DNA from: a virus
IMG/VR virus record: IMGVR_UViG_3300025280_000088
Location: 1-35,647 of that record
Reading direction: 5' to 3' (one strand)
DNA length: 35,647 nucleotides
The notes under the pieces were generated by a model that saw nothing but the letters and a program-made list of their open reading frames with translations, did no database searches and had not been told where the DNA came from. This document shows, in pieces, positions 1-35,647 of the stretch. A program made the position numbers and the translations under genes. Positions within the stretch are counted from its first letter, which is position 1; each line of letters opens with the position of its first letter.

Positions 1-1009
1 CAGTACCTTGGTCTGCATGTATAACGATAGTCTCTGATGTACCACCATCAGCAGTCAGGAGAATGGCATTAGCCCCATTCAGTCCTGACTTTACATTGAT
101 ACCACCGACATCAGACAGTAACTGTATGGAAGCAGCACCTTCTGTAGCTGCTGTACCTTGGTCATTGAAGAGGGTCATGGTAGAAGTAGTTCCACCATCC
201 ACTGTTATGTTTACAGCGTTGGCTAGGTTAGCCGTACTGCGTATACCCACACCGCCAACATCGGAGAGGATGTTTACAGACTCAGCTCCCTCAGTGACAG
301 AGGTTCCCTGATCTGCATGTATCTTGATAGTTCCAGATGTGCCTGCATTTTCACGGAGATAGATAGATGCAGCTGTATTGTTGGTACTAAGTAAGTCAAT
401 GTCTCCCGATGAGGCTATATCGAAATCAGTGACATCAAAGTCAGCAGTACCATTTACATCCAGTGTGGTGGTGACAGCAAGAATGCCACCCACGGTTACG
501 CTAGAGGCAGCTGCATTAGCACCATTGGTGATAGTAATGTAGTCAATGATGGTTCCTGCAGAGGCTTTGTCTGAGCCTATGGCAAACGTATGAGAGTTAC
601 CTGCTCCTCCACCAGCATTTATTCTCCAGTAGTCTCCTGCATCATCAGCACCGTCAGCAAAGAAATGTACTGCGGCATCACCAGCTTCAACTGCCCTTAC
701 TATTATCTTCTCCGCATCTATATTCTCTACCTGTATAGAGTCCCTGTACTTGATGCGTCTTATAGAACTGCCACCAGAAGATGTGATCTCTACGTCAAGC
801 CTGTTACTGGCATCAGTAGCACTATTAGAAGAGGTAATAGTCCACATGCCAACTGCGGAGCCTGAACCAGTAGTAGTGTCAGCTAATGATGAACCAGATG
901 TTGCAGTGTCAGCAGAGTCACCAGCATAAACCTTTACTGTAGCCCCTGCGATACCAGCACCTGCATCATCATATACATATCCCTTCAGGACAATGTCGTC
1001 ATATGCCAT
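1..1009 (-). CDS. Tail fibre-like repeat protein, 3' end cut by the window edge
   Basis: Reading the minus strand from the ATG at 1009 gives an open frame to the window edge (336 codons, no stop), so the C-terminus is missing. The N-terminus (about residues 5-70) reads like an Ig-like or carboxypeptidase-regulatory-like beta domain, with GYVYDDAGAGIAGATVKVY. From about residue 220 there are repeats of roughly 49 residues, each with a DQGT..TEGA motif followed by LLSDVGG or ILSDVGG and then a (V/A)DGGT turn; the third begins as the window ends. Such Gly/Ala/Thr/Ser/Asp-rich repeats are typical of phage fibres or other adhesion-type virion proteins. The start overlaps the stop of the upstream 133-aa gene as TAATG, so the two are translationally coupled. 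The fibre role is inferred from composition and its place at the end of the structural operon. Confidence 0.7.
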   Translation of the reverse strand, partial: MAYDDIVLKGYVYDDAGAGIAGATVKVYAGDSADTATSGSSLADTTTGSGSAVGMWTITSSNSATDASNRLDVEITSSGGSSIRRIKYRDSIQVENIDAEKIIVRAVEAGDAAVHFFADGADDAGDYWRINAGGGAGNSHTFAIGSDKASAGTIIDYITITNGANAAASSVTVGGILAVTTTLDVNGTADFDVTDFDIASSGDIDLLSTNNTAASIYLRENAGTSGTIKIHADQGTSVTEGAESVNILSDVGGVGIRSTANLANAVNITVDGGTTSTMTLFNDQGTAATEGAASIQLLSDVGGINVKSGLNGANAILLTADGGTSETIVIHADQGT

Positions 1010-1410
1010 TAAAGCCCCCTACCCCCTAGCCTAGAATGATCCCTGTACCTGAGAGCCTCTCTCACATAGTAGAAAGGATCATCTTCTAAGCTACTTTCGT
1101 CTATGAATATTAATATCATACCAAGTGATGCCAACTGTACACGAGCTAGTATATCTCTTGTAGCAGTTTCAACTCCCATACCGTAGTGATAATAGTTTCC
1201 CTGTACATTTATGCCCAGATCAGGTGGGTCTTTAAATACAAAGTCAACTATTGATCCACCCTTCTCCAGTCTTCCTCCCATCAATGGAGACTGATAGGTA
1301 AAATCCTCATCAGGAACCTTACCTAGCTGTACAAGTACATTATATGTAATCCATTCAGGCTCTGATCCTTCCCAAGAGGCAGGCATATCCTGAATTGCTT
1401 GGGTCGTCAC
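1009..1410 (-). CDS. Small PD-(D/E)XK/Vsr-like fold protein in the tail module, function unknown
   Basis: This 133-aa protein has an N-terminal helix (PEWITYNVLVQLGKV), a central beta segment VDFVF with D56, then DLGINVQG with Q70, and later a strand-like LGMILIFIDE followed by a helix. The order helix, D, strand with (E/Q)xG or K, helix, and a late hydrophobic strand resembles compact restriction-endonuclease-like folds such as Vsr or DUF559. The expected E-x-K is read here as N-V-Q, so catalysis is uncertain. It overlaps the 652-aa tail gene by ATGA and the fibre gene by one base, which places it firmly in the virion operon. It could be a structural adaptor that keeps the fold, or a small nuclease carried late in the operon. 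I do not recognise a named family. Confidence 0.55.
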   Translation of the reverse strand: MTTQAIQDMPASWEGSEPEWITYNVLVQLGKVPDEDFTYQSPLMGGRLEKGGSIVDFVFKDPPDLGINVQGNYYHYGMGVETATRDILARVQLASLGMILIFIDESSLEDDPFYYVREALRYRDHSRLGGRGL

Positions 1411-3365
1411 GGCTCTACCAGCAGTATCTGTGACTGTCCCCTCTCGTCATACCCTGTATACTCAAGTCCAGATGCAGAGGCAATATCCACATAGTAGTTT
1501 CTTGTACCACCTGCATCATCTCGGAATGTAAACTCAACTAACTGCCTATTCTCTATAGCAGTAATAAGATTACTTCTTAATTCCTGTGGAGTCTTATCCC
1601 TGTAGTCATTGGAGAAGTCCACAGTTACCGTATGTCCCCACTTGGGTTCTAGCTTTTTACGATACTCAAAAGTAAGAGAGATCAAATCAGGAGATAACAG
1701 CTTGGCTGCATCAGTATCTGCATCTTCCCTGTTAAGAGTTATCTTAAAGCGTATAGCCCTGAATGTAGTACCGTTGAGTACTGAGGCACTATCACCGAAG
1801 CTAAACGTCTGTACGCCCTTCACAGCCCCCATGGTGGTCGATGTTACCTCGGTATCTCCTGACTGTATGGACAGAGAATTTTCTGCATGATCTAATTCAT
1901 ATTCTATTGTTAGCTTCTCATTACTGCTAAGATCACTGGCTTCTACCTTGAGCCTGAGTGCCAGCTTATCTACCTCTACCTGCCCTGCATCAAACCAGGG
2001 AGTGTAATGCACTGCTGACTTGGCATACTCAAAGTCAGCGAGCTGAGATGGATTAATAATGTCTGAAGCTATCTTCATGTTGTAGATATCATTATCAAAT
2101 ACCCACCATAGCCTGTAATCACCATGTGCATTGCTGACATGGGTATCCAGTATGGGCTTACCTGTATCGTGTGCATACCATTTTGTCTGCCAGCCTATCT
2201 CGTTATAGCCATAGATACCGCTTGTTCCTGTATCGGCAGGCATTACAGGAGAGCCATGTCCATGCTGTACGGCACTCCACTGGAAGTTTCCTGTTAATGC
2301 AGTAGAGGCAACAACTGGTGCAGTAGTAGCATCAACCATAGCAAGCAGTTCATTATGTGATGCGTCAAGTCTCTTGATAGTACCTCTTGCTTCAGAGGGT
2401 AATCCGTCATCCTTATCTGGTCCTACTGTAGTTATGACAGCATTATTAGTACCGTTTATATACTTATATATACCCAGTCCTGCTGGGAAATATACTGAAT
2501 CTCTCCACTTTCTTGTTCCTATACCGTTAAACGGATGAAATGGAAAGTCCACCTCTGTTTCTACCCACTTTGTATTAGAAGCGTCATGGGCAAATAGTCC
2601 TACCTTAGTAGAGGCATAAAGAATAGAGTTCCCAGAAGAATTTCTGGCTGTAAACAGGTCCGTCACATGTCCTACAGGTACTGGCAGTAGCGCATCCGTA
2701 GTAGGTGATGCATTAGGTGCAGTCACATGATATAGCTGTCCTGCGTTACTAATGAAATATAGCTTATTGTCCCACCATGCAAGGTACTTGGCTGCATGGG
2801 TACTATCATCAGTCATAGCCCCAGACATATTGGTGCTATATGCGTAACCAGTTGTGTAGGCAAAGATAATATATGTAGTGCCGCTAAGATTAACAGTAAT
2901 AGTATCCGTGGCATTGGCAGGTAATGTATCTGCAACTGACCACACATCTGTAGCTGATACATACTTGAGAACCTTGTTATCACAGGCAGCATATATCGTA
3001 TCGTCCAACTCACCTATGACAGCAGAAGAAAGACCTGAAATTGCATGTGCCGTGGAAGCGAGAGTACCGTCTGCCCCTGTCTTATTAGCCAGAGGTGGAA
3101 GGACAAGATGTCTCTTGTACCTGAGCTGTGCTGTAGACCACCATGTCTTATCTACATCTACAGCTCCTTCCATTCTCTCTATGCCAAGACCACCACGCCA
3201 GTCAGCCCATGAGATTACAGATGCACGGGACTGGGAGTCTCTAGATGTATCACCAATGGTTACCTTTGGTGGATAGAGAGAAGCCAGTACTGCCTGTACT
3301 GGTCTGGTTGTAGGATAGAAGACATCATTGATAGATACTTCATTTGTCTCTATGACTGTAGCCAC
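1407..3365 (-). CDS. Tail-associated beta-rich virion protein (652 aa)
   Basis: The protein has many short beta-strand repeats with Trp/Tyr/Asn/Gly turns, for example KYLAWWDNKLYFISNAGQ, LFAHDASNTKW and YFPAGLGIYKYING. This suggests a beta-propeller-like domain over about residues 80-420, followed by a beta-sandwich-like C-terminal half (residues 440-652). The N-terminus (SWADWRGGLGIERMEG) is like those of phage tail or neck proteins that carry a propeller. It overlaps the upstream 427-aa gene by one base at 3365 and the downstream 133-aa gene by four bases. Position after capsid and neck genes and before the fibre supports a tail tip, tail tube or receptor-contact role. No enzymatic motif was seen, and the exact role is not clear from sequence alone. 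Confidence 0.6.
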   Translation of the reverse strand: MATVIETNEVSINDVFYPTTRPVQAVLASLYPPKVTIGDTSRDSQSRASVISWADWRGGLGIERMEGAVDVDKTWWSTAQLRYKRHLVLPPLANKTGADGTLASTAHAISGLSSAVIGELDDTIYAACDNKVLKYVSATDVWSVADTLPANATDTITVNLSGTTYIIFAYTTGYAYSTNMSGAMTDDSTHAAKYLAWWDNKLYFISNAGQLYHVTAPNASPTTDALLPVPVGHVTDLFTARNSSGNSILYASTKVGLFAHDASNTKWVETEVDFPFHPFNGIGTRKWRDSVYFPAGLGIYKYINGTNNAVITTVGPDKDDGLPSEARGTIKRLDASHNELLAMVDATTAPVVASTALTGNFQWSAVQHGHGSPVMPADTGTSGIYGYNEIGWQTKWYAHDTGKPILDTHVSNAHGDYRLWWVFDNDIYNMKIASDIINPSQLADFEYAKSAVHYTPWFDAGQVEVDKLALRLKVEASDLSSNEKLTIEYELDHAENSLSIQSGDTEVTSTTMGAVKGVQTFSFGDSASVLNGTTFRAIRFKITLNREDADTDAAKLLSPDLISLTFEYRKKLEPKWGHTVTVDFSNDYRDKTPQELRSNLITAIENRQLVEFTFRDDAGGTRNYYVDIASASGLEYTGYDERGQSQILLVEP

Positions 3366-4648
3366 TAGGATGCCGTCCTTACGTTAGTAAGGAATGGGAA
3401 GGCTCTCTTGTTCTGCTCAGACATACCAAAATAGAATGTTGCCTGTTGTCTTCTTGCATCTGGATCAGTTGCAGGACTTCCAGACTGTGAAGACAGAGCC
3501 AAGGCTGTAGCCTTGTTGATTACATAGCCATCATCTATCTCAGAAGTAGCAGAGTCAGATGTTAGGAGAGCAGGCTTATCTCCGCCCTTGATCTTGAGGA
3601 GTTTATACCCCATGTAGCTCACACCATCAGTCGTGAAAACAATATCCTGAGCTGCCTTATCAACTCTCCATAGCTGGCTGGGTACGTCTTCCCATGTAAT
3701 GGTGTTGTTAGCAACTACCTTAATATCATCCAGCCAGAGATAGTAAGCAGCACCACCGCCTATATCTACATCTTGCTCTAGACCTATAGATATAATCGCT
3801 GTATCTAGTTCTGGTGTACTTAGCTGCAGTCTGACATAAGTCCATGTATCAGCCGATAATGCAGGGATATCAAGAGTTTCTAGTGGTGATACACAGTTAG
3901 CCGTATTATCTAAAGATATCTTTAGATTAGCTGAAGATGTGGCAATAGAAGATTTTATCCAGAACTCTAGATAATCGTATTTACTAATATCTTTAGAGGA
4001 TATATCTGTTGTAAGAATTGCTCCAGCAGCAACGCCTGCACTGTCATCTAGCTTAAACTTAACCGATCCAGTACCTTGCTTCTTATCCTCAGTATCTACA
4101 GAAGATGTGAAATTTGAGACAGCAGCACCATCAAAGGCAGTACCGCAGGTATGAAGACTAGCCCACTGCATCTTGTCTCGCATCTGAATCTTGTTGACCA
4201 TAGCAAAGTCAGATGGCAGATCGAATCGGGAGTCATATCCATTTGAGTGTAAACTCAAACTCTCTAATGGGTCATAGACCTGACCAGTCACATCGAGTAT
4301 TGCCTGATTGATGAACTCATTGATCAGGGTGGGTGAATACCCATCCCACATCTCATACTTATCTTCATCAGTAGTGGTAGCTGGAGCAGCCTGTATCGTG
4401 AGAGTCCCACCAGTAGCATAGTCGGAGACCCTGCGCTCTACCTCTCTGTTCGTAGACTGCCCGACATCGTTATAGAACCAGATATATCTGCCGTTATAGA
4501 TGTCATTGCCACCAAACAGAATAGTATCGAGTAGGGTAGTTTCACCATTAGAACCAGGAGTAGAAGTAGCAGCACCTACATGGAGTGCGCCAAGGTTATA
4601 GCCTACGGACTGACGTATCTCCTGACGAGTTCGTTTCTGTATAACCAC
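3365..4648 (-). CDS. Neck/tail protein with an embedded carbohydrate-binding-like beta-sandwich
   Basis: The 427-aa protein has an N-terminal third (about residues 1-165) that looks like a phage connector or tail adaptor: a basic start, a beta segment, then a helical SPTLINEFINQAILDVTGQ and a LPSDFAMVNKIQMRD segment. Residues of about 170-315 read like a jelly-roll carbohydrate-binding or LamG-type module: DYLEFWIKSS, then TWTYVRLQLS, then YYLWLDDIKVV, which is the typical strand order and spacing of such sandwiches. The C-terminal 100 residues return to a helical region (INKATALALSS; RRQQATFYFGMSEQNKRAFP) seen in neck-type proteins. So a glycan-binding-like domain seems inserted into a connector-like protein. 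It lies between the small 73-aa gene and the 652-aa tail gene. The fold assignments are inference from pattern. Confidence 0.55.
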   Translation of the reverse strand: MVIQKRTRQEIRQSVGYNLGALHVGAATSTPGSNGETTLLDTILFGGNDIYNGRYIWFYNDVGQSTNREVERRVSDYATGGTLTIQAAPATTTDEDKYEMWDGYSPTLINEFINQAILDVTGQVYDPLESLSLHSNGYDSRFDLPSDFAMVNKIQMRDKMQWASLHTCGTAFDGAAVSNFTSSVDTEDKKQGTGSVKFKLDDSAGVAAGAILTTDISSKDISKYDYLEFWIKSSIATSSANLKISLDNTANCVSPLETLDIPALSADTWTYVRLQLSTPELDTAIISIGLEQDVDIGGGAAYYLWLDDIKVVANNTITWEDVPSQLWRVDKAAQDIVFTTDGVSYMGYKLLKIKGGDKPALLTSDSATSEIDDGYVINKATALALSSQSGSPATDPDARRQQATFYFGMSEQNKRAFPFLTNVRTAS

Positions 4649-4660
4649 GCATCACTCCCA

Positions 4661-4882
4661 CTAGGCTGTTGTTTTCTCTAGTTTATCAACTGAACCCTTG
4701 TTATTGCTCTTAAAGTGAAGTTCATTTATCTCACTTTCCAGTTCAGCAATCTTCTCATCTCTTTCCTTAACTGTTCGGGAAAGCATCTGTATCTGTAACT
4801 GAAGTTGAGCAGTAGGATTACTGTTCAGAACTGCATTGATATCTTCAGTTGTGGGCATGATAGCCCCGTTTTCACTAGTCAT
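4661..4882 (-). CDS. Small coiled-coil protein (73 aa)
   Basis: The sequence has a strongly helical heptad-like stretch at about residues 25-60 (LQLQIQMLSRTVKERDEKIAELESEINELH), which fits a short coiled coil. No catalytic motif was seen. The gene overlaps the 121-aa gene upstream by ATGA (4879-4882) and ends 12 bases before the 427-aa neck/tail gene, so it belongs to the head-neck part of the operon. It might be a small chaperone or connector, but this cannot be told from sequence. Confidence 0.6.
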   Translation of the reverse strand: MTSENGAIMPTTEDINAVLNSNPTAQLQLQIQMLSRTVKERDEKIAELESEINELHFKSNNKGSVDKLEKTTA

Positions 4883-5244
4883 AATTCAGTCCCCTTGTAA
4901 TAGACTTTATTGTTCGTACTCTCTCTTCGTCTAAAAGCATATTCTCTAAATTCACGAATAGCCTTTCCAGCTTCTTTTCTCTGCTCAGGTGTTGGACTCT
5001 TTTTCTTACCATCAGTTCTTATTTCTAAAATCCAACTCTCTAGTGCCTGAGCAGCCATATCTTCTATATGAGCCTGAGAGACCGATGAGTCTACAGGAAT
5101 CTTTATTACAGACTTTCTTCCACTTTCCTTATCATGGAAATGAAAGGTGTGGATAGTTACGGACTCCCCAGTCTCAGCATTGTTACCTCCTATATCAGAG
5201 GAAACAAGACTGGAGCCTTGAGGAGTCCAGAGTTCTATAGCCAC
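4879..5244 (-). CDS. Small conserved-looking protein of the head/neck region (121 aa)
   Basis: This 121-aa protein has a beta-rich N-terminal half (VTIHTFHFHDKESGRKSVIKIPV) and a helical basic C-terminal half (TPEQRKEAGKAIREFREYAFRRRES). I do not recognise the family. It starts on the base next to the stop of the 250-aa structural protein and overlaps the coiled-coil gene by four bases, so it is coupled on both sides. Gene order (capsid, 112 aa, 250 aa, this gene, coiled coil, neck) suggests a head-completion or joining role, which is positional inference only. Confidence 0.6.
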   Translation of the reverse strand: MAIELWTPQGSSLVSSDIGGNNAETGESVTIHTFHFHDKESGRKSVIKIPVDSSVSQAHIEDMAAQALESWILEIRTDGKKKSPTPEQRKEAGKAIREFREYAFRRRESTNNKVYYKGTEL

Positions 5245-5997
5245 TTATGGTGATATTTGCAAGAACACTAAAGCGTAATCTGCAGCAGCAGAAGCAATCA
5301 ACATCTGAACACCAATAAGCTGTTCATTTTCGTTGCTTCCATCAAAGTCCATATCTTCTGTACCACCTGCAGTAGAGGCTCCACCCACTCTAACATGTTG
5401 TCCAAGAACACCAGCTGCATTAGCTAACACAGCTGCTGGACCCCAAGTTTGAATCCAGCCGTAATAATCGGCTGTTAGGAGTGTTGGGGCTACACCTACA
5501 GCTACGTTTGTTACTGTAGTAGGTGAAATGATTACATCTTTATATGGGTTAGTAGACAATCCAACTTCACAGTTGCTTGCACCTGCTGTCAAAGCAGTTG
5601 CAAGTCCATCTTCTTCGTCAAGCGTTAATACCATACCTGTTGCACCAGAAACAGCAGTATTAGATTTAATTCTATATACCTCACCTGCTCCTGTTCCAGA
5701 GTTAATGTGCATGTAACCATCTTTGTACTGGTCCTTTGTGTAAGTACCAGATGTATTTATAGTTACAGTTGTAGCACCAGCAGAAGCTGCAACTACAATT
5801 AGGTCTTGGTCGTGAGCAGCAGTTCCTGCAGCAGCCTGAACAACTGCACCACCAGCAATATCACTTCCTGCAGTTTCTACATATCTGTAAACTCGTCCGT
5901 CAGGTAATGTCATACGAGAGCCAAGAACATGTTTTTGGCTAGAAGTTTCTGTTTTCTCCCAACCATATTTTCCCATTATTGTCTGTGGGAACGACAT
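5245..5997 (-). CDS. Virion structural protein, probable head decoration type (250 aa)
   Basis: The 250-aa protein is Ala/Gly/Thr/Val-rich and reads as nearly continuous beta strands (LIVVAASAGATTVTINTSGTY, GEVYRIKSNTAVSG), with a basic start (MGKYGWEKTETSSQKHVLGSR) and a low-complexity Ala/Gly-rich C-terminal half. Such composition is common in capsid decoration or abundant virion proteins, and the gene sits two genes downstream of the major capsid protein. A strong AAGGAGG precedes the ATG at 5997. The same bases can be folded into a small hairpin (see 6001-6018). No enzymatic motif was seen. The decoration role is inferred from composition, size and position. Confidence 0.6.
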   Translation of the reverse strand: MSFPQTIMGKYGWEKTETSSQKHVLGSRMTLPDGRVYRYVETAGSDIAGGAVVQAAAGTAAHDQDLIVVAASAGATTVTINTSGTYTKDQYKDGYMHINSGTGAGEVYRIKSNTAVSGATGMVLTLDEEDGLATALTAGASNCEVGLSTNPYKDVIISPTTVTNVAVGVAPTLLTADYYGWIQTWGPAAVLANAAGVLGQHVRVGGASTAGGTEDMDFDGSNENEQLIGVQMLIASAAADYALVFLQISP

Positions 5998-6000
5998 ATC

Positions 6001-6018
6001 TAACCTCCTTAAAGGTTA
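6001..6018 (-). promoter_or_regulatory. Hairpin overlapping the ribosome binding site of the 250-aa virion gene
   Basis: On the minus strand TAACCT (6018-6013) can pair with AGGTTA (6006-6001), with a six-base loop. The AAGGAGG Shine-Dalgarno of the 250-aa gene starts in the loop and runs into the 3' arm, directly upstream of the ATG at 5997. Pairing would partly mask the site, so translation may be tuned. The stem is short and may not matter in vivo. Confidence 0.35.
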
Positions 6019-6051
6019 CTTATTTACAGGGTTTTCCCCTGCGACCAACCG

Positions 6052-6390
6052 TTATTTTTTACCAGAAGAGGAGCCACGGTCAATCGTTACAACTGCCTCT
6101 TCTGGTTCTTTTACACCCCAGTCGGTAGCAATACACCACCGACATTCACACTCATTGCTTGGCTTCCAGGGGAATAAACCGATCTTAGCCTTACGCAATA
6201 CATAGTCTGGATTGCCCGGAACTCCTGCTGTGATTGATCCAACTTCCTCAGATATCTCACCATCAACAGTGTAGCTAGGCTTATGCCTATATAGAGTAGC
6301 TTTAGGCTGCCACTCATCTATGTATCGCATAGAGAAGCCTTGATTGACTAACTCTAATTTTTGCTGATTACGCTCAGTTATCCCTGCCAT
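6052..6390 (-). CDS. Small head-region protein with a Cys/His-rich segment (112 aa)
   Basis: The protein begins with a helical segment (ITERNQQKLELVNQGFSMRYIDEW) and has ECECRWC near residue 83, with three closely spaced cysteines that might bind metal. The C-terminus is charged and Ser/Gly/Lys-rich. It lies 12 bases after the major capsid gene. I do not recognise a family. A capsid-associated or head-completion role is possible by position only. The start at 6390 follows the capsid stop directly and keeps the whole conserved-looking N-terminus. Confidence 0.6.
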   Translation of the reverse strand: MAGITERNQQKLELVNQGFSMRYIDEWQPKATLYRHKPSYTVDGEISEEVGSITAGVPGNPDYVLRKAKIGLFPWKPSNECECRWCIATDWGVKEPEEAVVTIDRGSSSGKK

Positions 6391-6402
6391 TTGTTATTCC
6401 TA

Positions 6403-7278
6403 TTAGGAAGTAGCTAGATCGCCAATTTCAAATATAACGCCTGCACCACGGGTATCGTCAAGTTCAAATACACCATAGTCAGCCGTCATCACGACTTCCG
6501 TAGCCCTGAGAGAAGCATCCCTCTGTCGCTCTGTCCTTGTATCCATACTGGTAAGAGCAGCCATAGCAGACTTATCAGCTATAACACCAATACCAGAGTC
6601 AACACTAGCAGTCTTTTCAATATTCCCATCTTCAAAAATGCTGACACCGTTAATAGGTTTAAGACCACTGTAGAAATTCTTCAGCAAGTCTACGCTCCAT
6701 CCAGATGTAAGTTCACCACCTACTGTTGAGGCAACTGTTGCTGATTCCTTGGCAAGGGCAGCAACAGCATTAGGGTGGTGGTTAATATAAAGCTGGTTAC
6801 CAAACTTATTTGCCTTGGCATTAGAAATGATGGCAGTAACATTACCAGCAGTCATAGAACGACCATCTAATCCTAGCTTAGTACCACCATTCAAGTTGGT
6901 ATAAAGAGCAATGACATCCGTATCTTTCTTTCTTGCCATACCATCACCAAGCTGTCGTCCTATGATGGCAAAAACATTTTGAGCCATCTGTCGTACTAGC
7001 TTATCCGTAAGGATAATCTTGGCTCCAACCTCACTAGCTGTAAGGTCAACAGTAGACATTCCAATCTCTTCCTCATCCACGATGTCCTGACCATCTACTA
7101 GGTCACTCATGGACATCGTAGCAACCTTGGGTACAGTTACCTGTTTTGCACCCTTTGGCAGTCTGAACTGCTCAATCAAAGCTAGCGCAGGAGCATTGTG
7201 CTCCTCCGTATATCTAGCTGTGCTGATGATGATTTTCTGGGCAGATTCAAGGTTGCCCGTTGTTGCTGTCTGAGCCAT
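6403..7278 (-). CDS. Major capsid protein
   Basis: The 291-aa protein directly follows the scaffold gene. It has features of an HK97-fold-type coat protein without a long N-terminal arm: an N-terminal helix (LESAQKIIISTARYTEEHNAPALALIEQF), a strand PKGAKQVTVPKV, a helical spine region with DKLVRQMAQNVFAIIGRQLGDGMARKKDTDVIAL, an A-domain-like segment (NVTAIISNAKANKFGNQLYINHHPNAVAAL), and a C-terminal beta part ending VFELDDTRGAGVIFEIGDLATS. It looks like the coat proteins annotated in P22-like and many marine phages. Size, gene order (portal ... scaffold, capsid) and the helix-spine pattern support the call. An acidic E-loop-like segment (VDGQDIVDEEEIGMSTVDLT) lies near residues 62-81. The virion assembles from this subunit around the scaffold. 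Confidence 0.85.
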   Translation of the reverse strand: MAQTATTGNLESAQKIIISTARYTEEHNAPALALIEQFRLPKGAKQVTVPKVATMSMSDLVDGQDIVDEEEIGMSTVDLTASEVGAKIILTDKLVRQMAQNVFAIIGRQLGDGMARKKDTDVIALYTNLNGGTKLGLDGRSMTAGNVTAIISNAKANKFGNQLYINHHPNAVAALAKESATVASTVGGELTSGWSVDLLKNFYSGLKPINGVSIFEDGNIEKTASVDSGIGVIADKSAMAALTSMDTRTERQRDASLRATEVVMTADYGVFELDDTRGAGVIFEIGDLATS

Positions 7279-7294
7279 TACGCCCCCCTTATCG

Positions 7295-8035
7295 CTACAT
7301 CCCTAACAATTTGGCTGCTGCAGCCGTTGCTGCATCAGATCGGTCACCAGCTAGATAAGCGTCTAGCAAACGCTCTTCATTTGTTGCTGCTGCAGGAGAA
7401 GGAGTATTGGAATCAAACGACTGTTGCGGTGCAACCTTTGCTTTGAGTTCCGCTATTTCCTGTTTCTGCTTAGCCATCGTAGACATAGTTTTAGCAATAC
7501 TCTCCATCTCGGCAGGAGTACTGGCTCTCTCTAACTGGCTAAGAGCATCAATGCTTAGTTTATACTGCTTCGCAAAGTGAATGGAAGCATTTCTTTTACC
7601 CTGTGAAATCTGTTGCTGCTGCTGAATCTGTTGCTGTTGCTGAATTTGGTTGACTCTTCCTTGAAGGTGAGTCATCGTCTGTTGCTTCGCTTCTTCATCA
7701 GAAAGACCTTGGTTAACAAGTTTCTGTTCCATCTGAACAGCTTCCTGTTCCAAGCTCCTGATCATGTTGTCCCGTTCTAGTAACTGTTCATGTTTTCTCT
7801 GGGACTCTGCAAGCCTAGCCCTCTCTGCTTCAAGGGTGTCTGTAGTCTGAGGTGTAGCAGGAACTGCAGAAGTAATTTCTGGTTCTATGGGAGTAGGAGA
7901 TATGTCGGGTTCTACAACAGGAGGCAACACTTCTGTGACAGGAGCATCTAACTCTATATCTGGAGCCACCTCAGTAACAGCTACAGTTTCTTCGCTCCCA
8001 TATTCATCAAAAGGCAGCTCTGGCTGTGTAGTCAT
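7295..8035 (-). CDS. Capsid scaffolding protein
   Basis: The 246-aa protein has the classical scaffold layout: an acidic Pro/Glu/Val-rich, probably disordered N-terminus (residues 1-75), a long coiled coil (about 70-150: LEAERARLAESQRKHEQLLE, then MIRSLEQEAVQMEQKL), and an Ala-rich C-terminal helix ending KLLGM that could bind the coat. A glutamine tract at about residues 125-142 (two QIQQQQQ units, DNA about 7608-7655) is encoded by repeated CAG/CAA codons and is a likely site of slippage. It is immediately upstream of the major capsid gene. No protease motif was seen in it. A GGAGAG site precedes the ATG at 8035. Confidence 0.8.
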   Translation of the reverse strand: MTTQPELPFDEYGSEETVAVTEVAPDIELDAPVTEVLPPVVEPDISPTPIEPEITSAVPATPQTTDTLEAERARLAESQRKHEQLLERDNMIRSLEQEAVQMEQKLVNQGLSDEEAKQQTMTHLQGRVNQIQQQQQIQQQQQISQGKRNASIHFAKQYKLSIDALSQLERASTPAEMESIAKTMSTMAKQKQEIAELKAKVAPQQSFDSNTPSPAAATNEERLLDAYLAGDRSDAATAAAAKLLGM

Positions 8036-8074
8036 AATCTCTCCATCATTTTGAATTTAAACTCAATATTATAT

Positions 8075-11000
8075 TTATCTTCCAGTATTGTCCAATATCT
8101 TAGACCAGTTACCACGTTTCTCTAAGAACTCTGCCTGCATGGTCTCTGCCCTTCGCCATCTGGATACTGTACTTTTTGGAAGCAAGTTCTGGTAGGCATC
8201 TGGATGCTCTGCAGTAGAGGTATTTCGATATATAAAATCTTGATAGTCCTTGTAAGACTGTCCATCTGGCAGCTTTCTGTCCCAGAATGCTCGCTGTAGT
8301 CTTTCTAATCTGTCGTGATCAAATACATCACTCTCGTCATACTTGGCAAGATCATACAGGGCATACCATTCCTGCATTATAAACTTATGTGGGTCTTTGG
8401 AATCAAACTCAACATCATCTTGATACATAGCAAATGTCTCATTAATTGCAGCTCTATTCTGTGCATACTGGTTCTGTATCCTAGCGAACTCTTCTCTGAG
8501 AGTGTTAGCACCACCAATGAGGAACTGTGGGTACTTCCTTGGATTGTAGAACTGTCTCAGTAATGCCTCTTCGTCAATTATCCTATCTTCATCATTCTTA
8601 TTAAGAGCATCCCAGTACTGAGCATTCTTATCTCCCCTAGCTATTCTCTCTTCCATCATAGGATCAAGAACATCTTTTAGGTGCTGTCTAAGAAGTCGTC
8701 TTTCAAAGGGTTCCATATCCTCATAGTCAATGCCAATGATATCTTTTGCGTATCCCTGTATAAGCTGATATGAAGATTCTGGATATCCCCTGCCACCAAA
8801 GAACTCCGAGACACCCTTTACGCCTCGTTGCTGTACATTCCCTCCCTCAAGCAACACAGCCTGCGCCCATATAGGCATAGTCTTGGGAAGTAACTCTGTC
8901 ATAGTGAAGTTCTTAGCATGACTTGCTATATTCCATCCTTCACCCCAGACAGGCTCACCCATATAAGTTCTTCCCATCAAGGAATCTACACCTGTACTGA
9001 GAATAGGTGATAGGTTTCCCCTGATAAACCTGAAGCCAGGGTTATCCATCGACCAGTCGTTTAGTTTATCCCCTTCACCCTGTTGCACAGTTGTATATAT
9101 AGAAGCAGATAGCTTGATCAAAGACCTTACCTTGGTTCCAAAACCAACATTCGTACCGTCTATATTCCATGTCATAAATTTTGGACTGGTTGGTGTGAAA
9201 TGTTCCACTATCTCATCTGGGTCTTCACCTCGTGCAAGAGAGAAGGCAACAGCCATAGCTGATATTGCTGCTATACCACTGGCTAGTTTCTTACGAGCTT
9301 CATCTCCCCGTAGACCACCACGGCCAACATCAGCAAGCATTGCAACAATTGCCCTGTTATACCGTGGAGCAAGCAAAGCAAGTGATTCCCACTGTCTCTG
9401 CTTTGCAGTAGTTCCAAGTCTAGATGAATTGGCAAGTCCTCTAAATTCATTTGTAAAGTCATCTATCTGCTGTGTGGATATAGCATCAACAGCTTTATGG
9501 TCTAAAGACTTCAGTAACTCTATGCCAGCTATATCAATAGCAGACTCAAATCCCTGCTGTGCACCTCTCAGGAATCCCATATATAACTTACCAGCAGTAG
9601 GAATAATACGAGTAGGGTCTTTCCCTAAAACCTCAGCAGCAATCTTGATTGGCTTTGCCCTTACAAATCCAGCATTAGACAATACCCTAGTAAACTCTGT
9701 GAACTCTGTGCCTCCTGTTGAAAGGAGAAATCCAGGATGTCTTTCCAGTAACTCTTTATTCTCATCTATAACCTTGGCATGAACAGTTGGGTCTATAAAA
9801 GCATGCACAAAACCTTTCATAGTATCGTATAGCCACTTAGGATGAGTAGTCGCATGCCCCATTAGAAACAATAGCTGTATTCCAAACAGTGACATGTCAC
9901 CAGCAAGCTGGAAGAATCTTAATGCTGAGTTAACCGTATTAACACTATTGAGAATCTTACTAAATTCTTGGTTCTCGACCATGCTCTTGACAATTATGTC
10001 ATCAACATCTGATCCTTTGATACGGCGCATCTCACCCGTACCCTCATCTTTAATAAATCCAAGATTTGTAGGCTGGTCTTCCTCAAAGAATCTTCCTGTA
10101 AAAGCAGGAACCTTTGATTGTAAACTACCTTCAGTAAGATGTTTCTTCTTTATTTTTTCTTCTAGAAGGCTTTTCTCTGCTGCAACATCCGCTGCATCTG
10201 AACGAAGCGTATCTATAAACCCACCCCTGTATCTGGTATACCTGTTATCTCCAACAGTGTGATAGTAAGGAGTTCCCCTCACCATCTCTAGAAGCTCATC
10301 AATAGCTCCTACCTTATCTTCCATAAGGATTGATCTGGCACTACGGCTAAAGGTGTACTCAAAGTCTCCAGTTGCTGCATAGTTCTCGTATGCCTCACGA
10401 ACAGCAAACTTGGTAAATCCAAGCCTTCTCTTCATCTTATTAAGACGGTTAATTAATTCAGAAGGAACTTCTGCACCAGATGCTTCGATGGTGGCTACTT
10501 CGACTTCCAGTTCCTTGACCTTATTGAACAGAGCCTTGATAGCTCCTTTTCTTGGAGTAGCATCTATAGGCTGGTCTGAAGCTACTCTTCCAGCTTTGAC
10601 TAGCTGATCAAGGCTAATTGCAGAAACGTCATCAAGCATCCCTTCCATCTCAGGAAGAAGAGTCTCAATAGACTTTCGTGTCTGTGCTGTGATCTGCCCT
10701 CCACGCTTTGCTCTCTGCAATTCATCTATAAGTTTTTTTGCTGCATCTACCCTCTCGATAGCTACATTATTCCTGAGTAACAGTTCTTGAGGAGCTGCAG
10801 ATGTGCGTGACCAGACCACGTTTTGAACGATATAATCAACTGCTCTCTTATCAGCAACTCTTCTGTATGCTGACTGTAAGTTAAGGCTTAGAGCTTCATC
10901 ATCATTTAGATACCTGTATCCTGCAGCAATAGCCTCTTTTTCAGTTTCAAATACCCTTCTCTTTTCCTGTGTACTTTTTGCACCAACTCTTCCAACACCG

Positions 11001-14000
11001 CCTGCTCGTGGGAATGAAACTGTTTCCGCAATATCACCATCAATAAAAATCTTACTCATCACTATACGTCCTGCATAATGACCGCCTTCTTCAAATTCAA
11101 GGTCGTTTATCTCTATACCTTCTACCGCAAACATTCTTCGCTTTGCTTCTTCTATTGCTTGAGCATTGGCAATCCACTCTTTCTGCTTGTCATCTAATAA
11201 ATGTCCATATCTATCTGGATAAGTACGAATATCATTTACATTTAATTCCTGTCCTTCAAATGCGCCTTCTATTAAATGTCCGTTATCATTCGTAGCACCG
11301 AATACATCGTCCTGAGTTCCGAGTCTACGCAGCCTTGCAAAAGCAATCTGTGCTTTCTGATCTCCCTCAGCTTTCAGCATTGCATGGGCTATCAGGGATT
11401 TAGCCAATGGGTCTGTAGCAGCAGTAGATGGGTCCAGTCTTCCCAAGATAAGCCTGAGTCCTGGCATACGCATGAACTTGGCATAGTGATCATTGATCAT
11501 ATTAGTTGAGAGGATAGTATCCATAGTGGACAGAGAAGATAGCTCCTCGACCAGTGGACGTACTTCAGGCTCATCAACAGTATGGAAGAGTCTTTCAGCA
11601 ACCTGCTCAAGATTACCATCATCAGCTACGATATAGTCATCAACCCTGTATCCATAGAACTTCTTAGCCTGTGGTATGAGATGGGCAGGAACATTAGCTT
11701 CTATAGTCTTGATTGATGGCTTTCTCGTATTGAGAATGTCATCAAACATATCTTTCATGGCAGGACTAAGGCTTTCTTCATGAGGACTTCCCTTGATTGC
11801 CCTTATCACGTTAAGAAGCATATCTTTGAATCTTTCAAAGACACCTCTTACCTGTTGGTTAGGAGCATAACCAGTCATTACAAAGGTCTCAAAGGCTTCG
11901 GCAAACTTCTCTTCCCCTGCCCTTGTCCATATATTCTTGTTGACCAGCGAATCGTATCCCTCTTTACCCATAGAGAACTCGCCAGCAATACGGAGCTGTT
12001 CTTCAGATAGCTGTCTTCTGAGAACATGCCCTATCTCATGTATTCCTGTCTGGAAGTCAGCAGCTTCTGTGAAGTTAAGCCAGTACTTACCGTCATTGTT
12101 GAAGTCAGTGAACCCAAGTACCTTTCCACCATTGGGTATATCCCCATTTATCTGGAATAGCCTCATCTGAACATTAGTCAAGGATTCAGATAAGGTAGAA
12201 AAAGCCTTGACTCCCTTGTTAGGGCGAGCCTTAAATCCTTTTGAAAGAATAAGTTCAGATGGCTCTAGAAGATTATCTTTTAATCTTATGGAGTGTACGG
12301 ATACTGTTTTATCCGTAGGTCTATCCTCCATAGTAACCAAGTGTTTGGAAACTCCGACAGTATCTTCTAACTGTTTGGCGTTTATCTTTGGATTATTTTC
12401 AATTGCGATCTCGGCAATGGCATCCAATAACTCTTGTTTGCTGGAACCATGTCGTGTTCTGGAAGTAGGTACTCCACCTAATTCCAGAAGATCAAATACA
12501 GATATAGGGGTTTCCCTTTGTACACTAGGTCCGCTCAACCCCATCTCTGTAAACTCATCAACAGACTCAAGTAACTCTTGATTCTGAGATACCCTCTCCA
12601 TTATTTTTGGAATGCGTATATCAGAAGGAGGCTTTCCCAGACGGATATCACTATTTGTCTGCCTAGATGCAGATAACTTTTTTTCTACTTCAGCTAGTTT
12701 ACTACCCCACTCATATATATCTCCTTGAACTCTATCCACACTAGGTCCACCAATCCATACCCCTGCTGCGTTTTGGCTTGCTGGTCCATAACTTCCATCA
12801 GCAAGATTAGCCATCTCTGCAATAATATTTTGATTTAAATCCGCAATCTCTTCCTCCATCTCTGCTATCTCTAATCCTGAAGTAAATTTTTGTACTGTAC
12901 CTGTAGGCCTTTCTCCTCTTATTTTTTTAGCATTAGTTAAATTTTTAAGTGCGTCATTTAACTCTTCTTTAGTATCGTCTATTTCATATTGAATACCACC
13001 TTTGTCTTCGACTGGAAGACGTTTTTGTTCGTCAGTTAACGCATCAATAGTCCTCCGCAGTTCATCAATTTCTTCTTCCATAGCAGTTATTTCTGCGTCA
13101 CTTGCCTTTACCTGACCCCTTGATACCCCCTTATCGAGATAAACTTTCTGAGTCTGCTTAACGGCTGTATTGATTCTAGTGTGGAAATCACTCATACCAT
13201 CAACTACATTTTCTAAATCTTCATACAGATTTTCCCTACTAAGGTCTAAGGCAGACAGCTCTTTTCTTGCCTGAGCAATATCATTCTCTATATCTCTCAA
13301 TGCTTTCTGATAAGCATCAGGATTACCGAGCATCGATTCATCATCCCAAGTACCAAGAGCTTCTAGTTGTCTTTCTCCTTTTGCAATCCTATCTTTTAGT
13401 ACACTAGCCGTATGACGTTCCGATGCTACCTTCGCCAGTGTTCCAACATCTAACAGTCTTAGAGATTCTTCGACTTCTGCCCTATGTTCAGGAGATGTAA
13501 GTTTGTTTGGAAAATAATCAACCTGATTTACCATCTCGTTATGAAGATCAGGGTCCAGAAGCCTTAAATCTGAGTCGTCTATTAACTGAGTATGTTGACC
13601 AAGTCTGTATTCCCAGCTCGGATTAGTACCAACTTCTTCACTTATTATCTGGTGTCCTAATCTTCTTACCTTATGGCTAGAGTAGTATTCTGTAAGTTCC
13701 TTTGATGTTTTCATATCCGTGCCGATAGGAATCTCTGTTGTCTCTATCAACGCTCTTGTATCAGAGTTTTTCCAAGTTCCCCATCCTGCGGTATGCTGGA
13801 CATCTTCGACAAGTTTCTCAGTAGCTTCAAGAAGCTGTCCCTTTCTACCGTCTACCTCTCCGTAGCGCATATTCGCATAAGGCATTGCTTCATCTTTATA
13901 TTTATTCAAGACAATTTGACCCGTAGAAATAGTCATCTTGTCTGCGCCCTCTGAGGCAGCATGGAACATAAGCCTTCTAAGGACTGGAATATGAAAGTTC

Positions 14001-17000
14001 CCTGTAGAGAAAATAAAGTTTGGAGGCAAGGCAAAAGTTTCAGGAGTTGTATTCTTCAGATGGACAAGCACTGCTACGGCTGCTGCACGTTCTGATGCAT
14101 AATTACGACCCCACTCATGCATACCCTCGACTACTTTATACCTATCACGATGAGTCATCTTTCCAGAAGGAAGAAGCTCACCTGCCTCTTCCCTGATACG
14201 AAATGTTCCTACGTTACCATCTATAACATCATCAATAGACCACCGTACCCTGTTTGGTTCGGCTGTACCACGCTTACGGTTGGTAAGTAATTGGTCAGTA
14301 ATTTTACCAAGTGCTTCATTAAAATTATCTGTCCACGGGTTTCTTCGATCAGTAATAGTTGAAATACGGATAATCGGAGCCTTTGTCACCCCCTGCTTGC
14401 CAGGAGCAGGATCAATTATCTGTACTGTTACATTCCCTAAACCTTCAATATCGTAGTTTCCTAAAGAATCTTTAGGTCTGATTACTGTTTCTTTACGGAC
14501 CTGATCACTGAAGATAGTTTCTGATCTTGTGTAACTTCCTTCTGGCAGTATTTCATCTTCATCAAAAGCCCGAATAATATTTTCATACTGTGCCTCCACC
14601 ATATCATCGGTGGCAGAACTGCCATTAGCAGGAGCAACATATATATCATAAGCAGGACCACTTATAGTACGCATCTCCGTAATTGCTTCAGGAGCAGCTT
14701 GTTCCGTCTTTAAATATTCTGCTGAAGAATATTCGCCCATATCCAGTTTTTCTACACCTGCTGTAGTTCGTTCTTCTAGATTAGTTAAAGGACCAGACAT
14801 CCAAGAATCACCAGTCTTGTTAATCCAGAATGCAGGGTGTCCAGGTGTCCAATTTGCACCTGAGCCTCGACCACTTACATACATAGGGTCTGTTATTGCT
14901 TCTAATAATTCTTCTTTACCTAATCCAATCATCTTCTGTATCATGTCAGACTGGACTTCTTCTACATGGAATATCTTCTTTACAACTTCTACTCCATTTT
15001 CAAGTTCTGTTACTGACCGTACAGAATATCTTCCTGACACGAATATATTTGTTCTTGCAGATGTTGGAATGGGAGTATGAGAAACTGCTCCACCTTCCAT
15101 TAATTCCCTTGTTTGCCCATATAGCCCGTCAACAAGGTCTTTATTCATCATATTTACGCCATACTGACTGCCGTAATGACCATGAGGATACTCTAATTCT
15201 CCAAGCGCACTACCCCTTTTGTCCCAGTCACTAGGACGATCTTCTGCCAGTGGACTCATAGCCTTTCTGATAGCAGATTCCTCTGACATATTGGGAACAT
15301 CGAGCTTGAGTAGTATTACTCCCTGACGCTCGGCTGGACCATGCAGAGTTGCATTGAACTGTGTCTCGGAATACAGGTCAGATATATTAAACTCAACTAT
15401 CTTTGCCCTGTTTGTGTCCATATGCTCCCGTAGAGCATGTATGGATATCCTTTTGCCCTTGTTATCCCTGAGCAACCTGTTAATACCAAGGGCTTCCAGT
15501 TCCTCTGAGCTGATTTTTAGCCCTGAGAACCTGCCCATCGCTTCATTTTTAGGAACATTACGTCTATTAGTACCTTTAGTAGTGCGATCATTAAGGTGAT
15601 TAAAAAGGTCATCAGCATTAAAGGTTTTATCTCTGTCTCTCAATAACCCCTGTGCGCTTGTTCCTCGTATCTCCCATACATAATCGAGCCATTCATCGAA
15701 GTTATGCTTAAAGGGAATAACATCCGTACTTGGATCAACTACCTTAAAGAGATACCCCTGTGGGGCGAACATATTAACGCTGTTGATAGACTCTTCAAGA
15801 GCACTGTTGGCAGCACCGTCAGATATCCTTGAAAAGCGCATCTGACCAGCAAGAAAATCAGTATCTCCAGATGTGCTGTTGGAAATCTGACCAATTATCC
15901 TAGTCTGTAGATCAGCTTCTGAGTCATTTATACCCATATCTATCATCTGCTGTCTAAGCCTTACAGAGTTTGTACCATACTCTGCTATATCAACCGATGG
16001 ATCGAATGCCTTTAGGTTATATAAAGCGTGGAAATCAGACTTAAACGTGCCTGACATACCATTTCTGGCAGCTTTCCACTGCCTCCACATGGGTTTAATA
16101 TAAGCATCAGCAGGTCCGAAGATCGCAGCGAATGGAGGAGAAGCAAACTCAAGAGTATTGAGTGCTGCTTCAAAGTCACCCATCAGACCTTCTTCATCAC
16201 TATAGAATAGACCTCCCTGAGCATTGATTTCAGGGTTGAAGACTATGGATGCACCAGCAGTGGGAATAGCCGCAGCAAACTCTGCTCCTATCTTTACTCC
16301 CACTTCTGCCATATTCTGGGGAACTGGACCTGCGCTAAGAGAGTTTACTATTCCGCTTCTTAGGTCTCTTGCACTTACTTCACCTATGATATCTGGTGAA
16401 TGTATGACATTTTTTTTACGCCATACCTCTTTAAATAGACCAGTATTATTTGCAATAGGTCTTCCGTTCTCATCTTCTTCTGGACCATAAGTGATATGGG
16501 GTATGGCTTCCTGTGTTCTCTCGTACCCTTCTCTGCGAAGCCTATTGGCTTCGATAGAAACAGTACGCCTCTTATCAGGGTCTAGAATTAGTTCTACTGG
16601 CTCTGCCCATATCTTAGTAGATATATCTGTGATTACATTGGGAGCACCAAGCTGGCGATTATAAAATACTTCCTCTCCCCTTGCAGGAGAGAGATTAATA
16701 TTTATAGTTCCGTCATCTTTCACACCTTGAGCAAGAACACTTTCTGAGATTCCTAACTCTGAAGCAATAACATTCGCTTCTTGAGCCTTACCAGGTAAAA
16801 GAATCTGATCCCAAGATGGAACATCCCATGTATATCCCTTGCCTGCAGAAAGATTGAGAAGTCCCTCGGCAACATTCTTGTAGGGCGCAGTAGCATACTG
16901 CCTTATTCTCTGGTTTGCCTCAGTATATCCTTCAGGTAGAAGAGCATCAGTTGCAACATCAGTTATATCTTTTACTTGACCAAAATACTGGAAGGGTAGA

Positions 17001-17248
17001 GAAGGTAGTACCTCACCCATTGTGCCGAGCATACTCTGGATTCTGGAGGTCCAGTCACCCCCACGCTGACCGCCTTCAGGGGGAGAATCCCATACTAGCG
17101 CATCGGATATGGTTTTAAACCATTCTGATTCGCTACGTCTTTGTAGATTCTCTTTCCACTCATCTCGGCTTGTTGCTACCTTGAGAGCTGGAATGGGAAT
17201 CTTGTCCCACCATTTCTCTTTTCCGTAATACCAATGCTCATTTGACAT
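8075..17248 (-). CDS. Giant polyvalent-type virion protein with zinc-metallopeptidase motif (3057 aa)
   Basis: This gene takes up 26% of the window. About residues 580-1170 match the conserved layout of phage large polyvalent proteins (the family described for multi-domain proteins injected with DNA): a GLKISSEELEALGI segment, then SETQFNATLHGP near 640, FHVEEVQSDMIQ at 760-771 (family motif EEIQSDWHQ), and KMTISTGQIVLNKY at 1104. Residues of about 1270-1550 are long coiled coils. At 1737 a gluzincin motif HEIGH appears, with a following FAEAFE segment that can supply the third zinc ligand. The C-terminal part (about 2350-2800) has helical segments like the LPD38-type domain. The gene lies between the 111-aa gene (TAATG overlap) and the scaffold. 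It is likely packaged and ejected, protecting or reshaping the host cell. Domain names are from pattern memory, not a search. Confidence 0.8.
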   Translation of the reverse strand: MSNEHWYYGKEKWWDKIPIPALKVATSRDEWKENLQRRSESEWFKTISDALVWDSPPEGGQRGGDWTSRIQSMLGTMGEVLPSLPFQYFGQVKDITDVATDALLPEGYTEANQRIRQYATAPYKNVAEGLLNLSAGKGYTWDVPSWDQILLPGKAQEANVIASELGISESVLAQGVKDDGTININLSPARGEEVFYNRQLGAPNVITDISTKIWAEPVELILDPDKRRTVSIEANRLRREGYERTQEAIPHITYGPEEDENGRPIANNTGLFKEVWRKKNVIHSPDIIGEVSARDLRSGIVNSLSAGPVPQNMAEVGVKIGAEFAAAIPTAGASIVFNPEINAQGGLFYSDEEGLMGDFEAALNTLEFASPPFAAIFGPADAYIKPMWRQWKAARNGMSGTFKSDFHALYNLKAFDPSVDIAEYGTNSVRLRQQMIDMGINDSEADLQTRIIGQISNSTSGDTDFLAGQMRFSRISDGAANSALEESINSVNMFAPQGYLFKVVDPSTDVIPFKHNFDEWLDYVWEIRGTSAQGLLRDRDKTFNADDLFNHLNDRTTKGTNRRNVPKNEAMGRFSGLKISSEELEALGINRLLRDNKGKRISIHALREHMDTNRAKIVEFNISDLYSETQFNATLHGPAERQGVILLKLDVPNMSEESAIRKAMSPLAEDRPSDWDKRGSALGELEYPHGHYGSQYGVNMMNKDLVDGLYGQTRELMEGGAVSHTPIPTSARTNIFVSGRYSVRSVTELENGVEVVKKIFHVEEVQSDMIQKMIGLGKEELLEAITDPMYVSGRGSGANWTPGHPAFWINKTGDSWMSGPLTNLEERTTAGVEKLDMGEYSSAEYLKTEQAAPEAITEMRTISGPAYDIYVAPANGSSATDDMVEAQYENIIRAFDEDEILPEGSYTRSETIFSDQVRKETVIRPKDSLGNYDIEGLGNVTVQIIDPAPGKQGVTKAPIIRISTITDRRNPWTDNFNEALGKITDQLLTNRKRGTAEPNRVRWSIDDVIDGNVGTFRIREEAGELLPSGKMTHRDRYKVVEGMHEWGRNYASERAAAVAVLVHLKNTTPETFALPPNFIFSTGNFHIPVLRRLMFHAASEGADKMTISTGQIVLNKYKDEAMPYANMRYGEVDGRKGQLLEATEKLVEDVQHTAGWGTWKNSDTRALIETTEIPIGTDMKTSKELTEYYSSHKVRRLGHQIISEEVGTNPSWEYRLGQHTQLIDDSDLRLLDPDLHNEMVNQVDYFPNKLTSPEHRAEVEESLRLLDVGTLAKVASERHTASVLKDRIAKGERQLEALGTWDDESMLGNPDAYQKALRDIENDIAQARKELSALDLSRENLYEDLENVVDGMSDFHTRINTAVKQTQKVYLDKGVSRGQVKASDAEITAMEEEIDELRRTIDALTDEQKRLPVEDKGGIQYEIDDTKEELNDALKNLTNAKKIRGERPTGTVQKFTSGLEIAEMEEEIADLNQNIIAEMANLADGSYGPASQNAAGVWIGGPSVDRVQGDIYEWGSKLAEVEKKLSASRQTNSDIRLGKPPSDIRIPKIMERVSQNQELLESVDEFTEMGLSGPSVQRETPISVFDLLELGGVPTSRTRHGSSKQELLDAIAEIAIENNPKINAKQLEDTVGVSKHLVTMEDRPTDKTVSVHSIRLKDNLLEPSELILSKGFKARPNKGVKAFSTLSESLTNVQMRLFQINGDIPNGGKVLGFTDFNNDGKYWLNFTEAADFQTGIHEIGHVLRRQLSEEQLRIAGEFSMGKEGYDSLVNKNIWTRAGEEKFAEAFETFVMTGYAPNQQVRGVFERFKDMLLNVIRAIKGSPHEESLSPAMKDMFDDILNTRKPSIKTIEANVPAHLIPQAKKFYGYRVDDYIVADDGNLEQVAERLFHTVDEPEVRPLVEELSSLSTMDTILSTNMINDHYAKFMRMPGLRLILGRLDPSTAATDPLAKSLIAHAMLKAEGDQKAQIAFARLRRLGTQDDVFGATNDNGHLIEGAFEGQELNVNDIRTYPDRYGHLLDDKQKEWIANAQAIEEAKRRMFAVEGIEINDLEFEEGGHYAGRIVMSKIFIDGDIAETVSFPRAGGVGRVGAKSTQEKRRVFETEKEAIAAGYRYLNDDEALSLNLQSAYRRVADKRAVDYIVQNVVWSRTSAAPQELLLRNNVAIERVDAAKKLIDELQRAKRGGQITAQTRKSIETLLPEMEGMLDDVSAISLDQLVKAGRVASDQPIDATPRKGAIKALFNKVKELEVEVATIEASGAEVPSELINRLNKMKRRLGFTKFAVREAYENYAATGDFEYTFSRSARSILMEDKVGAIDELLEMVRGTPYYHTVGDNRYTRYRGGFIDTLRSDAADVAAEKSLLEEKIKKKHLTEGSLQSKVPAFTGRFFEEDQPTNLGFIKDEGTGEMRRIKGSDVDDIIVKSMVENQEFSKILNSVNTVNSALRFFQLAGDMSLFGIQLLFLMGHATTHPKWLYDTMKGFVHAFIDPTVHAKVIDENKELLERHPGFLLSTGGTEFTEFTRVLSNAGFVRAKPIKIAAEVLGKDPTRIIPTAGKLYMGFLRGAQQGFESAIDIAGIELLKSLDHKAVDAISTQQIDDFTNEFRGLANSSRLGTTAKQRQWESLALLAPRYNRAIVAMLADVGRGGLRGDEARKKLASGIAAISAMAVAFSLARGEDPDEIVEHFTPTSPKFMTWNIDGTNVGFGTKVRSLIKLSASIYTTVQQGEGDKLNDWSMDNPGFRFIRGNLSPILSTGVDSLMGRTYMGEPVWGEGWNIASHAKNFTMTELLPKTMPIWAQAVLLEGGNVQQRGVKGVSEFFGGRGYPESSYQLIQGYAKDIIGIDYEDMEPFERRLLRQHLKDVLDPMMEERIARGDKNAQYWDALNKNDEDRIIDEEALLRQFYNPRKYPQFLIGGANTLREEFARIQNQYAQNRAAINETFAMYQDDVEFDSKDPHKFIMQEWYALYDLAKYDESDVFDHDRLERLQRAFWDRKLPDGQSYKDYQDFIYRNTSTAEHPDAYQNLLPKSTVSRWRRAETMQAEFLEKRGNWSKILDNTGR

Positions 17249-17583
17249 TAGAAGTAGATTTGTCTGGTCCTCGGATTAAACTGGGATGTAAAGTTTCCTC
17301 TCATCTCTGGTGGAAGAGCAGTGTATTTCTCTGTCCAGTCATAGTCCTTGAGAAATCCAGCAAAGGTATTCTCAGTTTCAGTAGGTATAGTTCCCTGCCT
17401 GAGAAGTCCACCCAGAGACCCAAGATACTGGTTATATACGTTTTGAAACTGGCTCTGGTAATGACGCTGCCCAGATGGTGCACCCCATTCTTCCCCATAG
17501 CTGTAATAAGCAGCAGCAGGATTTAACTCTAGGTACTGACCTGGAACATCGCCAAATTCACCCCAGTCATATTGGTTTGACAT
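17248..17583 (-). CDS. Small virion-operon protein, possible paralogue of the 189- and 615-aa proteins
   Basis: This 111-aa protein is Tyr/Gln/Gly-rich. It has NVYNQYLGSLGGLLRQG at about residues 48-64 and FLKDYDWTEKYTALPPEMRG near 78-97. The first segment resembles NPYASFLGG of the 189-aa protein and RYNNFLQTYVPLTG of the 615-aa protein, so the three adjacent genes may derive from one another. The start at 17583 is on the base next to the stop of the 189-aa gene, and its stop overlaps the giant gene as TAATG. No known domain was recognised. It may be an internal or ejected virion component made together with the giant protein. Confidence 0.6.
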   Translation of the reverse strand: MSNQYDWGEFGDVPGQYLELNPAAAYYSYGEEWGAPSGQRHYQSQFQNVYNQYLGSLGGLLRQGTIPTETENTFAGFLKDYDWTEKYTALPPEMRGNFTSQFNPRTRQIYF

Positions 17584-18153
17584 TTATATACCAAATGCTT
17601 TCCATACTGATCCAGGATCAGTACCTTGAGCATAATCAAGATAACTTCCTGTCTGTCCTGATCCTGCCCACTGGTCAAACAATCTTTGAAGGATAGCCTG
17701 TGTCTCTCCCCTGAGAGCAAGAGGTGATCTTGACAGTGCTGCTTGGTTCACAATTCCAGCCTGTCGAGCAGCTACCTGTGCAGGATCGGACCCTTCAACA
17801 GCCCCGAATCTCTGCTGCATTCTCTGTACATCCTCTGGTGTGTATCCTGCTCCTGCAGTACCGCCAAGAGCACTCGAAACATCTGCTGCTCTTTGCTGCC
17901 ACTGTGCAGAGGTCATAGGCGAATAAGCACCTGCGCCAGTACCGCCAAGAAAAGATGCATATGGGTTAGTGCCTAAGTCTGTATCTGGATTATATCCCTG
18001 TTGGGGAGCAGTCCAGTATGCCATCTGAGACATTGGTCCGTAAGCTGCTCCTGCAGCCCTCCCAAATAACTGGGTAGGATCAAACTGCTGAGAAAGCCAG
18101 TACCTGTAAGCACCTTCCATCGGGTTGAATGTTGCTGATGTTGCTTGTGACAT
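17584..18153 (-). CDS. Virion-operon protein related to the C-terminus of the 615-aa neighbour (189 aa)
   Basis: The protein is rich in Ala, Gly, Gln and Tyr, with an N-terminal helix-type start (MEGAYRYWLSQQFDPTQLFGRAAGAAYG). Its C-terminal 60 residues line up with the C-terminus of the 615-aa protein: VNQAALSRSPL against VNQKALAALPI, LRGETQAILQRLFDQW against LRNETSKILHRLHNDW, then SYLDY against SWLEY. This is seen directly in the translations. The gene lies nine bases after the 615-aa gene and next to the 111-aa gene. Its function is unknown; duplication of a virion-associated module is the simplest reading. Confidence 0.65.
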   Translation of the reverse strand: MSQATSATFNPMEGAYRYWLSQQFDPTQLFGRAAGAAYGPMSQMAYWTAPQQGYNPDTDLGTNPYASFLGGTGAGAYSPMTSAQWQQRAADVSSALGGTAGAGYTPEDVQRMQQRFGAVEGSDPAQVAARQAGIVNQAALSRSPLALRGETQAILQRLFDQWAGSGQTGSYLDYAQGTDPGSVWKAFGI

Positions 18154-18162
18154 AACTAACTC

Positions 18163-20010
18163 CTATCCTCCCGGACTTAATCCAGAACCTATCTGTGTAT
18201 TTGTAGGTATCATACCAAAATAATCATTTTCGTGAACATACTCAAGCCACGACACAGTTGGGTCTTTATCAGGAGTAGTAAGCCAGTCGTTATGCAGACG
18301 ATGTAATATTTTAGAAGTTTCATTCCTCAGTGTCGGGTGAGTATTCTGCATAATCGGAAGAGCAGCAAGTGCCTTCTGGTTTACTACTGATCTGGGACCT
18401 TCAAAGAATGAATGTCTCCATCTATATGCTTGTAGTTGCTCAGAAGAATAATCCTGATCTACCCCAACAGGATCATATCTATCCCACGTTCCACCAGGCT
18501 TATCAGAGTCTACCTGCCTTACAACATCAATAATCTCGCCTATCCTGCCAGTAAGAGAATCTCCAGTGAGCGGAACATAAGTCTGTAAAAAGTTATTATA
18601 TCTATTTTGATCATATATATTTGACTGTGGACCGAATACTATCCCACCTTGAGGTTCTGCCCCTATGACATGACCACCTTCTAGCTTCCCTCCCCACGGG
18701 TCATCTTCCGTAGCCTGTGTCAAGAACTGTGTGTAAGTAGTTCTCTGAAGGGGATCATTTGAAAGTCCCTGATCTGAATGGTATTTGAATACGGCAGGAC
18801 TGCCTGCTGCACCAAATTTATCATTAAGAAAATCTTGGTATATAGGACTCCAAGGAACAGAAGAGTAGCTGCTGGGAGTAAAGTCTGAGTCAGGTCTTGG
18901 GTCTTCAGCTAAATCTGGTGGAAAAGATGTAGAAACAACTTCTTTTGTCCAGAAAGGACTTAATTTATATGTCTTATCTAAAACCGCCCAGGGTTTATCA
19001 GTGGGTAGGTTCTGACGGAGGAATTCTTTACTTCTTCCTACTATAGTAGCAAGAACACCAAGAGCATTATCTTTAGCTGTTAACCATTTTTCTAAATCGT
19101 CTTTATTATTTTTATCAAATCCAGATAATACCCCTGGCATATTATCAAGAATTATTCCTAATGCTTCTTCGAGATGACCCTCCCCTGAAGGTGCATGTAT
19201 GTCAGCAGCATAAGATCCCAAAAACCATTTCATAAAATCTGATCTATGGAAGTCCGTTCCCCCTGGATAATAAATCTGCACTATCTCTGATTTTATCTTT
19301 TCAAGATCACTGAATCTTATAGAGTATGAGCTTTCTCCTGCTTCAAGTTCTCTCTCTAAACGAACTTTTTCTAAATCTGCTACAGGACTAGCTGCTCCCC
19401 AATATAATGACTTGCGATTATCGTATGCCTGCTGACCAGCATCAGTATCAAATACAATCTTGTCAGTATCAGGCCACCATTTACGATCAACCCTTTCTTT
19501 TTTGAACTGGTAACTGATTCCAGTTGTAGAATCGGTCCAGTATGATGTTTCACCATATTCAGTAGGTTCAGGCTGCTCACCACCAGTACCGATCATCTCT
19601 GGGTCCATTGTCAGTCCGAAGTCATCAACTGGTGTATGCCATCCACGAACTGCACTAGGAACATTAGATACAGGTGGCGCAGTTCCTGGACCTGCAAACG
19701 CTTCTGGGTCTTCTTCAGGATCAGCAGGAGTTGCAGGAATATTAACTGGAGGTGTAAGAGGTAAATTTAATGGACTGGTTAATGGAGTAGGTTGCTCCAC
19801 TGACTGACCCGGAAGAACTGGTCCCTGAACAACAGGAGGAGGGGCTACTGGTTCTGGAGGAAGTTCGGGTTCATTGAATCCCCCGTACATAATCGGGTCT
19901 ACATAAACTCCACCCATGCCATAAGATATGGTTGAAGTTACACGACCAGCATCATTGATCCTGTCAACAAACATCCCATTTTCATCTCGGGATACCCTTC
20001 TAAACCCCAC
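18163..20010 (-). CDS. Portal-proximal virion protein with Pro-rich N-terminus (615 aa)
   Basis: Residues of about 50-130 are a Pro/Val/Glu-rich low-complexity region (PEPVAPPPVVQGPVLPG and following), probably disordered. The rest is a mixed region with many Trp, Tyr and Asp residues and a C-terminal helix block (ETSKILHRLHNDW) shared with the 189-aa neighbour. No enzymatic motif was recognised. It starts three bases after the portal stop, so the order is terminase, portal, this gene, paralogue, paralogue, giant protein. That position and the disordered linker suggest a minor capsid or internal (ejection) protein. The start at 20010 gives MGFRRVSRDENGMF. Confidence 0.6.
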   Translation of the reverse strand: MGFRRVSRDENGMFVDRINDAGRVTSTISYGMGGVYVDPIMYGGFNEPELPPEPVAPPPVVQGPVLPGQSVEQPTPLTSPLNLPLTPPVNIPATPADPEEDPEAFAGPGTAPPVSNVPSAVRGWHTPVDDFGLTMDPEMIGTGGEQPEPTEYGETSYWTDSTTGISYQFKKERVDRKWWPDTDKIVFDTDAGQQAYDNRKSLYWGAASPVADLEKVRLERELEAGESSYSIRFSDLEKIKSEIVQIYYPGGTDFHRSDFMKWFLGSYAADIHAPSGEGHLEEALGIILDNMPGVLSGFDKNNKDDLEKWLTAKDNALGVLATIVGRSKEFLRQNLPTDKPWAVLDKTYKLSPFWTKEVVSTSFPPDLAEDPRPDSDFTPSSYSSVPWSPIYQDFLNDKFGAAGSPAVFKYHSDQGLSNDPLQRTTYTQFLTQATEDDPWGGKLEGGHVIGAEPQGGIVFGPQSNIYDQNRYNNFLQTYVPLTGDSLTGRIGEIIDVVRQVDSDKPGGTWDRYDPVGVDQDYSSEQLQAYRWRHSFFEGPRSVVNQKALAALPIMQNTHPTLRNETSKILHRLHNDWLTTPDKDPTVSWLEYVHENDYFGMIPTNTQIGSGLSPGG

Positions 20011-20013
20011 GCA

Positions 20014-21852
20014 CTACCCCCTTGGTCCCAGTAACCCCAGACTCCTTAATGCCTCTTCTGCTCCCTGACCGTTCTGTGCACCTGGTCTCGGAGAGCCAGG
20101 CGGAACATTGGGACCACCCTGTGGTGTCGGGGCAGGAGGCGGAACGCCCATCATGGCATTAGGCATAACCATTGGGTTTGCTGTCGGTGGACCTCCCTGT
20201 CCGCCACCAGCTCCTTGAGGAGCACCGGGACCTTGAGGGGCACCCGGCTGCTGTGGCATCATGCTTTGCTGTCTCATCATCTGCTTCTGCATTAGTAAGT
20301 GCATCAACTCACCGTAGTAGAACTGGGCAAGATCAGGTCGTCCACGTTCTTCAGTTGCCTGAAGAAGAGACCAGAGAGAGGCTTCTGGCAGCACTCTCTC
20401 TGCCATCTGTTCTTTGATTGAGTCTTCTATAGAATCAGCATCTTGCATTCCAAGTATCTTATCCCTGACATAGATGTCTGACAGCAAGGGGGTCGGACCC
20501 TCTCTTGCCATCTGCGCCATGCTCATACGGGACATATCATCTTCTGGCAACTGGCTTACAAGAGATATCTCTGGAGTTCCTGCCATGCCTATGGAGTCAG
20601 GAGCCACAGCCTCACTGAAATAAACCCTGTTTCTGTCTCTTCCGCTCACACTGACAGGATCGTATATTCCAGTGGAATACTGGTCGCATATAAGATGAGA
20701 AATCTGTATGTAGGCATCTTCCATTGCCACTATCCGTGGCTGTAGAACACTGTCTATACCCTGCCTGAGAGTATTAATGGCAAATCCCGATAGCTGGAAC
20801 TGCAGGTCTCCGTACACGGTATGCGGTATAGCCCCACGCTGAAGTTCTCCTGAGACCATGCCCATATAGGCTCCAGTCTCCTTGGCGACTTCCATCAGTC
20901 CAAGGGGCTTTATATCCTCTCCCTGTGCAAGAGCAACCTCGGCTCCTGCCTTGTACGGGTCTTCATCAAGTGTCTTCTGCCCATCTCTTGATGTGATGGT
21001 TATCCCCTGCTTACGGGAACGGGCAACCATCTCCATCATCACTGACATGGTGAAGTTGTGCTTATCGTATATCTCCCTGTTGGGAGCAAAAACGGATTCC
21101 CCGTACTCAACGATAGTGTCGGTTACGGATGTATTATCTATATTCTGTACGAGCGGTTGAGGTCCAACCATACCTATAAACACTGGAACCCTGTCGGCTC
21201 CGTGGGGAGTAGCCTGCTTCAGTATGGTATCGCCCGTACAGACAATATTATGCTCTTCATCATAGTAGTCATAGACTTCTATAGGTGTCTCGTCATCCTG
21301 CTCGTCAAGTTTAATACTGTACTGCTGAAGAATCTCATCCTTTGTTTTGTGTATCCGATAACATGCCCACGCAAGACCCTCTTCACCTTCACCCCAGTAT
21401 GTATGAAGAGGGTCCCACGGAGTTATATCAACCTGTGTTCTCTCCTTGGAGTCGATGTGAAGTAATGCCCTTCCTGCATACCATCCTCTGAGAGCAACAA
21501 ACCATGCCAACTGTTCTCTAAGTGATGGCTGAAGCCTGCGCCGTAGCCGTTCATCCGCAGCCCTGAGAATGCCTACGAGAAACTTCTCCTTGGCATCATT
21601 GACTTCTCTCATCTCCCTCGGCTCTTCGATGTTGGGGATTCGTATGATCAGCTCCGCAGAACTCATCCATGAGATTATCTTGTCGGCATAAGTGCGTGGC
21701 TCGTTGGATGTATATGACTCGTACCCGTCACCAGCATCGTATGGGCGCATAATGTACAGGTCATAGTCAGATTGCATCCTATCTCTGAAGGGATATGTCG
21801 AGTCTCTGTGTCCCTCAACCAGTTTTGCTATTTCGTCTGCAGTCTTTCTCAC
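20014..21852 (-). CDS. Portal protein
   Basis: The 612-aa protein is the right size and in the right place, overlapping the terminase large subunit by ATGA (21849-21852). The N-terminal half is helical, with R/D/Y-rich segments (RDRMQSDYDLYIMRPYDAGDGYESYTSNEPRTYADKI). The middle has WDPLHTYWGEGEEGLAWACYRIHKTKDEIL and VEVYDYYDEEH-type strands typical of portal wing/stem regions. Next comes a long helical stem and crown region (FAINTLRQGIDSVLQPRIVAMEDAYIQISHLI). The C-terminal 110 residues are Gln/Met/Pro/Gly-rich and low complexity. The protein would form the dodecameric DNA channel at the capsid vertex. Confidence 0.85.
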   Translation of the reverse strand: MRKTADEIAKLVEGHRDSTYPFRDRMQSDYDLYIMRPYDAGDGYESYTSNEPRTYADKIISWMSSAELIIRIPNIEEPREMREVNDAKEKFLVGILRAADERLRRRLQPSLREQLAWFVALRGWYAGRALLHIDSKERTQVDITPWDPLHTYWGEGEEGLAWACYRIHKTKDEILQQYSIKLDEQDDETPIEVYDYYDEEHNIVCTGDTILKQATPHGADRVPVFIGMVGPQPLVQNIDNTSVTDTIVEYGESVFAPNREIYDKHNFTMSVMMEMVARSRKQGITITSRDGQKTLDEDPYKAGAEVALAQGEDIKPLGLMEVAKETGAYMGMVSGELQRGAIPHTVYGDLQFQLSGFAINTLRQGIDSVLQPRIVAMEDAYIQISHLICDQYSTGIYDPVSVSGRDRNRVYFSEAVAPDSIGMAGTPEISLVSQLPEDDMSRMSMAQMAREGPTPLLSDIYVRDKILGMQDADSIEDSIKEQMAERVLPEASLWSLLQATEERGRPDLAQFYYGELMHLLMQKQMMRQQSMMPQQPGAPQGPGAPQGAGGGQGGPPTANPMVMPNAMMGVPPPAPTPQGGPNVPPGSPRPGAQNGQGAEEALRSLGLLGPRG

Positions 21853-23168
21853 CAGTGCTTCACCTTTATCTTCTTCCTGTCACTAGCGTAGCTGTACCCA
21901 AAATGGTACACGAGACCGTAAATCAATGCCTTTACACCATGATTATACTTATCTTCTGGCACGTTACCAACTATATTTCCGTCCCTGTCCATCTTCCATC
22001 TGTATGCCTGTGACTGACCAGTGAAAGGATTTGCCACTGCGCCGAACTCGGAGAGAACACCACTGCATTTTGAGTCTATACTCAACTTCGGGTAGCCAGT
22101 GATGGGATCGACTTTCAGGAAACTCTTCAGTCTTTCCGTCCCATCGTTGATGGGAACTTTCTGTGAGGCAAGGTATAAACCAGTGTTAGCCATCCACACC
22201 TCGGCAGGTGCTGGCATAGCCTGATGCTGAGTGCCTGCGATGTCTATAACCCCGTACTCCACATCCTGCCACCACGGTTTGGTCATGGCTATAGTTGCAA
22301 CTTCTTCCGTGACAAGACCTGTCTCATATATCTCGTCAAAGACTCTCACATGATCGTCTATGATCTGTACCGCTTCCAGCGCATAACCGCCAGCATACCC
22401 AGGGTCAATCCAAATATGAACAGGCTCGTGTGGGATATAATCAATTTCTCCTGCGTGTATATTGGCTCTGAACTCGTTGAAGACAAGTCCTCTAGGCGGT
22501 ACAGGCTTTCCTTCAATCCTCTCCATAAAGAAATCATCGCTCGACACCGCCTCCAGTCTTCTTATCTCAGGATCATTCCTGCCACCAGGGTAGAGGTGGT
22601 GGTTGGAGTAGCTGGGCAGGGAGAATGACTGCTCGTCATTTACCCCCGACTCCCAAGCCGTAAACGTCTGCGGATACCATCCAAGAGAGCTTTCAAATGT
22701 CCCACCAAGGAACAGCCAGCCACCTTTCGGGGCGCACCTTCCACGCATTCGGTAGAAGGTTTCCAGATCAAGTTGTGACGCTTCACAGCCAACGATACCA
22801 TTGGGTGCTCGCATTGCGAGTGTCCTTGGGTCCTTGGCTGACTTGGTTTCGATCCGTGTCCCATCTGCAAGTACGATCCTGCCAGGGTCTACCCTTTTTG
22901 TAACCTCGGCAAGTATGCCGAGCTTTGCAAAGTCCTCAGAAAGATATTCAAACTCCGCTCTCGTTCTCTCGTAATCCGCAGCTACCAGCCAGTATAAACC
23001 AGGACTGTCGTCCTCAAGGAACTTATGGAGTAGGAACTTGGAAGCCACCATCGACTTACCAGCCTGCTCACCCCCTGCAACGAGTATAAACCTCTTGCCT
23101 GAATTTAATATCTGGGACTGCTCATCCGTAGGGTCAAAGCCAACTATCTCAAAGACAGGAGAAGCCAT
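21849..23168 (-). CDS. terL: Terminase large subunit (packaging ATPase-nuclease)
   Basis: The 439-aa protein has a P-loop at residues 32-39 (GGEQAGKS). A GIVGCEASQLDLETFYRMRGR segment with the acidic residue at the Walker-B-like position is followed by GGWLFLGGTFES, a coupling-motif pattern found in many phage terminases. The C-terminal RNase-H-like nuclease has WIDPGYAGGYALE and later VIDIAG, two of the acidic metal-binding strands. Length and order fit a full-length enzyme that drives DNA into the procapsid through the portal. The ATG at 23168 shares its A with the stop TGA of the upstream 36-aa gene (TGATG), so the two are coupled. It has no intein. Confidence 0.9.
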   Translation of the reverse strand: MASPVFEIVGFDPTDEQSQILNSGKRFILVAGGEQAGKSMVASKFLLHKFLEDDSPGLYWLVAADYERTRAEFEYLSEDFAKLGILAEVTKRVDPGRIVLADGTRIETKSAKDPRTLAMRAPNGIVGCEASQLDLETFYRMRGRCAPKGGWLFLGGTFESSLGWYPQTFTAWESGVNDEQSFSLPSYSNHHLYPGGRNDPEIRRLEAVSSDDFFMERIEGKPVPPRGLVFNEFRANIHAGEIDYIPHEPVHIWIDPGYAGGYALEAVQIIDDHVRVFDEIYETGLVTEEVATIAMTKPWWQDVEYGVIDIAGTQHQAMPAPAEVWMANTGLYLASQKVPINDGTERLKSFLKVDPITGYPKLSIDSKCSGVLSEFGAVANPFTGQSQAYRWKMDRDGNIVGNVPEDKYNHGVKALIYGLVYHFGYSYASDRKKIKVKHW

Positions 23169-23278
23169 CAGTACTTCTTCTTCTTAGTCATCTTCTTCCC
23201 TGACTGCTTGGCGTACTTCGTAGCTGCAGCCTTACCCTTCTTCGTATAGGCAAATTGCCTCTTACCCACCTTCGGCAT
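23168..23278 (-). CDS. Small basic peptide upstream of terminase (36 aa)
   Basis: The minus strand from ATG at 23278 encodes MPKVGKRQFAYTKKGKAAAT and continues with mostly Lys/Gly/Ser to a KKMTKKKKY end. It has 14 lysines or arginines in 36 residues and would bind nucleic acid or act in the capsid. A strong AGGAGG lies at 23285-23290, six bases from the ATG, and the stop overlaps the terminase start (TGATG). This supports real translation although the gene is short. Small Lys-rich proteins are often found next to packaging genes. The function is not known. Confidence 0.7.
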   Translation of the reverse strand: MPKVGKRQFAYTKKGKAAATKYAKQSGKKMTKKKKY

Positions 23279-23301
23279 ATCGAACCTCCTTCTTTGGTTT
23301 A

Positions 23302-23534
23302 ATTCGTTTGCGAATGAATTGAGTTTAAACTCCCCTTTTACTATCAATGTACCCGTGCCTTAACTGATAGGCACTAGTGCCTTTACTAGTAAATGTTGCC
23401 ATACTAGCAACATAACTCTAGTTTAAACTACGTTTTGGCCGATCGGACAAAACTACGACAGATCATCTGGCGCATACTTTACAGTATTCTTTTACAGTGT
23501 CTCAGTTTAAACTCTAAGTGTTGCAGTGTTGCAG
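23302..23534. repeat. Cluster of short palindromes and direct repeats in an intergenic stretch
   Basis: Between the small basic gene and the holin candidate (283 bases without a gene), six or more inverted repeats follow one another: ATTCG/CGAAT at 23302-23315; GAGTTTAAACTC at 23321-23332; GGCACTAGTGCC at 23370-23381; TTTACTAGTAAA at 23382-23393; TGTTGC/GCAACA at 23394-23412; TAGTTTAAACTA at 23419-23430; and an interrupted repeat at 23432-23453 around CCGATCGG. Direct repeats follow: TTTACAGT twice (23478-23485, 23491-23498) and an 8-base tandem GTGTTGCA at 23518-23533. A third GTTTAAAC is at 23505. This could be a protein-binding array, origin or transcription-control region; no gene was found here. 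Confidence 0.75.
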
Positions 23535-23561
23535 GGAATGAAGCCACCGTCCATCCCCACA

Positions 23562-23732
23562 TCACTCACCGTCTAATAGCTTCATCCCCAGGGCAATGAT
23601 ACCACCAGTACATCCAGTAACCACTGCTATGTACTGCTCGCCATCTCTCATAAGAGCCACAGTGCTGATAAGTCCCAGTACAAATATCGCTAATATAATC
23701 TGAGGGCGTATCTTTCTAAACAAATCATTCAT
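23562..23732 (-). CDS. Two-helix membrane peptide, holin candidate (56 aa)
   Basis: The minus strand from ATG at 23732 encodes a 56-aa protein: charged start MNDLFRKIRPQ, first hydrophobic helix IILAIFVLGLISTVALM, a short polar turn RDGEQ, second hydrophobic helix YIAVVTGCTGGIIALGMKLL, then DGE and a stop. Two membrane segments joined by a tight turn, together with location between small and large terminase genes, fit a small holin or other late membrane protein. An AAGAGAG site lies five bases upstream. No endolysin was seen in the window, so lysis genes may lie elsewhere or be replaced. The role is inference; the membrane segments are seen. Confidence 0.6.
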   Translation of the reverse strand: MNDLFRKIRPQIILAIFVLGLISTVALMRDGEQYIAVVTGCTGGIIALGMKLLDGE

Positions 23733-23742
23733 ATTAACTCTC

Positions 23743-23803
23743 TTAATATATATAGACTATATATATAGTATATATACAGATAAGTCTCTAAAGACTTATC
23801 TGT
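23743..23803. repeat. Alternating AT tract followed by a 12-bp perfect hairpin
   Basis: Positions 23743-23777 are nearly all A and T, in TATA repeats with the palindrome CTATATATATAG. Next comes a perfect inverted repeat, ACAGATAAGTCT (23776-23787), loop CTAA, then AGACTTATCTGT (23792-23803). The run of T after the stem is weak on either strand. It separates the terminase small subunit candidate from the holin candidate. It may end or slow transcription, or be an easily melted site near an origin. Confidence 0.6.
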
Positions 23804-23870
23804 CTATTTATATAAAATAAACTGGCACTGGTATAGATACCATACAAACACAAAGTCTAAGCCATGCCCC

Positions 23871-24371
23871 CTACTCATCTATCTTACTAGTCAGTATCTC
23901 GTTAACTTGATCAAGAGCTGATTTCTCTGGTTCAGGAGCTTCAGCAAGCTGTTCAGGTGAGTCTTTAGACAAGGCTCTAAGCTCTCTCAGTACATCCTTA
24001 GCAGTATCATCGTTCATGACGACAGTAGGTCTATACTTCATAGGCAAGTTCGCATTCAACAGTGTGATCAGCAAGATCGGATTGGACTTAGCGTCCTGCA
24101 TCTTAACTCTCTCCAATGCCAACTGCTCAAGTGACTCACAGAACTGGAAGTCTGCTTCTTCTAACCGTTCCATGAAACCAAAGTAGTTATCCTTCTGCCA
24201 CTTCATTACTGTTCGATACTTAACTCCAGCATAACTAGCAGATGTAGTCTTGCTCCTCGTCTCACTGTAGCAAGATAAGAACTTATCTTGGTTTCTCCAG
24301 CTACGTTTTTGGCTAGGACTTAGTGCTTTATAAGTATCATCAGTCTTGCTATCTATCCTAGTACCTAGCAT
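23871..24371 (-). CDS. terS: Terminase small subunit candidate (166 aa)
   Basis: The N-terminal half has a helix-turn-helix pattern: LSPSQKRSWRNQDKFLSCYSE, then TTSASYAGVKYRTVMKWQKD, then FGFMERLEEADFQFCESLEQLALERV, in the style of terminase small subunits that bind the packaging site. The C-terminal half is acidic and helical. It lies upstream of the small membrane and basic genes and terminase large subunit, all on the minus strand. An AGAGAGG site (24377-24383) is five bases upstream of the ATG at 24371. Inside the gene, CAAGATAAG at 24271-24279 forms a 9-bp hairpin with its complement at 24282-24290. The name is from pattern, not a search; a regulator with HTH is the alternative. Confidence 0.7.
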   Translation of the reverse strand: MLGTRIDSKTDDTYKALSPSQKRSWRNQDKFLSCYSETRSKTTSASYAGVKYRTVMKWQKDNYFGFMERLEEADFQFCESLEQLALERVKMQDAKSNPILLITLLNANLPMKYRPTVVMNDDTAKDVLRELRALSKDSPEQLAEAPEPEKSALDQVNEILTSKIDE

Positions 24372-24755
24372 ATTTACCTCTCTGACCTAGCGGTAAACCG
24401 CTAGGTTTAGTAGCTTGAGTATGTTTACATACTCTTTGTCGAATTTCCGCTGAGTTTACCACAGACTAGCTTGCTAGTCTGGCAGTTTGAGTTTAAACTG
24501 GACTCTGAGATGTAAACATCTCAGGTTGAAATTGGAGGTCGCTGACTCCCCTCCTGGAAGAAAGAGCATTCAATACCTTCCCTAAATACCCCTCCCCATC
24601 AGAAGTCTACCACCCTAAGATCGCTTCGCTCTCAGTGTCAATGGTAATACATTGACACAGAGTCTTAGGGAGGTGGGATGAATACATCGGCAATTTCGCC
24701 GAACAAACCCCTCAGTAAACTGAGGGAGATGCCCTAAAGGGCAAGGAGGACATAA
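24372..24755. promoter_or_regulatory. Divergent intergenic control region full of inverted repeats
   Basis: This 384-base gap separates the leftward (structural) and rightward (early-type) genes, so promoters for both arms are expected here; no clear -35/-10 pair could be fixed by eye. It holds perfect inverted repeats: ACCTAGCGG at 24385 (stem 9, loop TAAA), GAGTATGT at 24417 (stem 8), CAGACTAGC at 24462 (stem 9), a GTTTAAAC site at 24491, CTGAGATGT at 24505 (stem 9), then a nested leader structure (24613-24670), TCGGC at 24687, CCCTCAG at 24709 and TGCCCT at 24730. The last is followed by AAGGAGG (24743-24749), six bases from the ATG at 24756. No gene was seen in it. Confidence 0.75.
24613..24702 (+). 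promoter_or_regulatory. Structured leader module, copy 1
   Basis: An outer stem CCCTAAGA (24613-24620) with TCTTAGGG (24663-24670) encloses a hairpin with arm GTGTCAATG (24635-24643), loop GTAATA, and its complement to 24658. It is followed by a TCGGC/GCCGA hairpin (24687-24702). The hairpin core TGTCAATG, loop ending AATA, CATTGACA, is repeated at 26821-26846 with the same order of outer stem, hairpin and GC-rich second hairpin before another gene start. Such conserved layout suggests an operator or an RNA leader bound by a regulator. Confidence 0.65.
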
Positions 24756-25172
24756 ATGTCCAAGCTGACCAAAGCAGCACTAGCGAAGCTAGAGAAAGCT
24801 GGAGACGACGGCAAGATGAAAGTCGGAGACTTTCTAGCACTCTGGCTAGACCCTAAGTCTAGCCTAGCTGGAACTAAGGGGAATATCGGTGAAGAATTCA
24901 CCGATAAGAAAACTGGTCTTACTCGTAAGACCACTAGCTTCCACTCAGTACTGAGTGGATTCAACGAAGCCTTTAGGCTTTACTACGACTGTGACAGCAA
25001 AGCTGTCATTTCGGCGATGGAAAAAGCCGAAGAGCTAAAACTAATCTCGGTGAGATTAGTCGGTCGAGGTCAAAGCGGTAAGGGAGTTCCCGGTGCTAGA
25101 ATCTCTGCATACAGAGATTCTAGTGGAAGAGGCAAATCAGCCTTGGCTGATTTGGGAATCAAGGTTAGCTAG
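24756..25172 (+). CDS. Unrecognised 138-aa protein, first gene of the rightward arm
   Basis: The protein is Lys/Ala/Gly-rich and basic with a helical start (SKLTKAALAKLEKAGDDGKM), a middle with DKKTGLTRKTTSFHSVLSGF and YYDCDSKAVISAMEKAEEL, and a Gly/Arg/Ser-rich C-terminal part (VGRGQSGKGVPGARISAY). This may bind nucleic acid. No known family was recognised. It has an ideal Shine-Dalgarno, AAGGAGG, six bases upstream, and is followed by a perfect intrinsic terminator, so it seems to be a transcription unit of its own, likely highly expressed. Its codon choice is very odd: most of the sequence is made of inverted repeats (see next entry), and the stop codon TAG lies inside a 24-bp palindrome. 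The function is unknown. Confidence 0.8.
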   Translation: MSKLTKAALAKLEKAGDDGKMKVGDFLALWLDPKSSLAGTKGNIGEEFTDKKTGLTRKTTSFHSVLSGFNEAFRLYYDCDSKAVISAMEKAEELKLISVRLVGRGQSGKGVPGARISAYRDSSGRGKSALADLGIKVS

Positions 25173-25186
25173 CTAGCTAGCTAACC
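24780..25186. repeat. Series of back-to-back inverted repeats inside a coding sequence
   Basis: Inverted repeats seen along the gene, given by left arm: CTAGC 24780; GGCTAGAC 24844 (stem 8); TATCGGTGAA 24884 (stem 10, loop 3); TGGTCTTAC 24914 (stem 9, loop 2); a perfect 20-bp palindrome 24940-24959; AAGCCT 24967 (stem 6); TGACAGC 24992 (stem 7); TTCGGC 25010 (stem 6); ACTAATCTC 25040 (stem 9); CTAGAATCTCTG 25096 (stem 12, loop 4); CAAATCAGCC 25133 (stem 10, loop 2); a perfect 24-bp palindrome 25163-25186 with half GGTTAGCTAGCT. Loops are short (0-5 bases) in most. The transcript would be a chain of hairpins. The following gene has only two or three, so the pattern is local. Confidence 0.9.
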
Positions 25187-25190
25187 CACT

Positions 25191-25231
25191 AGCCCTACAG
25201 GACTTTAGTCCTGTAGGGCTTTTCTCGTTTA
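25191..25231 (+). terminator. Intrinsic terminator after the hairpin-rich gene
   Basis: A perfect 13-bp stem, AGCCCTACAGGAC at 25191-25203, loop TTTA, and its complement at 25208-25220, is followed by TTTTCTCGTTT. It lies 18 bases after the stop codon at 25172 and directly after the 24-bp palindrome. It is a strong rho-independent terminator and would separate the first gene from the downstream small genes, or allow partial read-through. Confidence 0.9.
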
Positions 25232-25269
25232 TAGCTAACCTAAATCCTAACCTAGCAAGGAACTAAGCC

Positions 25270-25761
25270 ATGCCTAAGAATCAAGCGAAACTAAGAGTAC
25301 TAGAAGTGACTACAGTAAGTGACATATGCTTCCAGTGCTCTAGGGAATGTAGAACTACTATCAACAGTCCTAAAGGACTGATCTACCTATGCTCTAACCA
25401 GTGTCAGCATAACTTCCTGCTTCAAGCAGGACTAAAAGGCTACAACCAGATTAGAGACAAGGAAGACCTGAAGCTAACTACAGTCGGCAAGCTGAATGAG
25501 TTAACAGCTAAAGAACTAGAGAGAATCTACAGGTTTAAACACAAGCTAACAAGAGACCAGATGAATAGAAACAAGGAAGGTGATTCTATCGACAGGCTAT
25601 TTAGCAGCATGGGTTTGAGGTTAAACCCAAAGAAACCTAGCAGAAGGGTACAAACTAGGATGCCGTTTGACTGGGAATGTGACTGTGCTAAAGCAGAATG
25701 CAAGGTATGTAGAGCTACAGGCTTAGTCACCGATGAACAAGTAGAGAAACTGCCTTGGTGA
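25270..25761 (+). CDS. Zinc-finger (TRASH/FCS-like) small protein (163 aa)
   Basis: Near the N-terminus cysteines C20, C23, C41 and C45 form C-x2-C-x17-C-x3-C with a YLCSNQC end, close to TRASH or FCS-type treble-clef zinc fingers. The C-terminal part has a second cysteine group (WECDCAKAECKVC). Between them is a basic helical region (LTAKELERIYRFKHKLTRDQMNRNKEG). The protein probably binds metal and may bind nucleic acid or a protein partner. It starts at 25270 after AAGGAA, and it ends 15 bases before the next small gene. It carries two in-gene hairpins (CAGTCCT at 25365, TCCTGCTT at 25415) and one GTTTAAAC site (25533). Confidence 0.7.
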   Translation: MPKNQAKLRVLEVTTVSDICFQCSRECRTTINSPKGLIYLCSNQCQHNFLLQAGLKGYNQIRDKEDLKLTTVGKLNELTAKELERIYRFKHKLTRDQMNRNKEGDSIDRLFSSMGLRLNPKKPSRRVQTRMPFDWECDCAKAECKVCRATGLVTDEQVEKLPW

Positions 25762-25776
25762 TAAGGAGCAGAATAT

Positions 25777-25983
25777 ATGACCTACGCCTCTAAGAACTAC
25801 AAAACTAAGAAAGCACTCAAGGATGCTATAAAGAATGGTGAAATAGTTGAAGTGTACGAACCAGGCTTAGGAACAATACCCGAAAACGGTACTGTCTATC
25901 TGGAAGGACCACACTATCCAGCACCACATACTTGGTATGCTCAAGGTACTATGCAAAACGGCAAGTTAGTCAAGGTTAAATAA
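25777..25983 (+). CDS. Small hypothetical protein (68 aa)
   Basis: The 68-aa protein has a basic N-terminus (MTYASKNYKTKKALKDAIKNGE) followed by a Gly/Pro/Tyr-rich segment (VYEPGLGTIPENGTVYLEG, HYPAPHTWYAQG). The second half reads as a short beta-type domain that is seen in small phage early proteins; no name can be given. It lies in a run of small same-strand genes with a TAAGGAG site upstream, between the zinc-finger gene and the next small gene. Confidence 0.6.
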   Translation: MTYASKNYKTKKALKDAIKNGEIVEVYEPGLGTIPENGTVYLEGPHYPAPHTWYAQGTMQNGKLVKVK

Positions 25984-25997
25984 GGAGCAAGAAAGCT

Positions 25998-26246
25998 ATG
26001 GTAGCAATAGACATAACAGAAAGCCTAATGTTCGGGGATAGTAAACTCGATACACCAAATACTCTAGAGGAAGTAGAGGAAAGGATACTAAACCTAAAGC
26101 TAGTGTTCGATACCTATACCGACAAAAAACTATTCCTCAAGGTACATGGCCTCGAATACTACACGCTAATAGTCAAACGAGATGTTATGCACCACAAATA
26201 CTGTGCTAAGCACAAGATAAAAAGCATGACCTGTATTCTAGATTAA
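25998..26246 (+). CDS. Small hypothetical protein (82 aa)
   Basis: The 82-aa protein has a central acidic helix (TLEEVEERILNLKLVFDTYTDKK) and a His/Cys-containing C-terminus (DVMHHKYCAKHKIKSMTC) that may bind metal. No family was recognised. A TAAGGAG site lies upstream of ATG 25998, and a strong terminator starts 11 bases after its stop. This ends the short unit begun by the zinc-finger gene. Confidence 0.6.
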   Translation: MVAIDITESLMFGDSKLDTPNTLEEVEERILNLKLVFDTYTDKKLFLKVHGLEYYTLIVKRDVMHHKYCAKHKIKSMTCILD

Positions 26247-26257
26247 CGTCTTAAATC

Positions 26258-26292
26258 TAGGGCAAGGTACTTGGATACCTTGCCCTATTTTT
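26258..26292 (+). terminator. Intrinsic terminator
   Basis: A perfect 12-bp stem, TAGGGCAAGGTA at 26258-26269, a six-base loop, and its complement at 26276-26287 is followed by TTTTT. It lies directly after the 82-aa gene. An alternative smaller hairpin, CTAGATT/AATCTAG, lies just before it. Confidence 0.9.
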
Positions 26293-26322
26293 ATGTCCAA
26301 ATACAGCAAGCTAGGGGGATAT

Positions 26323-26532
26323 ATGAGCAAAGAACATGAGCTACTAACAGCGATAGACTTGGCAGTCCAATGGGCACTGCTCAAGGTAGAGGAACTACGC
26401 CTTGAACTATACAAGCTAGATGATACTACCAGGCTAGAGAAGCTAAGAAGCAGGATAGACAAGGAGGGAATCCCTACGTCCTACAGCTACGGGAAGAAAC
26501 AAAAGTTGGAACAGCATGAGGAGCAAAGCTAA
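26323..26532 (+). CDS. Small helical protein (69 aa)
   Basis: The start at 26323 is chosen because a GGGGG-type site lies just upstream, while the ATG at 26293 falls in the terminator tail with no such site. The protein (MSKEHELLTAIDLAVQWALL, then KVEELRLELYKLDDTTRLEKL) is mostly one long amphipathic helix, likely a coiled coil, with a basic tail. The stop overlaps the next gene as TAATG. Function is unknown. Confidence 0.6.
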   Translation: MSKEHELLTAIDLAVQWALLKVEELRLELYKLDDTTRLEKLRSRIDKEGIPTSYSYGKKQKLEQHEEQS

Positions 26533-26804
26533 TGATAGTAATGACAAGAGGTATAAACGAAAAGGTCGCAAGTGATAAAGACTTTGCGATGAGAGTGCAC
26601 AAGAGTTTAAACAGGTTCATGTCTAGTGACTGGGGTGACTTGGACAAGGAAGACTGGAGTAAAAACTCCGATAGTTTACAGTCACTACAGAAGGGAGAGT
26701 ACGGGTATATCCTAGCTTCTTACCCTGACCCCAAAGGCGGTGACAAAATCTGGATTATCAGGGACACAGAAGTCACAACGGTACTGTTTCCAAACGAGTA
26801 TTAA
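26532..26804 (+). CDS. Small conserved-type protein with TRGxN start (90 aa)
   Basis: The 90-aa protein begins MIVMTRGINEKVASDKDFA and has a conserved-looking SSDWGDLDKEDWSKN segment and an end KIWIIRDTEVTTVLFPNEY. This pattern (TRG-N start, DWGD near the middle, then IWIITE or a similar strand and TTVLFP(D/E)EY at the end) is one I know from small plasmid- or phage-related proteins of unknown function, present in many bacteria. It appears complete. The start is coupled to the preceding gene by TAATG. The exact role is not known. Confidence 0.7.
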   Translation: MIVMTRGINEKVASDKDFAMRVHKSLNRFMSSDWGDLDKEDWSKNSDSLQSLQKGEYGYILASYPDPKGGDKIWIIRDTEVTTVLFPNEY

Positions 26805-26891
26805 TACCAATACTACACAGAATGTCAATGAGAATACATTGACATTCATTAGTAGTCTCGGTATGTTTGAGCGACTCGCCGAAGGTCGGCG
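26804..26891 (+). promoter_or_regulatory. Structured leader module, copy 2
   Basis: This has the same layout as 24613-24702. Outer short stems, ATACC (26804-26808) with GGTAT (26860-26864) and ACTAC (26812-26816) with GTAGT (26852-26856), enclose a 10-bp hairpin with arm AATGTCAATG at 26821-26830, loop AGAATA and complement to 26846. A CGCCGA/TCGGCG hairpin follows at 26877-26891. AAGGAGG and the ATG of the next gene then follow. The core TGTCAATG..AATA..CATTGACA is identical in both copies. Confidence 0.65.
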
Positions 26892-26920
26892 TAGAGAAAC
26901 AAGTAGACAAGGAGGTCTAT

Positions 26921-27130
26921 ATGGATATCTCGGAAATCAGAGAGCTAGCAGAAAGAGGAGAAGAAATAATAGGGAGTGCCAACCAGAAAATAGAGAACAT
27001 AAATGAAGCTGTCTCTACTCTAGAGCAAGAGATACTACCGTTTAAACAGGCTGTTGAACAGTTCGATGAGATGGATAGTGATGCAGTAACAGCAGCAATC
27101 GACCTCTTAGAAGGGGAAGGAGTAAGTTAA
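26921..27130 (+). CDS. Small acidic coiled-coil protein (69 aa)
   Basis: The start at 26921 is chosen for the AAGGAGG at 26909-26915, five bases upstream; an in-frame ATG at 26867 lies in the leader hairpins and has no such site. The protein is acidic and helical, with heptad-like segments (ELAERGEEIIGSANQKIENI, then VSTLEQEILPFKQAVEQF), so a coiled coil is likely. It directly precedes the phosphohistidine-domain gene, whose TTG start follows its stop with no gap, so it may be a partner of that protein. No family was recognised. One GTTTAAAC lies in it at 27040. Confidence 0.65.
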   Translation: MDISEIRELAERGEEIIGSANQKIENINEAVSTLEQEILPFKQAVEQFDEMDSDAVTAAIDLLEGEGVS

Positions 27131-27448
27131 TTGGAAGTTATAAGTGAAATGAAAGGATTCGGAGCAGTCAAGGGAGAAGCAACTGGTATTGCTAGAACAC
27201 CAGATGATCCTAACTTCAAGGAAGGAGACATACTGGTAGCTAATATGACAGTACCAGCTAATGTACCAGTAATGAAGCTGGCATCAGCTATTGCCACTAA
27301 CATCGGCTCGATAACGTGCCACGCTGCGATAGTAGCAAGGGAAATGAACAAACCATGCATAGTTAGAACTGGTAATGCTACCCAGTTAGCAGGCAAGTTC
27401 ATAACAATCAGTGTCAAGGGAATAAAGGAGGCACAGATTACATGGTAA
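27131..27448 (+). CDS. Stand-alone PEP-synthase-type phosphohistidine swivel domain (105 aa)
   Basis: The sequence has the hallmark of the PEP-utilizing enzyme mobile domain: KGEATGIARTPDDPNFKEGDILVA, then TVPANVPVMKLASAIATNIG, then the phosphoacceptor region SITCHAAIVAREMNKPCIV with His64, then TGNAT, then a strand with KFITISVKG. In PEP synthase, pyruvate phosphate dikinase, and rifampin phosphotransferase this histidine carries phosphate between an ATP-grasp-like domain and the second active site. Here only this swivel is encoded, and the ATP-binding domain is a separate gene at 30133. The TTG start at 27131 is used because AAGGAG (27117-27122) lies eight bases upstream; an internal ATG at 27149 would give a shorter protein with no good site. 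It overlaps the next gene by seven bases. Confidence 0.85.
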   Translation: MEVISEMKGFGAVKGEATGIARTPDDPNFKEGDILVANMTVPANVPVMKLASAIATNIGSITCHAAIVAREMNKPCIVRTGNATQLAGKFITISVKGIKEAQITW

Positions 27449-28116
27449 CTGGAGGTATAAACAAGGCAGTCCAAGAACACGCTAGAACTAGCTTAGACTG
27501 GAAGCACCAGGTCAAGGCTGACAAGGCATACACACTGTATGGAGCAGTGAATGATTTTCTATATCAACAGAACCTGCCAACAGTAGTTATAGGATTCGAT
27601 GACAGGCTCAAGAAAGCAGGGGAATACTACTTTGAGGGTGACAACATCAGTCTCAAGCACCACTTTGATATGAGGACTGACCTTACTAAAGTGGAGACAG
27701 TGATAGCAGTACTGCACAATGCAGTCCATGCCTATCAGGATATACACAAGCCGAAGGGACAGTGGTATCACACCAAGATATTCAGGGATGAGATGAACCA
27801 GTGGGGTGTGGCAACAGATAAGAACGGTGATGCTCTATCTATAGACCCTGTTGTCTTTGTTGAAACACTGACCAAGATAGGTGCAGATGAGATAAGGTCA
27901 GAGATAGTGGACTATGAAGCAGTTGAAGCTGATGTAACTGTTACGTCAACGACTGAACCAATCCACTTAAACGTGATAACCCCTAAGACACCATCGAAAG
28001 GCAAGCAGAAGAAGTGGTCTTGTGCCTGTAATCCACCAGTCAATGTCCGATGTGCAGTAAACCTAGAAGCATACTGTACAAAGTGCATGACTGACTTTGA
28101 AAAGCAGGATCAGTAA
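27442..28116 (+). CDS. SprT-like zinc-domain protein with altered active site (224 aa)
   Basis: Residues 60-130 read as a SprT-like metallopeptidase core: a VIAVLHNAVHAYQ segment with H92-N-A-V-H96, followed by WYHTKIFRDEMNQWGV, where H110 sits in the place of the third zinc ligand (HxxxF in SprT). The catalytic glutamate of HExxH is replaced by asparagine (HNAVH), so zinc may bind but hydrolysis is doubtful. The C-terminus (residues 191-219) has WSCAC and YCTKC, a zinc ribbon as found after SprT cores. AAAGGAGG is upstream; the start overlaps the swivel gene by seven bases. It may be a DNA or protein binding factor or an inactive relative; it is in the phosphotransfer cassette. Confidence 0.7.
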   Translation: MVTGGINKAVQEHARTSLDWKHQVKADKAYTLYGAVNDFLYQQNLPTVVIGFDDRLKKAGEYYFEGDNISLKHHFDMRTDLTKVETVIAVLHNAVHAYQDIHKPKGQWYHTKIFRDEMNQWGVATDKNGDALSIDPVVFVETLTKIGADEIRSEIVDYEAVEADVTVTSTTEPIHLNVITPKTPSKGKQKKWSCACNPPVNVRCAVNLEAYCTKCMTDFEKQDQ

Positions 28117-28118
28117 AC

Positions 28119-28949
28119 ATGAGCAACCTAAGTGATCACTGGTTAGACAACAAGGTAGGTAAAACTACCTATTTTATAGAGGAGTGGCACGGCACTTGGG
28201 TTAATATCACCGAGACTACTACAGAAGCTGTAGTTAATACATATCAAGATACTGGACCTGTTAATCCAAACCAGAAAGTACTGGTAAAAGCTGGAGCAAA
28301 CCGTTGGGGTTTAAACTCAACAGGCTGGAACCTATCGAAGGCTGCTGCCGACTACTACATACTCCACTTGGCTACTATCTACGATGAGGAAAGGTTTAAA
28401 CCATACCTGGCAAGACACACTGACATACTGGTTGACCAGTTCTCTAGATACACAGACATGGCAGTAGGTGGTGAGCTAAGGCACAGTAGGAGTACTGATG
28501 GATTTGCAAGACCACTGAAGGAAGCACTGAGAGATGGCACTGTACAGGGTGGAAGGACTCATGCTTGGGAAGGATGGTACTGGTTTAGGTCAAGGTATGG
28601 AGTACTGGCACTCAAGTGGGCAGTGGAAGCATTCAATGACGGTGGCAAATGGGGTGCAAGCTACGGTGGACACAGGTGGGGAACCATAGCCAATACCCTA
28701 TACATGTTTGAAAGGGATGAAACAACACCTCAAACATTTGTCGATACATGCTGGGGACTACAGCATAACGGTGGTATCTATTTCAACAAGTGGTGGAACA
28801 CACAAGATGTGAAGTATGTTCTGGATTTAAACCAGAATGGTAGCTACTGCAAGCTGTGGTACTACTCGTCCCACATAGTGCAGGGGTTACTACCACTAGA
28901 CACAATAAAGGAGGAGATGTGTCAATGTTATCAATGCGAAAGCTGCTAA
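28119..28949 (+). CDS. Unrecognised Trp/Tyr-rich protein with Cys-rich tail (276 aa)
   Basis: The 276-aa protein is rich in Trp, Tyr, Gly and Asn. It has WNLSKAAADYYILHLATIYD at about residue 68, a central GGRTHAWEGWYWFRSRYG, then KWGASYGGHRWGTIANTLYM and a WGLQHNGGIYFNKWW segment. The last residues (EEMCQCYQCESC) hold four cysteines, which might bind zinc or be an exposed cysteine tail. No known fold was recognised. It lies between the SprT-like gene and the phosphatase in a tight run (start two bases after the SprT-like stop). It may be a target or partner of the phosphotransfer proteins, which is inference only. It contains two GTTTAAAC sites (28309 and 28394). Confidence 0.7.
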   Translation: MSNLSDHWLDNKVGKTTYFIEEWHGTWVNITETTTEAVVNTYQDTGPVNPNQKVLVKAGANRWGLNSTGWNLSKAAADYYILHLATIYDEERFKPYLARHTDILVDQFSRYTDMAVGGELRHSRSTDGFARPLKEALRDGTVQGGRTHAWEGWYWFRSRYGVLALKWAVEAFNDGGKWGASYGGHRWGTIANTLYMFERDETTPQTFVDTCWGLQHNGGIYFNKWWNTQDVKYVLDLNQNGSYCKLWYYSSHIVQGLLPLDTIKEEMCQCYQCESC

Positions 28950-29905
28950 GAAAAGGGAGAAAACTATTGGGTAAGAAAAAGAAGAAGTATCAAGGGAACC
29001 TATGGAAAGACGTAGGAGATATATCGTTCTTTCTCAAGGGTGACATAGTAAAAACACCTGATAAGAAAAGGGGAAGAGTTGTTGGTGTCAGGGGTGATGA
29101 CGTAGATGTCTATGTGTTTGACGACACTAGACTACAGATGTTTGATGCTGATGTCCTTGAGCTAGAGACAGCAGTTGATGGATGGGGAGGCAACAAGATA
29201 ACCAAAGGCTCTACTTATACAAAGAGCAAATACTCATACCCAGTATACAAACCCTGTAACCACTGGATGGATGAGTTCGATCTACTAGATGGATGGAAGA
29301 TATACCTGTCTGGTAAGGGAACACCGAGTGCTAAGAGAACAGGAGCAGACCCTACGATGGGATGCTACATGGACTCAGGATGGATGCTCGGTAACATGTT
29401 CTGGTTTACAGCCAATGCTCCTGTTAATCCAGACCTGTTTGAAAAGGAAGATATACCCACACTCTATATCAAGTGGGCAGATATGCAGGGCATACCGCTA
29501 AGAGAGTACAGCGAGGCTGTAGTCTGGTGTCTATCTAGAATATTTGAGGGAGAAACCCTAGAGATAGGATGCCACGGCTCTCATGGCAGGACAGGAACAC
29601 TACTGGCAGGAATACTGGTGTACCAAGGGATGACAGCGGAGGATGCCATCAAGATGGTACGGGCAAAGCACTGCGACAAGGCTATTGAAACCAAACCCCA
29701 GGAAGATTTAATTGCAAAATATGCGGAGGAGTTAGCTAAACAAAATGGAACAATCGAAGAAACTATTGAACCTACAAGTGAAACTGCAGACAGTGAGGAA
29801 CCAGAAGGGGAAACTGATGCAGGGGACAGCGACATTTTACTCACAGCCACCGAAGGACTGGGTGAAGATGCTACTGGAACTGGGAACACAAGCACCAGTA
29901 GTTAA
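28925..29905 (+). CDS. Tyrosine/dual-specificity-type phosphatase (326 aa)
   Basis: Residues 216-222 read C-HGSHG-R, the CX5R signature of cysteine phosphatases, in IGCHGSHGRTGTLLAGIL. The acid loop is WADMQGIP with D186 (WPD-type). Residues of about 20-85 are a basic, small beta-type region (GDIVKTPDKKRGRVVGVRGD) that resembles an SH3-like or KOW-type fold. The C-terminal 55 residues are acidic, Thr/Ser/Glu-rich and likely disordered. The start at 28925 is chosen for GGAGGAG eight bases upstream; it overlaps the 276-aa gene by 25 bases. The phosphatase in the same run as an ATP-grasp and swivel domain suggests it reverses their product, or removes phosphate from a target. The family is clear; the substrate is not. 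Confidence 0.8.
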   Translation: MLSMRKLLRKGRKLLGKKKKKYQGNLWKDVGDISFFLKGDIVKTPDKKRGRVVGVRGDDVDVYVFDDTRLQMFDADVLELETAVDGWGGNKITKGSTYTKSKYSYPVYKPCNHWMDEFDLLDGWKIYLSGKGTPSAKRTGADPTMGCYMDSGWMLGNMFWFTANAPVNPDLFEKEDIPTLYIKWADMQGIPLREYSEAVVWCLSRIFEGETLEIGCHGSHGRTGTLLAGILVYQGMTAEDAIKMVRAKHCDKAIETKPQEDLIAKYAEELAKQNGTIEETIEPTSETADSEEPEGETDAGDSDILLTATEGLGEDATGTGNTSTSS

Positions 29906-30143
29906 GTGCAGTAGAAGTGGAGCTGGATGTCCAACATCTGTGTTTGATTTGCAACAGCACAATGGGCATGTCCCCATGTTTGATGACGAGAAAAAGCTAT
30001 TGAACTATGTTGACCGCATCGTCAAGGATGTCGAGAAGGAGTGCTCGACAATAGACTGGAACTTAAAGATGATGCAGAAAGAATCAGTAGAGTCACTGAC
30101 ATTCACACTAAAGAACTACATAAAGGACAACAATGAACAGTAG
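29868..30143 (+). CDS. Small hypothetical protein of the phosphotransfer cassette (91 aa)
   Basis: The protein has a Cys-containing N-terminal part (VVKCSRSGAGCPTSVFDLQQHNGHVPMF shows two cysteines and a His-Asn-Gly-His) followed by a charged helix (DEKKLLNYVDRIVKDVEKE). No family was recognised. The frame stays open further upstream, with ATG at 29817 behind GAAGGGG and at 29745, but these would overlap the phosphatase by 89 or more bases, so 29868 is preferred; the true start is uncertain. It ends 11 bases into the ATP-binding gene (30133). Confidence 0.5.
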   Translation: MLLELGTQAPVVKCSRSGAGCPTSVFDLQQHNGHVPMFDDEKKLLNYVDRIVKDVEKECSTIDWNLKMMQKESVESLTFTLKNYIKDNNEQ

Positions 30144-30924
30144 ATATTTGGTACGAGATTACCCCAGTAAACCTGACCATACAGTTAATGTAATAGGTGG
30201 CAAGGCACTACAACTCAGGAAGATAGACCCTGTTCTAGTGCCTGACTGGGTAGTTATAACTTCTGACTGTCCTGATGATAGGCTGCCTGATATATGTAAC
30301 AAGGCGTGGCATTCTATTGGTCCTAGCAACCTAGATTCTGTGCAGTATAAATTCATTAAGGAAAGTACCTATGCGGTACGTTCCTCTGCTATAGGAGAAG
30401 ACGGAAAGAACCAAAGTTTCGCAGGAATATTTGAGTCTAAACTCAATGTCCCAATCTCTGGTATAGAGCATGCAGTAAGAGAGGTGAGAGACTCGGCTCT
30501 AGCAGAAAGAGTACTAACTTATCAAGAAGCTCGTGACCTATCAACTCTAAGTGTACCTGCTGTAATCATTATGAATATGGTAGATGCCAAGTACTCTGGT
30601 GTTCTATTCACCAAGGAGCCAGTGGAAGGTACTGACAGGATGATGTTGGAGTATGAAGAAGGAGCAGGCGGTGTAGTGGATGGTACTGGTGATAGTAGCA
30701 TGCTCTTTTTAGACCCCAAAAATTTTGTAACGCCAGAACTAAACCGTGATGACTACCTAGTCAGCCCATTCTTTGGACAGACTTCCTTGCATACCATATG
30801 GACTGAAGCTAAGAGGCTAGCAAATAACTACGGCAGACCTGTGGATATAGAGTGGGCAATAGATCAAGACGACAAACCCTGGATACTACAAGTAAGACCG
30901 ATAACGGCAGGAGTAACAGCTTAA
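30133..30924 (+). CDS. Stand-alone PEP-synthase/PPDK-type ATP-binding domain (263 aa)
   Basis: The protein covers only the ATP-grasp-like N-terminal domain of PEP synthase, pyruvate phosphate dikinase or rifampin phosphotransferase. Motifs in order: GGKALQLRKI at 22-31, VPDWVVITSD near 36-45, YAVRSSAIGED at 80-90 (the VRSS arginine), SFAGIFES, SGVLFTKEP at 155-163, LEYEEGAGGVV, and DIEWAIDQDDKPWILQVRPIT with the ending strand at 250-258. All the key ATP-binding residues seem kept. A full PEP synthase is about 800 residues; here the substrate-binding part is absent and the swivel histidine domain is in another gene (27131-27448), with four genes between. The protein could charge the swivel histidine with phosphate from ATP. 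The start overlaps the previous stop by 11 bases. Confidence 0.85.
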   Translation: MNSRYLVRDYPSKPDHTVNVIGGKALQLRKIDPVLVPDWVVITSDCPDDRLPDICNKAWHSIGPSNLDSVQYKFIKESTYAVRSSAIGEDGKNQSFAGIFESKLNVPISGIEHAVREVRDSALAERVLTYQEARDLSTLSVPAVIIMNMVDAKYSGVLFTKEPVEGTDRMMLEYEEGAGGVVDGTGDSSMLFLDPKNFVTPELNRDDYLVSPFFGQTSLHTIWTEAKRLANNYGRPVDIEWAIDQDDKPWILQVRPITAGVTA

Positions 30925-31166
30925 TGGAAAAAATATGCGTGATATGTGAAGAAGAAATAAAGGCTGACCCTGATGGATGGGATGGCGGACATAATGCAGC
31001 ACCTGTAGCTAAAGGAAAGTGTTGCGGCGAATGTAATGTCACAGTAGTTAGTGTAGCTAGGATGAAGCAGCTCGGATATTCTCAGAAGGATGCTGTAGCA
31101 ACTATTAGCGAGCATGAACGGCAATTAAAAAATCAAGCATTTCTACGAGAGTGGAGAAGGAAATAA
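30924..31166 (+). CDS. Small Cys-rich probable zinc protein (80 aa)
   Basis: The 80-aa protein begins MEKICVICEEEIKADPDGWD, and has GGHNAAPVAKGKCCGECN, so C5-x2-C and CC-x2-C with a His make a likely zinc-binding site, a small protein type often seen in phages (C-x2-C ... GGHNA-P ... CC-x2-CN). A basic helix follows (SVARMKQLGYSQ, then HERQLKNQAFLREWRRK). The ATG overlaps the stop of the ATP-binding gene (TAATG), so they are coupled. Upstream in-frame ATG at 30852 would overlap that gene by 73 bases and is not favoured. Confidence 0.7.
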   Translation: MEKICVICEEEIKADPDGWDGGHNAAPVAKGKCCGECNVTVVSVARMKQLGYSQKDAVATISEHERQLKNQAFLREWRRK

Positions 31167-31181
31167 TTAGGAGTCTAATTC

Positions 31182-31385
31182 ATGTTAAACAAAGATGAAC
31201 CGCTAACAGTACCGCAAGTATGCTCCATGCTAGGCATGCACAAGACTGCTGTTTACAAGATGATCAAGACTGGTGACCTTGAAGCATTCCATGTCGGAGC
31301 AGGGGAAAGAAGCATCAGAGTTCTTAGAAGTACAGTCGAAGACTACAAGAAAAACCATAGGATTAAGCCCACAATACTGCTATAA
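31182..31385 (+). CDS. Excisionase-like helix-turn-helix DNA-binding protein (67 aa)
   Basis: The protein has LTVPQVCSMLGMHKTAVYKM, then IKTGDLEAFHVGAGERSIRV and SRST-type ending (STVEDYKKNH): the MerR-family-like winged HTH (HTH_17) of excisionases and small phage regulators. The sequence has the normal length of such proteins (60-70 aa). It could be a regulator or directionality factor. No integrase was seen in the window, so a recombination role is unsupported; binding to the GTTTAAAC sites is a possible but untested link. TAGGAG lies upstream of the ATG. Confidence 0.8.
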   Translation: MLNKDEPLTVPQVCSMLGMHKTAVYKMIKTGDLEAFHVGAGERSIRVLRSTVEDYKKNHRIKPTILL

Positions 31386-31396
31386 TTAATGGTTAC

Positions 31397-31435
31397 AAAA
31401 AGAGAGCAGTGCCTTGGAGGGAACGCTGCTCTCTT
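31397..31435 (-). terminator. Hairpin in a 155-base gap, terminator-like on the minus strand
   Basis: AAGAGAGCAG (31400-31409) and CTGCTCTCTT (31426-31435) form a 10-bp stem that can be extended by a G-C and a T-G pair, with a 12-base loop. On the minus strand the stem runs into five T in all, as in an intrinsic terminator; on the plus strand there is no T run. No minus-strand gene lies to the right, so it may stop antisense transcription, or be a plus-strand RNA structure: its loop holds GGAGGG. The rest of the gap (31386-31540) is AT-rich, with no other clear feature. Confidence 0.5.
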
Positions 31436-31540
31436 AAAGCAAGACAGCCCGACAATAGAGGAGAAACCTATTAGTTTCGGACTTTTTAAATTATATAACA
31501 CAACAATATATAGCGGTCAACAAATAAGAAAGGACAATAT

Positions 31541-31795
31541 ATGGATGAATGCGTACACCACTGGTTAATTGAACAACCTAATGGACCATACAGTAGAGGG
31601 AGGTGCAAGAAATGTATGGCAGTGAAAGATTTTCCTAACAGTAATGATGGAGACAATCACTGGATGACATCAGAAAAAAAGAAACAAGCAGCCAAGAAGA
31701 AAAAGGCTACTGAAAATAAAAGAAAAGCAAAGTACAAACAAAAGTTAGCTAGAATTTTTAAGCAACTAAATTGGGGAGAAGCCAATGACAAGTGA
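31541..31795 (+). CDS. Small Lys-rich zinc-finger-like protein (84 aa)
   Basis: The N-terminal half has C-V-H-H near residue 4 and CKKC near 22-25 (DECVHHWLIEQPNGP, then YSRGRCKKCMAVKDF), forming a probable C/H-x..-C-x2-C zinc site; this compact type occurs often in phage early genes. The C-terminal half is Lys-rich (EKKKQAAKKKKATENKRK) and helical, so likely to bind nucleic acid. It overlaps the start of the bet-like gene by 11 bases, which suggests a role in the recombination unit. AAAGGA precedes the ATG at 31541. Confidence 0.7.
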   Translation: MDECVHHWLIEQPNGPYSRGRCKKCMAVKDFPNSNDGDNHWMTSEKKKQAAKKKKATENKRKAKYKQKLARIFKQLNWGEANDK

Positions 31796-32891
31796 ATTGA
31801 GTTTAAACACAACAAGTCCTAGACATGAAGTAAACATGGATGATCTGCGAGCACTGGTTGTATCACAGAATACAAAGCAACCAACAGATGCAGAGATGTA
31901 TGTATTCAAGAGGTTATGTGAATCCCTTGGAGCGAATCCATTCTTGAGAGATATACACATCGTTAAGTATACCGATACTAGCCCTGCTAGTTTTATTACT
32001 GGTAAAGATTTCTTTACCAAGGTAGCAAGATCACAGAATGCTACATGGGAGTCAGGGATACTGGTTGTAAGGCAGGGAGAGTCACAGGAAACAAAGTTAA
32101 TCGGTACTTTCATGCTACCAACAGACAGCTTAGTAGGTGGATGGGCTGATGTCCACACTAAGGACGGGACAATGCCTACAACTGTATTACTAAGTGACTT
32201 TGACACAGGCAAAAGTCTATGGGCAAAGATGCCAGGAACTATGATAGAGAAGTGTGCCATAGTCAAGGCACTGAGAATGGCATATCCAGACAAGTTTGCA
32301 GGAGCATACTCTGCTGAAGAGATGGCACAGGCTGACAAGTTTAAAGATGTTGATCTTATACAGGAGATAGAGAGCATAGATAAGGCTCAAGTCTCTACTC
32401 CCTTGGTACAACATGCTGAGTCTTTCGGCGCAGAGGTAGTACTTGTCAAGCCTAAAGTAGAACAGATAACTACTACAGTGGAGCCTGTTATTACAAGTGC
32501 AAAACCACAGGTACTCAGTGAGCCAATACCACCAGAATCAATCCTATGTCCTTCACACAACGAACAGATGGACAAAAGAGATGGCAACTACGGTGTCTAT
32601 TACTCTCACATGGGGCCAAACGAGAAGTGGTGCAACTGTAATTATGACAAGCCCAAGATTACATTCCAGACTGAATGGGTTAAGGCAATAGAGGAAGCAC
32701 ACGGTGCAGATACTGCTGAATATGTCAAGGCTAATGCACCAGGACAAACAGTAACATGGTGGATGGCTCAGCTTGCAGGGGAAAAAGTAGCTAAAGAAGT
32801 ATGCATGCTGTGTGATGCAGACGGTGAAGTAGAGATAGAGGCTGGTGTCTGGACCTGCATAGAACACGAAGCAGAATACCGCAATGGCTAA
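31785..32891 (+). CDS. bet: Bet-type single-strand annealing protein with C-terminal zinc-binding extension
   Basis: The N-terminal 190 residues look like the phage recombination protein Bet: a helix with LGANPFLRDIHIVKY, then SFITGKDFFTKVARSQNATWESGI, a beta region with GGWADVHTKDGT, then the conserved end MPGTMIEKCAIVKALRMAYPDKFAGAYSAEEM. It would anneal complementary strands, with the RecB-like nuclease downstream. The C-terminal part (about 250-368) is a longer extension than usual, with a CPSHNEQMDKRDGNYGVYYSH segment and WCNCN, a zinc-ribbon-like motif, plus a second CMLCD...C. GGGGAGAA is upstream. A GTTTAAAC site (31801-31808) lies in codons 6-8. Confidence 0.85.
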   Translation: MTSELSLNTTSPRHEVNMDDLRALVVSQNTKQPTDAEMYVFKRLCESLGANPFLRDIHIVKYTDTSPASFITGKDFFTKVARSQNATWESGILVVRQGESQETKLIGTFMLPTDSLVGGWADVHTKDGTMPTTVLLSDFDTGKSLWAKMPGTMIEKCAIVKALRMAYPDKFAGAYSAEEMAQADKFKDVDLIQEIESIDKAQVSTPLVQHAESFGAEVVLVKPKVEQITTTVEPVITSAKPQVLSEPIPPESILCPSHNEQMDKRDGNYGVYYSHMGPNEKWCNCNYDKPKITFQTEWVKAIEEAHGADTAEYVKANAPGQTVTWWMAQLAGEKVAKEVCMLCDADGEVEIEAGVWTCIEHEAEYRNG

Positions 32892-33222
32892 TAAAGATAC
32901 TACCAAGCGCAACGCTGGTAACAGACGTAGGGGTAAAACCTATGAGCGCAGGGTAGCTATCGCATTAGGTGGGGTCAGGAACCTAGACAAGTCCCGACCC
33001 CACACTGATGTTGAAACTACTGATGCGGTATATGAAGTCAAGAGTACTCAAGCTGGAATACCAAGATGGCTAGCCTATGCTATGGAACAGCTTGAAGCAG
33101 CCTCATGGGAATCGGAGAAATCTATGGGTGGTGTAGTCAGAGTCTACACAAAGAATAAAGCAAGAGCCTTTTTGATTCGAGAAATAAAATTACTAGGAGA
33201 AAGTAATGAAGAAAACGTATAA
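32884..33222 (+). CDS. PD-(D/E)XK Holliday-junction-resolvase-like nuclease (112 aa)
   Basis: The 112-aa protein has RRRGKTYERRVAIALGG with E21, then PHTDVETTDAVYEVKST with D42 (or D47) and E51-V-K53. The order E, D, E-x-K with a basic start matches archaeal Hjc-like and other small resolvases of the PD-(D/E)XK fold. It is the right size for a structure-specific nuclease that cuts branched DNA before packaging. It overlaps the bet stop by eight bases and the next gene by 17. A general endonuclease is the alternative. Confidence 0.75.
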   Translation: MANKDTTKRNAGNRRRGKTYERRVAIALGGVRNLDKSRPHTDVETTDAVYEVKSTQAGIPRWLAYAMEQLEAASWESEKSMGGVVRVYTKNKARAFLIREIKLLGESNEENV

Positions 33223-34174
33223 GCGATGGCTACATCAAGAACAAAACCATTGTAAAGAAGTAACAGTTGAACAGAAAACAATAGGTCGTGGTCATAAGTA
33301 TATGGTCAGTGGTTTTAATGAGGACTATGAGGGAGTACAGATGCCCTCAGTCACTGGTATTACTAGTGCTACAGATGGTAGTGGCACTAGCCCTATTGCC
33401 AGATGGCAAGTGAAGCATGCACTGGAATATATATCAGAAAGAAAAGTTCCGATATCAAAAGCAATCTATGATGAGCTACTAGCATCTAAAGAAGAGTTAC
33501 TTAACTTGGACTCATTTACAGATAAAGAGGAGCTTGCTGGGTGGATTATTCAAAGGTATGAAGATGAAGTAACTACAACACTTGTTGAAGCTAAAGGCAT
33601 ACCAGACCAAGTGCTAAAGAAGGCAGGCAATAGGGGTACTCGTATACATAATGCTGTTGAGGCATACCTCACCAATGGTGATTGGAAAGGTCACTTAACT
33701 GATGAGGATAGTACCGAGGCATTAAAAGTCTGCTTTGAAAAGATAGACTCTTGGATAGCAGAGATGGGGTTTAAAATCAAAGGCACTGAGCTGCCTGTAT
33801 TCCACACTGACCTAGCTGTTGGTGGTGCTATAGACATAGTGTTGTCCAATGAAGACAACACGATATATGTCTGTGACTTCAAGACAGGTAGCAACATTTA
33901 CTTCAAGGATGCACTGCAGGTCTCTGCATACATAGCCTGTATAGCATCTATGATTGGCAACGGTATAGATATATGGAGTGGATACAAGGACCAGATGCAC
34001 CACAGGGTAGATGAACTACAGCTTGGTGGTGCTGTCATACACATAGATGAAGAGAACGAGAAAGTCTCTATTAACCATCTTCCAGAGCAACTGATAGGTG
34101 GACAGGCTTTCTTACACGCTACGCTTCTGTATGAGGCTCAGAAGTACTCTAAATACCATTCGGTGAAGCTATGA
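33206..34174 (+). CDS. RecB/Cas4-like PD-(D/E)XK exonuclease (322 aa)
   Basis: The protein has GNRGTRIHNAVEAYL with H148, the GxxxH motif of RecB-like nucleases, then AVGGAIDIVLSN with D210, YVCDFKTGS with D224 and K226, and the QxxxY motif ALQVSAYI with Q238 and Y242. These are the full set of catalytic residues of the PD-(D/E)XK family with RecB/Cas4-like arrangement. The N-terminal 100 residues are a separate alpha-beta region. Pairing with a Bet protein suggests it makes single-stranded ends for recombination. It starts at 33206 after TAGGAGAAAG, overlapping the resolvase by 17 bases. Confidence 0.85.
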   Translation: MKKTYKRWLHQEQNHCKEVTVEQKTIGRGHKYMVSGFNEDYEGVQMPSVTGITSATDGSGTSPIARWQVKHALEYISERKVPISKAIYDELLASKEELLNLDSFTDKEELAGWIIQRYEDEVTTTLVEAKGIPDQVLKKAGNRGTRIHNAVEAYLTNGDWKGHLTDEDSTEALKVCFEKIDSWIAEMGFKIKGTELPVFHTDLAVGGAIDIVLSNEDNTIYVCDFKTGSNIYFKDALQVSAYIACIASMIGNGIDIWSGYKDQMHHRVDELQLGGAVIHIDEENEKVSINHLPEQLIGGQAFLHATLLYEAQKYSKYHSVKL

Positions 34175-34398
34175 CCTGTGATGATTCTGTGTGCCAAGAA
34201 CTAATGACATGCAAATGGGACATGTCAGTAGCCTCACCATACTGTGGGGCTATCTGGTATCCGATGCCAGAAAAAGATAAGCCTTCACCCGAAACACTGG
34301 AGTTGGCTAAAGAAAGAATAAATAAAGCAAGGCAATCTACACGGCGATATCAGGAGGAGTTTTATGGTAGGCGGAGCGTTAACAAGGGACAAGAATGA
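34171..34398 (+). CDS. Small Cys-containing protein (75 aa)
   Basis: The 75-aa protein has four cysteines in its first 25 residues (MTCDDSVCQELMTCKWDMSV, then C near YCGAIW), so may bind a metal; the C-terminal half is a basic helix (TLELAKERINKARQSTRRYQ). No family was recognised. It overlaps the nuclease by ATGA (34171-34174) and the RecA-like gene by 35 bases, so all three are likely translated together. Confidence 0.6.
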   Translation: MTCDDSVCQELMTCKWDMSVASPYCGAIWYPMPEKDKPSPETLELAKERINKARQSTRRYQEEFYGRRSVNKGQE

Positions 34399-35620
34399 CG
34401 GTATTCTAAAACATATTGAGTTGGGTTTAAACGCAATAACTCTTAGTGCTCATGACATACGTCCTGAAAAGACAGGGATACATGCAGAGCTAGGCATAGC
34501 ATTTAATGGAGAGAACATTGCCTATACCGTATGTAATATCAAGCGCAGTGAAGAAAGAACCAAGCTGTGTAATTCTGCCTATAAATTTCTAGGTGAGACA
34601 TATGGAGATGCTGCCACGATTATTCCGAAAGGTGATCTGGTCAAACAGATGAATGACTTCTGTCTCGCAGTCTATCCAGAATACTTATCTATACAAGCAC
34701 CAGTAAAGGTAGAGGGTGCAGAAAGAAACATTGGCTATACCTTGAAGCCTCATGTCCTGAGTGGTGGTGGAACTATCATGTACGGCAAGCCTGGCAGGGG
34801 AAAGAGTTTCACTGGTCTAATGATGGCACTGGCTGTCAACTATGGAACTAACCATTACTGGAATACTGAGCAGGGAGATACTCTATATGTGAACCTAGAA
34901 AGACCTAGCTCAACTATCCCACCAAGGATACTGGGAGTGGCGGAAGCATTGGGTTTAAACTCAAACTCCTCACTTAGTGTTCTTAATGGCAAGGGTGCAA
35001 CACTCGTGGATATAAAAGATGTAATGGAGGAATACATACAAGAGAACAATACTACATTCATAGTACTGGACTCTATCTCAAGAGCTGGTACTGGTGACAT
35101 GAAAGAAGACAAGGTAGCCACAGCTACAATAGACATGCTTAATAAATTAGGTGTGTCGTGGCTAGCGATAGCCCACACTCCCAAGTATGACGAGACTATC
35201 TACTATGGGAACTCACAGTATGAAGCTGGCGCAGATGTAATGTTACGTCACTCTTCAAAGATCATAGATGATACTGGAAGTATTGCTGTACTACTGGAAG
35301 TGACCAAGGCAAATGATATGCCAGTACCTAAACCAATGGGACTTCACTACAGTTTCAATGAGAACGGCATCAATGGAATCAGGTTTGCTGCAAAGGAAGA
35401 AACCGCAGGACTTATAGACAAGGAGAAAAATCTCTACTCATCTCTCAAGGACTATCTCGATGAGGTCGGAGCGAAGACTGCTACCGAACTGGCTAAGACC
35501 TTTGAAGTAGAAAGAAGTGCTATCACAGATCAGCTAAAGATAATGTTCCGAAACAAAGAGCTGATAGCAACAGGTCTCAAAGAGAATGAGAAAATCTACG
35601 GACTAGCTAAACAAGACTAG
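34364..35620 (+). CDS. RecA-fold AAA ATPase with C-terminal winged helix (418 aa)
   Basis: The protein has Walker A GKPGRGKS at residues 141-148, Walker B FIVLDSIS with D236, and a RecA/DnaB-like core (AAA_25, RepA-like) with LNGKGATLVDI and WLAIAHTPK, in which the His may sense the nucleotide. The C-terminal 60 residues (YLDEVGAKTATELAKTFEVE, then RSAITDQLKIMF) look like a winged helix. Such proteins act as replicative helicase, helicase loader or recombination ATPase in phages. A strong AGGAGGAG lies upstream of ATG 34364. It contains two GTTTAAAC sites (34425, 34953). It is the last gene in the window. Confidence 0.8.
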   Translation: MVGGALTRDKNDGILKHIELGLNAITLSAHDIRPEKTGIHAELGIAFNGENIAYTVCNIKRSEERTKLCNSAYKFLGETYGDAATIIPKGDLVKQMNDFCLAVYPEYLSIQAPVKVEGAERNIGYTLKPHVLSGGGTIMYGKPGRGKSFTGLMMALAVNYGTNHYWNTEQGDTLYVNLERPSSTIPPRILGVAEALGLNSNSSLSVLNGKGATLVDIKDVMEEYIQENNTTFIVLDSISRAGTGDMKEDKVATATIDMLNKLGVSWLAIAHTPKYDETIYYGNSQYEAGADVMLRHSSKIIDDTGSIAVLLEVTKANDMPVPKPMGLHYSFNENGINGIRFAAKEETAGLIDKEKNLYSSLKDYLDEVGAKTATELAKTFEVERSAITDQLKIMFRNKELIATGLKENEKIYGLAKQD

Positions 35621-35647
35621 TTATATATAAGAGTTGAGTCTTAACTC
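35621..35647. other. Right edge, short non-coding end with an inverted repeat
   Basis: After the RecA-like gene stop the window ends with an AT-rich stretch and GAGTT ... AACTC (35631-35647), a 5-bp inverted repeat. It contains TTGAGTCTTAACTC, which resembles the dispersed palindrome with a different core. It is too close to the edge to classify. Confidence 0.4.

Follow-up and report, generated by a model that had tools for sequence, protein, structure and literature searches.

The window, by which we mean the whole stretch of DNA analysed here, is a virus record of 35,647 bases (IMG/VR IMGVR_UViG_3300025280_000088). Its leftward genes include the small and large terminase subunits and a capsid protein, and its rightward genes include RecT and a PD-(D/E)XK nuclease. 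Large-terminase relatives occur in three contigs from Chloroflexota or Dehalococcoidia MAGs (56–58% identity), which makes a SAR202-type host likely, an assignment that rests on MAG binning. At the point where the two gene directions diverge, adjoining the small-terminase gene, an array of hairpins sets in that runs through a leader and a 138-codon gene. Gene order and content suggest that this gene comes first among the early genes of a deep-sea phage. The features of the locus are as follows.

23871–24371, minus strand: small terminase subunit gene, divergent from the array (phrog_4044, E 1.7e-8)
24385–24755, no strand assigned: untranslated leader with hairpins starting at 24385, 24417, 24462, 24483, 24505, 24635, 24709, 24730 and 24748 (8 stems, where dinucleotide shuffles give 0.96; z −7.9)
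24748–24761, no strand assigned: start-codon hairpin with loop TAAA (inverted-repeat scan)
24756–25172, plus strand: 138-aa array gene of no known family (codon permutations), with a possible winged-helix fold (low-confidence model)
24940–24959, no strand assigned: perfect 20-bp palindrome (inverted-repeat scan)
25096–25123, no strand assigned: 12-bp stem with a 4-nt loop, the longest stem wholly within the coding sequence (inverted-repeat scan)
25163–25186, no strand assigned: perfect 24-bp palindrome containing the stop codon (inverted-repeat scan)
25191–25220, plus strand: 14-bp hairpin followed by a T run, an intrinsic-terminator-like end of the unit (terminator scan)
25270–25761, plus strand: next gene, 163 aa, with weak hairpin carry-over (3 stems against 0.7)

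Scanning for stems of at least 6 bp with loops of up to 12 nt returned 22 non-overlapping perfect inverted repeats within 24385–25220, in line with the figure of about 22 given in the original prediction. Eleven lie wholly inside the coding sequence, one spans the start codon and one the stop codon; the prediction had claimed at least 11 inside, together with the 20-bp and 24-bp palindromes and the stop codon within the latter, all of which are present. At a stem of at least 6 and a loop of up to 10, the 11 stems of the coding sequence compare with a mean of 1.42 and a maximum of 6 in 1000 synonymous-codon permutations, and with a mean of 1.02 and a maximum of 5 when synonymous codons are chosen uniformly. 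The codon-shuffled control that had been proposed thus never reaches the real number, and synonymous codons in 24756–25172 are bent toward hairpin formation, as had been suspected; the same is seen in seven of the homologues and six of the GP88 genes described below. The RNA-folding check agrees, with a folding energy of −174.3 against −119.3 for permuted copies (s.d. 6.5, 150 permutations; z −8.4), the sense strand folding more strongly than the antisense (−154.5). In the 384-base leader, the 8 stems exceed the maximum of 6 in 500 dinucleotide shuffles (mean 0.96), and z is −7.9 from 100 shuffles.

The remaining 400-base bins of the window hold 0–3 stems of at least 7 bp. Downstream genes are less dense, as anticipated, with a weak carry-over into the gene at 25270–25761 (maximum 3 in 40 permutations). 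Milder excesses elsewhere speak against strict uniqueness of 24385–25220: the large terminase gene has 6 stems in 1.3 kb against 1.9 (maximum 5 of 40 permutations), and the RecT gene and one short ORF, with 3 stems each, are also above their permutations. Two isolated long hairpins lie at 26258–26287 and 26820–26847 (12- and 11-bp stems, 6-nt loops), the second of which resembles the leader hairpin at 24635–24658.

Several trivial origins were rejected. Contigs in three other IMG/VR records match over 12,414, 7272 and 5453 bases with one mismatch in total, which rules out an assembly artefact. The stems differ in sequence, and no family of direct repeats of at least 12 bases occurs within 24380–25225, so the array is not a repeat family. 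A series of intrinsic terminators is rejected as well, since only 25191–25220 has a qualifying T run on the plus strand; the minus strand has two weaker sites. A consensus search found no sigma-70-type promoter at the array locus, and Rfam gave no match at gathering score across the window.

The 138-aa protein belongs to no family in Pfam, PHROGs or NCBIfam. Its predicted model (mean pLDDT 67.9) has no Foldseek match at E 0.001; VIA-align gives a best Z of 7.8 with mostly winged-helix neighbours, and a winged-helix fold is at most suggested. Elsewhere in the window, positions 8075–17248 encode a 3057-aa protein with no enzymatic domain recognised by Pfam or PHROGs, and ORFs of 2144–5938 aa also occur in four phages with arrays (G001, G002, G003 and G023). 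A PEP-synthase-like set is split over 27131–27448, 28856–29905 and 30133–30924: the PEP-utiliser mobile domain (PF00391) and the PPDK_N ATP-binding domain (PF01326) each stand alone, and a gene with weak likeness to DSP phosphatases separates them. The set is kept in several relatives.

Fourteen homologues of the array gene were each put through 300 codon permutations. The persistence of hairpins among homologues, on which the original prediction had placed weight, holds for half of them. At stems of at least 6, seven exceed all their permutations (L011 and L013 with 9 stems each, L019 with 8, L017, L025 and L101 with 5 each, and L100 with 4; L011 and L013 are closely related to each other), and seven do not (L009, L016, L024, L030, L015, in which the gene is truncated, L096 and L097, the last exceeding its permutations at stems of at least 7). 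The positive homologues use stem sequences other than those of the window, and in L011, L013, L019 and L017 a hairpin also overlaps the stop codon or lies close to it. At some homologous sites (alignment columns 139, 262, 371 and 426 and the stop codon) a hairpin persists with altered stems; overall, hairpin positions are shared no better than chance between the window and L011 (6 of 10, P 0.13) or L019 (4 of 10, P 0.43). The large terminase of L009 is 89% identical to that of the window, yet its array-gene homologue lacks hairpins.

The array is not tied to this gene, and large-terminase relatives carry arrays over others. The GP88-family gene (PF17338) of L106, L108, L110, L111, L112 and L113 holds 17–20 hairpins against 1.35–2.14 in permuted copies; these are six of the eight closest GP88 genes, the other two being those of L107 and L109 (GP88, 96%). 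Six more distant GP88 genes have 0–4 hairpins, inside their permutation range. In L114, a distant GP88 phage, a single ORF is above its permutations (5 against 0.7, maximum 3). In L108 the array takes in the gene upstream of GP88 and fades downstream, consecutive genes having 13 stems against 1.3, 18 against 1.9, 4 against 1.1 and 6 against 2.0, followed by background. Stem bases change in pairs between aligned GP88 genes (for instance tagcatc/gatgcta to tagcctc/gaggcta; tggccc/gggcca to tagccc/gggcta). Because other genes carry arrays, gene-specific autoregulation is rejected as a general cause, and the earlier suggestion that the mRNA is bound by its own basic protein is unlikely as one. Within L112, positions 2885–3430 hold seven hairpins of near-identical stem (CAGCCC/GGGCTG or CAGCCT/AGGCTG) and differing loops, six of them 33–81 bases apart. 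Most of the relatives examined are without an array. Among the 80 large-terminase loci listed, 42 have at least 2 kb upstream, and these include near-identical copies of the window phage, L011, L019 and L045; 31 of the 42 have fewer than 8 stems per kb upstream and 11 have at least 8.

Unrelated phages, the isolates HMO-2011 and CRP-345 included, carry arrays of 1–10 kb. Loci were found by a pattern scan (C-GAA-G three times) and a density screen; the pattern found G001, G002 and G003 (also named L225, L215 and L240, respectively), G021, G022 and G023, and HMO-2011 was reached through its relative G023. Nine of the ten densest loci, the best ten of at least 120 found by the pattern, contain one or more ORFs that exceed all 30 permutations, with the provisos that L190 and L295 among the ten share one gene and that some GC-rich ORFs may be misframed. 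The main dense segment lies at 13–23 kb in G001, 31–38 kb in G002, 20–24 kb in G003, 0–5 kb in G022 and 17–20 kb in G023, and G005, G006, G007 and the window also have one main segment per contig. Dense segments peak at 12–19 stems of at least 7 bp per kb against a contig median of 0–2; G021 is weaker (10 per kb plus a second rise), and G016 and G017 peak at just 6. By the same measure, the peaks are 3 in lambda, 1 in T7 and 6 in the first 30 kb of N4. Most segments have a sharp onset and then decay along the covered genes, G003 ending before a possible decay, and they lie mostly at the head of an operon that we infer to be early from gene order and content.

In HMO-2011, the first genes are enriched (gp72, 5 against 0.7; gp74, 9 against 1.35; gp01, 5 against 1.5, P 0.005), and the other ten tested genes show no excess. 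CRP-345 gp01 has 6 stems against 1.18 (maximum 4 of 300), with a weak excess in gp02 and gp04; nine head genes tested in the Pelagibacter phages HTVC115P and HTVC103P show no enrichment. Mycobacterium phage Goose (L309) has 12 stems in the first kb at its left genome end, with 4 against 0.36 in gp1, and gp4 is also above its permutations (14 against 6.4, maximum 11 of 200). Its loops are larger than in other arrays, and for this reason and because of gp4 the Goose array may be a different thing. Twelve stems of 7–9 bp span its non-coding end, an HNH gene and the start of gp2 (244–902), and Twister has ten. Goose gp4 and the L114 ORF count against a neat localisation of the arrays. Among the genes that arrays cover in other phages are a CbbQ/AAA-type ATPase gene (G002 and G003) and a DUF2201 VWA/metallopeptidase-like gene (G001, 19370–20953). 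None of 15 homologues of one G001 array gene in other phages (22–38% identity) carries a comparable array, no 1-kb bin holding more than 5 stems, and array and later genes do not differ clearly in base composition. The locus at 24385–25220 exemplifies a feature that recurs in phages: short perfect palindromes with minimal loops are packed densely over the leader and first gene or genes of an operon, whatever those genes are.

The loops of these hairpins are strongly biased. Among 392 triloops in 14 arrays, the closing pair is C-G in 296 and G-C in 16, where background is about 1:1; GNA (127) and TNC (89) together account for 216 of the 392, or 55% against 12.5% expected and 8–18% in background 4-bp triloop hairpins. 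The eight arrays that were not found by the pattern show the same (C-G 132, G-C 0; GNA/TNC 104 of 159), and so do the closing pairs once the four mutually related GP88 arrays among them (L106, L111, L112 and L113) are also removed (C-G 26, G-C 0). Of 220 tetraloops in the 14 arrays, 128 have complementary ends, and GNRA and UNCG together are not enriched (7 of 220 against about 10 expected by chance). Window loops are mostly TAAA, TTTA and CTTG; 13 of 14 tetraloops have complementary ends, and only 4 of 21 hairpins are triloops, 2 of them GNA. One-mismatch stems in nine arrays comprise 27 G-T, 15 A-C and 94 other mismatches (about 7, 7 and 29 in shuffles), and GP88 comparisons of L106 with L110, L111, L112 and L113 give 8 G-T, 16 A-C and 40 paired double changes, so that G-U pairs are not clearly preferred over A-C. 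Over their first 600 nt, GP88 genes fold similarly strongly in sense and antisense, and ViennaRNA loop energies do not separate the loops with either DNA or RNA parameters. Given the DNA-type loops, the lack of an RNA tetraloop excess and the mixed G-T and A-C counts, strand-specific RNA selection is not the main signal, some RNA contribution being possible. On either strand, closing pairs and loop sequences obey the rules of DNA hairpins, which supports a DNA mini-hairpin rather than an RNA hairpin as the optimised unit. The original prediction had ranked structured RNA first and cruciform DNA last; loop closing, loop sequence and tetraloops favour the reverse order.

Loop lengths, spacing, stem lengths and synonymous sites bear on whether hairpins are selected or arise as a by-product. 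Enrichment is concentrated at loops of 0–6 nt, with its peak at 2–3 nt, and disappears beyond 6 nt in the window and beyond 8 nt in G002; L106, L111, G001 and G003, four of six arrays, have a modest excess at some loop lengths of 9–40 nt. Mean gaps between hairpins are about 20–47 bases. Hairpins are spaced more evenly than expected at random in L106, L112, L113 and G003 and not so in the window, L011, L111, G001, G002, G022 and G023. Leader stems reach 16–17 bp in G001 and G002 against a mean of about 7 in genes, and those of the window are no longer than stems in the coding sequence (means 8.1 and 8.5). Changes at fourfold sites are fewer in shared stems, the best case being L106–L111 with 1 of 35 against 26 of 71, a count conditioned on perfect stems in both sequences. 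When stems of either sequence are taken, changes from L106 number 4 of 44 against 26 of 71 for L111, 9 of 41 against 23 of 74 for L110 and 18 of 37 against 35 of 52 for L113; in L106–L112 stem sites are not conserved (22 of 45 against 21 of 47). The excess amounts to about 378 perfect stems against about 94 near-perfect ones with one mismatch. On balance, loop lengths, spacing, stem lengths and synonymous sites favour selection for hairpin stability.

We lean, tentatively and short of even confidence, toward a DNA mini-hairpin array selected where early DNA is supercoiled or single-stranded, a reading in which folding in vivo, timing and benefit are what we infer. Early in infection, DNA at the operon head would be strongly negatively supercoiled or partly single-stranded, and each palindrome would fold into a mini-hairpin that is stable and resists nucleases, in the manner of the N4 promoter hairpins under gyrase. 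Those hairpins depend on gyrase for their extrusion in vivo and need a C-G closing pair with a loop 5′G and 3′A (PMC4496689), and GNA mini-hairpins are very stable, withstanding both heat and nucleases (PMC4686876). What would count is density, not the exact sequence or position, and the likely benefit, which would fall while the operon is first transcribed or replicated, would be to absorb superhelical stress, to keep exposed strands folded and protected, or both. Several observations weigh against this DNA reading: sense folding is stronger than antisense in the coding sequence and G-T mismatches outnumber A-C, positions are not shared beyond chance and the close relative L009 lacks the array, the window has few triloops and leader stems no longer than those of its gene, and spacing is regular in some arrays only while L106–L112 stem sites are not conserved. 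Twin-domain supercoiling, moreover, would favour the region upstream of an operon and not its inside. More guardedly still, the arrays might represent an undescribed phage device, in which the head of the early operon, along with its genes, is recoded into extrudable, nuclease-resistant DNA mini-hairpins that act by density rather than sequence on the topology or single-strand exposure of incoming DNA, and which has arisen or spread across unrelated phages from marine and other sources.

The main rival to selection for hairpin stability is template switching, in which a nascent or displaced single strand folds back at a stable loop, the polymerase copies that same strand and imperfect repeats are made perfect. 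The palindromes would then be a mutational by-product, dense where the segment is close to an origin, to a genome end or to the start of heavy transcription, with no benefit to the phage needed. The prevalence of perfect over near-perfect stems, stems unrelated in sequence whose positions turn over, loops that follow DNA stability and the modest excess at 9–40 nt are all expected of such a process, and a study of Nematomorpha mtDNA makes the same argument there (PMC6649704). Against it stand the restriction to short loops in the window and G002, the regular spacing in four arrays and the conservation of stem synonymous sites in most comparisons, and confinement to one operon head requires an extra assumption; we consider template switching unlikely. 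Less likely again is that the early mRNA is the structured molecule, which would gain nuclease protection, block Rho or R-loops, or resist an RNA-targeting defence. An array that spans leader, gene and terminator-like hairpin as a transcript would, begins at the operon head and decays downstream fits this idea, as do the sense folding of the window gene and the slight excess of G-T over A-C in one-mismatch stems. The lack of GNRA/UNCG enrichment, the abundance of both GNA and TNC with dominant C-G closings, the reverse order of G-T and A-C in the GP88 comparisons and the similar folding of both GP88 strands argue the other way.

It is very improbable that the hairpins serve an N4-like RNA polymerase carried in the virion, or another phage protein that reads hairpins, as promoters or loading sites. 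The hairpin type does fit N4 extrusion rules in several relatives, very long ORFs occur in several array phages, including the 3057-aa protein of the window, and the N4 record has promoter-like hairpins at positions 557 and 4546, whose assignment to particular promoters we presume and which are C-TCC-G on the sense strand. The arrays, however, place dozens of hairpins within genes, facing either way; N4 genes themselves have no array (of 24 tested, none has P below 0.05 and one has 0.050); Pfam and PHROGs show no RNA polymerase domain in the 3057-aa protein; and PF00940 matched none of 12 records in a search whose positive control also matched nowhere. Most improbable of all is an effect on guide-based immunity, for which the DNA exposed first would be a poor source or a poor target because guides or spacers made from it fold on themselves. 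The array does lie near the terminase in the window family and at the genome end in Goose, and the mean gaps are near guide or spacer length, but RNA-guide energetics would not yield DNA-type loops and the G001 array does not adjoin the large terminase gene.

Should the preferred DNA reading hold, a second, non-protein message would be written through phage genes by synonymous codons, which would change the understanding of early phage DNA and the reading of phage codon bias. If the palindromes are instead a by-product, the arrays would mark a strong local palindrome-making process in phage replication. Their presence in cultured phages (HMO-2011, CRP-345 and perhaps Goose) makes hairpin extrusion during infection directly testable.

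No description of such arrays was found in the open-access literature searched, which agrees with the statement in the original prediction that no described phage gene of this kind was known. The nearest kinds in that literature are N4 promoters and Nematomorpha palindromes. REP/REPIN elements, Rickettsia RPE and integron attC sites are also palindromes, some inside genes, and form families of one sequence; array stems, unlike these, differ from one another and share no direct repeat of at least 12 bases. The early promoters of the N4 vRNAP (PMC4496689) resemble the arrays in their short stem, 3-nt loop, C-G closing pair and 5′G/3′A loop, in their early phage region and in non-conserved stem bases that are free if pairing is kept. 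This triloop type is frequent in the L106 and L111 arrays and rare in the window, where TAAA, TTTA and CTTG loops prevail over GNA triloops. In N4 the promoters are single sites and no array runs through coding sequence, in contrast to dozens of hairpins per genome that run through genes in both orientations. The C-G-closed GNA triloop favoured in several relatives is also that of d(GCGNAGC)-type DNA mini-hairpins, a synthetic and thermodynamic motif rather than a genomic system (PMC4686876). In the mitochondrial genomes of Nematomorpha (PMC6649704), perfect inverted repeats of up to 284 bp are scattered through functional protein genes, few are imperfect and palindromes are gained and lost between species, as in the phage arrays. 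The phage stems, by contrast, are mostly 6–17 bp with loops of 0–6 nt, extend into non-coding leaders and are concentrated at one operon head, in one main segment per contig.
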